A stretch of DNA of 64,000 bases from Photobacterium sanguinicancri (GTDB lineage Bacteria > Pseudomonadota > Gammaproteobacteria > Enterobacterales > Vibrionaceae). Both the position numbers and the translations under genes were made by a program. The notes under the pieces were generated by a model, which did not search any database, was not told the DNA's origin, and was given only the letters and a program-made list of their open reading frames with translations. Shown one piece after another: positions 1 to 64,000 of this stretch (position 1 is its first letter; each line of letters opens with the position of its first letter). The stretch spans positions 1,736,001-1,800,000 of the forward strand of contig NZ_AP024850.1 of assembly GCF_024346675.1 (NCBI RefSeq), in the 5' to 3' direction.

Positions 1-2
1 TT

Positions 3-62
3 TTAACTTATGTGGTTTCGCTGGTCTTTTTGAGTGCGGTGCAGTTGGCCGCAAAAAATTGA
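3..62 (+). CDS. C-terminal tail of a membrane protein (cut by window start)
   Basis: An open frame enters from the left edge and ends at TGA 60-62. The 19 visible residues are hydrophobic (VVSLVFLSAVQLAA) and end in KN, as expected for a last transmembrane helix. The family cannot be told from so little. It lies 39 nt upstream of the next gene on the same strand, so it may be the end of another cassette-type gene. Confidence 0.3.
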   Translation, partial: LTYVVSLVFLSAVQLAAKN

Positions 63-101
63 TAGTAGTGAGTATTTGGAACGACTTCATAATAAGGGAC
101 T

Positions 102-878
102 ATGATGGAAGAACTTCAAGGTGGGCGTGAAGGGCTCATTTTTCGCTCGGAAGATAAAGTGTATCGACCAAGTGGTTTTTGGTCTGTTTCAATCCATAAA
201 TTGCTGTCTCATCTCGAAAGTGAGGGCCTTAATGGTGTGCCAAAATCATTTGGTTTCGATGATAATGGGAATGAGGTTTTATCTTATGTGTGGGGTGATG
301 TTTACAATTACCCTCTAGTTGGTGCTATCTCGACGACTGAAGCATTGTGTTCTGCTGCCGTACTTTTAAGTCAGTATCATGATGCAACAGTATCCTTTGT
401 TCAAAGTGAACAATGTAAAGATTTAAGGTGGCGTTTACCTACAAGAGAGCCGCAAGAAGTCATCTGTCATGGTGATTATGCTCCATACAACGTGGCATTA
501 AAGGAAGATACAGTTGTTGGTGTTTTTGACTTCGATACGGCTCATCCTGCACCAAGGATTTGGGACGTGGCTTATGCTATTTATTGTTGGGCGCCTTTTA
601 AAACGAATCCATATGATTCGTTAGGTGATGTAACAGAGCAATCCATTCGTGCAAAGCAATTCTGTGATTCTTATGGCCTATCATATAAAGATCGTATTCA
701 ATTAGTAGACACCATGGTGTCGAGGGTACAAGCCTTAGTTGATTTTATGCATAACGAAGCGGCCAAAGGTAATAAAGCATTTATAGCGAATATCAGAGAT
801 GGACATCATTTGGCTTATATCGCTGATATTGAATATTTAAAGCGAAATAAAGAACAAGTAACTAACTATTTATTGTAA
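102..878 (+). CDS. Aminoglycoside phosphotransferase (APH) family kinase
   Basis: Small-molecule or antibiotic kinase of the protein-kinase-like fold, 258 aa. The Brenner motif HGDYAPYN (His123, Asp125, Asn130) gives the catalytic Asp and a metal ligand. DFD at 143-145 is the second metal-binding motif, followed by a conserved WDVAYAIY helix. The N-terminal lobe is short. The start ATG at 102 (or 105) follows an AAGGG ribosome site. The substrate cannot be read from sequence; many such genes in vibrio cassette arrays have no proven resistance role. The catalytic residues look intact, so the enzyme is probably functional. Confidence 0.85.
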   Translation: MMEELQGGREGLIFRSEDKVYRPSGFWSVSIHKLLSHLESEGLNGVPKSFGFDDNGNEVLSYVWGDVYNYPLVGAISTTEALCSAAVLLSQYHDATVSFVQSEQCKDLRWRLPTREPQEVICHGDYAPYNVALKEDTVVGVFDFDTAHPAPRIWDVAYAIYCWAPFKTNPYDSLGDVTEQSIRAKQFCDSYGLSYKDRIQLVDTMVSRVQALVDFMHNEAAKGNKAFIANIRDGHHLAYIADIEYLKRNKEQVTNYLL

Positions 879-882
879 AAAT

Positions 883-1284
883 ATGACATCAAGCAAGGTG
901 ACGTTACATTTTGCTATTTTGTTGATAGTTGGGGTGCTTGGTTGGTTTAGACTTAGCGTACATTAAGAAGGATGTTCCAAGGGCGCCTTTCTTGTTTTTT
1001 CTGAGGATGATTTAATCCAAGGCGTACCGAGTGGTAGTTATACCTGGTCGAATTTTAAGAAACAGTATGCTTTAGAGACTCTGAATTTATTAAACAAAAA
1101 CCCAAATAGTCAAAATGATCTAAAAAAATTCTGGGTACAGTCATATAGCTCGATATCTAAAATTCATAATAGTCAGATGGACGTTTGGTGTTTTCCTAGA
1201 GTGTGGTTGAATAAAGAGGGCAAGCTACAAGTTGTCTTGGCACATTCAACTGCTTTCGTGTTAAACAAATTTATCTGTATTTAG
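883..1284 (+). pseudogene. Small anchored protein interrupted by one in-frame stop
   Basis: ATG 883 opens a frame encoding MTSSKVTLHFAILLIVGVLG, an N-terminal membrane anchor or signal peptide. It meets TAA at 964-966 and continues in the same frame for about 105 more codons to TAG 1282-1284. The downstream part reads as ordinary soluble protein with segments such as GVPSGSYTWSNFKKQ and MDVWCFPRVWLNKEGKL. One nonsense change therefore splits a gene of about 133 codons. The family is not recognised. It starts 4 nt after the APH gene, on the same strand. Confidence 0.6.
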
Positions 1285-1451
1285 TTATAACAGTTTTAGC
1301 GAACCTGATACCCACTTTTATCGTCGACAGCTGATAATGCATCTGGGTTGGGTACTGTCGTTGTATCTGGTAGTGTAACTAAGTTGGGTGAAAAATAATT
1401 TAAATAATAAATTCAGTTTCTTAATGTACATTAATTGCAAAGGAGGAAGTC

Positions 1452-2252
1452 GTGCAAGAAGAATACAGGGATTACTACGCAAAATTTGACGAAGATAAGC
1501 GTCTTCTATCTCAAAATATAACGCGTATTGAGTTTGATACAACACTAAGTGTATTGGGGCCTTATATTACGTCAGTAAGTCACTTAACTGAGCTTGGTGC
1601 CGCGACTGGTCGTTATTCACTGCACTATGCTCAGCAAGGTATGAATGTGACGGCAGTAGAGTTAGTTCCTGAATTAGTAGATCAACTCAATGGCAACGCT
1701 AAGAGTCAACATTTAGACTTGGCTGTTTACGAAGCAAATGCAACTAACGTAAGCTTTATTGAAAGCGGCACTCAAGATGTCGTTTTAATTTTAGGACCGC
1801 TTTATCACATACAATCGCAATCAGACAGAGAAGCGGTATTAAAAGAAGCAAGTCGCATATTAAAACCCAATGGTGTGGTTGCCATTGCGTATATCAGCCG
1901 TTTCTTTGTTGCGGGTTTGCTAGCAAAAATGTCCTGTAGTTTAGTTTCTCCTGAAGTGCTAAGTGAATTAAATGAAAGTGGCTTAGTCAGATCATCTAAT
2001 GTAGATCCATTTTTTAGAACGGGTTACTTTGCTAAGCCTTCAGAAATTGAAGAGTTAGCAATTCAGTCAGGCTTTAGTGTCGAAAGTCATATCGCAACCG
2101 ATGGGTATGTTCGTTTTATTGGTCAGGAAGTCAATCAACTCGATGAGCAGCAGTATCAAGCATGGTTCAAGTATCATCTTTCAACGTGCTCAGAACCATC
2201 ATTGCTGGGTAGCAGTAACCATGGTTTAGTTATTGCGAAAAAGAGCAGTTAA
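1452..2252 (+). CDS. Class I SAM-dependent methyltransferase
   Basis: 266-aa methyltransferase with a Rossmann fold. Motif I is ELGAATGRYSLHYA, with a variant glycine loop; the acidic residue ending strand 2 is in TAVELVPEL. The post-motif segment VVLILGPLYHI and the ASRILKPNGVVAIAYISR region (motif III and following) also fit. Translation starts at GTG 1452 behind a strong AGGAGG at 1441-1446. Such proteins methylate small molecules or are stand-alone cassette proteins; the substrate is unknown. The stop codon overlaps the start of a VCR-like attC site, which supports its being a gene cassette. Confidence 0.85.
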   Translation: MQEEYRDYYAKFDEDKRLLSQNITRIEFDTTLSVLGPYITSVSHLTELGAATGRYSLHYAQQGMNVTAVELVPELVDQLNGNAKSQHLDLAVYEANATNVSFIESGTQDVVLILGPLYHIQSQSDREAVLKEASRILKPNGVVAIAYISRFFVAGLLAKMSCSLVSPEVLSELNESGLVRSSNVDPFFRTGYFAKPSEIEELAIQSGFSVESHIATDGYVRFIGQEVNQLDEQQYQAWFKYHLSTCSEPSLLGSSNHGLVIAKKSS

Positions 2253-2370
2253 CAAACGACTAAAAGTGATACTAACGCGTGGGGTTTTCAGTTTGAATCA
2301 GCTTTAGTGTTTACGGTGTAAAGGTTTGGGCTAGGTGGTAACGTTACTTATTACTTAACCTGACGTTATG
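2250..2370 (+). other. VCR-like integron attC site
   Basis: About 120 bp right after the methyltransferase stop. It begins TTAACAAACG and ends CCTGACGTTATG, the left and right core-site forms of Vibrio attC repeats. Between them are AACGCGTGGGGTTTTCAGTTT and TGTTTACGGTGT (2308-2319), segments typical of VCRs. The length and boundary motifs match a cassette recombination site. The 12-mer TGTTTACGGTGT recurs in the degenerate site at 4891-4902. Confidence 0.7.
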
Positions 2371-2389
2371 TGCAAAGAGTAAATATGAA

Positions 2390-2911
2390 ATGAAAATACA
2401 TTGTCGAAAGTTGTACGATATTGATTATTCAAATATGAGGTCCCTCCTGCTAAGAGATGGGGCGAACGACTGGAACTACATTACCGAAGACAGCATATCA
2501 ACTCAATTCGCCTTGATTGATGAAGGGAGGGCATCGGTTGTTTTAGCTGAAGTGGAAGAGGGGGAGATCATAGGGTTTGCCGTTGTCATTCATAGTGACG
2601 CATTCCCAGCCAAACTTGCAAAATACACAGATTTTTCTGATATCGCTTACATTAAGGAAGTTGTTGTTAGTAAAAATCATAGCGGAAAAGGCTTGGGTTG
2701 TAAGTTGCTTCAAGAGTGTGTCCTTATCGCCTGTAGTCGGAATGCGAGTACCGTTTTCGTTGAAAGGCATGAGGAAAATGCGGCTTCTGCAGGGATGATG
2801 CGCAAGGCCGGATTTGAAATTATTGACACATTTTATGACCCAAACAAGAGGTCAACAGGATCAAGAAATACGTCAGTATTAGCAAAATGCCATACAAAAG
2901 TATCAAGGTGA
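2390..2911 (+). CDS. GNAT family N-acetyltransferase
   Basis: 173-aa acetyl-CoA-dependent acyltransferase. Motif A is IKEVVVSKNHSGKGLGCKLL: the beta-4 strand, then the Q/R-x-x-G-x-G/A pyrophosphate-binding loop in the form HSGKGLG. Motif B, ENAASAGMMRKAGFEI, ends the fold. The acceptor substrate is unknown. It begins 19 nt after the attC-like site and is the sole gene before the next remnant, consistent with a one-gene cassette. Confidence 0.85.
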   Translation: MKIHCRKLYDIDYSNMRSLLLRDGANDWNYITEDSISTQFALIDEGRASVVLAEVEEGEIIGFAVVIHSDAFPAKLAKYTDFSDIAYIKEVVVSKNHSGKGLGCKLLQECVLIACSRNASTVFVERHEENAASAGMMRKAGFEIIDTFYDPNKRSTGSRNTSVLAKCHTKVSR

Positions 2912-3103
2912 CATTTATATATTTTCTCAGGGTTTCCAGCCTTAGGTAAATCAACATTAGCAAAGTTACTTGCTAAAGTTGATTAATGCCATGTACGTTC
3001 TCAACAAGAAGCTAGGTTGAGAAAAGTACGATACTACCGAGGTGAGTATTATGACTCAGTCAAATACGGCGTGTTACGCTCGGAGTGGTTAGAACACAAA
3101 TAA
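2912..3103 (+). pseudogene. Remnant of a P-loop AAA-type kinase
   Basis: Reading from 2912, a frame encodes LYIFSGFPALGKSTLAKLLAK, with a complete Walker A motif (GFPALGKST) at the N-terminal position usual for small AAA kinases. It stops at TAA right after KVD. The same frame continues with RYYRGEYYDSVKYGVLRSEW and ends at TAA 3101-3103. There is no start codon, because the preceding gene's TGA abuts. The middle of the protein is missing, so this is a deleted and interrupted copy. Confidence 0.55.
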
Positions 3104-3166
3104 TGAAGTATTTGGTCGGATAACTGCCCAGCCAGTATTTTATGTTTTGGAGGAGTAGTCTGTTAT

Positions 3167-3697
3167 ATGGAAAGTAAGCGATTAAAACTCACTCCGCCAT
3201 CATTAGAATATGCAGATTCGATGTGGGCTATTATTCAAGAAAGCGAAGCAGAATTAGCTGAGTTTCTTCCTTGGGTATCTGAATCTCTGACGCTGAATAA
3301 ACTGAAAGATAATATTGAATTTGCCGCCAAAAATTACGACAACTTTTCTGATGACTTCTGGTTTAATGTTTTTGAAAAAAGATCAGGGGCTTTAATTGGT
3401 GCTGTGGGCTTTATTGTTCGAGACCCTGATGTGCCATATTTTGAAATTGGCTACTGGCTTAGTACCGCAATGGTCGGTAAAGGCTATATAAGTGAAGCGG
3501 TGAAGATTGTTGAACGCTTTGCTTTTATCGATAACAAGGCGCAAAGGGTTGAAATTAAAATGGCGGGCTCTAACGTTAAGAGTCGAGCGGTTGCTGAGCG
3601 TTGTGGCTATCAACTTGAAGCTAAATTAGATAATGGACGTCGTTTAGTTTCTGGCGAGTTGGACAGCACGGTTATTTACGTGAAAACTGCGTTATAA
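3167..3697 (+). CDS. GNAT acetyltransferase, RimJ/RimL type
   Basis: 176 aa. It begins MESKRLKLTPPSLEYADS, as RimJ/RimL-like acetyltransferases do, and carries EIGYWLSTAMVGKGYISEAV, with the GKGYISEA acetyl-CoA loop, then VAERCGYQLEA near the end. This subgroup includes ribosomal-protein N-acetyltransferases and many uncharacterised homologues. GGAGGAG at 3150-3156 is the ribosome site. The following 110 bp start TTATAACAAGC and may be a decayed attC site. Confidence 0.85.
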   Translation: MESKRLKLTPPSLEYADSMWAIIQESEAELAEFLPWVSESLTLNKLKDNIEFAAKNYDNFSDDFWFNVFEKRSGALIGAVGFIVRDPDVPYFEIGYWLSTAMVGKGYISEAVKIVERFAFIDNKAQRVEIKMAGSNVKSRAVAERCGYQLEAKLDNGRRLVSGELDSTVIYVKTAL

Positions 3698-3812
3698 CAA
3701 GCAGAAAAAGCTGATAGTGGACTTCACCCGTTTAGTGGACACGTAAGGTTAGGCGATGGCCTAGAATGCCACTAATGTGCAGTGATGCCAGATGAAGAAA
3801 AAGGAACTTTCA

Positions 3813-4349
3813 ATGTTTAAACTGGTAACCAAGCGCCTGATTATTCGAGATATGACGCTAAATGATGAGCGTGCTTTTGTCGCGATGTCTCAAGACCCTA
3901 AGTATCAGCGCTTTTACGATGAAGGTGATTGTGAGCCGAGTAAATACCGAGAGCTAACGCATCTGTTTGTGGCCCAGGCCAATGAGCGGCCTCGTCAGTC
4001 GTATCAGTTGGCGGTTGAAGACAAAGATTCAGGCGCGTTTATTGGCACGGTTTGTCTACGTTTAGAGGCCAATAACCAAGCATCGATGGGGTGTGCGTTC
4101 GCCAGAGGCGCTCAGGGCTGCGGCATTAGCTTGGAAGCGGCTCAATCTCTGGCAAACTTTGGCTTTTCTGAGTTGGGTATCCATCGTATTTACGCCGAAA
4201 CAATTAGCAAAAACCTTGCGGCAATTAAGTTGTGCAAATCACTTGGGATGAGGCAAGAAGCTCATTTTAGAGAGCATCGTTTCTTTAAGGGAAAGTGGTG
4301 GGATACTATCGTTTTAGCGGCTTTACGTTCTGAATGGACACTGGCTTAA
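3813..4349 (+). CDS. GNAT acetyltransferase, RimJ/RimL type
   Basis: About 178 aa, start MFKLVTKRLIIRDMT. I prefer ATG 3813 to the in-frame ATG at 3792 because AAGGA (3801-3805) sits 7 nt before it and family members begin at this residue. CAFARGAQGCGISLEAAQ is the acetyl-CoA loop region; HRIYAETISKNLAAIKLCKS and the FREHRFFKGKWWDTIVLA tail are hallmarks of RimJ-type enzymes. The substrate is unknown. It is 12 nt upstream of a broken gene on the same strand. Confidence 0.85.
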   Translation: MFKLVTKRLIIRDMTLNDERAFVAMSQDPKYQRFYDEGDCEPSKYRELTHLFVAQANERPRQSYQLAVEDKDSGAFIGTVCLRLEANNQASMGCAFARGAQGCGISLEAAQSLANFGFSELGIHRIYAETISKNLAAIKLCKSLGMRQEAHFREHRFFKGKWWDTIVLAALRSEWTLA

Positions 4350-4361
4350 TAGGAACTAAGC

Positions 4362-4834
4362 ATGATACACAGCATTGAAGCATGGATAGATGAAACGAAC
4401 GCGATGTTTGCCGATAAGCGGCAAAGCTGCTCTCAATTTTCTCAGCCTTTTGCTGGGTTCTACTCTAAAGAATTCCTGGCTAACGCATATTTTGTCGTCG
4501 TTGAGAGCCTTCCAAAGCCAGATCTCCCAGAGTTGCGCGAGGCTGGTTTAGGCGATTTCCTCGATATGGACGTTCAGGGGATCACATATAAAATACCTAT
4601 TACATAGTGCCGAGTGTTGCGCTTGATTTAAGGTTGCACTTCCATGAATTAGTGCATGTATCTCAGTGGAATGCCCTTGGGGCTATTGGCTTTTTGCAGC
4701 GCTATATTTCTGAAGTGCAGACTCTTGGTTATGCCGAAGCGCCGTTAGAGAAAATCGCGTATACATTTGATTATCACTTTGCACAAGGTGGACAAAAAAT
4801 CGATGTCCCAAGCTACATTGAAAATAATATATAA
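4362..4834 (+). pseudogene. Frameshifted HExxH metallopeptidase-like protein
   Basis: Two consecutive frames together make one about 158-aa protein. The first runs from ATG 4362 to TAG 4605-4607. The second frame carries LRLHFHELVHVSQWNALGAIGFLQRY, with a zinc-peptidase-type HELVH motif. Adding one A to the run at 4590-4593 would join them as GITYKNTYYIVPSVALDLRL. A single-base loss (or sequencing error) therefore separates the N-terminus from the catalytic half. The start of the second frame is internal, so the gene is probably dead. Confidence 0.65.
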
Positions 4835-4940
4835 ATCAAGCATTAAAGATAGCGCCTTAAGCTTGGGGTTTTAGTTCCAATTGGGTAATGTGTTTACGGT
4901 GTCATGGATTAGGTTAGTTAGTTCACTATTTTAACGCGGT
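4833..4940 (+). other. Degenerate VCR-like attC site
   Basis: About 105 bp after the metallopeptidase remnant. It keeps CTTGGGGTTTTAGTTCCAAT and TGTTTACGGTGT (4891-4902), which align with the clear site at 2250-2370, but both core ends are worn. It is probably no longer recombinogenic. Confidence 0.45.
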
Positions 4941-4966
4941 CTTTAAAAACGGTAGGTATCAACATT

Positions 4967-5623
4967 ATGCGAAAGTTAAAGCAGCTTATAATTCTATCTG
5001 TTTGTTTGATCTTCATAGCTGCTGGAGCAGTAAATCAAGGTGTTAGTGGCTTTCTTTGGTCTTTGCCTTTTGTTGTCGCTTTTATCTATGTTTTACGGTC
5101 ATTTTCGGTAAAAGCAAAAATAGCTTTAATGACTTTTGCCGCGACTCTTATTGTTCCATTAGCCTGGAAGCATGAAGAAAATAAAATCATATATCCTTGG
5201 ATTGATAGTGCATTTACAGCGACTTGTACTTGGGAGGCTATAAAATACGAACGAGGTTTTACAGGCTATGATTACGCAACGTTAGTGCCAAAAGGTGCTG
5301 AAGTTGAAGAGCAATATGTAATTAGTAGACATGTTATTCCCTGTGATGTTGATTGGAAATTAACTCGTGTATTTGTACGGCATCCAAATTTAGGTACATT
5401 GTATTATCCTGTCTTTTCTATAGCGGGTTATGAAGCCACAATGTCGGGGTATGAATTAGATGATGCTATTAAATCGCAAACGTTGAATCATAGCCAAATA
5501 CATTCTTCTTATGAGCTTCAATCTGAATGGACGAACAGTTTGAGTTTGTTAATGATGTGGGCAGCAATACCGATAAAGCTACTCACTGGTGTTATGTCAT
5601 TTTTTGCCCATACAAGTGCCTAG
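4967..5623 (+). CDS. Hypothetical multi-pass membrane protein
   Basis: 218 aa, not recognised. Three hydrophobic segments lie near the N-terminus (about residues 6-22, 28-44, 52-68), then a polar domain of about 120 aa containing two cysteines, then a last hydrophobic segment near 190-212. It sits between two VCR-like sites (4833-4940 and 5624-5723) on the cassette strand, so it is most likely a cassette-borne membrane protein. No catalytic motif is visible. Confidence 0.6.
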   Translation: MRKLKQLIILSVCLIFIAAGAVNQGVSGFLWSLPFVVAFIYVLRSFSVKAKIALMTFAATLIVPLAWKHEENKIIYPWIDSAFTATCTWEAIKYERGFTGYDYATLVPKGAEVEEQYVISRHVIPCDVDWKLTRVFVRHPNLGTLYYPVFSIAGYEATMSGYELDDAIKSQTLNHSQIHSSYELQSEWTNSLSLLMMWAAIPIKLLTGVMSFFAHTSA

Positions 5624-5723
5624 AACACATTCCCAGCGCTTGGCATTCTCAGTTCTAGAGTGGTTTACGGCGCTGTGTTTTAGGAAGGCGTAGCAGCGTT
5701 GTTCACCCCTTAACAGGGCGATG
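5624..5723 (+). other. VCR-like integron attC site
   Basis: About 100 bp beginning at the preceding stop codon. CAGCGCTTGGCATTCTCAGT, then GGTTTACGGCGCTGTGTTTT, then GTAGCAGCGTTGTTCACCCC and TTAACAGGGCG follow the internal order of Vibrio repeats. The left core is degraded (GAACACATTC). Confidence 0.6.
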
Positions 5724-5741
5724 AACGTACACGGAGGTACT

Positions 5742-6146
5742 ATGTATAAACCAAGGGAAATAGAAGGCTTAGTCGATTGGCTAGATCCTGATGGTGTAAA
5801 AATATATACGATTTCAGCCGATGAAAGCACTATCGATATGGATGCCTTTAATCTGCGACTTTCCCAAGTGAAAACGATGCAGCCAATTGATTGGGCTGAC
5901 ACCGCTGCTTTTGTTATTTTCCACAATGGCGCAAGTGCTAAGTATCTGGTTTTGGTGTGGTGGGGTAATGATAATGAGCTATTTACTTCTGTGTCGGTTG
6001 AGGTAAATGGTGATTGGGTTATTGACCCTGCTAAGTATTCCTTTTGCCTTTATGACATGGAAGTGATGTGGAAAGAGCGCAATATCTATATTGAAACAAT
6101 GGACTCTGGCAGGCCGTCGCTAATGAGGTATCGTACTTGCCGCTAG
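5742..6146 (+). CDS. Hypothetical cassette-borne protein
   Basis: 134 aa from ATG 5742, which follows GGAGG at 5733-5737; an upstream in-frame ATG at 5721 lies inside the attC-like repeat and has no ribosome site. The protein is acidic and rich in Trp (VDWLDPDGVKIY, IDWADTAAFVIFHNG, VLVWWGNDNELF). It has no signal peptide or membrane helix. I do not recognise the family. It is bracketed by attC-like sites at 5624-5723 and 6155-6247. Confidence 0.6.
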   Translation: MYKPREIEGLVDWLDPDGVKIYTISADESTIDMDAFNLRLSQVKTMQPIDWADTAAFVIFHNGASAKYLVLVWWGNDNELFTSVSVEVNGDWVIDPAKYSFCLYDMEVMWKERNIYIETMDSGRPSLMRYRTCR

Positions 6147-6154
6147 CCGTATGC

Positions 6155-6247
6155 TTAACAAGGGATCTGCGTGCCGTTTCACTTACCTAGGTTTCGTGTT
6201 ATTGCAGTGCAGGTTGCGTCGCTCATCGCTTTGCAGGGCATTAGGCT
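6155..6247 (+). other. VCR-like integron attC site
   Basis: Starts TTAACAAGGGATCTGCGTGC and ends TTTGCAGGGCATTAGGC, matching the left and right ends of a cassette recombination site, with GTGTTATTGCAGTGC between. It separates the hypothetical gene from the nitronate monooxygenase gene. Confidence 0.55.
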
Positions 6248-6278
6248 TCAACAGTTAAATAGTTAGTAAAGGAATACT

Positions 6279-7316
6279 ATGCACTACAAGGAATTATTAG
6301 GGACGGATTTACCTATTATTCAGGCGCCGATGGCTGGCGTCCAAGACAGTACTTTGGCGATTGCCGTCAGTGAAGCTGGCGGATTAGGCTCTTTACCCTG
6401 TGGCATGTTAAGTACGGAAAAAATCATCAGTGAAATTGAACTGATCAAAGCGTCAACGCGCAATCCATATAATCTTAATTTTTTCTGTCATGAGCCTCGC
6501 TCTTATGATGAAAACCGCCAAGCAATTTGGCGAAATATACTCAAGCCATATTTTACTGAGCTAGGCGCTAAAACAGACCTTTCCGCTGGTAGTAATAGAG
6601 TGCCTTTTAGCCATGATATTGCTGATGCTATTGAACCTTTTTCACCTGAGTTCATTAGTTTTCATTTTGGGCTACCAGACAAAGATTTATTACAACGTGT
6701 AAAAAGCTGGGGAACAAAGGTTGTATCGTCTGCGACGACTGTTGAAGAAGTCATTTGGTTAGAGTCGCGAGGTGTACACGGAATCATCGCCCAAGGACTA
6801 GAAGCAGGCGGGCACAGAGGAATGTTCCTCTCTAATAAAATCTCAACTCAAATCGGGTTAGTATCGCTTGTTTCTCAGGTTGTTAATCGCGTTAATGTTC
6901 CCGTTATAGCCGCAGGGGGGATCAGTGATAGCAAAGGCGTGAATGCTTGCTTGCAATTGGGAGCAAGCGCAGTGCAAATTGGAACGTCATATTTATTGTG
7001 CACCGAAGCTAAAACATCAGAGATACATAAGCAGGCATTAACGAGTGACAAATCATCGCACACGGCTGTAACGAATATATTTTCTGGTAAGCCTGCTCGG
7101 GGTATCGTGAATCGTGTCATGGATGAACTTGGCTATATGAGTGCATTTGTTCCTGAATTTCCGTTTGCTTCAATTGAAATGTCGCAACTACGTCATAGGG
7201 CCGAAAAGCTAGGGATGGATGGTTTTTCTCCGTTATGGTGTGGTCAAAATACTCAAGGGTGTAAAGAGATTTCCGCAAAAGCACTCACAGTTCAGCTTGC
7301 CGGAAAGCGTGAGTAA
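6279..7316 (+). CDS. Nitronate monooxygenase (FMN-dependent)
   Basis: 345-aa TIM-barrel flavoprotein of the NMO/2-nitropropane dioxygenase family, oxidising alkyl nitronates such as propionate-3-nitronate. Signatures in order: PIIQAPMAGVQDSTLAIAVS at the N-terminus, FHFGLPD, AQGLEAGGHRG (phosphate and FMN loop with the usual His), VPVIAAGGISDSKGV and LGASAVQIGTSYLLC. The length is normal for the family. An AAAGGA ribosome site precedes the start. It lies in the cassette-like block; detoxification is the likely role. Confidence 0.88.
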   Translation: MHYKELLGTDLPIIQAPMAGVQDSTLAIAVSEAGGLGSLPCGMLSTEKIISEIELIKASTRNPYNLNFFCHEPRSYDENRQAIWRNILKPYFTELGAKTDLSAGSNRVPFSHDIADAIEPFSPEFISFHFGLPDKDLLQRVKSWGTKVVSSATTVEEVIWLESRGVHGIIAQGLEAGGHRGMFLSNKISTQIGLVSLVSQVVNRVNVPVIAAGGISDSKGVNACLQLGASAVQIGTSYLLCTEAKTSEIHKQALTSDKSSHTAVTNIFSGKPARGIVNRVMDELGYMSAFVPEFPFASIEMSQLRHRAEKLGMDGFSPLWCGQNTQGCKEISAKALTVQLAGKRE

Positions 7317-7360
7317 ACGACTATAGCGTTAATTGTACAAATGACGACATAGGCGTTGTA

Positions 7361-7498
7361 ATGATTGTATACGGCGATTTACAATCAGGCGGTTATGAAG
7401 CACGTCAAATAATGGAACTGCGGTTTTTCTCGTCAACTGCTCAGGTGGATGCCTGTGAAGTGATGTGCGGTTGGAAAGTTAGTCGCCAGCACTATTAG
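7361..7498 (+). pseudogene. Possible glutathione S-transferase N-terminal remnant
   Basis: A 45-codon frame begins MIVYGDLQSGGYEARQIMEL. This resembles the first strand and helix of small bacterial GSTs (xxYGDLQSGNxYK). The remainder does not look like a GST and the frame ends at TAG 7496-7498. There is no ribosome site. It is best read as a truncated copy inside the 250-bp spacer. Confidence 0.3.
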
Positions 7499-7569
7499 CA
7501 TGGTATTCGCAGGTGTTTATTTTTGTGGGGATGCCCACCAATCTCAAAATATAACATTAAGAGGTAACA

Positions 7570-8022
7570 ATGATCCCAGTAAATACATCCATCGTTTCGG
7601 GTGTCGCGCTATCGGAAATTAACGGTGAAACAAAAATGCTGTTAATGAAACGAGTGAAAGGTGGCTTCTGGTGCCATGTTGCAGGCTCGATAGAAGACGG
7701 TGAGACTGGTATTAATGCTATTGTTCGAGAGTTTCAAGAGGAAACTCAAATAGAAGTAGAAAATTTGTACAACGCTCAATTCCTAGAGCAGTTCTATGAA
7801 CCTAGCGCGAATGTTATAGAGCTCATTCCTGTTTTTGTGGTTATGTGCCCACCGGAACAGGCGGTTATTTTAAATGAAGAACACACTGACTATAAATGGT
7901 GCACTTTAGAAGAAGCATTAGAACTCGCGCCGTTTCCAAATCAGCATGCTGTGTTTAAACATGTATGGTCATACTTTGTAGATAAAAAAGTGAATACGCT
8001 TTATCGAGTAAAGATCGGATAG
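7570..8022 (+). CDS. NUDIX hydrolase
   Basis: 150 aa. The Nudix box reads GSIEDGETGINAIVREFQEETQIEV: the GX5E, REUXEE and final acidic residues that bind Mg2+ are present, but the usual Gly near the end (EEXGU) is Gln. It hydrolyses a nucleoside diphosphate linked to another moiety; the substrate is unknown. A GAGGTAAC ribosome site precedes ATG 7570. The next gene starts 60 nt downstream on the same strand. Confidence 0.85.
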   Translation: MIPVNTSIVSGVALSEINGETKMLLMKRVKGGFWCHVAGSIEDGETGINAIVREFQEETQIEVENLYNAQFLEQFYEPSANVIELIPVFVVMCPPEQAVILNEEHTDYKWCTLEEALELAPFPNQHAVFKHVWSYFVDKKVNTLYRVKIG

Positions 8023-8081
8023 CAAAGCTTAGATAGAAAAGGCCAGGTAGAAAAGGCGATTTTCAGGAGGAAATTATAACA

Positions 8082-8777
8082 GTGAAGTATTGTTCAAATG
8101 AGTTTGATGAAGCATTAGACAGCCTTGGTCATTATCAGATCTATCCCGATCTAAAACCTTGGGTTGGTTGTGAATATGCCGCATCGAGAGTAAAGATTTT
8201 AGTGATTGGTGAAAGCCACTATTTAGATGTTGGAAGCACTTATCACCATAACCCAGAAGAATGGTACGCGGGTGTCACCGTATCAGATAAAGAAGATAAT
8301 GGCTGGATTAAGACGCGAAATATTATTTCCAACGGTATAAAGAGCAAATGGAAATCTAAGTCCAAAGCGATATACAGAAACATAGAGAAAGCGCTCTTTG
8401 AAAGTGAGGCTGATTTTCATCCGAGTTCAACCGCATTTAGTCGTATCGCATTTCTGAACTACTTCCAGCGCCCAGCGGAACAAACGGGTAAATCAATTAA
8501 GGTATCTCAGCTTGATGCTGATGTAAGCAAAAGTGTTGTGGGCCAAGTAGCTAAAGCTATTGCACCTGAAATCATCATATTCACAAGTTCACTGGCATAT
8601 CGCCATGCTAAACGAAGTGGTTTGTTAACCGAATTTGATGCGCAATCCATAAAATATACCCGAACGCCTCATCCTGGAATGCCATGGTGGAACCGAGTTT
8701 CTAAAGCTTATGGAAACCGCACGGGTAAGCAGCACTTTGTTGATTTTGTAAATTCAGCCGTAAAAATTGAGGCTTAG
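8082..8777 (+). CDS. Uracil-DNA-glycosylase-like family protein
   Basis: 231 aa from GTG 8082, behind AGGAGGA at 8066-8072. ILVIGESHYLD near residue 45 resembles the first motif of UDG-superfamily proteins, and TPHPGMPWWNR near the C-terminus resembles their His-Pro motif; EIIIFTSSLA is the preceding strand. True glycosylase activity is uncertain, since the Asp/Asn of motif 1 is replaced in GESHY. A 102-bp segment (8170-8271) recurs at 23115-23216 with 13 differences. The gene may have been duplicated or used as a recombination site. Confidence 0.6.
   Translation: MKYCSNEFDEALDSLGHYQIYPDLKPWVGCEYAASRVKILVIGESHYLDVGSTYHHNPEEWYAGVTVSDKEDNGWIKTRNIISNGIKSKWKSKSKAIYRNIEKALFESEADFHPSSTAFSRIAFLNYFQRPAEQTGKSIKVSQLDADVSKSVVGQVAKAIAPEIIIFTSSLAYRHAKRSGLLTEFDAQSIKYTRTPHPGMPWWNRVSKAYGNRTGKQHFVDFVNSAVKIEA
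8170..8271 (+). repeat. Direct repeat, left copy (inside UDG-like gene)
   Basis: The 102 bp encoding EYAASRVKILVIGESHYLDV to EEWYAG are matched at 23115-23216 in the same orientation, 89 of 102 positions by eye. The two copies bracket the ADP-ribosylglycohydrolase/WYL/helicase locus. Confidence 0.75.
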
Positions 8778-8874
8778 CAAAGCGATTAAAGCGAGGCTGG
8801 TATGTTTGCAGTGGTAGCCGTGGATAAGGCGTTGCTAAGGTTCTACTGCAATACATCTCTAAATGGAGTATGAA

Positions 8875-9264
8875 ATGTATAAAGGATCTTGCCTTTGTGG
8901 CGCTATCAAATTTGAAGTTTCTGGAGTACTTGAAGCAACAGATGCTTGCCACTGTAATCAGTGTCGGAAATGGACAGGACACTTTCTTGCCAGTGCTGAA
9001 GTCTCGCGGGACTCATTACTCATCGAGGGGGAAGCAAACCTCTCTTGGTATCACTCATCTGAAAAAGTTAGGCGGGGCTTTTGCTCACAGTGCGGATCAT
9101 CTTTGTTCTTCGATCCTATCGATAAAGAAAAGCACCATTGGATAGGAATTGCATTAGGGTCATTTGATAAGCCGACAGGGACAAACCTTGGGCAACATAT
9201 TTATGTCGCAGAGAAGGGGGATTACTATGACATTAACGATGATTTGCCGCAAAATGAACATTAA
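8875..9264 (+). CDS. GFA family (CENP-V/GFA zinc domain) protein
   Basis: About 129 aa, start MYKGSCLCGAIKFEV at ATG 8875, with GGAG at 8865-8868; an in-frame ATG at 8863 overlaps that ribosome site and is less likely. Zinc cysteines are in CLCG, CHCNQCRKWTG and GFCSQCGSSLFF, the full GFA pattern. Related proteins act as glutathione/formaldehyde adduct enzymes, but most members are uncharacterised. A paralogue lies at 56880-57281. Confidence 0.85.
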   Translation: MYKGSCLCGAIKFEVSGVLEATDACHCNQCRKWTGHFLASAEVSRDSLLIEGEANLSWYHSSEKVRRGFCSQCGSSLFFDPIDKEKHHWIGIALGSFDKPTGTNLGQHIYVAEKGDYYDINDDLPQNEH

Positions 9265-9882
9265 ATAAAGGCTCTCTACATCAAAAGTCGATGCTGCCGT
9301 TACCTCCAATAACTTGAAAGCATTCAGCACTAACTTAACATCTAGTTTTGTTTTATTGCTATGTTATTTTGTCCAAATAACCATACAAAATGTTAGGTTT
9401 AATAATAAACGTATTGATATCACACTGCTTTCATACTGCGCGCTTGGCCCACTCTTTTTTTGGGGCTTAAATGTTATGTGTATAAAGCACTAAGCTAGAT
9501 TTGAGTTCATGAATTATCTTATTTCGCATAAATTTAGGAGAGAGGATTTTAACAATGCTTGCATTATTTATTAGCCACCACTCAAAGGTATGTCTTGATT
9601 CTTCCAGAGACCATTGCTTTGTTGATGCCTCGAACCACTGATAATTTTCATGCGTAAAACCTGCATCTTCAAGTTGATTGGGTGTAGTGCTAACGAGTGG
9701 GCTGCGGTTTTACCTGAACTTAAGTAATAAGTAGCCATATAATGCGATCTTGTTTGTATGTTTATTAAAGTGATTCACCGCAAATGTTGGAATCTTTATT
9801 GACGTTATTCATTGTTTGCCGTTATTAACGTGCTGATTGTTAGCGAACTGTTTGTTAACGCATTAAAAATGTTAATAACTGA
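9265..9882. other. 618-bp spacer at the edge of the cassette block
   Basis: There is no intact gene. It holds the minus-strand remnant at 9467-9719 and AT-rich sequence with several GTTAACG/TTAACG motifs near 9820-9880. This is where the uniform + strand gene block ends. Confidence 0.5.
9467..9719 (-). pseudogene. C-terminal remnant, probably of a WYL-domain regulator
   Basis: Minus-strand frame open from 9719 to TAA 9467-9469. It encodes STTPNQLEDAGFTHENYQWF, FEWWLINNASIVKILSPKFM and RNKIIHELKSSLVLY. The segment IVKILSPKFMRNKIIHEL followed by a final L-x-Y resembles the C-terminal WCX extension of WYL transcription factors (VLSPxxLRxxVxxEL). There is no start or N-terminus. The identification rests on this short tail only. 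Confidence 0.35.
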
Positions 9883-10440
9883 CTACCCCTCCTTGCCTTC
9901 ATGTGTTAGATCTAAGTTGCTTAGGAAAAGAGAGAACAGATTCGAATTGTCGAGTTTGTTATCTCTAGGCGAAGTATCTAACCCATCATACTCAGAACAC
10001 TTGTAGAGAGCATTCTTGTGGCGGCGCAAAGAATAGTCCCCAGTTTCATATCCAATACAATCCATTATAAGCCACTCTATATTTATGTTGTCCAGCGGAG
10101 GGTGAAAGCAATGCTCTGGGAATAACCCTTCCAATAATGATAGTTGTTTCTCTAGAAAGGCTTGAGCGGGGGAATCAGGCACCTCTGAATACCAACATTG
10201 CAGGTCTTGGTATATGGCTGTTAGATATTGCTCTTTATGAAAAGTGCCGTTAAAACTAATTTCTTGAAAGCGGCGTCTATCTTTGGGTACTTGCGTACTC
10301 TGTTCTATTGTGCGGTAGAAGTCTTGCAAAAATAACATGGACTTACTTAGGTACAAGTTTGCAGGGTGATGTGCACCTTTTGCAAGGCGGTGCCGCCTTG
10401 ATAGCTCACTCTTGTTTTTTCTAATCAATTTGCGTTTCAT
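9883..10440 (-). CDS. Hypothetical protein, third gene of the ADP-ribosylglycohydrolase operon
   Basis: 185 aa, family not recognised. It is basic at the N-terminus (MKRKLIRKNKSELSRRHRL), then mixed, with several aromatic and acidic residues and no membrane helix (KEQYLTAIYQDLQCWYSEVP, NINIEWLIMDCIGYETGDYS). It starts 10 nt after the 73-aa gene and shares its operon. Its position with an ADP-ribosylglycohydrolase suggests either an accessory factor or a target/toxin, but nothing in the sequence decides this. Confidence 0.55.
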   Translation of the reverse strand: MKRKLIRKNKSELSRRHRLAKGAHHPANLYLSKSMLFLQDFYRTIEQSTQVPKDRRRFQEISFNGTFHKEQYLTAIYQDLQCWYSEVPDSPAQAFLEKQLSLLEGLFPEHCFHPPLDNINIEWLIMDCIGYETGDYSLRRHKNALYKCSEYDGLDTSPRDNKLDNSNLFSLFLSNLDLTHEGKEG

Positions 10441-10450
10441 GCTTTGTAAC

Positions 10451-10672
10451 CTAATAGTCTGGATTGAGTGACAGCTTTACATCGTTTCCGAGAGTGTCTT
10501 GTATATGACTCATTATGTCTTCGATGGAAGCATTATGGAGTCTGACAATAATTAAACTCGCGGCGTGATCCCAGTACATGATCACGCCATCGAGCTTATT
10601 TCCAACATGAGGGTTAAGCAAACCTTCTAATTCACCAACCTCATAACTATTATGAATATAAATTTCCTGCAT
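10451..10672 (-). CDS. Small hypothetical protein between ARH and 185-aa genes
   Basis: 73 aa, acidic, predicted alpha/beta (EVGELEGLLNPHVGNKL, ASLIIVRLHNASIEDIMSHI). It starts 9 nt after the ADP-ribosylglycohydrolase gene ends and is followed 10 nt later by another gene, so it is translated within the same operon. There is no signal or membrane segment. Not recognised; the spacing and clean frame support a real gene. Confidence 0.55.
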   Translation of the reverse strand: MQEIYIHNSYEVGELEGLLNPHVGNKLDGVIMYWDHAASLIIVRLHNASIEDIMSHIQDTLGNDVKLSLNPDY

Positions 10673-10681
10673 AACGTCACT

Positions 10682-12172
10682 TTAATTTTGTGAGCTTTTG
10701 TTGGATTGATATGCGTAGATAATGGCAGATAAATCATCAAGTAGATCACTGACCGTTTCCCACTTCATATCAAAGTTATTTAGGGTAAATTGATAGCCAT
10801 CGATCGGGGATGACGAACCGTCAATACCCAAAGTTTCCGGTAGATCTTGGGTGAGAACAAAGTAGTTAACGAATCCTTGGTCGGACATACCGCCGTCTCC
10901 TTCTGAATTACAGAATATGTGCATATAAGTCACGTCATCGACCTCAACACTATCCACATGAGCGAGATAGATTTTTTCAAGATCACAGAATGAACTGCTC
11001 TCTGTTATTTGGAGGTCAGGCATCCCAAATGTGTAGCGTATATACGCACAAATATGCTGTAACAATGACTCTCTTGTTTGGTTAATTCGACAATCCAGTA
11101 TTGGGCACTGGTGAATACGTTTTTGCTGTTCAACCTCGGAATACTCCAAATCATCTAATGCTGATATAAGTTCAGGCTGTTTTAACTTGAAGTAAGTTGT
11201 ACTGGGCTCAGTTATTTGAGTGTTTGAAGTAAACGCTAGCACTGTTGCGGTTTCAGCTATTTTTTCACGCCAATACAGCTTGTCTAACCATTCATTTGGG
11301 ATCGCTTCGGCGCCGTAATAGGCTCCAGCAATTTGGCCATAGACAGCACCGGTAGTGTCAGCATCATCACCTAGATTAGCAGCAAGTAGCGCGCCTTCTT
11401 TGAAAGTATTAGACTGAACAAAGCACCAAATGGCCGCTTGAAGTGAGTCAACAACATAACCGCGACCAAAAATATCTTGGCGTGTTGTTGTTGACTGAGT
11501 CGCAACCGCAATCGCATGGCGCAACTCATTCACTTCCTTGGTTTGTGTGTTACACACAGGAAAGCTTTCGAGTAATTGGTTTAGAAACTCTTGTTTAGAT
11601 CCTTCTCCAACAAACAGTTGAGACAATAATTGAGCAAGCATACGACAAGCTTCGACAGCTCGCTGCTCTCCATGAGTGGGTAGAGAGCTCAGCGCTGCAT
11701 AGTTGATGGTTTCTTGCAGTGAATAACCCTTAATGTGTGAATAAAAGATCACGATGGGTGCGAGGCGCATAATACTGCCATTCCCAGCAGAGCGTGGCGC
11801 AGTGGAGCCTGCATTCGGCTTGCCGTTTACCTCAAAATTCGTCAATGCATGAGAAACAGTGAGTCCAATATCAAAACACTCTCCGGTGCACGAGTTGTAG
11901 CCAAAATCGCGCCAACGAATATAGCGCTCAAGTTGATCTTGTGGATCGTGTTCTCCGCATTCTAATAGGGAGTCGGCTAAGCATAGTGCCATTGAAGTAT
12001 CATCTGTCCACTGGCCAGCTTCCAATACAAATGGGCCGCCACCCACCATATCTGTGATGGGGTCAAAACTCCCCTTAGCTTTAAACTCTAGGGTTGTACC
12101 AAGCGCATCTCCAATGGCAAGCCCGAGTAAACAGCCTTGTGCTCGTGAAAAAAATGCATTCCGTTTTGACAA
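10682..12172 (-). CDS. ADP-ribosylglycohydrolase with C-terminal extension
   Basis: 496 aa. Residues 1 to about 310 form an ADP-ribosyl hydrolase (ARH/DraG) fold: GLAIGDALG at 17-25, the metal ligands in WTDDT (Thr56-Asp58), AGNGSIMRLAP at 129-139, and GDDADTTGA at 268-276, which supplies the other di-magnesium ligands. All expected ligands are present, so it should remove ADP-ribose from protein or nucleic acid. Residues from about 330 form an extra domain (IYLAHVDSVEVDDVTYMHIF, DFGM/YIRYTFG region) that I do not recognise. It is divergent from the WYL regulator, 110 bp away, and heads an operon with two small genes. Confidence 0.85.
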   Translation of the reverse strand: MSKRNAFFSRAQGCLLGLAIGDALGTTLEFKAKGSFDPITDMVGGGPFVLEAGQWTDDTSMALCLADSLLECGEHDPQDQLERYIRWRDFGYNSCTGECFDIGLTVSHALTNFEVNGKPNAGSTAPRSAGNGSIMRLAPIVIFYSHIKGYSLQETINYAALSSLPTHGEQRAVEACRMLAQLLSQLFVGEGSKQEFLNQLLESFPVCNTQTKEVNELRHAIAVATQSTTTRQDIFGRGYVVDSLQAAIWCFVQSNTFKEGALLAANLGDDADTTGAVYGQIAGAYYGAEAIPNEWLDKLYWREKIAETATVLAFTSNTQITEPSTTYFKLKQPELISALDDLEYSEVEQQKRIHQCPILDCRINQTRESLLQHICAYIRYTFGMPDLQITESSSFCDLEKIYLAHVDSVEVDDVTYMHIFCNSEGDGGMSDQGFVNYFVLTQDLPETLGIDGSSSPIDGYQFTLNNFDMKWETVSDLLDDLSAIIYAYQSNKSSQN

Positions 12173-12237
12173 GATAAGTTACTCCATTTAGACCATGCGT
12201 TAGACGATGTCTATGGTAGAGTAGAATGATAAGATAC

Positions 12238-12262
12238 GATATGTGGTAAAAGTGTACATATC
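12238..12262. promoter_or_regulatory. Inverted repeat in the ARH/WYL divergent promoter
   Basis: GATATGT (12238-12244) and ACATATC (12256-12262) form a perfect 7-bp inverted repeat with an 11-nt spacer. It lies 21 nt before the WYL start and 66 nt from the ARH start. WYL regulators of the BrxR/CapW type bind inverted repeats in their own promoters, so this is the best operator candidate. The half-site ACATATC also occurs at 13218-13224, upstream of the phosphatase gene. Confidence 0.5.
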
Positions 12263-12282
12263 TTAATGGTATTGAGGTTTTT

Positions 12283-13122
12283 ATGAAGTGGGATCAGCAC
12301 CAAAGGTTTAGATTAATAGAGCTCATCGCCTATTGGGAAGGCCGTTTAACAACCAATCATTTGTGTGAAAGCTTTGGTATTGGTCGACAGCAAGCATCAA
12401 AGGATATTAACTTCTATATTCAACATATTTCTAGCACCAACCTTATTTATGATCGCAGCCTGAAAGGGTATGTGCCAAGTGAAGAATTTGAACCTAAATT
12501 CATAACGGGTAATGCCCAAGAGTTCTTGAATCTACTGGCTAGTCAGGAAGCCAGTGCGAATATCTTTGCGCCTATGGAGTTTACTGGTGGATCGGCCTGC
12601 TCATTACCTATTCCCATGCGGGAAGTGAACGCTGAGCATGTGCGAAAAATTCTATTGGCTTCGAAAGGTCATTTAAGATTAGAAATTGCCTACCGTTCAA
12701 TGAATAAACCCGTCGCTGAAAAGCGTGTAATTACACCTCATTCTATCGTTTGTACCCCTTTGCGTTGGCATGTTCGAGCTTATTGCGAAAAGAACAGTGA
12801 GTATCGAGACTTCATTTTAAGCCGATTTGAAGGGCCACTAACGGTTCTTAATGAGTCGGGTCATACAAAGCAAGATGATAGGAAGTGGCAGGAAAGCGTT
12901 GATATTATATTTGCTCCAGACCCACGTTTGTCTCAGGATCAGCAATCTATCATTCGCCATGAATATGGTATGGAGGATGGGAAGATTATAGTGAACTGTC
13001 GGCTCGCACTGGTCCGCTACACTCTGCACGCATTGAATGTCTATTTAGAATATGAAGATAAAATTGTTGGTAGACAACAATTGATAGTGGTAAATAAAGA
13101 GGAAATATTGAGCCACCTTTAG
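12283..13122 (+). CDS. WYL-domain transcriptional regulator (BrxR/CapW-like)
   Basis: 279 aa. N-terminal winged helix (about 8-60: RLIELIAYWEGRLTTNHLCE, FGIGRQQASKDINFY), then a WYL domain (about 125-190: RLEIAYRSMN, ITPHSIVCTPLRWHVRAYCE, FILSRFEG) and a C-terminal dimer/WCX-like part. This order and length match BrxR and CapW, repressors that control defence operons and are thought to sense nucleic acid or nucleotide ligands through WYL. It sits between two divergent operons, with a candidate operator just upstream. Confidence 0.88.
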   Translation: MKWDQHQRFRLIELIAYWEGRLTTNHLCESFGIGRQQASKDINFYIQHISSTNLIYDRSLKGYVPSEEFEPKFITGNAQEFLNLLASQEASANIFAPMEFTGGSACSLPIPMREVNAEHVRKILLASKGHLRLEIAYRSMNKPVAEKRVITPHSIVCTPLRWHVRAYCEKNSEYRDFILSRFEGPLTVLNESGHTKQDDRKWQESVDIIFAPDPRLSQDQQSIIRHEYGMEDGKIIVNCRLALVRYTLHALNVYLEYEDKIVGRQQLIVVNKEEILSHL

Positions 13123-13275
13123 CCTTCTTTCTAGAGTATTTTAGTTGGCGACTAAGCAAAGTGATGGCGAGCTAATCTCACTTTAGGCTCAGCATTTGAG
13201 GTGTGTCACTTAGAGCGACATATCAGAAATGAGTTTATTTATAGTACGATGGCCCATTATTTAAAGGGGGATTTT

Positions 13276-14217
13276 GTGCACAATTTAATTTTTATTGGTG
13301 ATGTACATGGGCGCAGCGACAAATTGCTTTCCTTCATTCAACGATATGGCTGTGACGATACCCAGTTCGTATTCGTCGGTGATTTAATTGATAACGCGTT
13401 AAACGAAGAGACAGACCATTTAACTACCTTGAATACGATTCACCAGCTATGCGAACAAAGCCGGGCGGTTTGTATCATGGGCAACCATGAACTGAATGCC
13501 ATCGGTTGGAGTTTACAGAAGAGTGATGGCAGTTATTGCCGGCCAAGAAATAAATTAGGTAACCTCAAACAGCATCAGTGTTTTTTAGCGGCCGTTGGTT
13601 CAGATAGTGCTGAGCACCAACGTTGGGTTGAATGGTTCAAGTGCTTACCGATATTTGTTGAATACGACCATGCCCGAGCCATTCATGCTTGTTGGAATCA
13701 GCAGGCTATTGATCAGATAAGACCATACTTAAACTCAGATAACTCTCTAAAAGATCAATTCTGGTATCAAGCTTTTGATGAACAGCATGAACTTTACCAT
13801 TTGTTAGAGACGTTATTAAAAGGGCCAGAGCTTGCGTTGCCAAAAGGTTATAGCTTTTTAGATCAAACCGGTATTGAGCGCACACAGGTTCGTGTCGCTT
13901 GGTGGAAAGGTGAGGCTGAAAGTTTAAGTTATGCGGATATCGCACTGTTACCCGAAGAGGCGCGTAGTCAATTACCTCAACAAATGATTCCAGTCACAGT
14001 GCAAAGAATGTGTGCCAAGCCAGAGAAACTGACGGTAATTGGTCATTATACTCTTCCCGTGACAAGAGCTCCTCAGACTATTGGTCAGAATGTTGTTTGC
14101 GTTGATTTCAATGCGGCGAAAGGGAGCAACCCGTTAGTAGGTTATAAGCTTGATGTGAGTAATCAATTAGGTATTTTCGTGCACAACTATATCGATGATT
14201 TAATGTTAAATACTTAG
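13276..14217 (+). CDS. Calcineurin-like metallophosphoesterase (PP2A/ApaH-like)
   Basis: 313 aa from GTG 13276, chosen because AAAGGGGG (13263-13270) precedes it and the conserved domain begins at once (LIFIGDVHGR); upstream in-frame starts at 13201 and 13249 add residues over a probable promoter. Metal-binding motifs are complete: GDVHG (Asp9, His11), FVGDLIDN, GNHE (69-72) and later His residues (RAIHACW, VIGHYTLP). Relatives dephosphorylate proteins, cleave diadenosine polyphosphates, or repair RNA ends. It is the first gene of the phosphatase-471aa-PLD-helicase operon, 10 nt before the next gene. Confidence 0.85.
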   Translation: MHNLIFIGDVHGRSDKLLSFIQRYGCDDTQFVFVGDLIDNALNEETDHLTTLNTIHQLCEQSRAVCIMGNHELNAIGWSLQKSDGSYCRPRNKLGNLKQHQCFLAAVGSDSAEHQRWVEWFKCLPIFVEYDHARAIHACWNQQAIDQIRPYLNSDNSLKDQFWYQAFDEQHELYHLLETLLKGPELALPKGYSFLDQTGIERTQVRVAWWKGEAESLSYADIALLPEEARSQLPQQMIPVTVQRMCAKPEKLTVIGHYTLPVTRAPQTIGQNVVCVDFNAAKGSNPLVGYKLDVSNQLGIFVHNYIDDLMLNT

Positions 14218-14227
14218 AGTCGACAAA

Positions 14228-15643
14228 ATGTTTCTTAAAAAATTTTTCACCGAGTTTGACGATACACTGACTCAATCCTTAAATATTGATGCATTAGGGA
14301 TGACGATGATTTGGTCTCGGTTAGGTCAAGACATCTTTCACAACCGTGTTAGCTCTATCTCCAATGATGTACGCAATTATACCCTGAATCTCCTTCACCA
14401 CTACGTAATTAAACAAGTAGTAGAGTCGCAAGTACGATTAAGCAGTGGTTTACACTCGGTGTACGGTCACACCGACACGTTGGCGTTTAAACAAGCGTGC
14501 TTAATCTATTTAGAGAATTTATTCGTGTTCTCTATGCTTCAAGCAGAAGCGAATCAACAGTGGAAGGTACAAACACAAGGGATCCTAGGAACTTCAAAGG
14601 CGCGTTTACTTCTCAGTGCGGGTACGCTAACCCAACCGCTGCTGTTTACTAAAGAGCAGTCAGGTCAATTGTTAATAAGGCAGCTGACCTTAGGGGTTAG
14701 CGGTCGTTACAAAACGCCTTTTACTGAAATGATGTTTTTTGATAAAGAGTATCGCTACCATCACCCCCAAAGCGCCTTACTATGGGAGAAAACGTCAAAG
14801 TTCATTGAAATGAATGAAGGGTTGAGAGACTTAGCAACTACCTTGGTGGCGCATTTTCACAATGTGGTCAAATTGGATGCAAAAGTTCCTGAAATTTCAT
14901 GGCAAGAAGTGTCAGAACAGATCAAACAAGCGTATGCACAGCAGTTTTCGACTCCTGCTATTGTAGGTGAACAAAGTAAAGCGTTTTGGCTTAATGTCAC
15001 TGAACTTGATAAAAATGCAGCAGGTTCACTTTATGGGATAATCGATGCCAACCAATCTGACATTGATTCCAAACAATCTAACTTAAAGACAGTCCAGCCT
15101 TTTTTTGAACAAGCGATTAAAAATGAACAAGATGAGGCTGAAAGACAGAAACTAATTCATATCTGCCGTGTAGAGCCGCTACTTGCTGAGTGTGAGCTGC
15201 TGTTTACGGTGCTAATGAATCAACGAGTTCAAACAGAGGAAGATATCTATAAACGCTATCTCGGATTAGGTCGTAACGTCAGCTCAATTATCCATCTTGC
15301 ACGTGAACTGCAAAACGAGATAAGTATTAAGTCCAAGTTTTCAGGTGTCGCTCAAAAACGCTATGAACAGCTATTGGCTTTGGGGACGTTGGAGGAAGCG
15401 AATTCACTAGATAACATGATCACACTTGTCGAAGAGTTATTGAAATACCACCTTACAATCATGAATCAACGTGGTCAAAGTCCGTGGGTTGAGCGTGATA
15501 GTCAAGGTGATTATCGTTGCCATATAAAACTGCGAACCTTGCCAACAGCTGAAACAAGGCCCTATAAATCATGGTTCAATCGCTATTATCTTGATCAGTT
15601 TAGCCAGCTTATTCGTGGCTTAGAGGGCAAAGTGAATGACTAA
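14228..15643 (+). CDS. Unknown 471-aa protein of the PLD/helicase operon
   Basis: No recognised domain. Mostly alpha-helical and polar, with helical stretches at about 45-75, 240-330 (DEAERQKLIHICRVEPLLAE) and 330-430 (NVSSIIHLARELQNEIS, YEQLLALGTLEEANSLDNMI). There is no signal peptide, membrane helix or obvious nuclease motif. It follows the phosphatase by 10 nt and overlaps the PLD gene by 8 nt (ATGACTAA), so its product is probably made in step with them. It could be a scaffold or sensor subunit; that is inference from context only. Confidence 0.7.
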   Translation: MFLKKFFTEFDDTLTQSLNIDALGMTMIWSRLGQDIFHNRVSSISNDVRNYTLNLLHHYVIKQVVESQVRLSSGLHSVYGHTDTLAFKQACLIYLENLFVFSMLQAEANQQWKVQTQGILGTSKARLLLSAGTLTQPLLFTKEQSGQLLIRQLTLGVSGRYKTPFTEMMFFDKEYRYHHPQSALLWEKTSKFIEMNEGLRDLATTLVAHFHNVVKLDAKVPEISWQEVSEQIKQAYAQQFSTPAIVGEQSKAFWLNVTELDKNAAGSLYGIIDANQSDIDSKQSNLKTVQPFFEQAIKNEQDEAERQKLIHICRVEPLLAECELLFTVLMNQRVQTEEDIYKRYLGLGRNVSSIIHLARELQNEISIKSKFSGVAQKRYEQLLALGTLEEANSLDNMITLVEELLKYHLTIMNQRGQSPWVERDSQGDYRCHIKLRTLPTAETRPYKSWFNRYYLDQFSQLIRGLEGKVND

Positions 15644-17633
15644 ACCATTTAAAATGGCTGAAGAATTGACGAGACAGCTTCAGTCATTAGGGCAAATCAA
15701 ACATGCGTGGTTCACGACATTCAACCTCAATATGGATTTTTTTGAGCTGCATGTGTTGTCAACGTTATTGCAAATGGATAAACCGCGCAGTCGAATTGAT
15801 TTTGAGTTAATGCAGCAAAAGTTAAACGGTCGCGTCAAAGACACACGAAAAGGTGCTGTTACCGCGAGTATTGATGTAAAAGTGTTTGCGGATCAACGCA
15901 TGTATGATGCTAGCGATCTAAAACGCACTGCGATTGAAGTGTATGGCGTTAACCCTGCTTTACTTGATGGCGGCCGAAAGAGAGTGTTGAATAACAGTAC
16001 TCTTTTTCATCCTAAAGTTATCTATCTTCAAGACGAAGAGGGACGGGTGATACTAGGAGCGGGAAGTGCGAACTTGACACTCAGTGGTTGGTCGACCAAT
16101 CAAGAGGTCTTCACCTTTCAGCGCGTAGAGTGTAAACATCAGGTAGAAGCGATTCGAGCATTTTTTAGGCCACTGTTTGAAGCCAATAGAGTTGAAACTA
16201 AAGTCCTTCCTCAAACAAAGATGCGTTCTGACATTCAACCGTCAGATTGGCATTTTGTCCATACGTTCATCAAAAATAGCAGTGATGGAAGACATAAGAC
16301 ATTATTGAATCATCTGTTGAATCATTCAGTGGATGAATCACGTGATTTAGTTGTTTGGTCACCCTATTTTCCTTCAGATCTTACGGGGTTCATACAGCGT
16401 CTAAAAGCTGTGGCATCACCAAGCCTACTGAAACTACATATTGTGCCTGACTTGGTTGAAAATCAACGTATGCGAACCCAGTGGTCAGAAGATTTATTCC
16501 CCTTGCTTGACGAGTCAGTGTGCTTTTATCGTAGCCCTGTAGGGAAAGATGATAGAAGCGAGTTGTGCCATGCCAAAGTGTGGATGACAGAAGAAAAACT
16601 GGCGATAGGATCTTGGAATTTTACCTCGCCAGGCTCAAATATTGATTTAGACCGTAAAGATACAGGGCAGGTTAACATCGAAGCGGGAATCATTGTGGTT
16701 AATCAACAACAGTTAGCACCTGTATTGACGAAACCATTGAGTATTAACAAAGATCATTTCATGCAAGATACTGAACTTAGCCAGCATTCGCTTGAAGTCA
16801 CGGATCTTATGCCGATTGAAATTCGTGTGGTCTTTGATTGGAAAATACTCGCATATGAAGTTGAACTGAATAAGATTAATAACGCTCTAGAGTGGAAAAG
16901 TGTCGAGCTACGCTTACCTGACGTTGAAACCCCTCTAAAGTTTGAAATTCAAGAAAACGAAGCGATTTACACCACTAAGATCACGCTGGTTCAAGAACCA
17001 CAAGCTTTACTAGTAAACCATGCCTATGAGCTAATTTTAGCTGGTGGTACCCGCTATCGAGGTTTTATTGTCGAATGCAATAGTCTTATGCGACGAGTGG
17101 AAGAGTTTGAGTCTCTTGATGACATTTTCAATAGTCTTATTGACGGGCGCTCTTTACAAAGCAACCCTAGTGCATCGCTTCGCAGTGTGTTACTTGGCAA
17201 TGACCAAGATTGGTTAGAAGAGCAAGGAGCTGGTTCATCAACTGAGCCACAGTTATCGTCAGCAGTGAGCTACTTTAGAATGTTTCAAGCGATGGACAGC
17301 TTTGAACAGCGTATTAGCAGTTTAAAAACTGACTCGATGCGAGAACAATACGCTTTTGTTATACCGGGCTGTCTGGTTGAAATGCGGTCAAAAATAGGTG
17401 ATGAAATGGCAAAAAGTGCCAATGTATTTAATTGGTATATGAAACAAGAGTTTAATTTGCTCGTAGATCTTGTAAAGAACGAAGCTGAAGGTGATGCTCT
17501 TAAACTACGTTTGAAAGAGTTGCGAATTGAAAGCAACGATAGCGAGGCTCGATCGACAGGCCTTCAACAATGCATTGGAAGTCGTGAGTATCGAAAACTC
17601 ATAAAAGGTAAGTGTGGTTATGTCTCTGTCTGA
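15636..17633 (+). CDS. Phospholipase D superfamily nuclease-like protein
   Basis: 665 aa. Two HKD half-sites are visible: FHPK with GSANLTLSGW (His125, Lys127) and CHAK with GSWNFTSPG (His312, Lys314). The two-HxK layout is that of PLD-type nucleases such as DrmC-like or restriction-associated enzymes, not lipases. The C-terminal about 300 aa (DWKILAYEVELNKINNALEW onward) are unassigned and may bind DNA or a partner. It overlaps its neighbours by 8 and 20 nt, indicating translational coupling with the 471-aa protein and the helicase. Confidence 0.83.
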   Translation: MTKPFKMAEELTRQLQSLGQIKHAWFTTFNLNMDFFELHVLSTLLQMDKPRSRIDFELMQQKLNGRVKDTRKGAVTASIDVKVFADQRMYDASDLKRTAIEVYGVNPALLDGGRKRVLNNSTLFHPKVIYLQDEEGRVILGAGSANLTLSGWSTNQEVFTFQRVECKHQVEAIRAFFRPLFEANRVETKVLPQTKMRSDIQPSDWHFVHTFIKNSSDGRHKTLLNHLLNHSVDESRDLVVWSPYFPSDLTGFIQRLKAVASPSLLKLHIVPDLVENQRMRTQWSEDLFPLLDESVCFYRSPVGKDDRSELCHAKVWMTEEKLAIGSWNFTSPGSNIDLDRKDTGQVNIEAGIIVVNQQQLAPVLTKPLSINKDHFMQDTELSQHSLEVTDLMPIEIRVVFDWKILAYEVELNKINNALEWKSVELRLPDVETPLKFEIQENEAIYTTKITLVQEPQALLVNHAYELILAGGTRYRGFIVECNSLMRRVEEFESLDDIFNSLIDGRSLQSNPSASLRSVLLGNDQDWLEEQGAGSSTEPQLSSAVSYFRMFQAMDSFEQRISSLKTDSMREQYAFVIPGCLVEMRSKIGDEMAKSANVFNWYMKQEFNLLVDLVKNEAEGDALKLRLKELRIESNDSEARSTGLQQCIGSREYRKLIKGKCGYVSV

Positions 17634-20343
17634 TTGGGCGAATTTGACGCCAGAAACTGTTTCACAGCAAATGAGCTTCGTAGAAAATGATAAAACTTGG
17701 CGCTATCAAGCGAGTAATAACACCTCTATGCCAGCTAAACAGGCCGAGGGTGTCGCGTATCTGTGTCGTTTGTTACAACAATATAACCTTGCCTTGCTTG
17801 CCGATGAGGTGGGTATGGGTAAAACGTTTCAAGCGATAGGTATCATTCGTTTGTTGCAACAGCTAAAACCAAATGCAAAAGTGTTGGTGATTGGACCAAA
17901 TAGAAATATTTGCTCACAGTGGAAAGGGGAGTTTGGCGCTTTTGATGAAAGTCACTGGCACGGTTATGTACCAGAACCACTAATGGTGGCAGAACCTGAA
18001 TCGAAACTAGCAGATATGATCACACGTGTAGGGGAAGGTGAACACCATGTGTATTTTACCACCATCCATGCATTGAGTGGATTGACTAAAGAGTTAGACA
18101 CAACGAATAAGGTAGAGCTAGCTCGCCAACAAGCACTTGAGTTAAAAGATCGTGTAATGAACTACCTTGATCAGCAAGGGTTCGATCTATTAGTGATTGA
18201 TGAGGCGCACTATCTCCGTGCCCGAGAGGGGGGTTCTCAAAAAGTTGCTGCCGCAAAAGCTTTCTTCGGTGAGGCTGACGGAGAAACAAGACTAGCACAA
18301 AATGTTTTGTTAATGACGGCAACGCCTACCCATTCATCAGTTTATGATGTCGCAAATATATTGCGCTATTTTACACCAGAGGAAGAACTGAAAAATAACG
18401 CAACCAAAAGCGATTATGACGCCGCTCAATTGCTACAAAAATATGGCTTGAGACGTTTACGCTTGTTACAAGATAGTAATGGTATCCATTACACGAAACA
18501 GCACTATCGTAAAGAGATTGGTCAGCCCGTTTCTTTTGCAAAGCATCAAAATGCTGAGCTGTTTTTTGGGCTTTATCAGCGCCAGTTGGTTAAACAGGTT
18601 CAAGCTAGAGCATCAAATCGTAAGTTTCTTTATGGGTATCTTGAAGGGTTTGAATCCTTTGGGGAGCATGAGCTAAAAGCAGTCGAGTTTGATGATGAAC
18701 AATCAAGTGCAGATCATGGTAAAGAGGCATTTAGCAAAGCGCTTGATACAAAGTTACTAAAGGAGCTAAGTGAAGAATATTATCAATGTTTTAACCAATT
18801 TCCAGAGCATCCTAAGTACAAGGAGCTGGTTGATAATGTTGTCCCTAGAACGCTGACGCAGCCATGCCTTAATGATATTAAACATTTGGTGTTTGTGCGC
18901 CGTATTCCCTCGGTACGGGAGTTAACGAAACGAGTAAATACACAATACGATGATGTATTGGGGCAAATGTTGGCTAAAGCTTTAGGTCTGGATGAAAATG
19001 AAAAGAACGCTTGGCAGCAAAGCTATTGGAGCAGGGCCTGGTTAAATCGTCACCGTAAAAGCAAAAATAATGAAGAGGCTGAAGAATTAGATAATTCAGA
19101 AGAACTGACGTTAGAAGAAAATCAAGAAATCAACGAGTTAGGTGAAGATGATCACCAACTCCGTTCACGGATCACAGAACTATTTGTGATGAAAAAACGT
19201 CCCAAAAAAGGTCCCGATGAGCAAAGTGATCATGCGGACGTAGAATTTCAAAATACTCGATGCACGAATGTAGCTCTTCGTTTTAGAAAACCTGAGAGCA
19301 TTTTCTCTCTATTTCTAGAACCATCATTAGATTACGAAAGTGAAGAGTATAGTTACTATTTTGAACATAAAATAGGCAGCCGTAAACGTGCTGTTTATTC
19401 AACAGCGGCGCTTTACCAACGGTCACAACGACACGATTTGGAAAAGGTTTCTGTCGATGAAGAAACTCGTATTGACGTTGGCTTACCCACGATTTGGCAA
19501 TACCTTTTCGAACGGCTGAGTGACAAAGAGAAAGCATTGCTTCACCAGTGGAAGCCAGAGACCAAAGAGAACTTTGCGAACTACTTTAAGGCAGGGATAT
19601 TGTTTGCAAGTCCAGTGATGGTAGAGTTGTTTTGTTGGTTCTATTGTTTTAATCATGGAGATGAAAAGTCTAAAAGTGGCGAAAGTGCACATGCTCGTTA
19701 CTTAGGTTTTATCCAATATATATTGCCTAAGTTATCCGATTCGATGTTGCTGTGGTATTTCAAAGCGGCGCTAGAGACATTTGAAGATATGTGTAAGAAA
19801 GTTGCTCGTGTCAAGCTTGACGGCTATACCGATGACTGGCGAGTCTTAAAAGGTCATACTTCACCTGCTGCGTTTGCCAGCGGTGAAACTTCGAACCGCG
19901 ACAGCTTACAATTAAGTTTTAATTCGCCGTTTTACCCCAATGTATTAGTCGCGACATCAGTCTTTCAAGAAGGGGTTAACCTGCATTTGCAATGTAATCA
20001 GGTTCATCATTACGGAATTGCGGGAAGCCCGGGCGATCATGAGCAACGTGTAGGGCGGGTAGATCGACTGTTTAGTAAGGTCAATAGGCAGTTCCAAAAC
20101 GGCGAACGAGGTGAGCTGAAAATTAGCTTCCCATACTTAGAAAATTCGTTTGATGAAGACCAATTGGCCTCATTTTTAGAGCGAAAAACCCGTGCTGAAA
20201 GTAAGTTGGATAAATGTCTACTAGATACTAATGATGCCCAAATCGGAACGGGAAAAGCGGAGAACTGGCAGGGGTATTTAAAGCAACCAGAGGCAGCGGA
20301 TGAAAGCAAAGTTGAAGACCCATACCCAGCTAGGTTTGAGTGA
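17614..20343 (+). CDS. SNF2-like superfamily 2 helicase
   Basis: 909 aa from GTG 17614 (ATG 17620 is a possible start). SF2/SNF2 motifs in order: motif I DEVGMGKT (64-71), motif II DEAH (196-199), motif III LMTATPTHS, then a long charged insertion (about 480-560) and the C-terminal RecA domain with VATSVFQEGVNL (motif V) and QRVGRVDR (motif VI, 811-818). All ATPase residues look intact. The arrangement is RapA/DrmD-like, typical of DNA translocases in phage defence. It is the last large gene of the operon and is followed by a 28-codon frame and a terminator. Confidence 0.88.
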   Translation: MVMSLSDWANLTPETVSQQMSFVENDKTWRYQASNNTSMPAKQAEGVAYLCRLLQQYNLALLADEVGMGKTFQAIGIIRLLQQLKPNAKVLVIGPNRNICSQWKGEFGAFDESHWHGYVPEPLMVAEPESKLADMITRVGEGEHHVYFTTIHALSGLTKELDTTNKVELARQQALELKDRVMNYLDQQGFDLLVIDEAHYLRAREGGSQKVAAAKAFFGEADGETRLAQNVLLMTATPTHSSVYDVANILRYFTPEEELKNNATKSDYDAAQLLQKYGLRRLRLLQDSNGIHYTKQHYRKEIGQPVSFAKHQNAELFFGLYQRQLVKQVQARASNRKFLYGYLEGFESFGEHELKAVEFDDEQSSADHGKEAFSKALDTKLLKELSEEYYQCFNQFPEHPKYKELVDNVVPRTLTQPCLNDIKHLVFVRRIPSVRELTKRVNTQYDDVLGQMLAKALGLDENEKNAWQQSYWSRAWLNRHRKSKNNEEAEELDNSEELTLEENQEINELGEDDHQLRSRITELFVMKKRPKKGPDEQSDHADVEFQNTRCTNVALRFRKPESIFSLFLEPSLDYESEEYSYYFEHKIGSRKRAVYSTAALYQRSQRHDLEKVSVDEETRIDVGLPTIWQYLFERLSDKEKALLHQWKPETKENFANYFKAGILFASPVMVELFCWFYCFNHGDEKSKSGESAHARYLGFIQYILPKLSDSMLLWYFKAALETFEDMCKKVARVKLDGYTDDWRVLKGHTSPAAFASGETSNRDSLQLSFNSPFYPNVLVATSVFQEGVNLHLQCNQVHHYGIAGSPGDHEQRVGRVDRLFSKVNRQFQNGERGELKISFPYLENSFDEDQLASFLERKTRAESKLDKCLLDTNDAQIGTGKAENWQGYLKQPEAADESKVEDPYPARFE

Positions 20344-20439
20344 TTATATGGCGGCTCTGACTTATGGTTTAAGGAAGAGCTCTTGCTCAATAGCTAATTT
20401 ACTGAGCTTCTAGTAGTCATAAATGAACTTAGTTAGACA

Positions 20440-20526
20440 ATGGAAGATTGGTTACGTACAGCCTATAGGGTCGCAAGAGAAGGGGACCGCTTAGAGTATC
20501 TGTTTAGTGATGAGCATAGCTATTAG
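20440..20526 (+). CDS. Possible 28-aa small ORF before the operon terminator
   Basis: ATG 20440 to TAG 20526 encodes MEDWLRTAYRVAREGDRLEY plus eight residues. It lies 96 nt after the helicase and 14 nt before a strong terminator, so it would be on the operon transcript. It has a helical, charged composition but no clear ribosome site. It could be real or chance. Confidence 0.25.
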   Translation: MEDWLRTAYRVAREGDRLEYLFSDEHSY

Positions 20527-20540
20527 CGGGTGGGGAAGGT

Positions 20541-20579
20541 AGGTCTATGGAATAGAAAGGCTTTCGACTCCATAGACCT
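20541..20579. terminator. Stem-loop between convergent operons
   Basis: AGGTCTATGGA (20541-20551) pairs perfectly with TCCATAGACCT (20569-20579); the loop holds a nested GAAAG/CTTTC pair. It sits between the end of the helicase operon and the end of the convergent DUF4236 operon and can serve both directions. Confidence 0.75.
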
Positions 20580-20597
20580 TTGTATGTAGCGATTATG

Positions 20598-21038
20598 CTA
20601 GCGGTTGAGGTAAAACAAACCGCCTAAAATAGCGAAGTTAATCGCCCAATTGATGGTTCGTGTATGAGCAAAGTAATAGAACGTAGTAAAGAGATAACCG
20701 CCATTTGCTTCTTTGGGTGAGTCCTCTCCGTATTCTAATTCATCTTCTTCGCTGGAACACGCCTTACTCTCTGTAGGATCAGAGGTAGTGAGTTTTGCGG
20801 AAGAAGCCTTTTTTGATGAGGAGTCATCTAGGCTTTCGTGGTATGACAATCCACTTCCCGGAACACCCAATGTACCGCGTTTGACTCCAAGAGAACCATC
20901 TTTTTTAGTTCCGACATTAACGTTGGCTCCAGGTACACCAACGGTTGAACTTGTCGTCACTCCGTTCTTGCCTGACCAACTAAGGTTGAATGTGAGCCCT
21001 GGTGCAACCTTGACTCTTTTTCGAAATCTTAATCCCAT
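20598..21038 (-). CDS. DUF4236 domain protein with C-terminal membrane helix
   Basis: 146 aa. Residues 1 to about 62 match the DUF4236 pattern: MGLRFRKRVKVAPGLTFNLS, the SGKNGVTTSSTVGVPGANVN segment and TLGVPGSGLSY. A Ser/acidic linker follows, then a C-terminal membrane helix (INWAINFAILGGLFYL). DUF4236 proteins recur near toxins and defence genes, but their biochemistry is unknown. It is the last gene of a four-gene minus-strand operon; the next gene upstream ends 10 nt away. Confidence 0.8.
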   Translation of the reverse strand: MGLRFRKRVKVAPGLTFNLSWSGKNGVTTSSTVGVPGANVNVGTKKDGSLGVKRGTLGVPGSGLSYHESLDDSSSKKASSAKLTTSDPTESKACSSEEDELEYGEDSPKEANGGYLFTTFYYFAHTRTINWAINFAILGGLFYLNR

Positions 21039-21047
21039 GATAAAGCC

Positions 21048-21272
21048 TTACAGAATACGTCTTAGTAGGAAGCGGAAAATTGGAATAACGACTAGCAAGG
21101 ATACTAGCACTAAGTTTGTCCACTCAAGTTGTGTGTTTGGTAGTCGACTGACTTGCTCGAACCCGTGGATCTGGGTGAAAAGTAAGAAACAGAAAAACAA
21201 CCACGAAGACGTGTGCAATATCCAACGTCCACTGGTGAATAGCATGACGAGGAGATCAAAAACAACAAACAT
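21048..21272 (-). CDS. Small two-helix membrane protein
   Basis: 74 aa with two hydrophobic stretches, one near the N-terminus (FVVFDLLVMLF through LFFCFLLFT) and one at the C-terminus (TNLVLVSLLVVIPIFRFLL). It lies between the 236-aa gene (4 nt) and the DUF4236 gene (10 nt), so it is co-transcribed. Not recognised. Confidence 0.55.
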   Translation of the reverse strand: MFVVFDLLVMLFTSGRWILHTSSWLFFCFLLFTQIHGFEQVSRLPNTQLEWTNLVLVSLLVVIPIFRFLLRRIL

Positions 21273-21276
21273 AGAA

Positions 21277-21987
21277 TTACCTAGTTAGCAAAAAATCTGG
21301 ACCACCAAAAACAGAGTAGTCGTAGATTAAGGTGGCTTTTACACTGCAGCCAATGCCGTTATTTCTGCAGTTGTTCTTTGCATATTGCACTACATTGGCA
21401 TGAACTTTTTGGGCGTGATTTTTTGGATCCGATAATGAATCCATCTTTTCTAGCAAAGCTAATTGGTCACTGATCTTTTCTAACTCATCAACACCTTCAA
21501 AGGCGATATTTAGGTCGAAGTTGCCTTTAAGCTGTTCGTTGTGAGCTTGTACTCGAGATGACAGTGAACTCATTGCTTGAGAAAACAGTTTGTCGTCTTG
21601 CTTAGTGAGCAAATAAACATCGGCATTCTTATAATCTAAAGCAACAAATTCAGAGGTGTAGCTTTCACAATGTTGAATTCCATTACAGGTTTCAAGTATT
21701 CTTGGAAATGCTCTTACAACGTATTGACCTAGTAGGTAGGCTGAATTGTTTTTAGCTGCCTCAACTTTTGCCATGGTATGCCAATGAGTATGATTTTCTA
21801 ATGTAACAACAAATTCACCTTTATTGTTTCTCGGTAGCTCAGCTTTAGGGAGTAGCCCATAGGTGATCGTATTCACGGCGTACATAACTCCAGCCGTTCC
21901 CGCGATAACTGGTAGCACAATAGTTATCACAAAAAACGTAAGAGCAAGGCCGATAATTGTATTTAATGGATCGGAAGCTCTACTCAT
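21277..21987 (-). CDS. Hypothetical membrane-anchored protein
   Basis: 236 aa. One long hydrophobic segment near the N-terminus (about 9-40: IIGLALTFFVITIVLPVIAG) is followed by a soluble domain with five cysteines (CNGIQHCES, NCRNNGIGC), plausible for a periplasmic or extracytoplasmic domain with disulfides. A heptad-like stretch at 140-190 suggests a coiled coil. Its start overlaps the stop of the 293-aa gene (ATGA type), so the two are translated together. No family recognised. Confidence 0.6.
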   Translation of the reverse strand: MSRASDPLNTIIGLALTFFVITIVLPVIAGTAGVMYAVNTITYGLLPKAELPRNNKGEFVVTLENHTHWHTMAKVEAAKNNSAYLLGQYVVRAFPRILETCNGIQHCESYTSEFVALDYKNADVYLLTKQDDKLFSQAMSSLSSRVQAHNEQLKGNFDLNIAFEGVDELEKISDQLALLEKMDSLSDPKNHAQKVHANVVQYAKNNCRNNGIGCSVKATLIYDYSVFGGPDFLLTR

Positions 21988-22868
21988 TAAAACACCTCGA
22001 GAACGAATTTTTTACATGCCAGCAAGAACAGGATAGGCAAAATGATGGTCTTAAGTACAAAAAGCATCATGAGGTTGATAAATTTGATCATCGCATTATC
22101 GATTGACTCCATAACAGAAACAATCATCTCTTTAGGCCCTGCAACCGTCGATTTAACAGTATCCCACTTTTTAGACATACCGCTCATAAAACCCTCGCTT
22201 TCTTCATTCTCCGTGGTTTCTTCGGGAAGAGAAGTCAATACATCCATTTTCTGCGAAATAGACTTTGATAGCTCGGTAGCTTGAGATTCATTTTCATTGA
22301 TTGATTTCTCGATGAATAGGTAATCAGCACCTAAAGATAGAGATACCGAGACAATGACAGAAAAACGAACAATCAGCAGCACTTTAAATGCTTGAGTTGC
22401 TTTATCTTTATAGAATGATAAAGACTGAGCCCACAATGTTGATAGCAAAGCGCCACCCGATAATACGATTAGGAAGTTGAATAACTTGCTAGACATGGTG
22501 ACCAGTAGAAATTTTTGCAGGCTTAAAGAGGCTAAGGCAAGCGCCATCGTATGCTTAAATAGATCTAACATGTCGCTGATTGAGTTCAGCAGTTGCCCAA
22601 TATCAAAAGACGCTAACCCTACAGAAAGTTCAACACTTTTAAACATTGAAACTAAGGAATCAAGTAGAGAGGCAGTACCGAAAGTGATGAGAGCAGAGCT
22701 TAAAGAGTGATTAACCGCATCATGTGCTATACGATCAAGAGCGGAGGAGCAAGCAATGAGCATTAGCAATGCAATAAATAATGAATAAGATGCTTTCTTA
22801 GTGAGTATTGGGGACTTCGTGCTTTTTTGTTCAAGATTTGAAGTAATAGTGGTCATAGTATTCAACAA
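21987..22868 (-). CDS. Hypothetical multi-pass membrane protein
   Basis: 293 aa with about five or six hydrophobic segments (near 27-45, 58-75, 104-125, 130-150, 163-185, 262-288), an acidic loop (PEETTENEESEGFMSGMSKK) and a final KKFVLEVF tail. It is the first gene of the minus-strand operon. It might act as a transporter-like or pore component with the two following anchored proteins, but no transport signature is seen. Unknown. Confidence 0.6.
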   Translation of the reverse strand: MLNTMTTITSNLEQKSTKSPILTKKASYSLFIALLMLIACSSALDRIAHDAVNHSLSSALITFGTASLLDSLVSMFKSVELSVGLASFDIGQLLNSISDMLDLFKHTMALALASLSLQKFLLVTMSSKLFNFLIVLSGGALLSTLWAQSLSFYKDKATQAFKVLLIVRFSVIVSVSLSLGADYLFIEKSINENESQATELSKSISQKMDVLTSLPEETTENEESEGFMSGMSKKWDTVKSTVAGPKEMIVSVMESIDNAMIKFINLMMLFVLKTIILPILFLLACKKFVLEVF

Positions 22869-23114
22869 GAAGTAATAGTAAAAAATCTAATATGCACTAT
22901 ACAGTACAGCACTCCGTATATCTAGGCTTGTTTGATTTGTCTAATTACTAGAGCTAAAAGTAGTTCGTTTTAGAAGATGCTCAGTGATGAACGTAGAGCG
23001 AGTGGAAGAAGTTTTTACACATAAGGCCTTGGACTCTTTTACCGTATTTCGAATACAAACTATGGTAAGTTAAGCTAGTTAAATGTGGTATGTTGTAAAA
23101 ATGTGGCTCTGTTC

Positions 23115-23216
23115 GTGAACATGCCGCATCGAGAGTAAAAGTGTTAGTGATTAGTGAAAGCCACTATTTAGATGTAGAAAGTACGTATCACCATAACCCT
23201 CAAGATTGGTATGCGG
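23115..23216 (+). pseudogene. Fragment of a UDG-like gene (right direct repeat)
   Basis: Encodes EHAASRVKVLVISESHYLDV and then ESTYHHNPQDWYAD in one frame, the counterpart of residues about 30-63 of the protein encoded at 8082-8777. Nothing of the rest of that gene is present on either side. The GES motif reads SES here. Confidence 0.8.
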
Positions 23217-23325
23217 ATTTGATTTTAATGCAGCGCGTTGAAGGACGGGCGACAGCAACACAAATAGCAACGGCATTATTGAGGTCGTTTTTAGCGCCCG
23301 TTCTGAAAGGTGTAACATTTTGGCC

Positions 23326-23418
23326 GCCATAATTTTTGGCGTGTGACCGAGTCTTGCATTGGCCGTGGTAGTCACGGGTTGTCAAACAACGGGTAAAATA
23401 GTGCCGATAAGCTATTAA
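23326..23418 (+). pseudogene. Remnant of a small lipoprotein signal
   Basis: A frame reads IIFGV, stop (TGA 23344-23346), then PSLALAVVVTGCQTTGKIVP and ends at TAA 23416-23418. VVTGC is a plausible lipobox and QTTGK resembles small vibrio lipoproteins. The start codon is missing and there is an in-frame stop, so it is not functional. Confidence 0.35.
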
Positions 23419-23549
23419 GATCAATATCGTGGTAAAGCTAATAATAAGGCATTTTCCAGAGGTCCTTTTTATTGAGTATTTGAGGGCTATAATTAGTATT
23501 TACGCTAAATTTGCATTGAATAATATAAACTTACAATAGGAACAGAGTA

Positions 23550-23948
23550 ATGAATAGTAAAGTACTAAGGTTTGGTTTTATCGCCGCAGCGTTAATGAAT
23601 ATTGGTGGTGTGCTAACTTTCTCTCGATTTTTTACTAACTCGGTAATCAATGAGTTCGATCCGGTTGTAATGTCTAATTTTGGTCTACTTATGATCCTTG
23701 TTTGGGGGCTTGCATATTTAGGCGCTTCTTTTGTTAACTCAAATATTAAGTGGTTAGCGGCGGCTTTTGCGTTTGAGAAGCTTGTCTATGTTATTGCTTG
23801 GTTAGTTTGGTTTTCAGGTAATGACATTAGCTCTGTTTATGAACAGGATTTATTTGCAGGCTTTTTCTATAGTATCTACGGCCTAAATGATTTTATATTT
23901 ATGCTGTTTTTTGCTTGGGTTTTTATACGTCAGAATAAGAACGCATAA
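23550..23948 (+). CDS. Hypothetical four-helix membrane protein
   Basis: 132 aa, nearly all hydrophobic: helices at about 7-28, 43-62, 66-90 and 103-127 (FIFMLFFAWVFI). AGGAAC precedes ATG 23550. No charged catalytic site is visible. It is monocistronic, with a long hairpin 17 nt downstream. The family is not recognised. Confidence 0.6.
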   Translation: MNSKVLRFGFIAAALMNIGGVLTFSRFFTNSVINEFDPVVMSNFGLLMILVWGLAYLGASFVNSNIKWLAAAFAFEKLVYVIAWLVWFSGNDISSVYEQDLFAGFFYSIYGLNDFIFMLFFAWVFIRQNKNA

Positions 23949-23965
23949 TCTATCATTGATTAAAT

Positions 23966-24000
23966 GCCTTTGTTATTCATCAATAGATAATGACAAAGGC
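23966..24000. terminator. Stem-loop after the four-helix membrane protein
   Basis: GCCTTTGTTATT (23966-23977) pairs with AATGACAAAGGC (23989-24000), 12 bp with one G-U pair and an 11-nt loop. No T-run follows, so termination strength is uncertain. Confidence 0.5.
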
Positions 24001-24023
24001 TATATCAAATTAACCGTAGAAAA

Positions 24024-24083
24024 GCGCATAACACATAAGAGCCTTCTGGCGCTGGCGGATCCCCACATAATTTACGCACGATA
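24024..24083 (+). repeat. Intergenic repeat R1
   Basis: A 60-bp sequence with GCATAACACATAAGAGCCTT and ACATAATTTACGCACGATAA, matched at 27573-27631 with a short gap and few changes. A third, shorter copy of its first third lies at 25045-25068. Confidence 0.7.
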
Positions 24084-24179
24084 AATGTTCCTTGCCATTA
24101 TAATTAGGATGCATAACTTCCAGCGCATTAGAAAAATAAGCGAAAATTCATCTTGCTTTCAATTTTTTATGTTTATGGT

Positions 24180-24230
24180 GAATTCATTAGCTCGGAAGGT
24201 AAGTTGCGTGTCTACCGATTGAACTACAAC
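24180..24230 (-). other. Decayed tRNA-like sequence
   Basis: On the minus strand it reads GTAGTTCAATCGGTAGACAC, the classic D-arm of tRNAs, then TTACCTTCCGAGCTAATGA, resembling a Gly-tRNA anticodon arm. The anticodon stem does not pair and there is no T-arm or acceptor stem, so it is not a working tRNA. Confidence 0.3.
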
Positions 24231-24475
24231 GTTATTTTGTAGGGATTCGTAAATTACAGGCGTTATGTGTAGCTAACTAGTCCTATAAATGTGTTCTAAA
24301 TCATAGTAATAACATATAGGTAAGTGGTTGCAATTGCACTGCGTTGCTTTTGCGGCTGGACTGCATTATTCTGCTTTCATTTGTTAGTGATATCAATGTC
24401 TTGTGATTTTTTATTTTGACTAAATAAATAGAGTTGTGCATTCATCACCTTTGTAATACTTAATTGGAATAGTTC

Positions 24476-25033
24476 ATGAATAATAAAATGTTGTTAGTTT
24501 GTGCGTTAGGTTTTTCGTCTTTAATTGTTGGCTGTGGCAGCGATAGTTCGAGTGAATCTGCAAGTGATGAATCAAATGCAGTAAAAAAACAGTTTTCAAG
24601 TGAAGTGGTAGGAACATGGGAAAAGTCATGTTTTCCTATTTATGACCCGCTGGATGCGAATAAGATACTTGCTTATAATTCAATGTTAATGACTGTAAAG
24701 TCAGATTTATCATCAACAAGTAAAGTGGAAGTTTATGCTACTTCTGATTCTCAATGTTTATCATCCACCAAAACTATCACAATGGGTTCAAAATTTGATG
24801 TAGATGGAAAAATATCAACGGATGAAAGCTATGAAGCTTATGCTGTAAATATAATACCAAAGAATATTGATGGTGGTAGCTGGGAAAGTGAATCTACTGT
24901 TTATTCACTATTATATATCGATAGTGAAAAAATGTATTTTGGTCAACCTTCGACTAATAATACTGGATCATCAAAAGACAAGCGACATTCAAGTTTGAAC
25001 TTGAAATCATACTTCACGAAAGTAATTTATTAA
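24476..25033 (+). CDS. Putative lipoprotein, unknown function
   Basis: 185 aa. Signal peptide MNNKMLLVCALGFSSLIVGC ends in a lipobox, with Cys20 as lipidation site, then a Ser/Asp-rich linker (GSDSSSESASDES) and a domain of about 140 aa beginning VVGTWEKSC, as in small outer-membrane lipoproteins that bind ligands (lipocalin-like starts are similar). The export signal is clear; the role is unknown. It is monocistronic. Confidence 0.65.
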   Translation: MNNKMLLVCALGFSSLIVGCGSDSSSESASDESNAVKKQFSSEVVGTWEKSCFPIYDPLDANKILAYNSMLMTVKSDLSSTSKVEVYATSDSQCLSSTKTITMGSKFDVDGKISTDESYEAYAVNIIPKNIDGGSWESESTVYSLLYIDSEKMYFGQPSTNNTGSSKDKRHSSLNLKSYFTKVIY

Positions 25034-25044
25034 CGTGTTCTACA

Positions 25045-25110
25045 TGTAACACATATGAGCCTTCGGGCGTCAAGCGGCAAAGTGGATCCTATCGACCGCG
25101 TTAGCGGTCG
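25045..25110. repeat. Partial R1-type repeat plus hairpin
   Basis: TGTAACACATATGAGCCTTC at 25045-25064, continuing GGGC, matches the start of R1 and R2. It is followed by CGACCGC (25093-25099) and GCGGTCG (25104-25110), a perfect 7-bp stem with a GTTA loop. The hairpin lies 60 nt after the lipoprotein gene and may stabilise or end its transcript. Confidence 0.45.
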
Positions 25111-25290
25111 ACTAAAAGTCGATTAACAAGCGCGTCCTCTTCGTTAGTCAGAATGGCCTTCAAGTCACGCTTGCGGCAAACACATATTGAGGATCTCTTA
25201 CGCAGTCTCAACTCTGCCTGTTTAGTTGCATTCCATTGCGGTGAAACAGGGTCGCTAGACAGTTATCGGTTAACCCACATCTGGCACTAT

Positions 25291-25801
25291 TCAAATCTGA
25301 CAATAGCGAAGATTGGTTCCATGGGCGGGTAAGTTATATTGACTCAAAGTGTTACTGACGTGTGCTTTGAGCATTGCGCCATGACGGATGATTTTCATTC
25401 GGCGACGTAATAAGTCACGTGTAGCACGCATTGATTTAGGGTAATGAGGCGACAGGGAATGTACCACCACGAAGTAGTTTAGCAATTTTAAAAGAATCAA
25501 TTTTGTCGTTTTTAGCTTTACCGCCGTGAATCGCTTTCATGTACAAAGCATGTCCGAGAATAAAGTCGACCGCATTGTCTTCGCACCAGTCGGCTACCCA
25601 ATACCAACAATGCATACATTCAACGCCGACAATAATATTTCCGATATAGGGCTCAAGAATTCTCATTAAATGTTCGGGCGAGGCTTTAATCTCTTGATGG
25701 ATACATATTTCACCATCATGGTTGATGATGCAGACATATAAAGAGCGGGCATGGAGATCTATCCCGCAGTAATAAGGGTGGTTCTTCGTATAAAATTGCA
25801 T
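25291..25801 (-). pseudogene. IS110-family transposase, truncated and frameshifted
   Basis: The N-terminal DEDD catalytic domain is clear: YCGIDLHARSLYVCI (first Asp), VGVECMHCWYWVADW (Glu) and KNDKIDSFKIAKLLRGG (two Asp). The frame breaks near 25440-25460 and continues one register over as YPKSMRATRDLLRRRMKIIR and SNTLSQYNLP, ending near 25291. The C-terminal serine-containing transposase domain is missing. It begins at ATG 25799-25801. An inactive IS remnant. Confidence 0.8.
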
Positions 25802-26004
25802 ATGAGTCTTCTCCGTTTTTTGGTTTAGTCGCCTTCCTGCATACTCCTTTGGGGCATGTTGTCGGAGAAGGCTCAATAAGTGTCAAATGCATCAAGGTGA
25901 CACCACCAACGCTCGGCATTCTAGGTATGATTTTGCTTCGGTGTTTTCGGTGGTCTATCAACATAATAGTAATACGTTGCTGGCGTATTATGGCCGATGT
26001 TATG

Positions 26005-26027
26005 TGTTCCGCTGTGTTAGCGGAACA
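26005..26027. terminator. Hairpin downstream of the Sel1 gene
   Basis: TGTTCCGCT (26005-26013) and AGCGGAACA (26019-26027) form a perfect 9-bp stem with a 5-nt loop, 12 nt beyond the stop of the minus-strand gene 26039-26650. It may be that gene's terminator or an end of the IS110 remnant region. Confidence 0.45.
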
Positions 26028-26038
26028 TAGAATCTTGA

Positions 26039-26650
26039 TTAACAATTGGTGTTGTCAATTTTACACGATACTGTATGTGTTTCTTTTTTTAGTTTACTGC
26101 TGCTCGTCTTAACGGCTGTTGTTTTACTTAGAAATAGTTTGGCTGACTCCTCACCATTCTTTAGTGCTAGATTTAGCCAATGGTATGCTAAATATTGATT
26201 CTGTGGGAAACCACAATCACCGTCTTGAAAGCACATTCCTAGATACAATTGACTAGTAGATAGACCATTTATCGCTGAATCATTTAGTAAATTAAAGCCC
26301 ATTAATTTTTGTTTTGACTTTTTTGAGTCTAAATATGTAAGTCCTAGTAGTTCAGTAGATATTAACTCTCCTGCTTTTGATGATAATTGTAGATATTTAA
26401 TGGCATTATTTATGTTATTGCTCTTTAATAATACTTCTGCGTAGCGGTATTGAGCAACGGAGTTTCCGCTATCAGCTATTTCTTTTAGTTTGCTAATTGA
26501 AAGATCTCGTAATGTATTGTCATTTGAGTTAATTGTTGCTAGTGCAGAGATTAGTTCTCTGTTATTTTTCGATTTTATTTTCTCACGGATAAATAAAGTA
26601 CATAAAAGTGAAATTATGATAATTGTAGTAAATGCTAATATTTTCTTCAT
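26039..26650 (-). CDS. Sel1-repeat protein with N-terminal membrane anchor
   Basis: 203 aa. An N-terminal helix (KILAFTTIIIISLLCTLFI) anchors or exports it. Repeats of the Sel1/TPR type follow: DSGNSVAQYRYAEVLLKSNN, then INNAIKYLQLSSKAGELIST, then GLSTSQLYLGMCFQDGDCGF, then NQYLAYHWLNLALKNGEESA. Sel1-type proteins often serve as immunity partners of secreted effectors or as scaffold proteins. It lies 4 nt after the 254-aa gene on the same strand, which supports a functional pair. Confidence 0.75.
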   Translation of the reverse strand: MKKILAFTTIIIISLLCTLFIREKIKSKNNRELISALATINSNDNTLRDLSISKLKEIADSGNSVAQYRYAEVLLKSNNINNAIKYLQLSSKAGELISTELLGLTYLDSKKSKQKLMGFNLLNDSAINGLSTSQLYLGMCFQDGDCGFPQNQYLAYHWLNLALKNGEESAKLFLSKTTAVKTSSSKLKKETHTVSCKIDNTNC

Positions 26651-26654
26651 TTTA

Positions 26655-27419
26655 TCACCAGCTACACTTTACGAATAAAGTCGCAGTTTCGTACTGATTT
26701 GGGCGCTCTAACTGATTGATGTTTATACTTTCCAGCTTCTCGCCTTTAGCTTTGTAACTGGGGTGGCAAGTTTCCGTTATTATAGAGCTAATGTAGGTAT
26801 TTGGTCTGAAATCGTCTGTAGAGTCAATTAAATTTATCAAATGAACACCACTAAATATAGGTGCTCGCCCATAAGAGCGTTCTACCTTTAAGTAGATAAT
26901 GGTAACTGCAAATACACCACCTATAGAGTTGGGGTTTTTTGAATGTATTTTCTTCGAAAACTCGGATAGATAGCCTCGTATTGTTTTATATAAAATTTTG
27001 GCCCTACCGACTTGTAATATAATCCCAACGGCAAAAGCCGTGCCACCAACAGTAGTTGTTCTTTTTGTTAATGATGTACCAGGCATAATTGGTGCCATGG
27101 CGCGCATTTTAGTTGATGGTGGTACGTTTTTTCCCTGCCAATGAAGTCGGTTTGTTATCTTGTTTGCCTTATGATACGAAGCATTATCGAGCGCTTTAAG
27201 TAATGATTGCTTTCTTTTCTCTCCGCTATTGTTGTTTGGCGGTACAGATAGTGGCCCTGCAAATGAGTTATGTTTGGTTTTATTAAATTTTTGTTTTTCT
27301 ACACTATTATCTGTTACTTCAACGCAATGTTTATATAGTCTATTAGATGGATACATGTGGTTAATATAATCTGCCCCCAAAGAAAACAGGCCGTTTTGAG
27401 TAATAACTGTAAATTTCAT
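26655..27419 (-). CDS. Unknown 254-aa protein paired with the Sel1 gene
   Basis: Not recognised. The first about 115 aa are polar and basic (GADYINHMYPSNRLYKHCVE). A Gly/Ala/Val-rich hydrophobic stretch (VGGTAFAVGIILQVGRA, near residue 122-138) and a second one (SIGGVFAVTIIYLKV) suggest membrane insertion or a buried core. The C-terminal part has four cysteine/histidine positions. It is cotranscribed with a Sel1-repeat protein, a layout seen for effector-immunity pairs. It has no secretion marker such as MIX or PAAR. Effector identity is inference. Confidence 0.5.
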   Translation of the reverse strand: MKFTVITQNGLFSLGADYINHMYPSNRLYKHCVEVTDNSVEKQKFNKTKHNSFAGPLSVPPNNNSGEKRKQSLLKALDNASYHKANKITNRLHWQGKNVPPSTKMRAMAPIMPGTSLTKRTTTVGGTAFAVGIILQVGRAKILYKTIRGYLSEFSKKIHSKNPNSIGGVFAVTIIYLKVERSYGRAPIFSGVHLINLIDSTDDFRPNTYISSIITETCHPSYKAKGEKLESININQLERPNQYETATLFVKCSW

Positions 27420-27572
27420 AATAAATTCCTAGTTAAGGGTAAGGCAAAATTGTATAATTTTATTATGCTATGTATTCGAGTTTTATGTGAGTTAAAATTA
27501 TAACTGCGATAAACTTCTCATCTAGATGCAAATATGCAGTTGAAGGTTTAATTCCCCAGCTGTATTTTTATC

Positions 27573-27631
27573 TGCATAACTCATAAGAGCCTTCGGGCTG
27601 ATCCCCCACATAATTTACGCATGATAATTGT
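27573..27631 (+). repeat. Intergenic repeat R2
   Basis: Second full copy of the 60-bp repeat found at 24024-24083 (GCATAACTCATAAGAGCCTT, then ACATAATTTACGCATGATAA). The two copies bracket the lipoprotein, IS110 remnant and Sel1 pair. Confidence 0.7.
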
Positions 27632-27805
27632 TTCTGCCTTGAGTAAGGCCTCCTCATTTAAACTATTTTCGATGTTACATAAATATTTGTAGTGAATCGC
27701 AGTCTAAGCAACGCGGACAATTTGCTGATTCATCGCAATACATCAATTCGTTATTCTTGAGCTACTGTCGATGAGATATATCCAAGAATTGAGTGAGGTT
27801 TGAGA

Positions 27806-28827
27806 ATGGCTGCAATGCAAGAACAAAACAATATGGCAATCCATATTGTTGAAAAGACTATGCCAATAGATCGATTGGTGATGATTATGTATAACTCGCC
27901 AAGTGAAATCGTCTATCAGCACTTCAGGGCTGTAAATTCTCATTTAAAAGATGACTTGGTTAAAGTAGGGCAGGTTGTCTTGCTATCGCCAGCTGAAAGT
28001 AATATGTGTACGCTTGAAGAAGCGAGCTTCTTAGATATTGCCAAATCAGTAGATAGAACACTTATCGCTCTTGATCGCTCTGAGCGTGAAATCTTAGCTA
28101 AAAGGTATGATTTTTATCTAGTGTGGCGAGTTATAACGGGTTGTTACTGGGGGTAAGTAATAACGCATGGAATGCACATGTTGCTCAGGTTAAGTTAGTC
28201 CTCAAAGATATAGAAAAAACTTACATATCAAGTTATACCCGCAATGGTAATTTGAACAATCGAACATTTTTCTCTAAGCGTAATGTACAATTTCAGCGTT
28301 TAAATATAGCTTTAAATAAGTTTGGACAGCCAACAATAAGTGATAATTTGCTTGCTGGTGATATTAAGAAAAATCTAGGACTCAGTAGTAAGAGTATTGT
28401 TCATCGTTGGGGAAAGCAACAAGGAAAGATAACAGCTATTCCTGAATTCTCAAAAAACTATGCAGCAGTTGCTAAGATGTCACGTAATTTGAAACGTGTT
28501 GGTTACGTCGGTATTGCTTTAACGGGAATTGATGCAGCAGCTACCATCAAGAGATCATGCACTTTAAAGAATGAAGAACAATGTACTAAAGCTAAATATT
28601 CTCAACTAGGTAAGGCTTCAGTGAGTATCGCAGGAGGTACTGGTGGAGGAATGCTAGCAACTTGGGGGTTATGTACTTTAGCTTTTGGCTTACCTTCCGG
28701 AGGGACGAGTGCTTTTTGGTGTGCTGTTGTAGCTGGTGGTACTGGGGGGTACTTAGGTGGCAAATATGGTGGCTTAACGGGTGAATATTTGGGAACTGAA
28801 ATATATAAAACACTATTAAATAAGTAG
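27806..28827 (+). pseudogene. Glycine-zipper, membrane-disrupting effector-like gene with a frameshift
   Basis: Two frames join into a 340-codon gene. The first starts at ATG 27806 (GAGG 8 nt upstream) and encodes a LysM-like region (LVMIMYNSPSEIVYQHFRAV, VKVGQVVLLSPAE). One T is missing from the T5 run at 28111-28115; restoring it joins AKRYDFLSSVASYNGLLLGV. The second frame carries RVGYVGIALTGIDAAATIK and a C-terminal glycine-rich hydrophobic domain (SIAGGTGGGMLATWG, VAGGTGGYLGGKYGGLTGEY), as in membrane-disrupting type VI effectors. A small membrane protein follows by 6 nt, the usual place for immunity. Either a pseudogene or a sequencing artefact. Confidence 0.6.
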
Positions 28828-28833
28828 AGATTT

Positions 28834-29196
28834 ATGGATGGATTAAGTTCAACCTCAGTTGTTATTATGTCTCTGACAACGGTTGGTATACTAGGTATAT
28901 TTACTTGGGTTGTTGTAGTTATTTACCTGAAATTAAAATGGTTAAAATACCTTGAAGATGTTCTTGATGAAGGAGTGCGATATTATTCTCTAAATATCTT
29001 TCTCGCTGGTCAGGGAATATTGCAATATGGCACTGTATTTCTAAGTACATTTCATGCTCAACGATATAAAATGCTTAAAAAAAGAGATAAAGTCTCAAAG
29101 GGTATTCAGCGTTTATTTATTTTTGCGTTCAGCTTATTTATGTTAAGTACGTTGTGTCTTTTTTTGGGAATGGCAATTCACCAATTTTATGTTTAA
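28834..29196 (+). CDS. Small membrane protein, candidate immunity protein
   Basis: 120 aa with hydrophobic segments at about 8-34 (VVIMSLTTVGILGIFTWVVV), a weaker one near 52-72, and 92-115 (LFIFAFSLFMLSTLCLFLG). It begins 6 nt after the effector-like gene. Immunity proteins to membrane-disrupting effectors are typically small multi-span membrane proteins encoded in just this position. Function inferred from context and topology only. Confidence 0.55.
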   Translation: MDGLSSTSVVIMSLTTVGILGIFTWVVVVIYLKLKWLKYLEDVLDEGVRYYSLNIFLAGQGILQYGTVFLSTFHAQRYKMLKKRDKVSKGIQRLFIFAFSLFMLSTLCLFLGMAIHQFYV

Positions 29197-29258
29197 TGTA
29201 TAAATTAAGCGTAACGTCTTTATCAGACCCTTGAATCATAAAAAGCAATCAAGGTTAC

Positions 29259-29290
29259 GCAACACTCCGTATTTTTGGTCGGAGTGTTGC
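29259..29290. terminator. Strong 11-bp stem-loop
   Basis: GCAACACTCCG (29259-29269) pairs perfectly with CGGAGTGTTGC (29280-29290); the 10-nt loop is TATTTTTGGT. It is 62 nt after the candidate immunity gene. It lacks a T-run, so it may be a terminator or a protein-binding inverted repeat. Confidence 0.5.
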
Positions 29291-29477
29291 TCTATCGGGA
29301 CACCGACTTCGAATGAATGACGTGGGAAATTTTGAGAAAAGCTGTAAAAATCAATTTCTAATACATGGCGTTTAGTCTTATTTTAGTCTGAATACCTATG
29401 TCACAATAGATCGTCACTAGCATTGGCTCACACTGCAATGCTACGTTATGTAAGTGGCATAGTTGATTTTAGGGAAA

Positions 29478-30185
29478 ATGATGATTCAAGCTATCTATGA
29501 TGGAATGTGGGACAAATTCATTATTGCGTCTGACCGTAATGAATATGAGTTAGATAAACACCTTTTAGATCTTGAGAGTGACACTCGAAGAGGCATCACC
29601 GCATTAACTTACCTAAAGCAGGGAAGTGGCTCTACGCTTGATGAAATCGTTAAGTTTCAAACAGCAGTACAAGAAATAGAGCCAAACCAATATTATCACC
29701 CGATTGATGAGCTGCACCTTACTGTACTGTCGGTTATTTCATGTATCCCAGCGTTTGAACTGAATGAAATTAACACCAAGTCTTATGCTGATGTATTTCG
29801 GTCTGTTCTTCGTTCTTCACCACCGATTGAAGTAAAGTATCAAGGTGTTACCGCGTCACCTAACTGTATCGTGGTTCAGGGGGTTCCTGTGAATGACGCC
29901 CTTGAAAAACTCAGAAATAACCTACGGACTCAATTGACTGATGCAGGCTTAAGGGTCACGTTCGACAGTCGTTATAAACTGGTTACAGCTCATAGTTCGA
30001 TTGTTCGTTTCCGACTCCCCATCAGTGATGGACAATCGTTATTAGCCTTGTGCCAGCAATATCGAAACCACAAATTTGGCCGTATCGTGTTCACAGACTT
30101 CGAGTTAGTCTTTAATAATTGGTATCAGAATTTAGCAGTAACAAAATCTTTGGCGAGTCACTCGCAATTATTACCCCACTCTTAA
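29478..30185 (+). CDS. 2H phosphoesterase superfamily (LigT-like) protein
   Basis: About 236 aa. The two H-x-T/S motifs of 2H enzymes are present: HLTV (His80, Thr82) and HSSIV (His172, Ser174), about 92 residues apart, as in RNA 2-prime,5-prime ligase/cyclic phosphodiesterases. Its substrate is a cyclic phosphate or related RNA end, not determinable here. AGGG at 29471-29474 favours ATG 29478 or 29481 over the upstream TTG 29463. It is followed 30 nt later by a small membrane gene. Confidence 0.75.
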   Translation: MMIQAIYDGMWDKFIIASDRNEYELDKHLLDLESDTRRGITALTYLKQGSGSTLDEIVKFQTAVQEIEPNQYYHPIDELHLTVLSVISCIPAFELNEINTKSYADVFRSVLRSSPPIEVKYQGVTASPNCIVVQGVPVNDALEKLRNNLRTQLTDAGLRVTFDSRYKLVTAHSSIVRFRLPISDGQSLLALCQQYRNHKFGRIVFTDFELVFNNWYQNLAVTKSLASHSQLLPHS

Positions 30186-30214
30186 TGTAGATTAAGGTGT
30201 AAAATCGGAGGCTT

Positions 30215-30400
30215 ATGTGGCTGATTCTATGGCAATTTCAAGAGTCACCGGTTTATCACCTATATGGCGCTCTATTCTTTGGCGCTCTATTCTTTGGTGT
30301 GACAACGGGGAGTGTTTTAGCTGTTAATGTCTTATTGACTAAAAAAAGATTAAAGATACATAGCTGGGAGCAATGGTTGAAAGATAATCATTTTGACTAA
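30215..30400 (+). CDS. Small membrane protein with an internal 15-bp duplication
   Basis: 61 aa, one transmembrane helix (about 14-44) carrying the repeated peptide GALFFGALFFG, then a basic tail (TKKRLKIHSWEQWLKD). GGAGG ends 3 nt before ATG 30215, close but usable. It lies 30 nt after the 2H gene on the same strand. Unknown function. The duplicated codons come from the tandem repeat at 30266-30295. Confidence 0.5.
   Translation: MWLILWQFQESPVYHLYGALFFGALFFGVTTGSVLAVNVLLTKKRLKIHSWEQWLKDNHFD
30266..30295 (+). repeat. 15-bp perfect tandem duplication inside a gene
   Basis: GGCGCTCTATTCTTT occurs twice in a row and adds five in-frame residues (GALFF) to a transmembrane helix. Confidence 0.9.
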
Positions 30401-31162
30401 GTTCGTTCCTTGTTTCTTGTTTCTTGTTTCTTGTTTCTAAATTTTCATTCCGATCCTGATTTTTCCCTCTTGCTTTATCAATAATGACTCGCCTTCCTTT
30501 CTGTTTTTATGCTTGGTGCTTAAGCTCCGTATTCAAGCCGTAGCGCAATCTAGCGGCTCTTCGATTTGTTTCGTTATGAAACGCGGTGGGGCTGCTTTAT
30601 TACAATCGTGCGTGACTAAAATATTATTTATTGTTGAGCTTTTAAGCTGTTTTTCCTCCGGTCTTTTTTCTGTTCTGGTGCTCGGATCTTCTAGGTGGAA
30701 TCGAACCTTGAGCAAAGCTATGCTTGGTTGCTTTTTGCTAAAGGTGTCACAAAATTTCTCTGTTTACTCGCTAGGAATGCTGAGAAAGAAGGATGCAAAT
30801 CTTCGCTTTTTTGTGGCTAATTTCTTTTATTTCAATTGATTATGATTATTTTGATGCTGGGTTAGTGAACTTTGGTGAACTGATCCTGCTAAATAATTTC
30901 CGCTATAAATTCAAATGTTATTCGTATTGGGGCTGCGAGTGAAAATGGCGTGTGATTGATCACGAAGCGGCTAGCTTCTGTTTATTTTGTTCCGTTATGA
31001 AACGTTTTTATCTGGTGGTTCATTTCATAATGAAACGGATAATTTTGCGTTGTCATGTAACTCATGACCTCTAGGATGGAATCACATCCCAGCGAATAAA
31101 TACCTTGAAACTCGCTGCGAAAGGAATCAATCAACAATCCCATTTAACAAGAGTGCTAAGCC
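30401..31162. promoter_or_regulatory. dhaK upstream region with three DhaR-like operator candidates
   Basis: 762 bp without a convincing gene. The sequence ATGAAACG occurs in three conserved settings: TTCGTTATGAAACGCGG at 30570-30586, TTCCGTTATGAAACG at 30990-31004 and TTTCATAATGAAACGG at 31023-31038. The core CGTT-N4-AACG is palindromic in the first two. The last two lie 125-175 nt before dhaK, where an AAA+ activator such as DhaR would bind. GTCATG/CATGAC at 31052-31068 is a further small palindrome. A 7-bp repeat (TGTTTCT, three copies) is at 30411-30431. Confidence 0.55.
30411..30431 (+). repeat. Heptamer tandem repeat TGTTTCT x3
   Basis: Three perfect copies in the spacer just after the small membrane gene. 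Confidence 0.9.
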
Positions 31163-32227
31163 ATGAAAAAGTTAATTAACCGTGTTGAAGATGTCGTGAA
31201 AGAGCAAATGGAAGGTCTTGTGCTTTCTCGTCCAGAGCTGAAAGTCAGTTATGAGCCACGCTATATGTGGCATGAACCTAAACAGCAACAAGTTGCTTTG
31301 GTTTCTGGTGGTGGTAGCGGTCACGAGCCTCTTCATGCGGGTTTCATTGGTGAAGGTATGTTAACGGGCGCTTGTCCTGGTGAAGTGTTTACTTCGCCAA
31401 CGCCAGATCAAATGTACGAATGTGGTCAGAAAGTCGATAGCGGTGAAGGTGTGCTGTTTGTGATTAAAAACTACACCGGTGACGTACTGAACTTTGAAAC
31501 TGCCGTTGAGTTGTTACATGCCGATGGCGTGCGTGTTGGCGCTGTTCTAACAGATGATGATGTGGCGGTAAAAGACAGCTTGTATACCGCTGGTCGTCGT
31601 GGTGTTGCGGGTACTGTACTGGTAGAGAAAATGGTGGGTGCAGCAGCTGCACAAGGTTACGATTTAGATAAATGTGAAGTATTGGCGCGTCGTATTAATA
31701 ACAACTGTCGTTCATTTGGTGTTGCTCTGAGTGCGTGTGTTGTGCCTGCTGCGGGTAAGCCATCATTTGTGCTGGAAGAAAATGAAATTGAGTTTGGGGT
31801 TGGCATCCACGGCGAACCGGGTATTGAGCGTCGTGCTTATGAAGATGCGAATACGCTGGTCGATCAAATGTTTGCAGAAATTATGGATAACGCGGGCTAC
31901 AGCCGCACGCAGCGTATTTGGAATCGCGAAAGCGGTGATTGGGATGAAGTTGAAACTAAGATCAATGATTTCAATACAGACCAAGACTATATCGTATTGG
32001 TTAACGGTTTAGGCGCGACACCAGAATCTGAGCTTTACGGTGTGTACCGCCGTCTAGCGCAAAACTGTGAGCAGGCGGGTTTACGTATTGCGCGTAACCT
32101 TGTTGGTAACTACTGTACTTCGCTAAATATGGAAGGTATCTCAATTACCTTGTTGCAAGCAGATGAAGAGATGCTATCGCTTTATGATGCACCAGTGAAC
32201 ACAGCGGCGATGACCTGGGGTAAGTGA
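31163..32227 (+). CDS. dhaK: Dihydroxyacetone kinase subunit DhaK
   Basis: 354 aa, the substrate-binding subunit of the PTS-dependent kinase that phosphorylates dihydroxyacetone to DHAP. SGGGSGHEP (near residue 48) and IHGEPG with His216, which forms the hemiaminal bond to dihydroxyacetone, are both present, as are KNYTGDVLNFE and NNNCRSFGVALS. Length equals that of the E. coli protein. It heads dhaKLM; dhaL begins at its last codons. Probably controlled by DhaR bound to the sites upstream. Confidence 0.96.
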   Translation: MKKLINRVEDVVKEQMEGLVLSRPELKVSYEPRYMWHEPKQQQVALVSGGGSGHEPLHAGFIGEGMLTGACPGEVFTSPTPDQMYECGQKVDSGEGVLFVIKNYTGDVLNFETAVELLHADGVRVGAVLTDDDVAVKDSLYTAGRRGVAGTVLVEKMVGAAAAQGYDLDKCEVLARRINNNCRSFGVALSACVVPAAGKPSFVLEENEIEFGVGIHGEPGIERRAYEDANTLVDQMFAEIMDNAGYSRTQRIWNRESGDWDEVETKINDFNTDQDYIVLVNGLGATPESELYGVYRRLAQNCEQAGLRIARNLVGNYCTSLNMEGISITLLQADEEMLSLYDAPVNTAAMTWGK

Positions 32228-32229
32228 TT

Positions 32230-32871
32230 ATGGCTATGCAAATTGAGAAACAACATATCATTACTTGGCTGAATCTGTGCGCAGATACCTACGCCGAGAA
32301 CCAAGACTTTTTAACGGATTTAGACCGAGACATCGGCGACGCCGACCATGGTCTGAACATGAACCGTGGTTTTACTAAAGTACGTGAAACGTTACCGAAA
32401 GTGGCAGAACAGAATATCGCGGCCATTTTGAAAAATACCGGTATGACGTTGCTATCAAGTATTGGCGGCGCGAGTGGCCCGCTATATGGCACGTTATTTA
32501 TTCGCATGTCTGCTTCTGTGGGCGCCCGTGAAGTCTTGAGCTTTGAAGAGCTGGTAGACGATCTTAAAAGTGGTGTCGATGGTGTCGTTTCTCGTGGTAA
32601 AGCGGAGCTAGGCGACAAGACGATGTGTGATGTTTGGTTGCCAGTGTTACAGCACCTTAAAGCAGCGTTAGAGCAAGGCGCCAGTGGTGATCACTTGTTG
32701 GATGAGATGATCGAAATCGCTGAAAAAAGTACCGTTTCAACTATCGAAATGCGGGCTAAAAAAGGACGTGCGAGTTACTTAGGTGAGCGGAGTATTGGTC
32801 ATCAAGATCCGGGGGCGACGTCATCTTTGTTAATGATCAAAGCGTTGAAACAAGCCATTACAGGGTGCTAA
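32230..32871 (+). CDS. dhaL: Dihydroxyacetone kinase ADP-binding subunit DhaL
   Basis: About 213 aa. DhaL holds a permanently bound ADP that is rephosphorylated by DhaM and passes phosphate to dihydroxyacetone on DhaK. The Mg-ADP aspartates are in DRDIGDADHG, followed by NMNRGF; SSIGGASGPLYG and DPGATS form the rest of the nucleotide barrel. ATG 32230 lies 2 nt after the dhaK stop; a GTG at 32224 overlaps it. dhaM follows 3 nt after the stop. Confidence 0.95.
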   Translation: MAMQIEKQHIITWLNLCADTYAENQDFLTDLDRDIGDADHGLNMNRGFTKVRETLPKVAEQNIAAILKNTGMTLLSSIGGASGPLYGTLFIRMSASVGAREVLSFEELVDDLKSGVDGVVSRGKAELGDKTMCDVWLPVLQHLKAALEQGASGDHLLDEMIEIAEKSTVSTIEMRAKKGRASYLGERSIGHQDPGATSSLLMIKALKQAITGC

Positions 32872-32874
32872 ACC

Positions 32875-35370
32875 ATGGTGGGTATTGTTGTAGTTTCGCA
32901 CAGTATATTACTGGCGCAAGGCGTGGTCGAATTGGCCACGCAAATGACCCAAGGCAAGGCTAATATTGCGATTGCCGCAGGAGTCGATGACCCTGAAAAT
33001 CCTATCGGTACTGACGCGATTGCGGTGATGGCCGCGATTGAGCAAGCCTGTGATGACGATGGGGTTGTGGTGCTAATGGACTTAGGGAGTGCCTTGCTAA
33101 GTACTGAAATGGCGCTTGAGTTGCTTGATCCTGAGTTGGCCGATAAAGTCTCGCTGATTTCAGCGCCAATTGTTGAAGGCACTATGGCTGCATCGGTCGC
33201 GGCGGCAGCAGGTTTGCCGCGTGAAGCTGTTATCGCTGAAGCCAGCAGTGCGCTTGATGTAAAAAAAGCGCACCTTGGTGAAGCGACGGATGCGCAGCAA
33301 TATGATCAGCAAAATACGCAGCAAGAAGACCTGCAAAATGGCCAGCAAGATGACCAAAGCAGCGATGACAATTTACCATCAATCGTGTCGCAGATACCTG
33401 ATGGCTTAACCCTCAGTTTTGAATGGCAGGTACAAAATCCGCATGGGCTTCATGCACGTCCTGCCGCGGCGATTGTCGGTGCACTCGCCAGTTTTGATGC
33501 AGACGTGGTGCTATTTAAAGGCGATAAACAGGCAAATACCAATAGCCTAAACAGCATCGCTAAATTGGGTGTACGTTGCGGCGAGGTGATCCGTTTACAA
33601 GCAAATGGGGCCATGGCACAACAAGCGATTGATGCATTTACTTTGCTCGCTAATGATCATTTTGGTGAAGCAGCGCAAGTCAGCAAAATGCTGGCGGATG
33701 AGGGCTGCCTTGGCGACCAGGGCGAACAGGACGGAGAAAATCCTGAAGAACCATTGGTACAGAGCCCAGAAAATGCGGCACCTGAAGGCGCGTTAGCGGG
33801 GATCCGTGTGAGTGACGGTGTCGCGATTGCACCTGTGGCGATTTTCAGTGCTGCGATGCCCGCAGTGCCGAAGCGTGAATTTGCGGGTGAATCAGCAGAA
33901 ATGACGGCGTTGAATAATGCGATAGCGCAGGTTCAGCAAGATCTAACAACCGAAGCTGCAGAGCCACACGGCGCTATTTTTGAAGCGCATAGCTTAATGC
34001 TGGCTGATCCCGAAATCACCCGCGCCTTAGCGTTGATGATAGCGGAGAGTGTAATATCTGAGCAGGCATGGCTTGCGGTGATGGAAGGGCTAGCAGCGCA
34101 ATATGCGGCCGCTGAAAGTCAGTACATGCGCGAACGTGAAGCGGATATTTGGGATATTACTCGTCGTGTCATGGTTGCGCTAACGGGTGACAAAGGCTCT
34201 GCGCTAACATTGACTGAACCTGTTGTTTTATTTGCCCGTGATCTGATGCCATCAGATGTGGCAAGTTTAGATAAATCTAAGGTATTGGCTATTTGTTTAA
34301 GCGAAGGTGGCAAAACCTCTCACAGTGCTATTTTGGCGCGCGCGATGGGGATCCCCGCCTTGGTGAAAGCCAAAGGGTGTTTAGAACAAGTTCATGCAGG
34401 GGAGCCTGTGATATTGGATGGTTTCGCTGGGCATCTCTGGTTTGCACCTACAGCGGATATTGCACAGGCGTTGGAGTTAAAACGCCAGCAGTGGCGTGAT
34501 GACATTGAAAACAGTGCGGCCAATGCGCAAGCGCCAGCAATAACCAAAGCGGGTCGTGCTATTAGCGTGTTAGCCAATATCGGTGGGCCAGACGATGTCG
34601 CGCAAGCCTTGGCGTGTGGCTCAGAAGGTGTAGGACTATTTCGTACCGAGTTCTTATTCCAGCAAAGTGATGCGTTGCCGAGTGAAGAAGAACAGTATCA
34701 AGTCTATCGCGATATTGCCGCAGCCTTTGGTGATAAACCTGTCACAATTCGTAGCTTAGATGTGGGTGGTGATAAACCGTTAGTAGCGTATCCGATGCCT
34801 GCGGAAGAGAATCCGTTCTTGGGACAACGCGGCGTACGTTTATGCTTGGCACACCCTGAGTTGTTTGCAACTCAACTGCGAGCAATATTACGAGCGCATG
34901 CTGAGCAGCCAAATATTCAGTTAATGATCCCAATGATTGCGACTGTGGATGAAGTGCAGCAAGTGAAAGCACTGCTAGTTCAACAATGCGCGCAACTGGG
35001 GCTTAGCGATACAGGTTTGGCTGTTGGGATCATGATTGAAGTGCCTGCGGCAGTATTCAATGCTGATGCCTTAGCGAAAGAAGTGGATTTTTTCTCTATC
35101 GGCACCAACGATTTGACTCAATATGTGATGGCTGCGGATCGGGGTAATAGTGCGATTGCAGAGTTAGTCGATTACTTCCAACCAGCCGTGATCAGCGCGA
35201 TTGCCCACACTTGTGAAGTTGCTAATAAAGCGGGGATAAGTGTGAGTATGTGTGGTGAAATGGCTGGGGATACCAAGGCAACAGAAACGCTATTATCACT
35301 TGGTCTTAGTAAATTCAGCGCAAGTGCAGCATTGCTGCCGGCGTTAAAAGAGACGATACGTCATAGTTAA
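32875..35370 (+). CDS. dhaM: DhaM multiphosphoryl transfer protein fused to full enzyme I
   Basis: 831 aa, far longer than the 472-aa E. coli DhaM. Order: EIIA-Dha domain 1-130 with VSHS (His9 phospho-site); Gln-rich linker 140-180; HPr domain 183-265 with HGLHARPAA (His193); enzyme I N-domain about 300-560 with GGKTSHSAILARA (His483); and the complete PEP-binding C-domain about 560-831, with DVGGDKPLVAYP, GQRGVRLCL, GTNDLTQY and SMCGEMAGD (Cys793). It can therefore take phosphate straight from PEP and pass it to DhaL-ADP without the general PTS. Gene starts 3 nt after dhaL. Confidence 0.95.
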   Translation: MVGIVVVSHSILLAQGVVELATQMTQGKANIAIAAGVDDPENPIGTDAIAVMAAIEQACDDDGVVVLMDLGSALLSTEMALELLDPELADKVSLISAPIVEGTMAASVAAAAGLPREAVIAEASSALDVKKAHLGEATDAQQYDQQNTQQEDLQNGQQDDQSSDDNLPSIVSQIPDGLTLSFEWQVQNPHGLHARPAAAIVGALASFDADVVLFKGDKQANTNSLNSIAKLGVRCGEVIRLQANGAMAQQAIDAFTLLANDHFGEAAQVSKMLADEGCLGDQGEQDGENPEEPLVQSPENAAPEGALAGIRVSDGVAIAPVAIFSAAMPAVPKREFAGESAEMTALNNAIAQVQQDLTTEAAEPHGAIFEAHSLMLADPEITRALALMIAESVISEQAWLAVMEGLAAQYAAAESQYMREREADIWDITRRVMVALTGDKGSALTLTEPVVLFARDLMPSDVASLDKSKVLAICLSEGGKTSHSAILARAMGIPALVKAKGCLEQVHAGEPVILDGFAGHLWFAPTADIAQALELKRQQWRDDIENSAANAQAPAITKAGRAISVLANIGGPDDVAQALACGSEGVGLFRTEFLFQQSDALPSEEEQYQVYRDIAAAFGDKPVTIRSLDVGGDKPLVAYPMPAEENPFLGQRGVRLCLAHPELFATQLRAILRAHAEQPNIQLMIPMIATVDEVQQVKALLVQQCAQLGLSDTGLAVGIMIEVPAAVFNADALAKEVDFFSIGTNDLTQYVMAADRGNSAIAELVDYFQPAVISAIAHTCEVANKAGISVSMCGEMAGDTKATETLLSLGLSKFSASAALLPALKETIRHS

Positions 35371-35425
35371 GTTTTAGTATTAGTTTAAGTGTAAGTTTTA
35401 GTCTTATTTCTAGTCTTAAGAAATG

Positions 35426-35451
35426 GCCGCCACTAGTCTGGCGGCTTTTTT
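35426..35451 (+). terminator. Intrinsic terminator of dhaKLM
   Basis: GCCGCCA (35426-35432), loop CTAGTC, TGGCGGC (35439-35445), then six T at 35446-35451. A textbook rho-independent terminator, 56 nt after dhaM and before the convergent dhaR. Confidence 0.92.
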
Positions 35452-35477
35452 GTGTTTGGCTTTTAACTGATTATGAA

Positions 35478-37409
35478 TTAACGGAGTTTTTCACTCAAAC
35501 CGTACTTATCTATTTTGCGCCACAGCGTAGTGCGACCAATAGCGAGTGCTTTAGCCATTTCAGACATCTTGCCATCATAGGTATCCCACGCTTGAATAAT
35601 GGCTTTCTTTTCTAAGGCTTCAAGGGTCAGCATGGGTGAATTGTGTTGAGGGTGTCCATCTGCGTTGTGCTTAATATGGTCGGGAATGTCTTTAAGCTGA
35701 ATCCGATTGCTACTGCGGTTTAGCAGTAACCGCTCCATGCGGCTTTTTAATTCAGGATCGTTCCCCGGCCACGCAAACGCGAGCAATACATCTAATGCCA
35801 CAGGATCGATCTGAATGTGTACTTGATGCCGTTTTTCGTAATCAGCCAAAAGGCGCTCAATATGTAAAGCGATGTCTTCTTTGCGATTACGTAACGGTGA
35901 TAGCGTGAGTTCATTGTTGGAAATGGCATAGTAGAGCTGACGGCCAAACGAGCCTTGTGCGACGTAAGCACTAAGATCAGAAGAGGTACTGGTAATTAAC
36001 TGGAAGTTCACAGGGATTAGGCGTTGGCTATCGCTGCGGCTGACTAATCCGGTTTTTAGTAGCTTCAGTAGTACCGATTGCAGCTCTTGATTTAAGTATT
36101 CCACCTTTTCAAGCAACAAAGTGCCACCGTGTGCTAACTCAAATTTAGATGGCAAACCGTTGTCGGCATCAAACCCTAATATTTCTCGGCTCATATTATC
36201 GCTGCTGAGTGTACGACAGTTAACAGTGATAAAGGGGCCAGCCTTGAATTCACACTCATTGTGAATGGCCATCGCCAGTGATGATTTTCCGACGCCTTCC
36301 TCACCACAGAGCAAAAGAGGGGACTTGGATTTCACCGCGCGTTTTGCCACGGTAATTAAGTGTTTCATTTGTTTTGAGCGTGCAGGCAAGGTGGCAAAGG
36401 TGTATTTAGCACTGCCGCCAATTTGTTGTTGGGCTAACTCGCGAATTTTGTGAACGGGGTGAATGAACAATAGGGTTGAGCCATCTTGTAACTGACTGAC
36501 CGACAAAATCGCCTCGATAAACTCGCTGTTGACTTCAACTGTGGTCAGCTTGCGATAGGCGTTTTCATGCTGTTCGAAGTAGGTCAAAATATTGGGCGCA
36601 AAGCGAATAATATCAAAGATGTTTTTGTCTATTACATTCAGGGCGCTGATCTGAAAAAGCGTCTCTGCTTGCTGACTTACCATGGTGATGCGCTGGTTGG
36701 CATCCCAGGCTAATAGGCCATCATCCATGCATGCAACCGTCGCATTGTGCATACTGACTAGTCGATTCATATTCTCTTGTTCATACAGCAGTTGCAGCTG
36801 TAGTGAGATTTCTTTTGCGCAAGAGGCAACAATTACACTGTTTTCGCGGCGATATTGGTTGGCGGTTTTTACCAGTGCCATGGTGCCACGAAGTTTACCG
36901 AACGAATCAAAAATGGGTGCGGCACAGGCACCGTAGGGGTGCAGTGAACGATTGAAATGGTTAGCTGCAAATACTTCAGAAGGAAGGTGAGTGTCTATAC
37001 ACAAGCTAATAGCATTGGTGCCAATTTTGCCTTCCGAAAAAAAACAGCCTTGTACAATGCCCAAGGTTTCTAACTCATCGACTAAATCAGGGTGTCCGAT
37101 TCGCTTTACCACACAGCCATTGTCGTCAGTAATGAGCAATACGATAGGCTCGTGATATAGCAGATCAAAGGTATCTTCAACAACAGTGGTAGCACATTGG
37201 ATAAGGCTTTCATTTCGTTTTATTAAAGAGTTGAGGGTAGAGCCAGATGCCACATGCGGTGGAGACCAATGTACAGCGCTGCACTGTTTAACGCAGCGTT
37301 GCCACGAAGCAAAGCATTGCGTTTGTGCAAATTCAGGTGAGACCCAATGGTGTTTATGGAAGAATTCCCAGCAATTTTGGCTGGAATCGATGCAATAAGC
37401 CGATGGCAT
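35478..37409 (-). CDS. dhaR: DhaR-like AAA+ activator of the dihydroxyacetone kinase operon
   Basis: 643 aa. GAF-like N-domain (about 50-190), PAS-like middle (about 200-320, LVSMHNATVACMDDGLLAWD), AAA+ domain with Walker A GEEGVGKS (369-376), and a Fis-type C-terminal helix-turn-helix (ALAIGRTTLWRKIDKYGLSEK). The sigma54-contacting GAFTGA loop is not present where expected (REILGFDADNG), as in E. coli DhaR, which works on sigma70 promoters. It is convergent with dhaKLM, whose kinase subunits modulate DhaR in E. coli. Gene name by context and architecture. Confidence 0.85.
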   Translation of the reverse strand: MPSAYCIDSSQNCWEFFHKHHWVSPEFAQTQCFASWQRCVKQCSAVHWSPPHVASGSTLNSLIKRNESLIQCATTVVEDTFDLLYHEPIVLLITDDNGCVVKRIGHPDLVDELETLGIVQGCFFSEGKIGTNAISLCIDTHLPSEVFAANHFNRSLHPYGACAAPIFDSFGKLRGTMALVKTANQYRRENSVIVASCAKEISLQLQLLYEQENMNRLVSMHNATVACMDDGLLAWDANQRITMVSQQAETLFQISALNVIDKNIFDIIRFAPNILTYFEQHENAYRKLTTVEVNSEFIEAILSVSQLQDGSTLLFIHPVHKIRELAQQQIGGSAKYTFATLPARSKQMKHLITVAKRAVKSKSPLLLCGEEGVGKSSLAMAIHNECEFKAGPFITVNCRTLSSDNMSREILGFDADNGLPSKFELAHGGTLLLEKVEYLNQELQSVLLKLLKTGLVSRSDSQRLIPVNFQLITSTSSDLSAYVAQGSFGRQLYYAISNNELTLSPLRNRKEDIALHIERLLADYEKRHQVHIQIDPVALDVLLAFAWPGNDPELKSRMERLLLNRSSNRIQLKDIPDHIKHNADGHPQHNSPMLTLEALEKKAIIQAWDTYDGKMSEMAKALAIGRTTLWRKIDKYGLSEKLR

Positions 37410-37588
37410 GAAATATATACCAGCAAATAGTAATCGAGTATTTTATCGTGACGATGAACTGCGTAACGTGACCATACTCTCATATGTATTTATGGGATCT
37501 GCTGTAATAACGGTACTGTGTTTATTTATTCAACTTTCGCGGGATATTATGTAATAGTTGCATATTAATCAACAAGGAGGTTGTTAGT

Positions 37589-38239
37589 ATGGATGCAAAT
37601 TTGTTAGGTATTTTCGTCACGGTGGCGGTCGCTCATTTTTTAGCTCTGCTTAGTCCAGGGCCTGATTTTGTCATCGTTGTAAAAAGTGCCATTCGAAATA
37701 GTGGGAAAAATGCTTTAGGTGTGGCTTTGGGTATTGCGACTGCAAATGCCGTGTATATCGGCTTGTGTCTAATCGGTGTCGGGTCAATTTTAGCGGCTTC
37801 AGTGCCTATTATGATTACGCTTAAAGTCATCGGTGGTTTGTTTCTTATTTACCTTGCTGTACAAGCAATACGAGCGAGAAAGGGGGGGTATGAAAATATT
37901 GATGTTGCTGAGTCTCAAATATCCCACCAGACCACGTTTATTCGCGAATTCAGCACAGGCTTTATGTCTGGGGTACTAAACCCTAAAAATCTATTATTCT
38001 ATTTGAGTCTTTTCACGGTAGTGCTAACTAACGAGGTAGGTTTTGCTTTTAAGTTAGGTTTAGGTATTTGGATGACATTGGTTGTGTTTATATGGGATGC
38101 CGCCGTTATTTCTCTACTCTCGGCCCCAAAAGTCAGAGGGCAGTTTACTCGCATTGCATATTACATAGATAAAGTGACTGGTGTTATGTTGGGGCTAATT
38201 GGTTTTACGATCGTTAAATCGGCACTTATACGACAGTAA
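37589..38239 (+). CDS. LysE family amino-acid exporter
   Basis: 216 aa integral membrane protein with about six helices. LysE/RhtB signatures: LLSPGPDFVIVVKSAIRNSG in the N-terminus and GFMSGVLNPKNLLFYLSLFT in the middle. Exports an amino acid or derivative; the substrate is not predictable. AAGGAGG precedes ATG 37589. It is divergent from dhaR, 180 bp away. A paralogue is at 54266-54895. Confidence 0.9.
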   Translation: MDANLLGIFVTVAVAHFLALLSPGPDFVIVVKSAIRNSGKNALGVALGIATANAVYIGLCLIGVGSILAASVPIMITLKVIGGLFLIYLAVQAIRARKGGYENIDVAESQISHQTTFIREFSTGFMSGVLNPKNLLFYLSLFTVVLTNEVGFAFKLGLGIWMTLVVFIWDAAVISLLSAPKVRGQFTRIAYYIDKVTGVMLGLIGFTIVKSALIRQ

Positions 38240-38282
38240 ACAACCTTGTATTTGGATCTAAGCAATACACGCCATCAGGGTG

Positions 38283-38453
38283 ATGTTGGGCACTCGGCGG
38301 TTTTGGTCTGACGTTGAGTGTGCTTTGTCAGTGCTGGGTGGGGATTCGTATGTTGCGGATGCTATAGTGCACGACAAATTTGAGGCTGATTTCCGTGATG
38401 TCGCTTTTATGTTCGTAGTCATAATGAATAGACTGAACACGATAAATCATTAA
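38283..38453 (+). CDS. Possible small ORF or gene remnant
   Basis: A 56-codon frame containing RFWSDVECALSVLGGDSYVA and VHDKFEADFRDVAFMFVVIM. The acidic, aromatic composition looks protein-like, but there is no ribosome site and no family is recognised. It lies between the LysE gene and yjdM. Confidence 0.2.
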   Translation: MLGTRRFWSDVECALSVLGGDSYVADAIVHDKFEADFRDVAFMFVVIMNRLNTINH

Positions 38454-38487
38454 AATATAAGTAAATCAATTAATAGAAGTCTATCTA

Positions 38488-38820
38488 ATGTCATTACCTC
38501 CTTGCCCTAATTGCAGTTCTGAGTTTGTTTATCAAGATCAAAGCCATCTAGTTTGCCCTGAATGTGCTTATGAATGGAACCCAGTTGAAGAAGCTGAAAA
38601 TCAATTTACGGTACATGACGTAAACGGAAATCAGCTTGAGCAAGGTGATAAAATTACATTGGTTAAAGACCTTAAAGTCAAAGGTAGTTCGCTGAACCTT
38701 AAAATAGGTACCAAAGGTGTAATAAAGCGAATTGTTGAAGGCAAGGATCATCAATTAGATTGCAAGCTTGATGGGGCTGGGGAAATGTTGGTGACGGCAA
38801 AATACGTCAAGAAAGCGTAA
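38488..38820 (+). CDS. yjdM: YjdM/PhnA zinc-ribbon protein
   Basis: 110 aa, the usual size. An N-terminal zinc ribbon (CPNCSSEFVYQD ... LVCPECAYEW) is followed by an SH3-like PhnA domain (DGDKITLVKDLKVKGSS type, here QGDKITLVKDLKVKGSSLNL, then LDCKLDGAGEMLVTAKYVKK). Once linked with alkylphosphonate uptake because of its place in the E. coli phn region, its role remains unclear. It is monocistronic or leads a short run of + genes. Confidence 0.9.
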   Translation: MSLPPCPNCSSEFVYQDQSHLVCPECAYEWNPVEEAENQFTVHDVNGNQLEQGDKITLVKDLKVKGSSLNLKIGTKGVIKRIVEGKDHQLDCKLDGAGEMLVTAKYVKKA

Positions 38821-38870
38821 GTCTATTAAGCTTGAACCCAAGCGCTTTAACAAAATAACATAGAGGTTCG

Positions 38871-39527
38871 ATGCAAATTTATAAAGATGATGCTGTCAAT
38901 TGGCTGTCCACGCTCGCAGATGAGAGCGTTGACCTTCTGATTACAGATCCACCCTATGAATCGTTAGAGAAACATAGAAAAATAGGAACGACCACTAGAC
39001 TTAAAGTTAGTAAATCTTCAAGTAATCAGTGGTTTGGCATATTTCCAAATGAACGCTTTGAAAGTCTATTGGCTGAGATCTATCGCGTTTTAAGTAAAAA
39101 CGCGCATTTATATTTATTCTGCGATCAAGAAACAATGTTCCTAATTAAGCCCATTGCAGAACAAGTAGGGTTCAAATTTTGGAAGCCAATTATATGGGAC
39201 AAAGTTTGTATCGGTATGGGGTATCATTACAGAGCCCGTCACGAATATATTCTGTTCTTTGAAAAGGGTAAGCGAAAACTTAATGATTTAAGTATCCCTG
39301 ATATATTGGAACATAAGAGAGTTTACAGAGGTTACCCAACAGAAAAGCCTGTTGGTTTAATCGAAACCTTAATCTCTCAAAGCTCGACTCAAGGAGAGTT
39401 AGTTGTTGACCCATTTTTTGGTTCAGGGGCTACACTGCTTGCAGCCCAAAATTTAGGTAGACGTTATATGGGCTGCGATATTTCAGATTCTGCTCATGAC
39501 CATTTCAAAGCGCGTGTCACACCTTAG
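38871..39527 (+). CDS. Orphan DNA N6/N4 methyltransferase
   Basis: 218 aa, class beta order: motif IV DPPYESL (near residue 28) comes first, motif I DPFFGSGATLLAA (near 184) after it, with YPTEKPVGL (motif X) just before. The catalytic DPPY and SAM-binding FxGxG are intact. Target base is adenine or N4-cytosine by motif; the recognition site is unknown. No restriction endonuclease gene lies nearby, so it is a solitary or phage-type methylase. GAGG precedes ATG 38871. Confidence 0.85.
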   Translation: MQIYKDDAVNWLSTLADESVDLLITDPPYESLEKHRKIGTTTRLKVSKSSSNQWFGIFPNERFESLLAEIYRVLSKNAHLYLFCDQETMFLIKPIAEQVGFKFWKPIIWDKVCIGMGYHYRARHEYILFFEKGKRKLNDLSIPDILEHKRVYRGYPTEKPVGLIETLISQSSTQGELVVDPFFGSGATLLAAQNLGRRYMGCDISDSAHDHFKARVTP

Positions 39528-39637
39528 CGCGTCGTGATGATTGCTCTACATTTAACCTGACCTGTTTTAGTTTAGTCATTTGTATCTAATAGCCATTTTT
39601 TAGTGGCTATTAGATGCGGTTATCACTTTATGATTTT

Positions 39638-39778
39638 ATGGCTAGTTCGACTGTTCCTTCTAATCTGCATCAGATTACGTTAGCGGATGCACTTTGGTTC
39701 TTACAGCATTCCTTTCCTGAACAAACAGCCGAGTTAATGCGTGTGGCAGACTACCAATGTCGTTGGCTAGCAAAATGA
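39638..39778 (+). CDS. Possible 46-aa small protein or C-terminal remnant
   Basis: ATG 39638 to TGA 39776-39778. The peptide (LHQITLADALWFLQHSFPEQ, then TAELMRVADYQCRWLAK) is amphipathic and helix-like, more protein-like than chance. No ribosome site is evident; it could be a truncated gene end. Confidence 0.3.
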   Translation: MASSTVPSNLHQITLADALWFLQHSFPEQTAELMRVADYQCRWLAK

Positions 39779-39788
39779 AACTCATAAC

Positions 39789-39812
39789 GTGTTTAAGTGT
39801 TTAAGTGTTTAA
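39789..39812 (+). repeat. Octamer tandem repeat GTGTTTAA x3
   Basis: Three perfect copies in the spacer upstream of the GNAT gene at 39996. Confidence 0.9.
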
Positions 39813-39995
39813 GTCTAGGGCCCTAAAACTTAATATTTTATTTGAGGGCCATTCTGACCTTGTCGGTTTAACTAGGACAGCCGTTACCTATGAATCAGAA
39901 GGCCATATCATCAAGCTGATTCACCGCTTGGCTTGGCTTGGGTTTGTTTGGTTTAGGCTGGGTAGGCGCTTTGTATTCGAAGGGAAATCGATAAA

Positions 39996-40436
39996 ATGAA
40001 CGTAGAATTACGAAATATAAATATAGATAACTTCTACGAGCTTTGTCTGCTTGAAGTCACACCGACTCAAGCCAACCATGTAGATAGTAATGCCGTTTCT
40101 TTGGCTGAAGCTAATTTTATGGAATTCCCTTGGTATCGGGGAATTTACGTAAACAATAAGCCTGTAGGTTTCATCCTCGTAAACGCAGACACAGTATCGG
40201 GTAAGTTTTCATTGTGGCGGCTAATGTTGGACAAATCTCAGCAGTCTAACGGCTATGGCCGTATGGCTATAACAATGTTAAGTGAAGCATTGCAGCAAGA
40301 GTTTGGTATTTCCAAACTCTACACAAGTGTTGTAACCGGAATCGAAAGCCCAATAAGTTTCTATTTAAATTGTGGGTTTGCTTCAACTGGGGGTTTGGTG
40401 GCGGGGAGAGAAATTGAGTTATGCTTATCTCTTTAG
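39996..40436 (+). CDS. GNAT acetyltransferase (SpeG-like)
   Basis: 146 aa. PWYRGIYVNNKPVGFILV and SLWRLMLDKSQQSNGYGRMA (QxxGxG/A loop in QSNGYGRMA) followed by SFYLNCGFASTGG make a full GNAT core. The start region (MNVELRNINIDNFYELCLLE) resembles spermidine-acetyltransferase-type enzymes, but the substrate is uncertain. It is one of three GNAT genes within 2 kb, all on the + strand. Confidence 0.8.
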   Translation: MNVELRNINIDNFYELCLLEVTPTQANHVDSNAVSLAEANFMEFPWYRGIYVNNKPVGFILVNADTVSGKFSLWRLMLDKSQQSNGYGRMAITMLSEALQQEFGISKLYTSVVTGIESPISFYLNCGFASTGGLVAGREIELCLSL

Positions 40437-40541
40437 CTCGATACAAAGCACCTCAATGACAATCACGTAAACTCAGATAATCAATGTTTGGAAGGCATGC
40501 TAGCATGAGGGTTAGGGTGTTGACCGCGTAGAGAATTTATA

Positions 40542-41030
40542 ATGAAAATAGTGAAAGTTGATAGCAGCAATCAGCAGGTATATGCGAACTTATACCAAGG
40601 CTATGCGGCAGAGTTTTCAAAAATTATCGGAGATAAGCCAGATGAAAATGGTTTGTTCGAAATCTATCCGAAGATCGGAAACCGCGTAGCAGGTTATTTA
40701 TTATATATTGATGGTGTCCCTGCGGCTCTTACTGCAATAGAAGAAAAGTCATCTGATGAATTTGAAATTTGTGACTTTTATGTCGTGCCATATTTTCGGA
40801 AAAACAAAGTAGGTAAAATTTTTATCTCTCGTCTTTTTGAACGCCTAAAGGGTGCTTGGGAAATCAAGCAAGTTGCAGGTGCTGATCATGCGGTGAAATT
40901 TTGGCGTGATGTGGTGAGTGACTATACATCGGGCAATTATGTTGAGGATGAGTACCTTGATGATAAGTGGGGTTTAGTTACTCGGCAGTGCTTTAATCAT
41001 CTATCAGCTAGGTTAGGAAGTAATAACTAA
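40542..41030 (+). CDS. GNAT family acetyltransferase
   Basis: 162 aa. FEICDFYVVPYFRKNKVGKIFISRLF contains the strand-4/P-loop region of GNATs (RKNKVGKI), with AVKFWRDVVSDYTSGNY as the last helix. The acceptor is unknown. The NUDIX gene starts 1 nt after its stop, so the two are translated together. Confidence 0.75.
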   Translation: MKIVKVDSSNQQVYANLYQGYAAEFSKIIGDKPDENGLFEIYPKIGNRVAGYLLYIDGVPAALTAIEEKSSDEFEICDFYVVPYFRKNKVGKIFISRLFERLKGAWEIKQVAGADHAVKFWRDVVSDYTSGNYVEDEYLDDKWGLVTRQCFNHLSARLGSNN

Positions 41031-41031
41031 A

Positions 41032-41436
41032 ATGAAAAAAATAATTGATAAGTTGGCTTGGTTATATATTCGTGATGGTAAGTTGTTAACGGTGAGGTCG
41101 AAAGGCAAAGCGCTGTTCTATTTACCGGGTGGAAAGCGCGAGCAAGGTGAAAGTGATGAGCAAGCATTGGTTCGAGAAATCAATGAAGAGATCTCTGTCG
41201 ATTTAGTCTCTGACACCATTAAGTATGTTGATACCTTTACTGCGCAAGCTGATGGTAAAGACGACGGCGTGTTAGTGCAGCTGACATGTTATACCGCGGA
41301 GTATTCTGGCAAGTTGAGTCCAGATGCCGAAATTGAAGAACTGAAATTTGTAGATGCTAACGATGAGACAATATGTTCACTTGCCACTAAAGTCGCGATG
41401 GATTGGTTAGTGTCTCGTTCACTGATTTCTGAATGA
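41032..41436 (+). CDS. NUDIX hydrolase (MutT-like)
   Basis: 134 aa. The Nudix box GGKREQGESDEQALVREINEE has the GX5E and REUXEE elements, with Ser in place of the usual Gly of EEXGU. It begins KLAWLYIRDGKLLTVRSKGK, as in pyrophosphohydrolases that act on nucleotides. Encoded 1 nt after a GNAT gene, which suggests a shared transcript. Confidence 0.85.
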   Translation: MKKIIDKLAWLYIRDGKLLTVRSKGKALFYLPGGKREQGESDEQALVREINEEISVDLVSDTIKYVDTFTAQADGKDDGVLVQLTCYTAEYSGKLSPDAEIEELKFVDANDETICSLATKVAMDWLVSRSLISE

Positions 41437-41495
41437 GTGTAAGTCACAAGAACAAGTGGTTGAAGCGAGTTTAATCATCTGAATAAGGAGAGGGA

Positions 41496-42011
41496 ATGCA
41501 AAAGGATATTGAAACTGAAAGGCTGGTATTGCGGCCTTTTCGCCTAAGCGACAGTGAGCGAGTTGCTGAGTTAGCTGGCGAGAAGGTTATCGCGGATATG
41601 ACGGCCAATATTCCTCATCCTTATGAGCCTGCTATGGCATACGAGTGGATTCAAACGCACCAAACTCAGTATATTGAAGGTGAAAGCGTGGTTTACGCCA
41701 TCACCTTGAAAGACTGTGACGATATTATTGGGGCTGTCGGTTTTCCGTTATTGGATCATGGTTTAGGTGTCTTAGGTTATTGGCTTGGTGTGCCGTTTTG
41801 GGGGCGGGGAATCGCGTTTGAAGCCGCGGAGGCGTTGGTTGAGTTTTATAAATCACATCATGGCCTTACAGAGCTTCATGTCATGCATTTAGCTGAAAAT
41901 GAACGGTCTAAATCCGTAATTAAAAAGCTGGGCGTTGGCTATGTAGAAAATATGATGCGACAGATGCAAGGGCAAAATCGCGAGATTTGTGTTTATAAAT
42001 CAGTGTTTTGA
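41496..42011 (+). CDS. GNAT acetyltransferase, RimJ/RimL type
   Basis: 171 aa. ETERLVLRPFRLSDSERVAE is the usual N-terminus; GYWLGVPFWGRGIAFEAAEA the acetyl-CoA loop; NERSKSVIKKLG the end of the fold. The start is preceded by GGAGAGGG. Substrate unknown. Confidence 0.85.
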   Translation: MQKDIETERLVLRPFRLSDSERVAELAGEKVIADMTANIPHPYEPAMAYEWIQTHQTQYIEGESVVYAITLKDCDDIIGAVGFPLLDHGLGVLGYWLGVPFWGRGIAFEAAEALVEFYKSHHGLTELHVMHLAENERSKSVIKKLGVGYVENMMRQMQGQNREICVYKSVF

Positions 42012-42123
42012 CGCAGAGCGGTAGTAGCACCATTGCTGGATATTGTGATCGATATACCAGCACCTACGTTTACTAGGGTAACAGTTCGATAAAAAGAACA
42101 ACGAATAGTCAGTAGGAGGTGTA

Positions 42124-42597
42124 ATGAACATTTTTATTTTGGACCAAGATATTAAGCAATGTGCGCAGTACCATTGCGATCAGCATGTTGTGAAAATGAT
42201 TTTGGAAAGTGTGCAGATGCTTTGTACTGCGCTGAATAAAAAAGGCTTTGTGACACCCTATAAGTCAACCCATATCAAACACCCTTGCGTGCTGTGGGTT
42301 GAAGCCTCTTATGATAACTTTATTTGGTTACGAGACTTAGCGATAGAGCTGAATAAAGAATACAAATATCGTTATGGCAAAGACACTGACCATAAATCAA
42401 TGGCGGTCTTACCACAGATCGCAGACCTCGTTTTTCCCTCAATAGGGCTAACGCCGTTTCCACAAGCCATGCCTGATATCTACAAAGTGGATGATGATCC
42501 GATTTTAGCGTACCGCCAATTTTATATGGGCGATAAAGCAAAATTTGCCAAATGGACGAAACGAAGCCCCCCACAATGGTTCGTCATCAATAACTAA
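42124..42597 (+). CDS. Conserved hypothetical protein, phage-like
   Basis: 157 aa. It begins MNIFILDQDIKQCAQYHCDQ and continues HVVKMILESVQMLCTAL, a pattern I know from uncharacterised proteins of marine bacteria and their phages; the end KFAKWTKRSPPQWF is equally typical. Conserved Cys/His in CAQYHCDQHVVK might bind metal. No function is established. AGGAGG precedes ATG 42124. It is convergent with the LysR gene. Confidence 0.7.
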   Translation: MNIFILDQDIKQCAQYHCDQHVVKMILESVQMLCTALNKKGFVTPYKSTHIKHPCVLWVEASYDNFIWLRDLAIELNKEYKYRYGKDTDHKSMAVLPQIADLVFPSIGLTPFPQAMPDIYKVDDDPILAYRQFYMGDKAKFAKWTKRSPPQWFVINN

Positions 42598-42646
42598 ATA
42601 TTTTCACTTAAATTGATGACGGATGATCAATGGCAATGACAGTCTC

Positions 42647-43555
42647 TTAATTGCCTGAAAAGTACTGCTGAGTCAGCTCTTCCATAAAGTTTAATATGGC
42701 TTTTAAACGTGGAGACTGGCTTGTTTTACTAGCATATACCGCATAGATTTTAACATCAGGTGTTACTTTTATATTTTGAGCTATTTGCACTAGCTTCCCT
42801 TGTTCGCACAGTGGGCGGCAATAGATCTCGGGTAGTAATGTTACGCCGTAACCATTGGCAATCATATCTCGAATGAGTAATACATCTTCAAGCTGATTGG
42901 CCTTGTTAAAGGCGATTGGGCGCTGAATGTTATCTTTTTCTGTCATGTAAAGCGTTGCGGGGAAATTCTCTTGTACATGATAGAAGGTGACGTGTTTTTG
43001 CAACATCTCACTATTTGGGCTTTGTAACTCTGGATTTTCTGCCAAGTATTCAGGGGTGCAAAACCAGAATAATTTTAATTTTGCTAAGGGCTTAGCGTAA
43101 AACCCTGACGGTTTTAAATCACCTAATTGAATGGCGAGATCTAACTTTTCTTCTAATAGGTTGGGGCGGTGAGACACAATCCGCATGCGTAATTGGATGT
43201 CGGGGTAACGCTGGGTAAACAGGTGTAATTTGGGGGCGAATACTTCACGCGATAAGGCGAATGTGGTGGCGATATTGATTTCACCGACTAGTGATTGTGA
43301 TGCGACTTCGTTGCCAACTCGGTCGATGTTATCAAGTAATGGTGTTAGTTGGGTATAGAGTTGCTCACCATCTGAGGTAAGCTTTAAAAACCGACTATTG
43401 CGTTCTAGTAAACGAATATCTAACACATCTTCTAATCGTGCTAATGAGCGACTCACACTTGATTTTTGAATGCCTAATTTAATAGCAGCTTTAGAGATAC
43501 TGCCTGTTTCGGCAATCGCAATAAAAATAGGGAGATCATTCAGGTTCCAGTTCAC
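42647..43555 (-). CDS. LysR family transcriptional regulator
   Basis: 302 aa: N-terminal helix-turn-helix (FIAIAETGSISKAAIKLGIQ, KSSVSRSLARLEDVL) and a C-terminal substrate-binding domain. It is divergent from the MFS transporter gene, with 146 bp between. The inverted repeat TTGGC-N4-GCCAA at 43645-43658 fits the LysR T-N11-A rule and is the likely binding site. The probable target is the MFS/chorismate-lyase-like pair. Confidence 0.9.
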   Translation of the reverse strand: MNWNLNDLPIFIAIAETGSISKAAIKLGIQKSSVSRSLARLEDVLDIRLLERNSRFLKLTSDGEQLYTQLTPLLDNIDRVGNEVASQSLVGEINIATTFALSREVFAPKLHLFTQRYPDIQLRMRIVSHRPNLLEEKLDLAIQLGDLKPSGFYAKPLAKLKLFWFCTPEYLAENPELQSPNSEMLQKHVTFYHVQENFPATLYMTEKDNIQRPIAFNKANQLEDVLLIRDMIANGYGVTLLPEIYCRPLCEQGKLVQIAQNIKVTPDVKIYAVYASKTSQSPRLKAILNFMEELTQQYFSGN

Positions 43556-43644
43556 ACGATTACTCTTATATTTCAGGCGAATCCATTTAATAACATAAAT
43601 ACACCTATTACCAAAACAACACAGCGTTGTCTTTTTTGAACTAG

Positions 43645-43658
43645 TTGGCCTTAGCCAA
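43645..43658. promoter_or_regulatory. Candidate LysR-box in the divergent promoter
   Basis: TTGGC (43645-43649), CTTA, GCCAA (43654-43658). It lies 44 nt before the MFS start and 90 nt from the LysR start. Confidence 0.45.
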
Positions 43659-43701
43659 ACCCATTAACCTTTTTGTCAGTTATCTTCCTTAGGAATATTT
43701 G

Positions 43702-44886
43702 ATGAGAAATGAAGAAATAAAAAGACTAACAAAGTTGTGCTTGTTACTGGGTAGTAGTTTATTTGTGATGGCCAATGCGGCGATTGTACCGTCATTGGCT
43801 GAACTAAATCATGTGTTCAATGATCCATTTGGTGTGTCGTTAATAATGACCTTGCCAGCGCTCGCTGTGGTTGTTTTTGCCCCTTTTGTGGCTAGCATTA
43901 TTAACGCGCTGGGTGAGAAAAACACGATTCTACTTGGATTTGGTTTATCGGGGTTGGCTGGAAGTAGCGGTTTATGGATAGATTCACTGAACATGCTACT
44001 AGTAGGCCGTTTTGTATTGGGTATGAGCATTGCAATTTGCATGACAGTGATAAACGACTTGATAGCGAGCTATTTTGATGGAGAGGCGCGAATACAGTTT
44101 ATTTCCCATCAAGCGATTGCGGTCAATGTTGGTGGCATTATGTTTGTCGTGGCGAGTGGGTGGTTAACGACAATTCACTGGCGTTTACCTTTTGCCATTT
44201 ACCTTGTGGCGATTATCGCACTAGCGCTGTCGTTGAATGGTATTGTGCCGGTAAATAAGGTTAAGCATTCAGGGCTTAAGCGTATTCATTTCCGTGATTA
44301 TAAAGCTGTTTTGCCGTTCTATTTGCTAGGGCTATTCGGCATGCTGTCGTATTACCTGATCATGATTGACCTGCCGTTTACCCTAAAAAGCGCGCTGCAT
44401 TTTAACAGTGCCCAAACAGGTATGCTATTAGGTGGAATGAGCCTGATTTCTGCGACTGTTGCCTATTTATTTAAGTTTGTCCTAGCGAAAGTGGGAGAGC
44501 AACGCACTTTGGCTCTGTGTTTTTATTGCTTCATGGTTGCATTTTTCATGCTAACTTTGGTTGACCTTCGTTGGGGGGTCTACGTTGCTGTTGCAAGCAC
44601 AGGAGTCGCGTTTGGTTTATTACTGCCGATTCTCACGCATTTAGTGATTATGTATAGCACTGAAAAACGTCGAACCGCGATGCTGAGTGGTTTTGTGATG
44701 TTCTATTTTACGGGGCAGGCGTTAAGTGCATTTGTCCGCGATGCGAATGTCGTCTTGTCACCTGGTGCTTTGTACATAGGCTTTGCCGTTGTAAGTGCGA
44801 TTATTGCGACCTTGCATCTTGGTGTTCTTGATAGCATGGTTCGTCGCAAGCGAGATGTGCTGACAGCTAAAGAGGCCGAGGCATGA
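43702..44886 (+). CDS. MFS exporter
   Basis: 394 aa, twelve predicted helices. FGVSLIMTLPALAVVVFAPF and LVGRFVLGMSIAICMTVIND are the MFS helix 2-4 region, typical of drug:H+ antiporter-1 members that export toxic or signalling compounds. ATG 43702 is taken, with AGGA upstream. The following chorismate-lyase-like gene overlaps the stop by 4 nt (ATGA), so exporter and enzyme are translated together: this suggests export of a chorismate-derived aromatic acid, an inference. Confidence 0.85.
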   Translation: MRNEEIKRLTKLCLLLGSSLFVMANAAIVPSLAELNHVFNDPFGVSLIMTLPALAVVVFAPFVASIINALGEKNTILLGFGLSGLAGSSGLWIDSLNMLLVGRFVLGMSIAICMTVINDLIASYFDGEARIQFISHQAIAVNVGGIMFVVASGWLTTIHWRLPFAIYLVAIIALALSLNGIVPVNKVKHSGLKRIHFRDYKAVLPFYLLGLFGMLSYYLIMIDLPFTLKSALHFNSAQTGMLLGGMSLISATVAYLFKFVLAKVGEQRTLALCFYCFMVAFFMLTLVDLRWGVYVAVASTGVAFGLLLPILTHLVIMYSTEKRRTAMLSGFVMFYFTGQALSAFVRDANVVLSPGALYIGFAVVSAIIATLHLGVLDSMVRRKRDVLTAKEAEA

Positions 44887-45413
44887 ATTATTGTGTGGTT
44901 GATGCGAAATCACTGCCTTCTTACCTCAGAAGTGAGGGCTCGTTAACTCGCACATTCAAAGCGGTGTGTGGCGGTTTTCATATTGAGCAGAAGCGTTTTA
45001 AGCGAAATGACCCGTTTTATACTCGGGAGTGTTTATTGCTCGATAACGGAAGGCCTTTGGTGTGGGCGCGATCTTTTCTCTTTTCGACTCATAATGAAAC
45101 GATAGAGACTTTTTGCCATCTAGGTAGTCAATCATTAGGTGAACGATTGTTGTTCGCTTCTGAAAATAGATCGACTAATAAAGGTGCCAGTTGTATTGAA
45201 GCGAACAAAGCGACGGAAGGAACACTTGCGCGTGGCCCTTATACTTTCTTTGAAGTTAATGGCGCAGATCCCGAACTACAAGCTGCTATGGGCGATGAGG
45301 CTATTCCCACGGTTAATTATGGGCGTAGCTCGCAATTCACATGGTCGCACCATGATTCAGTCTTGTTTCTGTCGGAAGTGTTCTCGCCTTATGCTGAGGC
45401 TGTATTAGTCTAA
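44883..45413 (+). CDS. Chorismate pyruvate-lyase-like protein (UbiC family)
   Basis: 176 aa. It follows UbiC along its length: SLTRTF, then RECLLLDNGRPLVWARSFLF (catalytic Arg region, equivalent to UbiC Arg76), SLGERLLF, and YGRSSQFTW with LSEVFSP (equivalent to the Glu155 region LTELFLP). Both catalytic residues are kept, but about 40 aa of extra sequence lies between the last two motifs. UbiC makes 4-hydroxybenzoate from chorismate. Coupling to an exporter rather than ubiA suggests a secreted aromatic or a distinct lyase. Confidence 0.7.
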   Translation: MNYCVVDAKSLPSYLRSEGSLTRTFKAVCGGFHIEQKRFKRNDPFYTRECLLLDNGRPLVWARSFLFSTHNETIETFCHLGSQSLGERLLFASENRSTNKGASCIEANKATEGTLARGPYTFFEVNGADPELQAAMGDEAIPTVNYGRSSQFTWSHHDSVLFLSEVFSPYAEAVLV

Positions 45414-45442
45414 GAAGCTATTACGTGGCAATCTAATAAGCC

Positions 45443-45474
45443 AGAGTCAGTCTGATGTGTTACTGACTGACTCT
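45443..45474. terminator. Stem-loop after the MFS operon
   Basis: AGAGTCAGT (45443-45451) pairs with ACTGACTCT (45466-45474), then TGTTTGTTT. It lies 30 nt after the UbiC-like gene and before the convergent SIP gene. Confidence 0.65.
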
Positions 45475-45507
45475 TGTTTGTTTACGTCGCTGGTAAAAGG
45501 GAGTGCC

Positions 45508-45539
45508 TAGCTACTTAGCTACTTAGCTACTTAGCTATT
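45508..45539 (+). repeat. Octamer repeat TAGCTACT x4 overlapping a stop codon
   Basis: Three perfect copies and one with a last-position change (TAGCTATT). The final copy covers the stop codon and last residues of the minus-strand gene at 45531-46301. Copy-number changes would not alter that protein, since they lie beyond its stop. Confidence 0.9.
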
Positions 45540-46301
45540 CTCGCTGGCATCTTGTCGTTTTATCGCCTTATGGCCGTCTTCAGATACGCCTTGTTTCCAA
45601 TAACTGCTTATGTAAATGTTTTCACGATCGACATCTTTTTCGTTACGGAAGTAACTGCGTAGGGCTCGCATAGAGTCAAAATCACAGGCTGTCCATACAG
45701 AGGCGGTACCTTCTAACCACGCCAGTGTTCTGACCTTTTCCGCTAATGACTCTTCCCCTGTTAACCAGATAACATGAAAGTGCTCAGGCGCATCGATAGT
45801 TTGTATATCCTTGTGATCAATCACTTTGATCACAGCGTAACCTTTTGCGTTTTGCGGTAGCTTTTGAATTTTGGCAGAAAGGGCGGGTAAGGCTGTCATG
45901 TCCGCCACCATGAAGAACCAATCTGCAGCTAAGTTCATTTCGTTGATGATGCCTGGGCCTGCAACATTAATGGTATCGCCAACTTGTGCACTCATGGCCC
46001 AACGAGCAGCAAAACCGCATTGTAAGTCTGTTGTGATATGGCGAACAAAATCCACCTCTATGGTGCAATCAGTCGCCGAAAAACGTCGAACAGTGTAGGT
46101 GCGCATAGCAGGTCGCTCACCTTCAGCGACTGTGCTTAAATCGGTTTCACCTAGGCTATTAAAGAGCAGCTTGATGTAGCCACCTTCGCAATCATTAGGG
46201 AAATCAGCCAGCGAATCGCTATGAAATACAAGGCGCTGCATGTTGGGTGTGATTTGTTCTGTACTAATAACAGTCAGTAATTTAGGTGACGGCTTTTTCA
46301 T
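45531..46301 (-). CDS. Siderophore-interacting protein (FAD-dependent ferric reductase, ViuB type)
   Basis: 256 aa. The N-terminal FAD-binding barrel carries RTYTVRRF, and VDFVRH; the C-terminal part has LTGEESLAEKVRTLAWLEG and FRNEKDVDRENIYISSYWKQG, hallmarks of the ViuB/SIP family that reduces Fe(III)-siderophore in the cytoplasm. A Fur-box-like site (46313-46327) lies 12 nt before the start codon, so iron repression is likely. Monocistronic here; no siderophore synthesis cluster is visible, so it may serve xenosiderophores. Confidence 0.9.
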   Translation of the reverse strand: MKKPSPKLLTVISTEQITPNMQRLVFHSDSLADFPNDCEGGYIKLLFNSLGETDLSTVAEGERPAMRTYTVRRFSATDCTIEVDFVRHITTDLQCGFAARWAMSAQVGDTINVAGPGIINEMNLAADWFFMVADMTALPALSAKIQKLPQNAKGYAVIKVIDHKDIQTIDAPEHFHVIWLTGEESLAEKVRTLAWLEGTASVWTACDFDSMRALRSYFRNEKDVDRENIYISSYWKQGVSEDGHKAIKRQDASENS

Positions 46302-46312
46302 TTCTCTCTACT

Positions 46313-46327
46313 CGATAATTATTCTCT
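46313..46327 (-). promoter_or_regulatory. Fur-box-like site upstream of the siderophore-interacting protein
   Basis: CGATAATTATTCTCT matches the 7-1-7 Fur pattern TGANAATNATTNTCA at 13 of 15 positions, missing only the outer bases. Position: 12-26 nt upstream of the ATG. Confidence 0.6.
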
Positions 46328-46538
46328 TTTGCATTTAGGTTAGCAGTCCTCATCTATTCTGAATAGCGCTTTTAACTAAATTTACACTCTTGGTGTAATT
46401 AAAATTTCTTCGCACTTTGCTCTTTATATGTCCGTCTTATCATGGTTTTATTTAGTCATAGAGTGATAGGTTAAGCACGCTATAACGCCGCTACAGCGAC
46501 GTTATGTCTTAACGTTATGAGTGAGGTATTAAGAGAGT

Positions 46539-47051
46539 ATGAAAATAGAGTCGAGTCGTTTAACAATGCGGGTAATCACTGAATCTGATTGGGCGCTGTT
46601 CTTACAACTTTACCAAGATCCAAACGTCATCGCGCTGTGCTTTGATTTGCTCGATGAAGCGGGTATTCGAGAGAAGTTTGAGTCGCGCTTATTGCCTTGG
46701 AGTCCACAGGCAGAGTCTTGGCTTTGTCTGGTGATTCAAGACAAGATGACAGGCGAACCTATGGGTATCACGGGCTTTATTATTGAAGATAATATCGCTC
46801 AAGTGGGATACCTGTTGTCGCCTGATTTTCATGGCCAGCAATATGGCACCGAGTCATTGAAAGCACTGATAGCGTGGGCCGAATCTACCCATGATATTAA
46901 CCGTTACCAAGCCGTTGTTACTGAAGGTAATGTTGCATCTGAACGCGTGCTTATGAAATGCGGTTTTAATCTTGATAATGTGATACCAGAGGCTTATGAG
47001 ATCGGTGGTAAGTTATATGCTGATCACTATTATGTCCGTAATACGGATTGA
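46539..47051 (+). CDS. GNAT acetyltransferase, RimJ/RimL type
   Basis: 170 aa. KIESSRLTMRVITESDWALF is the typical start, IAQVGYLLSPDFHGQQYGTE contains the QQYGTE acetyl-CoA loop, and NVASERVLMKCGFNLD closes the fold. Substrate unknown. It stands divergent from the siderophore gene, 237 bp away. Confidence 0.85.
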   Translation: MKIESSRLTMRVITESDWALFLQLYQDPNVIALCFDLLDEAGIREKFESRLLPWSPQAESWLCLVIQDKMTGEPMGITGFIIEDNIAQVGYLLSPDFHGQQYGTESLKALIAWAESTHDINRYQAVVTEGNVASERVLMKCGFNLDNVIPEAYEIGGKLYADHYYVRNTD

Positions 47052-47116
47052 TAAGAGCCTGAATATACAATAATGACAGTATCGCCACTTCTCTCGTAGG
47101 GGCAAAGGATAGGGAT

Positions 47117-47512
47117 ATGAAATTTAACTTCAATTTCGAAGATGCGAGCCAAATATTTGTGGGTGCATTTGCTTTGGCTGTCCCTATTTCTTTTTCAGAA
47201 GAAGCATGGCGATTAGGTGAAACATTACCAAGCCGTAATTTACTACTGCTCATTGTGCTGTCTGTGACTTTCCTGACGTTGTATACCTATGAAAGTGTGT
47301 TTCAGCGCAATGTTAGCCAGAGAAAGCTTGTGTTTATTTTCCGTATTGTTGTTGCCTATTTGATGGCGGCTTTGGTGGTGGCTTTGGTGTTGTTCTGTTT
47401 AGATAAATTACCGTTAATGAGCGACCCTTTGGTGGCGTTAAAACGTATTATTGTGATCACTATGCCGGCTTCGATGGGCGCGATTGTAGTGGATAGCTTC
47501 GATAAGGAATAA
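47117..47512 (+). CDS. DUF2391-like integral membrane protein
   Basis: 131 aa with four hydrophobic segments (about 12-28, 40-62, 73-98, 105-125). IFVGAFALAVPISFSEEAWR fits the N-terminal signature I associate with this family, and IVITMPASMGAIVVDSF its end. Function unknown. AGGGATATG region gives the start. The next gene is 90 bp downstream after a short-repeat spacer (47543-47580). Confidence 0.65.
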   Translation: MKFNFNFEDASQIFVGAFALAVPISFSEEAWRLGETLPSRNLLLLIVLSVTFLTLYTYESVFQRNVSQRKLVFIFRIVVAYLMAALVVALVLFCLDKLPLMSDPLVALKRIIVITMPASMGAIVVDSFDKE

Positions 47513-47607
47513 TGCCTTTTATTTGTTTACGCAGTGCGGAAGGCCTAAGACCAAAGACCAAATACCTAAGATCTAAGACCTTGCAGATGTTAAGTCTGTA
47601 GGTGTTC

Positions 47608-48336
47608 ATGCTGAAAATCGACAAGGAAAGTGATTTGTACACTCTGTTTTACTACCCGAATAATGCCAGTTTGGCTCCACATTTTTTATTGCATCATATG
47701 GGACTTAACTACGATCTCGTGTTGGTAGATAAGAAATCCAACGCTCAAAAATCACCAGCGTATCTAACATTGAATCCTGCAGGGCGTATTCCTACATTGA
47801 TTGATCACTCGCTCGAAGGCGCTGTCGGGCTCGATGCTGATTTAAAACGTGGTCTGGCGATTTTTGAAAGCCCCGCTATTTGTATTCATTTGTGTGAACA
47901 ACACCCTGAACAGGGGCTCATGCCAGCATTAGGGAGTAGAGAGCGCCCATTGTTTTTCCAATGGCTAACGTATTTGAATAACACGTTACAAGCTGAGCTT
48001 ATGGTGCGTTATTACCCTCATCGTCATACCAATGATAAGAGCACCATCCCTAATATAGTGGCAGCACAAGATGAACGAATTGCTGATGCTTTGTCAGTAA
48101 TCAACGCTCAGCTTGAAAGTAATTGTAGAGAGAACAAAGTGTATTTGTTGGGTGACACTGTCACTGCATGTGACTTCTTTTTGTTCATGTTGGCGGAATG
48201 GTCGTTGTCTATTACGCCATCGCCATTACATTTTGACTATTTAGCCGCTTACCTAAAGCGTCTGGCTGCTCATCCAACGGTTGTTGCGGTATGCGAAATC
48301 GAACAGATAGATCTCTCGCCGTTTAAGCCTTGTTAG
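47608..48336 (+). CDS. Glutathione S-transferase
   Basis: About 242 aa. Thioredoxin-like N-domain with YPNNASLAPHFLLHHMG and NPAGRIPTLID (conserved cis-Pro), then an all-helical C-domain with RIADALSVINAQLE and GDTVTACDFFLFMLAEW (the conserved Asp). The catalytic Ser/Tyr is not certain: LYTLFYYPNNAS may supply it. Start ATG 47608; GTG 47602 is an alternative. Confidence 0.85.
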   Translation: MLKIDKESDLYTLFYYPNNASLAPHFLLHHMGLNYDLVLVDKKSNAQKSPAYLTLNPAGRIPTLIDHSLEGAVGLDADLKRGLAIFESPAICIHLCEQHPEQGLMPALGSRERPLFFQWLTYLNNTLQAELMVRYYPHRHTNDKSTIPNIVAAQDERIADALSVINAQLESNCRENKVYLLGDTVTACDFFLFMLAEWSLSITPSPLHFDYLAAYLKRLAAHPTVVAVCEIEQIDLSPFKPC

Positions 48337-48372
48337 CATGATAATTAATGTTGCCACAGTGATAGGAAATTT

Positions 48373-49170
48373 ATGGAAATTTCACTGATTCAAACCGATG
48401 TTTTCTATAAAGATAAAATTAAAAATCTCGAGCTGGTGGCAGAGGTATTGGCGAATAGCGAGCGTGTCGGCGATATTGTTGTGCTTCCTGAGTTATTTTC
48501 AACGGGGTATATATTTGAATCACCATTAGATATTCAAGCTTTGTGCGAAGATTATGATACGGGTCCAACCATTTCAGCGTTAAGTCGTTTAGCTGCAAAA
48601 TACGGCACAACCATAGTAGCTGGTGTTGCCGAAGTAGATAAAGGGCAGTTTTTCAATAGTGTTGCTGTGATTGGTGGCAAAGGTTTGATTGGTAAATATC
48701 GAAAAATAACTCAAACCAATATTGATAAGCTGTACTTCTCGCGCGGGGATACGCTTTTCACGTTCGAATATCAAGGTGTGACCTTTGGTATCGCCGTTTG
48801 TTTTGATCTTTGGTTCCCTGAACTTATCCGTGAATACAGTAAATTGGGGGTAGAGGTGCTGTTACATCCTGCCAATTTTGGTGGTGAGCAAAGTTTACAT
48901 ATCTCAAAAGCAAGGGCGATTGAAAACAGTGTGTATGTCGTGACATGTAATCGTATTGGTTGCGATGTGACAGCGGATATCGTTGGTGAATATTGTGGTA
49001 AAAGCCAGATCTGCGCGCCTAGCGGTGAGTTGTTAGTTCAATTTGGGGGTGAGGCTGGGGTAAAAACTGTGAATATAGCGGTGGAGCCAAGTGCAAGAAA
49101 GAAAGTTATTGGTGTGGATTTAATCGCAGAAATGAATGCGGTTAACCATCAGCTAGCGTTAACAAAGTAA
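48373..49170 (+). CDS. Carbon-nitrogen hydrolase (nitrilase superfamily)
   Basis: 265 aa. Catalytic triad: Glu40 (LPELFSTGY), Lys111 (GKYRKITQT), Cys143 (AVCFDLWFPEL). The order and spacing are those of amidase/omega-amidase branches rather than nitrilases in the strict sense. A small amide or omega-amino acid substrate is expected. It starts 37 nt after the GST gene, possibly in the same transcript. Confidence 0.9.
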   Translation: MEISLIQTDVFYKDKIKNLELVAEVLANSERVGDIVVLPELFSTGYIFESPLDIQALCEDYDTGPTISALSRLAAKYGTTIVAGVAEVDKGQFFNSVAVIGGKGLIGKYRKITQTNIDKLYFSRGDTLFTFEYQGVTFGIAVCFDLWFPELIREYSKLGVEVLLHPANFGGEQSLHISKARAIENSVYVVTCNRIGCDVTADIVGEYCGKSQICAPSGELLVQFGGEAGVKTVNIAVEPSARKKVIGVDLIAEMNAVNHQLALTK

Positions 49171-49350
49171 TATAACGTTAGCATTGATCAAAGAGAGTGT
49201 ATTTGAGCGCGTGAAGAATACAGCAGCGTGGTCTCTGAACATTACGCCGCTTATCTCCACAGTTTACCTACTTAGTTTCACGCAAATAAACATGCACTAA
49301 ATATTATTCATGATCGCAATACTGACTAACGTAATTGAAGGAGCCATAGG

Positions 49351-50733
49351 ATGTGGGTTTGTGTCGTTAGAGGTGGGATAAAACGATGTGCTTTTATCAT
49401 TAGCTTGATTGTTGCTGTACTGTTTACATCAAGTTTCGCGGTTGCCGAAAGAGCCTTTGATAAAGCAAAAATGGATCAGTATTTACATTCGCTCGCTGAC
49501 AATAACAAGGCGACGTTAAGTGTCGTTTTTACAGAAAAAGGTCAGGTTACCTACAGTAAACAAACAGTGTTGCCGAAGGGTGCAATAACGGCATTTAAAG
49601 GCAATCAACAATATAAAGTGGGCTCTATTACTAAAACCTTCACCTCGGTTTTAGTATTCCAACAAATAGAGCAGGGCAAGCTCACCTTATCAACGCCACT
49701 GTCTGATTTTTATCCCAACATAAAAAACGCAGAGAAGATAACAATAGGCCAACTACTTTCGCACCGAAGCGGTATTTTTAACTACACTAATGCGCCTGAA
49801 TTCAATGCTTACTTTGCTAAGTACCAAGATAAAAAGGAGTTGCTGGCAAGAATAGCGTCGTATAAACCTGTGTTTGAACCTGATGCGAGCTATGAATACA
49901 GTAATTCTAACTATGCGTTGTTAGGTTATATTTTAGAAGACGTGACGGGCAAGTCTTATACTGACTTAGTGCAAAATAATATTATCTCGCCGCTCGATTT
50001 GAAAGAGACCAAGTATTGCGCTGAGGAAGCGGATTGTGGAAAAGCGTTAAAATCGTTCTACTTTTACCAGGGCCACTGGAATTTGATGCCGCAATGGTCA
50101 ATGAGTGTTGCGAATAGTGCGGGGGCTGTACTCTCGACCCCTTATGATTTAACGCGTTTTATTCGTGCCTTGTTTCACGGTGAATTGATTTCACACCAGT
50201 CGTTGGCAATGATGAAAGGAATTAAAAATACAACAAGTAAGGGATTATTTAAGTTGCCTTTCTATACAAAATCAAGCTATGGCCACCGTGGAAAAATTGA
50301 AAGTTTCTTATCGGATGTTAGTTATTTCGATGCTGATGATGTCGCGCTTTCTGTCACTGTGGATGCTCTGAACCATAATTTTAATGACATATTAGTGGCG
50401 GTATTAAGCATTTATTTTGATCGTCCTTTTGAGTTACCTGACTTCGACCGTAAGCCGATTTCATTAGCTATTGCACAACTGAAAAAGTACGAGGGTACTT
50501 TTACTACACCGAGCGTTGATGTCGAGATTAAGGTTTTTTTGCAAGACGGTATGTTAATGATGCAGGCGGCAGGACAAGCACCTTTACCTGCAGAGCCTTA
50601 TAGTTTGTATGAGTTTGAATATAAACCAGCAGGTATTCTTTGCAAGTTTGCGAAAACTAAAGACGGTGCTGTTGATTATACCCAGTTTACACTGCATCAA
50701 GTGGATTGGATCTTGCCTTATAGTAAGCAATAA
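49351..50733 (+). CDS. Serine hydrolase of the beta-lactamase/class C family
   Basis: 460 aa, exported: N-terminal hydrophobic signal (CAFIISLIVAVLFTSSFAVA) with cleavage near Ala. Active site GSITKT gives Ser92 and Lys95; YSNSNY gives Tyr183 and Asn185. The third box is not evident as KTG; the region SYGHRGKIESFLSDVSYFD (HRG) is likely its equivalent. A C-terminal extension (from about 365) is lipocalin-like or unassigned. Probable peptidase or esterase, not a proven beta-lactamase. AAGGAG precedes the ATG. Confidence 0.85.
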   Translation: MWVCVVRGGIKRCAFIISLIVAVLFTSSFAVAERAFDKAKMDQYLHSLADNNKATLSVVFTEKGQVTYSKQTVLPKGAITAFKGNQQYKVGSITKTFTSVLVFQQIEQGKLTLSTPLSDFYPNIKNAEKITIGQLLSHRSGIFNYTNAPEFNAYFAKYQDKKELLARIASYKPVFEPDASYEYSNSNYALLGYILEDVTGKSYTDLVQNNIISPLDLKETKYCAEEADCGKALKSFYFYQGHWNLMPQWSMSVANSAGAVLSTPYDLTRFIRALFHGELISHQSLAMMKGIKNTTSKGLFKLPFYTKSSYGHRGKIESFLSDVSYFDADDVALSVTVDALNHNFNDILVAVLSIYFDRPFELPDFDRKPISLAIAQLKKYEGTFTTPSVDVEIKVFLQDGMLMMQAAGQAPLPAEPYSLYEFEYKPAGILCKFAKTKDGAVDYTQFTLHQVDWILPYSKQ

Positions 50734-51317
50734 CAAAGCGCGAACAAGACAGAACTTAACCTAGGCTAGGCTCTTTTTCCATTCTGCGAGTATGGCGAAT
50801 ATGTGAAGGGCCAATGCCGTCCCCCCCTATGATAGAAGCCTCTAAAGCATGTCATTTTTTTGCATAAGCCAAACACGTCTCAGACGATAACTCATGCATT
50901 GCTTGCAAAGTATCGTCAATTTTTCATATTTCCGCTATATCCTTAGTAGAGAGCTGTCGTGCAGAATTTTAAAACTGTCATATATTATTAATGACATCAC
51001 TATTTGATGTGTCGTGACGCTGATGAGTAACGGCTGCGGTGATTTTAATTTACCTATGGCTGCAATGATGTTCCGCATGGAACTAAAAATTTGAATTGCC
51101 TCGATATTGCTACCTCTTACTTTTCAGGTGCAGAGGTGTTTGATTATATAGTGAACGCGGAGCAGTTACTTGAGTTGACCTCGACATTGAGTAGTTTCAA
51201 GTAACTAATTACAAATAGAATATATGGGTGTTACCAATAATAAAGGCTCACACCAAGCTATAAGTGGTTGAATCATATTTGCCTATTCAGTCGGCATCAA
51301 TTACCACAGAGGGATGT
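50734..51317. other. 584-bp spacer with gene remnants
   Basis: It holds the homocysteine methyltransferase-like fragment (50776-50917, minus) and a + frame 51049-51204 (NCLDIATSYFSGAEVFDYIV ending SSFK) that reads like the end of an unknown protein. No intact gene. Confidence 0.5.
50776..50917 (-). pseudogene. Remnant of homocysteine S-methyltransferase (C-terminus)
   Basis: Minus-strand pieces in two registers: DDTLQAMHELSSETCLAYAK, then after a frame break LEASIIGGDGIGPSHIRH. The second matches the IIGGCCGIGPEHI motif near the end of homocysteine S-methyltransferases, with the two zinc cysteines degraded at a seven-C run. No N-terminus is seen. Not functional. Confidence 0.5.
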
Positions 51318-52229
51318 ATGGATATTTTTGTTAGAAACGGAATTTTAGCATTAGCGAATGTTGTTGAGCAGGACAGTAAGGGATGGTTCGAAGGGCATGT
51401 TGGTGCATCTTTACTTGCAGGGGCGGCTTTATTGAAAAGTGATATGCTTTCAGACGCGTCTTATGAGAGTCTACAGTTAAGATTACATCTACAATCAGAA
51501 GAATATGCCCATCTTTTAAAGCCGTTAGCGGTAAGTAAACTGACGACTAACTATACCCCTATTATTGATGCGATCGAACAAAATACAAAGCAACTGAGTC
51601 GCTCTGGACATGGTGTGATTTATGGCGCTTTGGTGTTAAAGGCATTATCAGATAACAACTTAAAGGTCAGTGAAAACCTTGTGGCGAATATCGCTAAATT
51701 AATCATTAATTGCACTGATGATAATTGGAAACGGTACTTTGGGCTTGATGATTATCGACATTATCCGATGTTTGAAAACACCCTAAATTTTAAGCGCAAC
51801 CATCAAATAGGAAACGGAAAAATAGGTGATAAAGAGATTGAAGCATTATGTGCCGTAGCTATAGAGCGCAGTGTTGATCAAGTTTATCACGATGCAAAAG
51901 GGTATTTTTTCGCAGGGGAGAAAATACACGGCATTACCCATGCCCATGCGGTTTTCCTGCTTCATACGCTCGGTTACACAGCGTTAGCCAGTAAGGTGAT
52001 TCAACCATTACTTATTCAGCTGGAGCTGAATGATTTAAGACCAGAACCCACCACCGATTTAGTGTTAGCTCAGCCGAAAAAATTGGATTTGTCCGATCCT
52101 ACAGTGTGGGGGTGTGACTATCGTAATGAACATCAAATAAAGCTGGCGCACAGCTATTCTGAATTATCAGCAAGGCTTAATTTACCATTGTCGGTTTTAG
52201 ATAACTTATGGGGGGCGGTATCAAGTTAA
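51318..52229 (+). CDS. Hypothetical protein, helical
   Basis: 303 aa from ATG 51318, chosen because AGAGGG lies just upstream and the protein begins at a natural helix (MDIFVRNGILALANVVEQ); the GTG at 51264 adds 18 residues without a ribosome site. Mostly alpha-helical and soluble, with LYFFAGEKIHGITHAHAVFL-type His-rich patch (GITHAHAVFLLHTLG, about residue 213-227) that might bind metal. No family recognised. It is isolated from neighbours by more than 300 bp on either side. Confidence 0.55.
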   Translation: MDIFVRNGILALANVVEQDSKGWFEGHVGASLLAGAALLKSDMLSDASYESLQLRLHLQSEEYAHLLKPLAVSKLTTNYTPIIDAIEQNTKQLSRSGHGVIYGALVLKALSDNNLKVSENLVANIAKLIINCTDDNWKRYFGLDDYRHYPMFENTLNFKRNHQIGNGKIGDKEIEALCAVAIERSVDQVYHDAKGYFFAGEKIHGITHAHAVFLLHTLGYTALASKVIQPLLIQLELNDLRPEPTTDLVLAQPKKLDLSDPTVWGCDYRNEHQIKLAHSYSELSARLNLPLSVLDNLWGAVSS

Positions 52230-52552
52230 GTGAAACTCCCTCCGTTACTGATTTATCTAGACGTTACGATAAAAAGTAACGGGTGCTTACTCTTGAGTGT
52301 AGCGGTGCGGAAATACGTTGTGAATGTGTTTGTTGGAGCGCTGCATTGAGTGGTCTTTTTCTCTATTTTACAGTGGTATAAACTCGATCTGCGTCGAAAT
52401 TATTTCGTGATATTTAAATGGTTAGATCCTAAAGAATTATAATGTTTTCGTCAGTAAATGTAGCTCAAAAACGTACGCGGACACCCGTTTAAAGCGCTAT
52501 AAAGGCGCTTGGTTTGATTGGTGAGACATTTTATTCTTAAAAGGAATTAACT
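52230..52552. other. 323-bp spacer upstream of the alpha/beta hydrolase
   Basis: Only a small stem is seen: CGTTAC (52262-52267) with GTAACG (52276-52281), about 32 nt after the preceding gene, possibly a weak terminator. No gene or strong promoter is recognisable. Confidence 0.4.
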
Positions 52553-53590
52553 ATGAATGCAAAGTCTGAATATTTACGTAGCCCTCGTGGATTTAGGTGG
52601 TGGTTGATAAGAGTCGTAATGGTAACTGTAGCGATTATTGTGGCTGCTGTTGCTTATTTATTGGTGGTCGGTGCATCAGCAAAATCGGAACTGATCGAGA
52701 GCAACCCTGCGCCAGGGCGTCTCGTTGATGTAGGGGGCTATAAGATGCACATTAACTGTATGGGGGAAGGCTCGCCAACTGTGTTGATGGAGGCTGGAGC
52801 GGGGGATTTTTCAGTTACTTGGTCTGCTGTACAGCCTAAGCTCAGCCAAACAACGCGTGTGTGCAGTTATGACCGATCTGGATTTGGCTGGAGTGAACCA
52901 AATGCAGAGCAAGCGCGAACAAGTCAAACTATGGTTCAAGAATTAGAAACCTTGCTTGCTAATGCCAATATTGAAGACGAGTTAGTCTTGGTGGGACATT
53001 CATTTGGCGGCCTTAATGTTCGTTTATTTGCGGATCATCACCTTGATAAAGTGGTTGGTGTCGTGCTGGTGGATGCATTACATGAAGATGTGTCACCTGA
53101 AATGCAGCGTATTAATTCAGAGGCCCAATTGGCTTTAGTGGAAGAGCTTCGCGTTGTATCTATCTTGCAGTCGATAGGGCTTTTGGCATTATCACCAGAA
53201 GAAATCCCCGAACAAGGTTTGCCACTTGAAGCTATGGCGCAGTACCGTGCAATATTAGCCACAGGTAGCCAAGTCGATACAATGATTGCAGAGTTAAGCG
53301 CGATTGAAGACAGCCTGACTTATGCGCGTAGCCTTGATCTGAAGCACTTAGATAATATTCCAGTAGCGGTACTGACAGCGACGCACCGTAATCAGCCTTC
53401 TTTATCAGAAGATCAGAATAAGCAGATGGCGAAAGCTTGGAACAAGATGCAAATAGCACAAAGTAAATTGTCGTCAGAGAGTTATTTTGTATCTACATCG
53501 AAAAGTGGTCATTACATTCAACTGGAACAACCCGAACTTGTCATTCGTACCATAAACAAGCTTGTTACAAGGGCGCGTTACAAGGGCTAA
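52553..53590 (+). CDS. Membrane-anchored alpha/beta hydrolase
   Basis: 345 aa. N-terminal transmembrane helix (about 15-37: WLIRVVMVTVAIIVAAVAYL) then an alpha/beta hydrolase: oxyanion region EAGAGDFSVTW, RVCSYDRSGFGWSEP, nucleophile elbow GHSFGG (Ser150), VLVDALHED (Asp) and a C-terminal His in SKSGHYIQLEQP. The triad looks complete. Esterase or lipase-like activity is expected. The next gene begins 2 nt after the stop. Confidence 0.9.
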   Translation: MNAKSEYLRSPRGFRWWLIRVVMVTVAIIVAAVAYLLVVGASAKSELIESNPAPGRLVDVGGYKMHINCMGEGSPTVLMEAGAGDFSVTWSAVQPKLSQTTRVCSYDRSGFGWSEPNAEQARTSQTMVQELETLLANANIEDELVLVGHSFGGLNVRLFADHHLDKVVGVVLVDALHEDVSPEMQRINSEAQLALVEELRVVSILQSIGLLALSPEEIPEQGLPLEAMAQYRAILATGSQVDTMIAELSAIEDSLTYARSLDLKHLDNIPVAVLTATHRNQPSLSEDQNKQMAKAWNKMQIAQSKLSSESYFVSTSKSGHYIQLEQPELVIRTINKLVTRARYKG

Positions 53591-53591
53591 A

Positions 53592-53924
53592 ATGATGTTA
53601 CTTGTACCCACGATAGCGATTTTAGTTTTATATTTTTACTTTTATGGTATTGAAGGTCTTAATTTTCATGTCATCTCTGCCGTCGTTGTTATGGCTATGT
53701 ATTTATTATTGTTTTATGTCGCTTCACCATCAGGTTTGCAGTACAGCGGTTCAAAAATGGGTGGCTTATATCTATGTCTTCCAGTTGTGTCATTTGGGGC
53801 ATTAGTTTTTGCTGATACGGATGAAAACAGTCATGAACAAAAATGGTGTTTTGTTCTTGGAGGATGGTTTGGGCTGCTAACAGCCTTATCATTTCTCGTT
53901 TTCTTTAAGTTTTATTATTGGTGA
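53592..53924 (+). CDS. Hypothetical small membrane protein
   Basis: About 110 aa, mostly hydrophobic (four helices near 3-17, 22-42, 56-72 and 83-105), with FADTDENSHEQKWCFV as the one polar loop. It starts 2 nt after the hydrolase and likely forms an operon with it. Unknown function. Confidence 0.55.
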   Translation: MMLLVPTIAILVLYFYFYGIEGLNFHVISAVVVMAMYLLLFYVASPSGLQYSGSKMGGLYLCLPVVSFGALVFADTDENSHEQKWCFVLGGWFGLLTALSFLVFFKFYYW

Positions 53925-53998
53925 TTAAAATAGGTATCGATATACCTATTACGTTGTCACTTCACTGCTGCGTTAATATTGGTGATCAAGGAGGATCG

Positions 53999-54229
53999 AT
54001 GCTTAACGTGAATAAGAAGGGCTCGTTACGATCCAGTTTTTCGCCTGTTCGTGTCCCCGATGGTTACTATATGGCACTTGGGGATAACCGAGATAATAGC
54101 TCAGACTCTAGAGCGATAGGTTTTGTCCCGAGGGATGAAATTGTGGGAAGAACAAAGCGTGTTGTTTTGTCGTTTAATTATGATAACTACTATATACCGC
54201 GCAGTGATCGTTTCTTTAAACCGCTATAA
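53999..54229 (+). pseudogene. C-terminal fragment of signal peptidase I (S26)
   Basis: 76 aa with a very good ribosome site (AAGGAGG, 53988-53994). YYMALGDNRDNSSDSRAIGF and VPRDEIVGRTKRVVLSF match the last box of leader peptidases, with GDN-R-DNSSDSR intact. The membrane anchor, catalytic Ser and Lys boxes are absent, so it cannot cleave. Sequence just upstream has no matching frame. Either a translated relic or the end of a deleted gene. Confidence 0.7.
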
Positions 54230-54265
54230 ATAGTGTTAAAGCTGCGCCGTAGCTAAGGGAGCTGT

Positions 54266-54895
54266 ATGACGTTTACATTGGCATTATTAAATGTCGCATT
54301 AATTTGGATGTTTGCGGTTGCGACACCGGGGGCAAATGTACTATTAACGGTGAATACAGCTTTGCATTATGACCGAAAACTAGCCTTGTACTCCGCTTTT
54401 GGTGTGAGTACGGCTATTTTGCTATGGGCCTTTTTCGGTGGCTCAGGCTTGGTGATTTTGTTTACGCATTACCCGCAACTATTTGGTTTCATGAAGCTGG
54501 TCGGTGGTTGCTATTTATTGTATCTGGGGATTCGTCAGATCTATCAAACACGAAAAAGTAATGCGCTAATGACAGGTGCGAATGCACCGACAGTGAGTTT
54601 TCCTTCCTCAAAAAAGATCTTTTTGACGGCCTTCATTACAAGCATTTTGAACCCTAAAACCGGTTTCTTTGTGGTCAGTGTGTTTAGTATTTCGATGCCA
54701 GCGCACATGACAGGGTGGATGGTATTCGCCATCATGCTCACTATGTCCTCAATTACATTGGTGTGGCATGTGTTTCTCGGCGTTGCATTTTCGCGGCAAT
54801 CTGCCAAAAGTGTTTATCAACGCATTTCCCATTATATTGATTACGCGACGGGTGGCCTGTTTACTCTGTTTGGTATAAAAGTGATGGCGTCTTAA
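54266..54895 (+). CDS. LysE family exporter
   Basis: 209 aa with about six helices. MFAVATPGANVLLTVNTALHY replaces the usual SPGP motif by TPGA; FITSILNPKTGFFVVSVFSI is the second family motif. It exports an amino acid or derivative. Monocistronic, ending at a bidirectional terminator. The paralogue is at 37589-38239. Confidence 0.88.
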   Translation: MTFTLALLNVALIWMFAVATPGANVLLTVNTALHYDRKLALYSAFGVSTAILLWAFFGGSGLVILFTHYPQLFGFMKLVGGCYLLYLGIRQIYQTRKSNALMTGANAPTVSFPSSKKIFLTAFITSILNPKTGFFVVSVFSISMPAHMTGWMVFAIMLTMSSITLVWHVFLGVAFSRQSAKSVYQRISHYIDYATGGLFTLFGIKVMAS

Positions 54896-54897
54896 GA

Positions 54898-54928
54898 AGT
54901 AAAACCCAGCGAAAGGCTGGGTTTTACT
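54898..54928. terminator. Bidirectional terminator
   Basis: AGTAAAACCCAGC (54898-54910) pairs perfectly with GCTGGGTTTTACT (54916-54928) around GAAAG. A/T-rich outer arms provide a T-run in both directions, between the convergent LysE and NAD(P)-binding genes. Confidence 0.92.
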
Positions 54929-54948
54929 GGATCTCTGTGTCTATCGCG

Positions 54949-55581
54949 TTACCAAGTTAATGTTGGGTCGATACATTGATAGATCTCACCGATGCTTGTT
55001 TTGTCTGCGAACAGCTGTAAAGCGAGCTTTGCGACTTCGCTACGGTGGATCAAACCGTGAACTTCAGTGTGTTGAGAAAGCTCACCATCATTGGTGACGT
55101 CTCCATCTTTTAAGCCTCCGGGGCGCAAAATAGTGTAATCCAGCGTGCTCGACTGAAGCCAAGCTTCTGCTAATGATTTTTCACGAACCGCAGCACCAAA
55201 GCCTTTTTTGGCGGCGTCTGACAAGTATTGCCATGAGTCACCACAACCTAGCGACGTGACGAGTAAGAAACGCTGGATCTGGTGTTGCTCCAGAGCATTG
55301 ATTAAGTATCGGTGACCAATGTAATCAACCGGTACATCGGCATGGAAACTGCCCATAGTCGATACAACCCAAGCATCGGCTGGTATCGCAGCTACCGCTT
55401 TTTCAACTTGCTGAGCATCTGTTGCATCACAGCTAATAGATGGGATCCCTAGTGCTTGTAGACGAGGGTTTTTTGATGGATTACGTGCAACGGCAATAAC
55501 GTTTTCACCTTGGTGATGAAAGTAGTCGACCATGGCTGCGCCTAAACCACTTGCCGCTCCCCAAACAACAATTGTATTCAT
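54949..55581 (-). CDS. NAD(P)-binding SDR-like protein (YwnB/BVR-B type)
   Basis: 210 aa. It starts NTIVVWGAASGLGAAMVDYF, a GxxSGLG dinucleotide-binding loop, followed by VIAVARNPSKNPRL; RFLLVTSLGCGDSWQYLS and YTILRPGGLKDGD follow in the order of atypical SDRs. No YxxxK catalytic pair is clear, so redox activity is uncertain. A Fur-box-like GATAATGATAATAG lies 17 nt upstream. Confidence 0.8.
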   Translation of the reverse strand: MNTIVVWGAASGLGAAMVDYFHHQGENVIAVARNPSKNPRLQALGIPSISCDATDAQQVEKAVAAIPADAWVVSTMGSFHADVPVDYIGHRYLINALEQHQIQRFLLVTSLGCGDSWQYLSDAAKKGFGAAVREKSLAEAWLQSSTLDYTILRPGGLKDGDVTNDGELSQHTEVHGLIHRSEVAKLALQLFADKTSIGEIYQCIDPTLTW

Positions 55582-55945
55582 AGATAAATCTCTTTCTGAT
55601 AATGATAATAGTTTACATTTTCATGGGTAAATTGCTAGTTATCAATAGGGTGTAAGCATGAGTATTTCAAATAGCGCCAGTATTCATTCAGCTTAATAGA
55701 TGATTCGTACAGCTTGCACCAGCAATATCTATACTTAAAGTTGATAATTGTTATCAATTAGGCGTACGATCTATGCCTTACTCGATCACAAATTGCTTTT
55801 GTATCTGTATAACGCGAGAAAGCCTGTAATATCATTACGATGAATGCGATTAATCGAGCAAGGTTGCTATTAATTTGGCAGATTAAATCGTTTGAACACT
55901 TTCTTACCAATATTGATATTGAAGATACTTAACAGAAGACGTGCT
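55582..55945. promoter_or_regulatory. Divergent spacer with two Fur-box-like sites
   Basis: GATAATGATAATAGTTTAC at 55598-55616 and TTGATAATTGTTATCAA at 55741-55757. The second fits the 7-1-7 TGANAATNATTNTCA pattern with one mismatch. The first sits just before the SDR-like gene; the second is nearer the deformylase side. No gene in the spacer. Confidence 0.5.
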
Positions 55946-56452
55946 ATGGCTATTTTAGATATTCTGACAATTCCAGACCCAAGACTCAAAATTCCAGCAA
56001 AGCCGGTAACGGATATTGCTGCAGTTCAACCTTTCATCGATGATTTGCTCGCAACCATGTATTCGACAAGTGATGGTATCGGATTAGCTGCAACGCAAGT
56101 TGGTAGCACCAATGCCATTGTTGTTATCGATATCTCAGAAAATCGCGATGATCCTTTAGTGTTAATTAACCCAGAGGTAGTGAGCGGTAGCAATAAGGCA
56201 ATGGGGCAAGAAGGGTGTTTGTCAGTCCCAGGTTATTACGCAGATGTAGAACGTTATACGTCTGTGGTGGTCTCTGCGCTAGATCGTAATGGCGATCAAA
56301 TGACGATTGAAAATAGTGAATTTCTCGCTGTGGTTATGCAGCATGAAATTGATCATTTAAAAGGTAATTTGTTCATTGATTATCTCTCGCCATTAAAGCG
56401 AACAATGGCACTAAAAAAAGTTAAGAAAACAGTGAAAGCGCGATCGGAGTAG
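55946..56452 (+). CDS. def: Peptide deformylase
   Basis: 168 aa from ATG 55946, the usual start (MAILDILTIPDPRL); the longer frame to 55892 adds non-conserved residues. Motifs: GIGLAATQVG (1), EGCLSVPG (2, Cys metal ligand) and QHEIDHLKG (3, His/Glu/His). It removes the N-formyl group of nascent proteins using Fe(II). Not adjacent to fmt, so it is probably a second, isolated def paralogue. Confidence 0.92.
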   Translation: MAILDILTIPDPRLKIPAKPVTDIAAVQPFIDDLLATMYSTSDGIGLAATQVGSTNAIVVIDISENRDDPLVLINPEVVSGSNKAMGQEGCLSVPGYYADVERYTSVVVSALDRNGDQMTIENSEFLAVVMQHEIDHLKGNLFIDYLSPLKRTMALKKVKKTVKARSE

Positions 56453-56458
56453 CGACAA

Positions 56459-56812
56459 ATGGATAATTTGTTTACTTATATCGCCGCGATAAAAGGGCAT
56501 AGTTCTGATGTTGTGATCGCCACTCAAGAGACACATTCACACCAATATATTGATGATGGTGTTGAAGTGAATGAAGAACAGACGTCTTATGTTTTCAATA
56601 ATGGTGTCGTTCTTCAGTATTGCTCGGAAAAAGACAGCCTAAACGGCACTCCAGAACATACCGCTGATAATGTGTGTGAAGAGTGCTGGATTAGCTATCA
56701 AGTAGTTGAGTCTGACGTTTATGCGATCAGGCCTATGAAGAAAGTGTTCAATAATAAGTGCCAAGAAGCCTTTTGGGTGAAGATTCAGCGAGAGCAACAG
56801 TTGGCACATTAG
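56459..56812 (+). CDS. Hypothetical protein
   Basis: 117 aa, acidic, with two Cys in CEECWISYQVVESDVYAIRP. It starts 6 nt after def, probably in the same transcript. No motif is recognised. Confidence 0.55.
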   Translation: MDNLFTYIAAIKGHSSDVVIATQETHSHQYIDDGVEVNEEQTSYVFNNGVVLQYCSEKDSLNGTPEHTADNVCEECWISYQVVESDVYAIRPMKKVFNNKCQEAFWVKIQREQQLAH

Positions 56813-56879
56813 TTATCACCAAGAATCGGATAAATTTGGTCTACGCTGTGTAGAACAAGATTAATGAAAGGAATGGATG

Positions 56880-57281
56880 ATGAAAGGGAAATGCCTTTGT
56901 GGAGCAATAGAAGCCGTTGCTGACGATCAACATGATGTCGGCTTATGTCATTGCGATATGTGTCGGAGATGGACCGGAGGTCCATTCTTTGCTGTTCATT
57001 GTGGACCGAATGTTACCTTTCTTGGTGATACCCCATTAATCTATCAATCTTCTGAGTGGGCAGAGCGAGGATTTTGCGGTAAATGTGGTACGCATTTGTT
57101 CTACCACTTATTACCGAAGAATGAATATATTCTCTCAGCTGGCTTATTCCAAGATCAAGATTTTGACCTAGAAAGCGAAATATTCATTGATGAAAAGCCT
57201 GATTACTACGCGTTCAGTAACGAAACAAAAAAGCTAACTGGCCAGCAGGTGTTTGAACAAGCAACAGGGAAAAGCAGTTAA
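56880..57281 (+). CDS. GFA family protein
   Basis: About 133 aa. CLCGAIEA, CHCDMCRRWTGGPFFA and GFCGKCGTHLFYH contain the seven zinc-ligand cysteines of the GFA fold. Family members handle glutathione-formaldehyde adducts; most are uncharacterised. ATG 56880 follows AAAGGA by 7 nt. A paralogue is at 8875-9264. Confidence 0.85.
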   Translation: MKGKCLCGAIEAVADDQHDVGLCHCDMCRRWTGGPFFAVHCGPNVTFLGDTPLIYQSSEWAERGFCGKCGTHLFYHLLPKNEYILSAGLFQDQDFDLESEIFIDEKPDYYAFSNETKKLTGQQVFEQATGKSS

Positions 57282-57322
57282 CTTAAAAGTAACCTACATA
57301 TCTAATTAAAAAGGAATTTACT

Positions 57323-57673
57323 ATGACTAGTCGTGTTTATGTACTCGCGCAGTTTAAGCCAAAAGACGGGAAAGAAGCCGAGTTGTTTGAGGTGTTAAAA
57401 GCATTAGAGCCAGACGCGTACCGCGAAGAAGGCTGTATCCAATATATGCTGACGCGCCAAATCGATCATCCAAGTGCAATCCGAAATGATTACCCAATCG
57501 TGTTTAATGAAATTTGGGAAGATGCGGATTGTTGGTCTGCACATGGTCGACGTAAACAAATTCAGCACTTTTTTGAAACCCAAGTTAAAGCAGAAACTGG
57601 TCTAGTCGCTGATGCAATTGTGACGGCTTACACCGATGAAGGGCATGATTTTGATGCGCCTATTTTTGAGTAG
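57323..57673 (+). CDS. Antibiotic biosynthesis monooxygenase (ABM) domain protein
   Basis: 116 aa, a dimeric alpha/beta barrel. VYVLAQFKPKDGKEAELFEV, CIQYMLTRQIDHPSA and FNEIWEDADCWSAHGRRKQI are the ABM pattern. It may oxidise aromatics without a cofactor, but many such proteins are stress-related. It follows the GFA gene by 41 nt and could share its transcript. Confidence 0.85.
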   Translation: MTSRVYVLAQFKPKDGKEAELFEVLKALEPDAYREEGCIQYMLTRQIDHPSAIRNDYPIVFNEIWEDADCWSAHGRRKQIQHFFETQVKAETGLVADAIVTAYTDEGHDFDAPIFE

Positions 57674-57767
57674 CTTTGTCTCAACAGCATCGCCAATTAG
57701 TTTATTTGAATAAGCACTGCCACAATGTAAGTAATGTCGAAGGCTACTTACTATCGGGAGAGGTATT

Positions 57768-58349
57768 ATGCGCAGGCGTCACTTCCTTGCATTGTGGTCA
57801 CTGTTGTTCGCGTGGCGTGCGAAAGCAAAACCAACCACCGCTAGCTTGTTAACGCCCCCTCAAGCGGAAGGGCCATTCTATCCCGTAATACCTATACCGA
57901 GCCGTTCAAATTTAATCGCTAATGTGCAAGGGCTGATAGGTAAGCCTTTGATTTTGCAAGGGCAAGTTCGCAACCGCCAAGGAAAGCCGTTACTCGGTAT
58001 TCAAGTTGAAATTTGGCAATGCGATGGCGCAGGTATTTACGATCATCCTCAGCAGGCTAACCACACGGCATTTGACTCTCATTTTGCCGGCTTTGGTGGT
58101 GTTGAAACCGATAGTAAAGGGCAATATGCCTTTCAAACCTTGGTACCAGTGCCTTACAACAATCGACCACCACATATTCACGTTAAGCTATGGCAAAAAG
58201 ATCGTGAACTATTAACAACTCAGCTGTATCTGAAAGGGCAGACAGGCAATGAATGGTGGGGCGGAGAAGAACGAGAGCAACTACAAATCGATATTGTTCA
58301 AAACGGTGAACACTCGGAGGCCAGTTTTGATTTTGTAGTGAATGCTTAA
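57768..58349 (+). CDS. Exported intradiol ring-cleavage dioxygenase family protein
   Basis: 193 aa. A basic N-terminus (MRRRHFLALWSLLFAWRAKA) looks like a Tat or Sec signal. The intradiol pattern follows: EGPFYP, QGQVRNRQGKPLLGIQVEIW, GAGIYDHP (Tyr iron ligand) and RPPHIHVKLW (His ligands). Cytosolic catechol dioxygenases lack such a signal, so this belongs to the secreted subgroup acting outside the cytoplasm. Substrate unknown. A shared terminator follows. Confidence 0.85.
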   Translation: MRRRHFLALWSLLFAWRAKAKPTTASLLTPPQAEGPFYPVIPIPSRSNLIANVQGLIGKPLILQGQVRNRQGKPLLGIQVEIWQCDGAGIYDHPQQANHTAFDSHFAGFGGVETDSKGQYAFQTLVPVPYNNRPPHIHVKLWQKDRELLTTQLYLKGQTGNEWWGGEEREQLQIDIVQNGEHSEASFDFVVNA

Positions 58350-58366
58350 TATTGACGTTAAGTGAT

Positions 58367-58404
58367 AAAGAGTGCCATATAGCCTTGGTTGCTAGGCACT
58401 CTTT
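58367..58404. terminator. Shared terminator of dioxygenase and ppiB genes
   Basis: AAAGAGTGCC (58367-58376) and GGCACTCTTT (58395-58404) pair over 10 bp. The stem lies 17 nt after the dioxygenase stop and before the end of the convergent ppiB. Confidence 0.85.
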
Positions 58405-58422
58405 TACTTATTCAGAGAGGTA

Positions 58423-58917
58423 TTACTCTTTGATTGTTACTTTCTCAATAACAATTGGCTCGCTTGGTACATCATCGTGGCCGCGCTTACAGGTTGTGCG
58501 CACAACCGCCATTTTCTTCACGACATCCATACCCGCCGTTACTTTACCAAACACACAGTAACCCCAGCCCATATTGGTTGTTGCAGTGTGATCCAAGAAA
58601 TCGTTATCATCTAGGTTGATGAAAAACTGTGCTGTTGCTGAGTGTGGGGCATCAGTACGTGCCATTGCGATTGAACCAATTACGTTCTTCAGACCGCGAT
58701 TTGCTTCGTTAGCAATAGGATCTCGTGTTGGTTTTTCATCCATATCCGCAGTGTGACCACCACCTTGGACCATAAAACCTTTAATCACACGGTGAAAAAT
58801 CGTGCCTTCGTAAAAACCATCTTGGCAGTACTTCAAGAAGTTCTTAGAGGTAACGGGCGCACGCTCCATGTTTAACTCAATCTCGATGTCGCCCATGTTG
58901 GTACTTAAAATAATCAT
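58423..58917 (-). CDS. ppiB: Cyclophilin-type peptidyl-prolyl isomerase PpiB
   Basis: 164 aa, the length of cytoplasmic PpiB, with no signal peptide. IFHRVIKGFMVQGG (catalytic Arg), SIAMARTDAPHSATAQFFIN (GSIAMAR, AQFFI) and YCVFGKVTAGMDVV are the cyclophilin core. It speeds proline isomerisation in folding proteins. Transcribed from the left of the chitinase terminator. Confidence 0.95.
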   Translation of the reverse strand: MIILSTNMGDIEIELNMERAPVTSKNFLKYCQDGFYEGTIFHRVIKGFMVQGGGHTADMDEKPTRDPIANEANRGLKNVIGSIAMARTDAPHSATAQFFINLDDNDFLDHTATTNMGWGYCVFGKVTAGMDVVKKMAVVRTTCKRGHDDVPSEPIVIEKVTIKE

Positions 58918-58994
58918 TTGGTTTAACCGTGTTGATAGGTATTTAGCGGCGCAGTATACGGAATTACCTTGTTAAGCGTAAAGTTATAAAAGAA

Positions 58995-59020
58995 AACGCT
59001 CAGTAAAGACTGAGCGTTTA
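58995..59020 (-). terminator. Terminator of the chitinase gene
   Basis: AAACGCTCAGT (58995-59005) pairs with ACTGAGCGTTT (59010-59020), loop AAAG; on the minus strand the stem is followed by TCTTTTATAAC. It lies 40 nt past the chitinase stop. Confidence 0.88.
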
Positions 59021-59059
59021 TTGCGTTTTTAAATCCTGTGACTTTAAGCTTGATGAATA

Positions 59060-61609
59060 CTACTGTGCATTCATCGCTTTTAATTTATCACCGACAGGGC
59101 CAGAGAAGTTGTAGCCGTCGTGCTCATCCCAATTGATAGACCATGTCATCACGCCACCGAAGTTAGGGTAAAGCTTGGTTGGAACCACCGTGCCACACTT
59201 GGTACCTTTGGTCGCACAATCAAGTGCATCTAAGATGTTTTGTGTTGGCGCTTGGCCTGAGTTCGCAGAGCTAGGACCCGAGGGTAAACCGTAAGCGACT
59301 TGGTCATCACGCAGTGGTGCGAATTGCGTCCCATCAGCCAGTTTAAAGCCCTCTACCAGCATACGTGCTGATGCAACCATCATATCCACAGAACCTTCAG
59401 GTGCAGAAGCGCCATTCATGTACGGATTAGGCAAGCCACCGTTGTTGTATAGCTGAACATGGAGTAGGTCGAGGGTATCGCGTAGCTCGTTAATCAATGG
59501 AATATAAGCCCCCCAAATACCGCTGTAAGCTATCATGCCACCTTGAACGTATGGGTGTTCTGGTGCCATGGTTAAGTACATGTCACTGCCCATGTTGGTT
59601 TCGATTTGTTTAAGTGCTCGCGGTAAACGTGCTTGGATTTGCGTGCCATGAAGTAAGTTAGAACCACTTTCTAGGTCAACATCTAACCCATCAAATCCCC
59701 ATTCTTGAATAATGCTGGTTAAGCTACTTACAAAATTAGCTTCATCGGTATCAGTATTTAAGGTGATGGTACCTTCCGCGCCGCCTAAAGACAGTACTAT
59801 CACTTTACCTTGCGCTTGTAGCTCGTGAACGTCTTGCTTAAAGAGTTCAGGGCTTAATGCAGGGCAGCTGCTGTGCATGTCGCCAGCGTATAAGTTGAAG
59901 TGCACTGTACCATCGCTATTACGATCGTTGTCTGCAAAGGCAATATCAATAATATCCCAAGCAGGTGAAATTTCACGTAAGCGAATAGGGCAGCCAGCAC
60001 CGTTTACAAAGTTGTGCCAGTAACCGATGAGGTTATGTTTTACTGCTGATTGCTCGACAACTTTTACAGAAGCAGCTGGGGATATGGCCGTGGCGCCGAG
60101 TGTATCTGTTGCTATCGCTGTGACGGTGTAACTACCTGCGGAGCCTGCTGTCCAATTGGCTTGGTAAGGTGCCGTGGTGTCAGATGCAACAATGCTACCG
60201 TTAACTAAGAAGTCCACTTTTTGGATTGCGCCATTAATGGCAGAGGCTGTCGCTGAGAGATTAAACGCCTTTCCTAAAGTAACGGTTGACCCGCTTACTG
60301 GTGAGGTCAAACTGGTGGCTAATGCTTGATCGCTTACACTGACTAGCACCGATGATTCTGCATTATTGCCTTCGTTATCCGTCGCAATCGCTTTTAAGCT
60401 AACATCACCTAATCCTGTTGCAAGCCAATCTGCCGCATAAGGCGCAGTTGTGTCTGTACCTAGGTTGTTATTGCCAGCAAAGAACTGAACTTGGGTGACA
60501 CTGCCGTCAGCATCGGATGCAGAAGCGGCTACTGTGATACTACTGCCTGCAAGGATAATGCTGTTATTTGTAGGGGATGTAATCGCCACTTCAGGCACTA
60601 TGGCGCAGATGCCTAAATCACTCCAAGCATCTGTCCAATGTTGGCCATTACCGGGTTCATAAGCCCACGCTGCGTTGGATGAGCACCAGCCAGCCACATC
60701 ACAGTGATACTTATGGTTTAAGTTTTGTACTGTGTCACCAACTTGGTAGCTGTGTCCTGCAGTGTAGGTTGGAATGCCTTGGCATCCACCACTCTCAGAA
60801 CCACCAGATACCGCCACTGTGATTGTTTCGCTAAATGTTGCGGTGTTTTCGTTATCGATCGCTTTTGATTTAAAGCTATGTGTACCTTGTTGGGCTATCC
60901 AAGTGTGTTCATAAGGCGCTGCGGTATCACTGCCGACTAAACTGTCATCGATATAGAAATCGACTTGTGAAATTGATCCATCTTTATCAGTGGCAGATGC
61001 GGCAAGAGTTAGGTTGTCATTTGCTCGGATTTGAGATGTGCTGGTTGGGTTCGTTAGACTAATTTCTGGTGGTAAGTTATTGGTTGGGTTAGATACTGAA
61101 ACATTAACTGTTTTGCTACTGGTCGCGCCTTGGTCATCGGTCACTTTTGCTTTAATGGCATGGCTACCCGCAAGGGCAGTCCAATTAGTCGTATAAGGTG
61201 CTGTGGTAATTAGTGCTAAAGCGGTGCCATTTAATAGGAATTCAACGCTCGCAACAGTCCCATCAGGATCACTTGCTGCAGCACTGAGTATAACTGCATC
61301 ACCTGTAGTAAATTGGGCATTGCTGAGTGGCGAAGTAACAGTAATGCTTGGTGGCTGATTATTGGGCGTGCCGTCGCACTGGCCTAATGCTGTCCACTCT
61401 TGCCATTGTCCTGAGTGTGCCGAAGGCTCATTTCCTTTCGTCCACCAGTTGGCTTTGTACACAATACTACTGCTTTGTACTTGATCATTCGTGCTGTAGG
61501 CGGTGCTACTATTCCAGATCTCAATCTGGGAGCAGTCCATGGCATTAGCTTGCCCAATAGCGCTTAAGCTACCAATGATGGCGCAAGCGATTAACGATTT
61601 TTGCATCAT
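59060..61609 (-). CDS. Secreted modular GH18 chitinase
   Basis: 849 aa. Signal peptide 1-23 (QKSLIACAIIGSLSAIGQAN). CBM5/12-type chitin-binding domain at about 24-78 (WNSSTAYSTNDQV, KANWWTKGNEPS); two Ig-like domains at about 86-172 and 179-267; a second CBM5/12-like module at about 275-338 (YTAGHSYQVGDTVQ, then YHCDVAGWCSS); two more Ig-like domains at about 340-428 and 433-517; and the GH18 catalytic domain at about 525-849 with DGLDVDLE (640-647, Glu647 as proton donor). It degrades chitin outside the cell. The four Ig-like repeats share SDPDGTVASVEFLLNG-type sequence. Confidence 0.95.
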   Translation of the reverse strand: MMQKSLIACAIIGSLSAIGQANAMDCSQIEIWNSSTAYSTNDQVQSSSIVYKANWWTKGNEPSAHSGQWQEWTALGQCDGTPNNQPPSITVTSPLSNAQFTTGDAVILSAAASDPDGTVASVEFLLNGTALALITTAPYTTNWTALAGSHAIKAKVTDDQGATSSKTVNVSVSNPTNNLPPEISLTNPTSTSQIRANDNLTLAASATDKDGSISQVDFYIDDSLVGSDTAAPYEHTWIAQQGTHSFKSKAIDNENTATFSETITVAVSGGSESGGCQGIPTYTAGHSYQVGDTVQNLNHKYHCDVAGWCSSNAAWAYEPGNGQHWTDAWSDLGICAIVPEVAITSPTNNSIILAGSSITVAASASDADGSVTQVQFFAGNNNLGTDTTAPYAADWLATGLGDVSLKAIATDNEGNNAESSVLVSVSDQALATSLTSPVSGSTVTLGKAFNLSATASAINGAIQKVDFLVNGSIVASDTTAPYQANWTAGSAGSYTVTAIATDTLGATAISPAASVKVVEQSAVKHNLIGYWHNFVNGAGCPIRLREISPAWDIIDIAFADNDRNSDGTVHFNLYAGDMHSSCPALSPELFKQDVHELQAQGKVIVLSLGGAEGTITLNTDTDEANFVSSLTSIIQEWGFDGLDVDLESGSNLLHGTQIQARLPRALKQIETNMGSDMYLTMAPEHPYVQGGMIAYSGIWGAYIPLINELRDTLDLLHVQLYNNGGLPNPYMNGASAPEGSVDMMVASARMLVEGFKLADGTQFAPLRDDQVAYGLPSGPSSANSGQAPTQNILDALDCATKGTKCGTVVPTKLYPNFGGVMTWSINWDEHDGYNFSGPVGDKLKAMNAQ

Positions 61610-62111
61610 AATATCCCTATCAAATAGTGAATGTAATTACTGATGAAGATTGTTGTTTTTCCCTGCTAAAAAAGAGCTCACATCGAAGACGTAAATTAAA
61701 AGCCTTACAAGTTCAATCATTAGCTTGTTTAGGCCAAAAGAAGAGGTGTTTTTTAAATTAGATTCAATAATTTATATGACATTCACAAGCTTGTTAAAAT
61801 GCAAAGTAACAATATGAGTTATTTGGAAGCAACTCGATGTTTTTTAGTACGGAAAAATAAGCGGTTAGATACAGCGGAAGTTAAATTTGCACCTGTATCT
61901 TATTGTTATTAAAGGGAGGTGATTATCTATAAATAATGGGAAGTGCGGTCGATGCTTCGATGGCAACGCCTGTAATCATGCTGTTTGTAGAGAATCATTT
62001 GGTTTGTAGATAGGTATATTGCTTTTTCGTTAGCGATTAGGCTTATCATCCAGTTCTAGGTTTTACTCGGGAAAGGCATCCCGAGTTATAATGATGCGGT
62101 GAGTTGTTTAG
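61610..62111. other. 502-bp spacer with chitinase promoter region
   Basis: No gene. It holds AGATACAG (61867-61874) and CTGTATCT (61893-61900), an 8-bp inverted repeat, and ACTCGGG (62065-62071) with CCCGAGT (62080-62086), a hairpin 26 nt from the end of the minus-strand hopJ-like gene that may terminate it. An AAAGGGAGGTGAT at 61911-61923 resembles a perfect ribosome site but has no usable start at the right distance. Confidence 0.5.
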
Positions 62112-62486
62112 TTATTTACTTTCGAGTGCTTTTGAATCAAATGTTACGCCGTTCCAACCATATTGGATGAAGTTTCTAATATTCAAGTGGTCTGTATTAT
62201 GAGGGTGTTTCAACACATCATCGCGATAAAAACGACCAAAGCAGGCAAGGGTCTGTTTCTCTGTTAATGCATTACGTTGCCCAAAGGACAAAATCTTACA
62301 CGAACCATTATTTTCACCCGCCTGATTGCTTACATCCCCATTGCTAAATGCGGTTGGTGTGAAGGTGTAATGTTGGTCGATGATAGCCATTGTTTGTTCA
62401 AACTCGATATGGCTCGGGTCGTGTTTTAGTTGCGCTAAAAATTGTGACAATTCCATTGATTTCTTTATCTCCACTTGATTATTCAT
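62112..62486 (-). CDS. HopJ type III effector family protein
   Basis: 124 aa, start at 62486 or Met11 (MELSQF). FEQTMAIIDQHYTFTPTAFS, GENNGSCKILSFGQ and KQTLACFGRFYRDDVLKHP are family signatures. Despite the name, these are common housekeeping-like proteins in gammaproteobacteria with no known secretion system here. Confidence 0.85.
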   Translation of the reverse strand: MNNQVEIKKSMELSQFLAQLKHDPSHIEFEQTMAIIDQHYTFTPTAFSNGDVSNQAGENNGSCKILSFGQRNALTEKQTLACFGRFYRDDVLKHPHNTDHLNIRNFIQYGWNGVTFDSKALESK

Positions 62487-62634
62487 AGTTAGATTACGCA
62501 GCCACTATAGCGTGTCAAAAACCAATTAAAATTGCTATTTGAAACTTTGAGCTAACTTCCAAAATAAAGGAGTTAAGCTGCTTCGTTAGTTGCAATAAGA
62601 TTAAATAGGGAAAACAAAAAATAGGGAAGTAGGC

Positions 62635-63057
62635 ATGAAAAAACCATTTGTTATTTTGGCTATTGTAGCGGCTGTATTACTTATTGTTCGACAGTTTGCT
62701 AATACTGAGCGAGTACCCATAACGGTGGCATTGCCTGATACCCCTTCATTTACTGTTTCAAACCAATTTGATGGCAACTGGGAAGGGAAAAGGGTTGATG
62801 TCAGTGGTGATAAAATATGTTTGCAAACACGGATAATCGGTAACATTGACAATGGTCAGGTGACTTTAAAGTTGATGTACAATAATACGATACTGAAAGG
62901 TTGGATTTCAGAGAAAGGAAAGCTAGAGCTGTATTCTGATAGTCCAAGGTGGGGTTATCGCTTTAATGGAATCGTGACGAATAACAAGATTGACGGCGAG
63001 TGGAAGGTTACCAACGCGCGATGTCATGGCACTTGGCATATAGAAAAAGCCAGTTGA
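62635..63057 (+). CDS. Hypothetical exported or anchored protein
   Basis: 140 aa. N-terminal hydrophobic helix (KKPFVILAIVAAVLLIVRQF) then a small domain with two Cys (KICLQ, ARCHGTWHI). The pattern FDGNWEGKRVDVSGDKICLQ and IDGEWKVTNARCHGTWHI suggests a beta-rich periplasmic fold. No family recognised. An intrinsic terminator follows. Confidence 0.6.
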   Translation: MKKPFVILAIVAAVLLIVRQFANTERVPITVALPDTPSFTVSNQFDGNWEGKRVDVSGDKICLQTRIIGNIDNGQVTLKLMYNNTILKGWISEKGKLELYSDSPRWGYRFNGIVTNNKIDGEWKVTNARCHGTWHIEKAS

Positions 63058-63395
63058 TATAAATACCAGTTGTAATGACTTTACTATTAATCCATATGAA
63101 ACAAATCCTACCGTATTAAGTAAGCCTTCAAACACTATAATTTGAATGTAGAGTTGCACTATTCTCACTATTAAATCCTACTTAACAGAGTGGGATTTTT
63201 TTGCGTATCGTTCAATGAATTGTTTTGGCATAAAGATTGACTGTTACTTTAGCAAGCTATGCAATTGGTTGCTATTTGGTTAAAGCTCTTTGCAATGAAT
63301 AATAGGCGAATTGAGCCACTCTGTATCGCTTATGGCGCATCAATACAGAGTGTGTTTATAACTGCCTTGGGAAAAGCGAATAAAGGAGTACTAAA
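63058..63395. other. 338-bp spacer with a terminator and an inverted repeat
   Basis: A terminator is at 63173-63203. CACTCTGTAT (63317-63326) and ATACAGAGTG (63343-63352) form a 10-bp inverted repeat 44 nt before the PhnD-like gene, either a leader hairpin or an operator. No gene. Confidence 0.6.
63173..63203 (+). terminator. Intrinsic terminator
   Basis: AAATCCTACT (63173-63182) pairs with AGTGGGATTT (63189-63198), with one G-U pair, then more T. It ends the transcript of the hypothetical gene at 62635-63057. Confidence 0.85.
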
Positions 63396-64000
63396 ATGCA
63401 AACCAAAATGAATTGCGTAATCGTAAAGCAGCTATGTATTGCCTTGTTGGTCTTAATTTCTTTTCAATCGTATGCGGAGCAGAAAGAAATTGTTTTTGGT
63501 GTAGTACCGCAGCAATCAGCGTCTAAATTAGCAAAACAGTGGGGACCGTTGCTCGAAGCCTGGAGTGACGTTACTGGGATCAAGTTTAGCTTTGCTACAG
63601 CTCGTGATATTCCAACGTTTGAAGAACGTTTAGCAGCAGGTGAATATGATATGGCCTACATGAACCCTTATCATTTTACCCTCGTTAACCATGCCCCTGG
63701 TTATACTGCGCTGGCCCATGCCAAAGATAAACGAATTACCGGGATAATGGTGGCGCAAAAGGATTGGAGTGGTTCTATTGAATCTTTGAGTGATCAATTA
63801 CTTGCTTTTCCTGCCCCTCGAGCGTTTGCAGCATCCATTCTCACGCAGTCAGAACTGCGACAGAAAGGGCTTTCTATAATGCCTAAATATGTTGGTGCGC
63901 ATGATTCTGTATATATGGCGGTTGCTAAAGGACTTTATCCTGCGGGAGGTGGTGTTATGCGAACATTTAACAGCATCCCAGATTCTTTAAGAGAGCAACT
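63396..64000 (+). CDS. PhnD-like phosphate/phosphonate-binding protein (cut by window end)
   Basis: 201 complete codons are visible. Signal peptide (VKQLCIALLVLISFQSYA), then EIVFGVVPQQSASKLAKQWG, DVTGIKFSFATARDIPTFEE and AAGEYDMAYMNPYHFT, the usual start of the phosphate/phosphite/phosphonate substrate-binding (PhnD/SBP) family, in which ligand lies between two lobes. AAGGAG (63383-63388) precedes ATG 63396. Such proteins work with ABC transporters or as sensor proteins of signalling genes; what follows lies outside the window. Confidence 0.85.
   Translation, partial: MQTKMNCVIVKQLCIALLVLISFQSYAEQKEIVFGVVPQQSASKLAKQWGPLLEAWSDVTGIKFSFATARDIPTFEERLAAGEYDMAYMNPYHFTLVNHAPGYTALAHAKDKRITGIMVAQKDWSGSIESLSDQLLAFPAPRAFAASILTQSELRQKGLSIMPKYVGAHDSVYMAVAKGLYPAGGGVMRTFNSIPDSLREQ

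Follow-up and report, generated by a model that had tools for sequence, protein, structure and literature searches.

An ADP-ribosylglycohydrolase module beside a PDC-M27 triad in Photobacterium sanguinicancri: a candidate two-arm defence island

Gene content of the locus

The window is a stretch of 64,000 nucleotides from Photobacterium sanguinicancri (contig NZ_AP024850.1). Eight open reading frames were confirmed in positions 9883-20343, three on the minus strand and five on the plus strand. The initial annotation had the gene content, order, domains and catalytic motifs right, but its range ran to 20526 and the last gene ends at 20343.

The largest minus-strand gene (10682-12172) encodes a 496-aa ADP-ribosylglycohydrolase (ARH) of the Tri1/DraG-like kind. 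It matches ADP_ribosyl_GH (PF03747) with 257 bits and the Tri1 model NF041672 with 296 bits, which is under that model's cut-off of 490. Its relatives with solved structures are 2cwc and 6dre. The active site is intact, with T56-D57-D58 and D270/D272/T273 invariant across 12 aligned rows. There is a C-terminal extension at about residues 325-496, and stand-alone proteins resembling it (26-28%) occur in three compared loci (L090, L099, L102). Two small genes lie on the same strand, one of 73 aa (10451-10672) and one of 185 aa (9883-10440). In a Pfam search, which bears on the peptide-binding chaperones discussed below, neither of them nor the extension gave a match. The 73-aa gene has no family match and no relative in the compared loci. 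The 185-aa protein has no Pfam, NCBIfam or PADLOC match and accompanies the ARH family of the window type: relatives (32-35%) lie near ARH in G012 and G108, which both have the PDC-M27 genes (M27) described below, and in G225, where the relative adjoins an McrB-like gene.

A WYL-domain transcription factor of 279 aa (12283-13122, plus strand; PF13280, 38.6 bits) is divergent from ARH. It lies upstream of the phosphatase and M27 genes on their strand. Its relatives in G012 and G108 are 75-76% identical and likewise divergent to ARH. The control region between ARH and WYL (12173-12282) holds a candidate operator, TTACCACATATCGT, at 12236-12249 on the minus strand. Of 176 loci, 8 carry the operator-like core TTACMACATAT. 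They represent four genomes, from three of which the pattern was picked by eye, and the core always stands at an ARH/WYL or ARH/WYL-remnant junction.

The next gene (13201-14217, plus strand) encodes a 338-aa metallophosphatase of the PPP superfamily (calcineurin-like; PF00149, 42 bits) with GDVHG, GDLIDN and GNHE motifs. Residues D34, H36, D61, N95, H96, E97, H162 and H282 are invariant in 25 aligned rows. Similarity within the family starts near residue 26-31, and translation may therefore begin further downstream, for example at the ATG at 13249. Its nearest solved relatives are all weak: 4j6o, a Pnkp phosphatase domain, a psychrophilic tyrosine phosphatase, Rhizobiales-like phosphatase 2 and a diadenosine tetraphosphatase.

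The last three genes match the PADLOC models of PDC-M27 at full length. M27A (14228-15643, plus strand; PDLC04552, 593 bits) is a mostly helical protein of 471 aa. Its AlphaFold2 model has a mean pLDDT of 86 and no significant fold match in the PDB. M27B (15636-17633, plus strand; PDLC04553, 728 bits) is a 665-aa PLD-superfamily nuclease with two HxK...GSxN motifs, for which Pfam gives PLDc_2 at 35 bits. M27C (17614-20343, plus strand; PDLC04556, 1226 bits) is a 909-aa SNF2-type helicase or translocase, with ResIII and SNF2 at 59 and 57 bits. The overlaps of 8 nt (M27A/M27B) and 20 nt (M27B/M27C) are as first described. The nuclease residues H125/K127/G143/S144/N146 and H312/K314/G325/S326/N328 are conserved in at least 97% of 34 length-selected rows. 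The same level (at least 97%, 26 length-selected rows) holds for helicase residues G67/G69/K70/T71, D196-H199 and Q811-R812..G814-R815. The order M27A-M27B-M27C, with all three genes present, holds for 32 of 38 other loci, which bears out the earlier view of them as one conserved unit.

The surrounding island

The locus sits in 14.9 kb (9266-24207) that is missing from the relative G047 and is probably an insertion. G047 has 121 bp there, and it matches window positions 7424-9265 and 24208-25034 at positions 4710 and 4832 of L174. M27A, phosphatase and ARH matches were looked for in the same-species genome G079 and none were found. This island of a marine Photobacterium is probably mobile. A Pfam scan of 12 island proteins, the 132-aa ORF at 23550-23948 and genes beyond the island not among them, found no ADP-ribosyltransferase, and no signal-making enzyme was recognised among the 12.

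The island also carries a two-gene pair on the minus strand (21277-22868; 236 aa and 293 aa). By eye, the 293-aa protein has the look of a membrane-bound protein. Relatives of the pair lie directly after ARH in L085 and L086, two near-identical Vibrio loci (53/46% and 66%), and one relative lies directly after WYL in L131. Judged from this placement the pair is possibly part of the ARH module, which would make the unit larger than 9883-20343.

Recurrence of ARH beside M27, Azaca and McrBC

The association of ARH with the triad recurs: ARH lies within 5 kb (2-5 kb) in 6 of 41 M27 loci. Two near-identical Vibrio genomes with M27 share the divergent WYL/ARH layout of the window. In the related alphaproteobacterial M27 loci L009 and L013 ARH is fused to another phosphatase (DSP-PTPase-ARH), and in a Sphingopyxis locus (L019) a 31-residue ARH fragment is found immediately upstream of M27A. 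Within the Vibrionaceae a close ARH is present in 5/5 genomes with M27A versus 26/296 overall, with a chance probability of 0.0006 after collapse to 3 lineages. Uniform placement predicts 0.037 ARH-M27 pairings and 3 are seen, but these odds weaken with a 20-50 fold enrichment of ARH in defence islands, for which the probability of the pairing becomes 0.04-0.28; a control for such enrichment gave no signal anywhere.

ARH also accompanies other systems. Two of 6 ZacA-selected loci carry it less than 2 kb away from the Azaca genes. The order in L156 is WYL-ARPP-gene-ARH-ZacABC, and in L153 ARH is 1.2 kb from ZacC. In Photobacterium G076 ZacABC is followed immediately on the same strand by ARH, PHOS and a small gene (ARH and PHOS overlap by 4 nt). 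The cassette adjoins McrBC as well; in L091 a Cas_NE0113 gene, presumably CARF-type, lies between McrC and ARH. We argue from these contexts that the ARH cassette is portable and not dedicated to M27.

The phosphatase is a partner of ARH, not of the triad. Its gap to ARH is 1.0 kb and holds the WYL gene, and ARH is at most 2 kb away in 7 of 10 phosphatase-bearing Vibrionaceae genomes. Across the 41 M27 loci a phosphatase of this kind adjoins M27 in the window and, as a 36% fragment, in L033. The initial annotation asked whether the four-gene order from phosphatase to helicase is conserved; the triad is found in unrelated genomes, but among the 41 M27 loci the four-gene order only in the window. 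Most of the more distant phosphatases (27-41%) show no linkage to ARH: among 16 genomes of the class, ARH is present anywhere in 2 and nearby in 1.

It is worth considering whether the two halves work together at all. They could be two independent, functionally uncoupled defence systems that occupy one island and perhaps use a common control region. No ARH is present in the available flank of 35 of the 41 M27 loci (several flanks are short), the neighbours of M27 loci vary (type I R-M, RepB and others), and 9 of 16 Vibrionaceae ARH contexts examined have no M27, Zac or McrBC match. Against this stand the proximity of ARH to both M27 and Azaca, the constancy of ARH while the phosphatase type changes, and the position of the WYL gene between ARH and the phosphatase-M27 genes. 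We regard independence as a serious possibility at somewhat under even odds.

Another scenario couples the halves more tightly. The ARH and phosphatase would regulate the restriction complex by acting on M27 or on host proteins. Stripping these of ADP-ribose or phosphate would turn the complex on or off, or serve as self-protection. DraG-type enzymes do reverse regulatory ADP-ribosylation in DraT-DraG pairs, and ARH and PHOS come directly after ZacABC in G076. However, the island scan recovered no ADP-ribosyltransferase, and ARH is missing from the available flank of most M27 loci. We consider such a switch improbable.

More improbable still is that ARH and the PPP phosphatase degrade a soluble signal from another system, either an ADP-ribose derivative or a capped nucleotide, and not macromolecular adducts. 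The weak nearness of the phosphatase profile to 4j6o, tyrosine phosphatases and diadenosine tetraphosphatase would fit this, as would the Cas_NE0113 gene in L091. However, the island has no signal-making enzyme that the scan could recognise, and the nearest named solved relatives of ARH are DraG/Tri1-type hydrolases, which act on protein adducts.

A proposed two-arm defence

We prefer to read the island as an inducible two-arm defence that joins an ADP-ribose eraser module to a DNA restriction module, with a rough probability of 0.45. What is observed is the gene content, the intact active sites, the conserved core, the recurrent pairing and the absence from relatives; from these we infer the function. 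T4 and similar phages carry ADP-ribosyltransferases (Alt, ModA/ModB). If such a phage ADP-ribosylates host molecules, the first module (ARH, WYL regulator, PPP phosphatase and small genes) would respond. ARH would strip the ADP-ribose, and the phosphatase might handle what is left over in phosphorylated form, or else a second modification that the phage makes. A released nucleotide would then lift WYL repression of both divergent operons. The second module, PDC-M27ABC, would be a nuclease-helicase restriction complex in which M27C travels along DNA, M27B cuts and M27A serves as a helical adaptor. With the WYL gene placed between the operons, ADP-ribosylation damage would raise M27 as well.

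A broader strategy can be imagined in which a module that senses and erases ADP-ribose (ARG, WYL and an exchangeable phosphatase) is coupled time and again to cores that destroy DNA (PDC-M27, Azaca, McrBC). Phage ADP-ribosylation of the host would then be undone and would also act as the signal for DNA restriction. We consider this generalization unlikely, but less so than the switch or the soluble signal. The locus is a compact test case, with a predicted eraser beside a DNA-restriction triad and, separating the two, a likely regulator. The locus would also place the uncharacterised PDC-M27 and Azaca-type triads in a regulatory context.

Comparison with known systems

DISARM consists of DrmA, DrmB and a methylase with DrmC/DrmD. 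Like DISARM, with its PLD protein DrmC and its SNF2 helicase DrmD, the locus has one protein of each kind. However, the best DrmD model scores 55 bits versus 1226 for M27C, and DrmC scores 14.7 bits. Matches to the DrmA, DrmC and DrmD models are weak and partial, and neither DrmB nor a methylase is among the matches listed for the eight locus proteins, where the helicase list covers 25 of 38 families. Membership in DISARM is rejected, as the initial annotation also held.

Azaca (ZacA-ZacB-ZacC) is, by gene order, the closest named system to the triad. Both have an unknown protein, a PLD protein and an SNF2-type helicase in the same order, sometimes with ARH near, but only the helicases are clearly united by sequence (M27C-ZacC 98.5%, spanning 62 columns). 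The M27B-ZacB comparison is weak (29%). M27A against 6 ZacA sequences gives an hhalign probability of 1.2, which is not significant, and the ZacA model is matched by 1 of 40 M27A-family members (E 0.0027). Matches of the window proteins to the Azaca ZacB and ZacC models are partial, with 20.9 bits for ZacB and 93 for ZacC, where the M27 models reach 728 and 1226.

PDC-M27 itself is catalogued in PADLOC as a candidate system, and genes 14228-20343 match it in order. The term was not found in the literature searched. PADLOC has no model that ARH, the phosphatase or the small genes match, and its matches to WYL are confined to generic CRISPR-associated WYL models.

The other half resembles the ARG-centric systems of a 2022 study by Iyer, Burroughs, Anantharaman and Aravind. 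These systems are predicted to counter phage ADP-ribosylation, the hosts answering phage ADP-ribosyltransferases with erasers (Iyer et al. 2022; PMC9503650). No experimental test of the predicted erasers was found in literature searched at title and abstract level. According to the main text, a WYL or Nudix transcription factor occurs in more than 42% of them and a coupled phosphatase in slightly over 55%, with DSP-PTPase the commoner form; a peptide-binding chaperone (vWA, SseB or TY-Chap) is often present (PMC9503650). The effectors named in that main text are of the REase fold and sometimes linked to helicases, and it has 0 occurrences of phospholipase, PLD, HKD, SNF2, SWI2 or McrB (PMC9503650). 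As described there, the class shares with the window the ARG domain, WYL, a calcineurin-like phosphatase, the lack of an ADP-ribosyltransferase partner, and nuclease/helicase add-ons, which vary among systems. The window has an intact ARH, a WYL gene and a phosphatase, with no ADP-ribosyltransferase among the 12 Pfam-scanned proteins, and its ARH/WYL/phosphatase half fits the class. This agrees with the original suggestion of a defence-type locus, the triad being a PADLOC candidate system. The same suggestion called the locus undescribed, which is true in part. The triad is already listed as PDC-M27 and the ARH/WYL/phosphatase type was predicted in 2022, but the repeated pairing of the ARH module with M27 looks new.

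Gene content and the M27 core

All genes of the initial annotation were confirmed in the window, with the gene overlaps it claimed. The minus strand carries an ADP-ribosylglycohydrolase (ARH, 10682-12172) and two small genes. The plus strand carries, in order, a WYL regulator (12283-13122), a phosphatase (13201-14217), a 471 aa protein (14228-15643), a PLD protein (15636-17633) and an SNF2 helicase (17614-20343). Active-site residues are intact in the ARH, phosphatase, PLD protein and helicase, and are invariant or nearly invariant among aligned relatives.

The locus had been called an undescribed system. This is only half right because both halves were predicted or listed previously; what looks new is their pairing. 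No publication joining an ARG-type (ADP-ribosylglycohydrolase) module to M27 was found in the open-licence literature searched. The three overlapping genes are full-length matches to A, B and C of PADLOC's candidate defence system PDC-M27. The term 'PDC-M27' was not found in the open-licence literature searched. The M27A search yielded 36 genome loci and 3 plasmid records; the comparison covered 38 loci, namely the 36 and two of the plasmids. The order M27A-B-C is conserved in 32/38 (M27A is partial in L036). In four of the remaining six (L007, L009, L021, L034) the sequence stops no more than about 400 bases past the last match; the other two (L030, L038) lack M27B and M27C despite available flank. 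Record titles place the hosts among the gamma-, beta- and alphaproteobacteria. Phage records and viral contigs yielded no relative.

Probable insertion and possible regulation

The relative G047 has 121 bp in place of window 9266-24207. This reads as an insertion, the alternative being a loss in G047. The same-species genome G079 has no match to M27A, the phosphatase or ARH. Inside the probable insertion is a two-gene pair (21277-22868) whose counterpart follows ARH in loci L085/L086. A DUF4236 protein (20598-21038, minus strand) also lies there, and by eye it resembles a 123-aa protein before the phosphatase in L097/L098. Close to the right end of the probable insertion, window 23110-23216 is a gene fragment: a degenerate copy (107 nt, 86%) of the 5' part of the gene at 8082-8777. 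Short repeats that are present in many copies in Photobacterium genomes occur at 24048-24129, 24149-24265 and 25902-26002; copies of the last are about 1.4-3.2 kb apart on G017 contigs. These are perhaps integron attC sites or MITEs. By eye, an ORF near the right boundary (25436-25876, minus strand) resembles a fragment of an IS110-type transposase.

The window, G012, G108 and G225 share an 11-base core, TTACMACATAT, at the ARH/WYL junction; it occurs nowhere else among 176 loci. Only a WYL remnant was found at the ARH junction of G225. We consider the motif a candidate WYL operator, a lead rather than proof since it was selected by eye from three of the four genomes that carry it.

Pairing of ARH, phosphatase and M27

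Among 296 family genomes, 5 have M27A, 10 have the phosphatase (E 1e-10) and 26 have a close ARH (E below 1e-30). In 7 of the 10 phosphatase genomes ARH is no more than 2 kb away, therefore the phosphatase goes with ARH. All five M27A genomes have a close ARH (hypergeometric 4e-6; 6e-4 when collapsed to 3 lineages). The window, G012 and G108 have it divergent and about 2 kb from M27; in G123 it is 2.2 kb downstream, and G097 carries it on a separate contig from M27A. ARH lies within 5 kb in 6/41 M27A-selected loci: the window, L085 and L086 (near copies), L004, and L009 and L013 (related). L019 has a 31-residue ARH fragment immediately before M27A. In L009/L013 ARH is fused to a DSP-type phosphatase, so the phosphatase type varies while ARH is constant. 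Rhodoferax L002 has a macro-domain gene 6 kb from M27.

It must be noted that the pairing has limits. ARH was not seen in the available flank of 35/41 M27 loci, some flanks being under 2 kb. The phosphatase adjoins M27 in the window; elsewhere among the 41 there is only a fragment (L033). Sixteen family ARH contexts from the 25 non-window ARH genomes were compared, and in 9 of them neither M27 nor Zac nor McrBC was matched. The distantly related phosphatases (27-41%) usually lie apart from ARH: in 16 further class genomes any ARH is found in 2, and nearby in 1 (G694). Eight of the 36 M27A-search genomes hold ARH, with 10 matches in total. Three of these matches lie within 5 kb of the triad, where uniform placement predicts 0.037. 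If one assumes a 20-50 fold enrichment of ARH in defence islands, the odds of this proximity are only 0.04-0.28.

The cassette also adjoins McrBC. L091 has the order McrB-McrC-small gene-Cas_NE0113-ARH-phosphatase, and L092, a Vibrio casei plasmid, is similar but has an IS element inside McrC. L097/L098 have McrB-McrC-small genes-phosphatase. The Cas_NE0113 gene, annotated as a Csm6 ring nuclease, sits after McrBC and directly before ARH-phosphatase in L091 and L092/L105 (the Vibrio casei plasmid), and a gene of the same cluster is near ARH in L104. A conserved family of 100-145 aa with a common LFPEEYD (L085 10992-11312, L086, L088, L089 11553-11888, L097, L098, L107) recurs beside the phosphatase, and beside M27 in two near-identical Vibrio loci.

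Proposed mechanism

The observations are of gene content, intact motifs, conservation, pairing and presence or absence. From these we infer every functional step of the mechanism that we consider most likely as a whole. ARH would reverse phage ADP-ribosylation of host targets, and the phosphatase would deal with leftovers or a second modification. A released nucleotide would be sensed by WYL, derepressing both operons. M27ABC would attack phage DNA: M27C would be the motor, M27B the nuclease and M27A a helical adaptor.

Comparison with known systems

Iyer et al. 2022 (PMC9503650) predicted host systems countering phage ADP-ribosylation. They have an ARG domain that lacks a partner ADP-ribosyltransferase, in many cases a WYL or Nudix regulator, and a phosphatase, usually of the rhodanese-phosphatase type but in some systems calcineurin-like. 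Also described are chaperones and variable nuclease/helicase genes. The window's ARH, WYL and phosphatase fit the first of these features as given there, and the DSP-type phosphatase of the L009/L013 fusions is the commoner form. A scan of 12 island proteins found no ADP-ribosyltransferase. As for chaperones, the ARH extension and small genes have no Pfam match.

Azaca (ZacABC) shares the gene order unknown protein, PLD, SNF2 with M27ABC, and PMC12278908 gives ZacC as a helicase. ZacA is present in 6/369 class genomes searched. Among the 6 ZacA-selected loci, L156 has the order WYL-ARPP-gene-ARH-ZacABC, its ARPP (PF20208, 344 bits) being the protein that Iyer et al. describe as ARG-associated. 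In L153 ARH is 1.2 kb beyond ZacC, and in G694 WYL, phosphatase and ARH are 2.3, 8.4 and 10.4 kb from ZacA. Photobacterium G076 has ZacABC, ARH, phosphatase and a small gene consecutively on one strand; it is left out of this count because it was found via ARH and phosphatase. In profile comparisons M27C clearly matches the ZacC helicases (98.5% probability, 62 columns), whereas M27B against ZacB is weak (29%) and M27A against ZacA is not significant (1.2%). The ZacA model matched 1/40 M27A-family proteins (E 0.0027). M27 resembles Azaca in architecture, yet we do not file it as Azaca.
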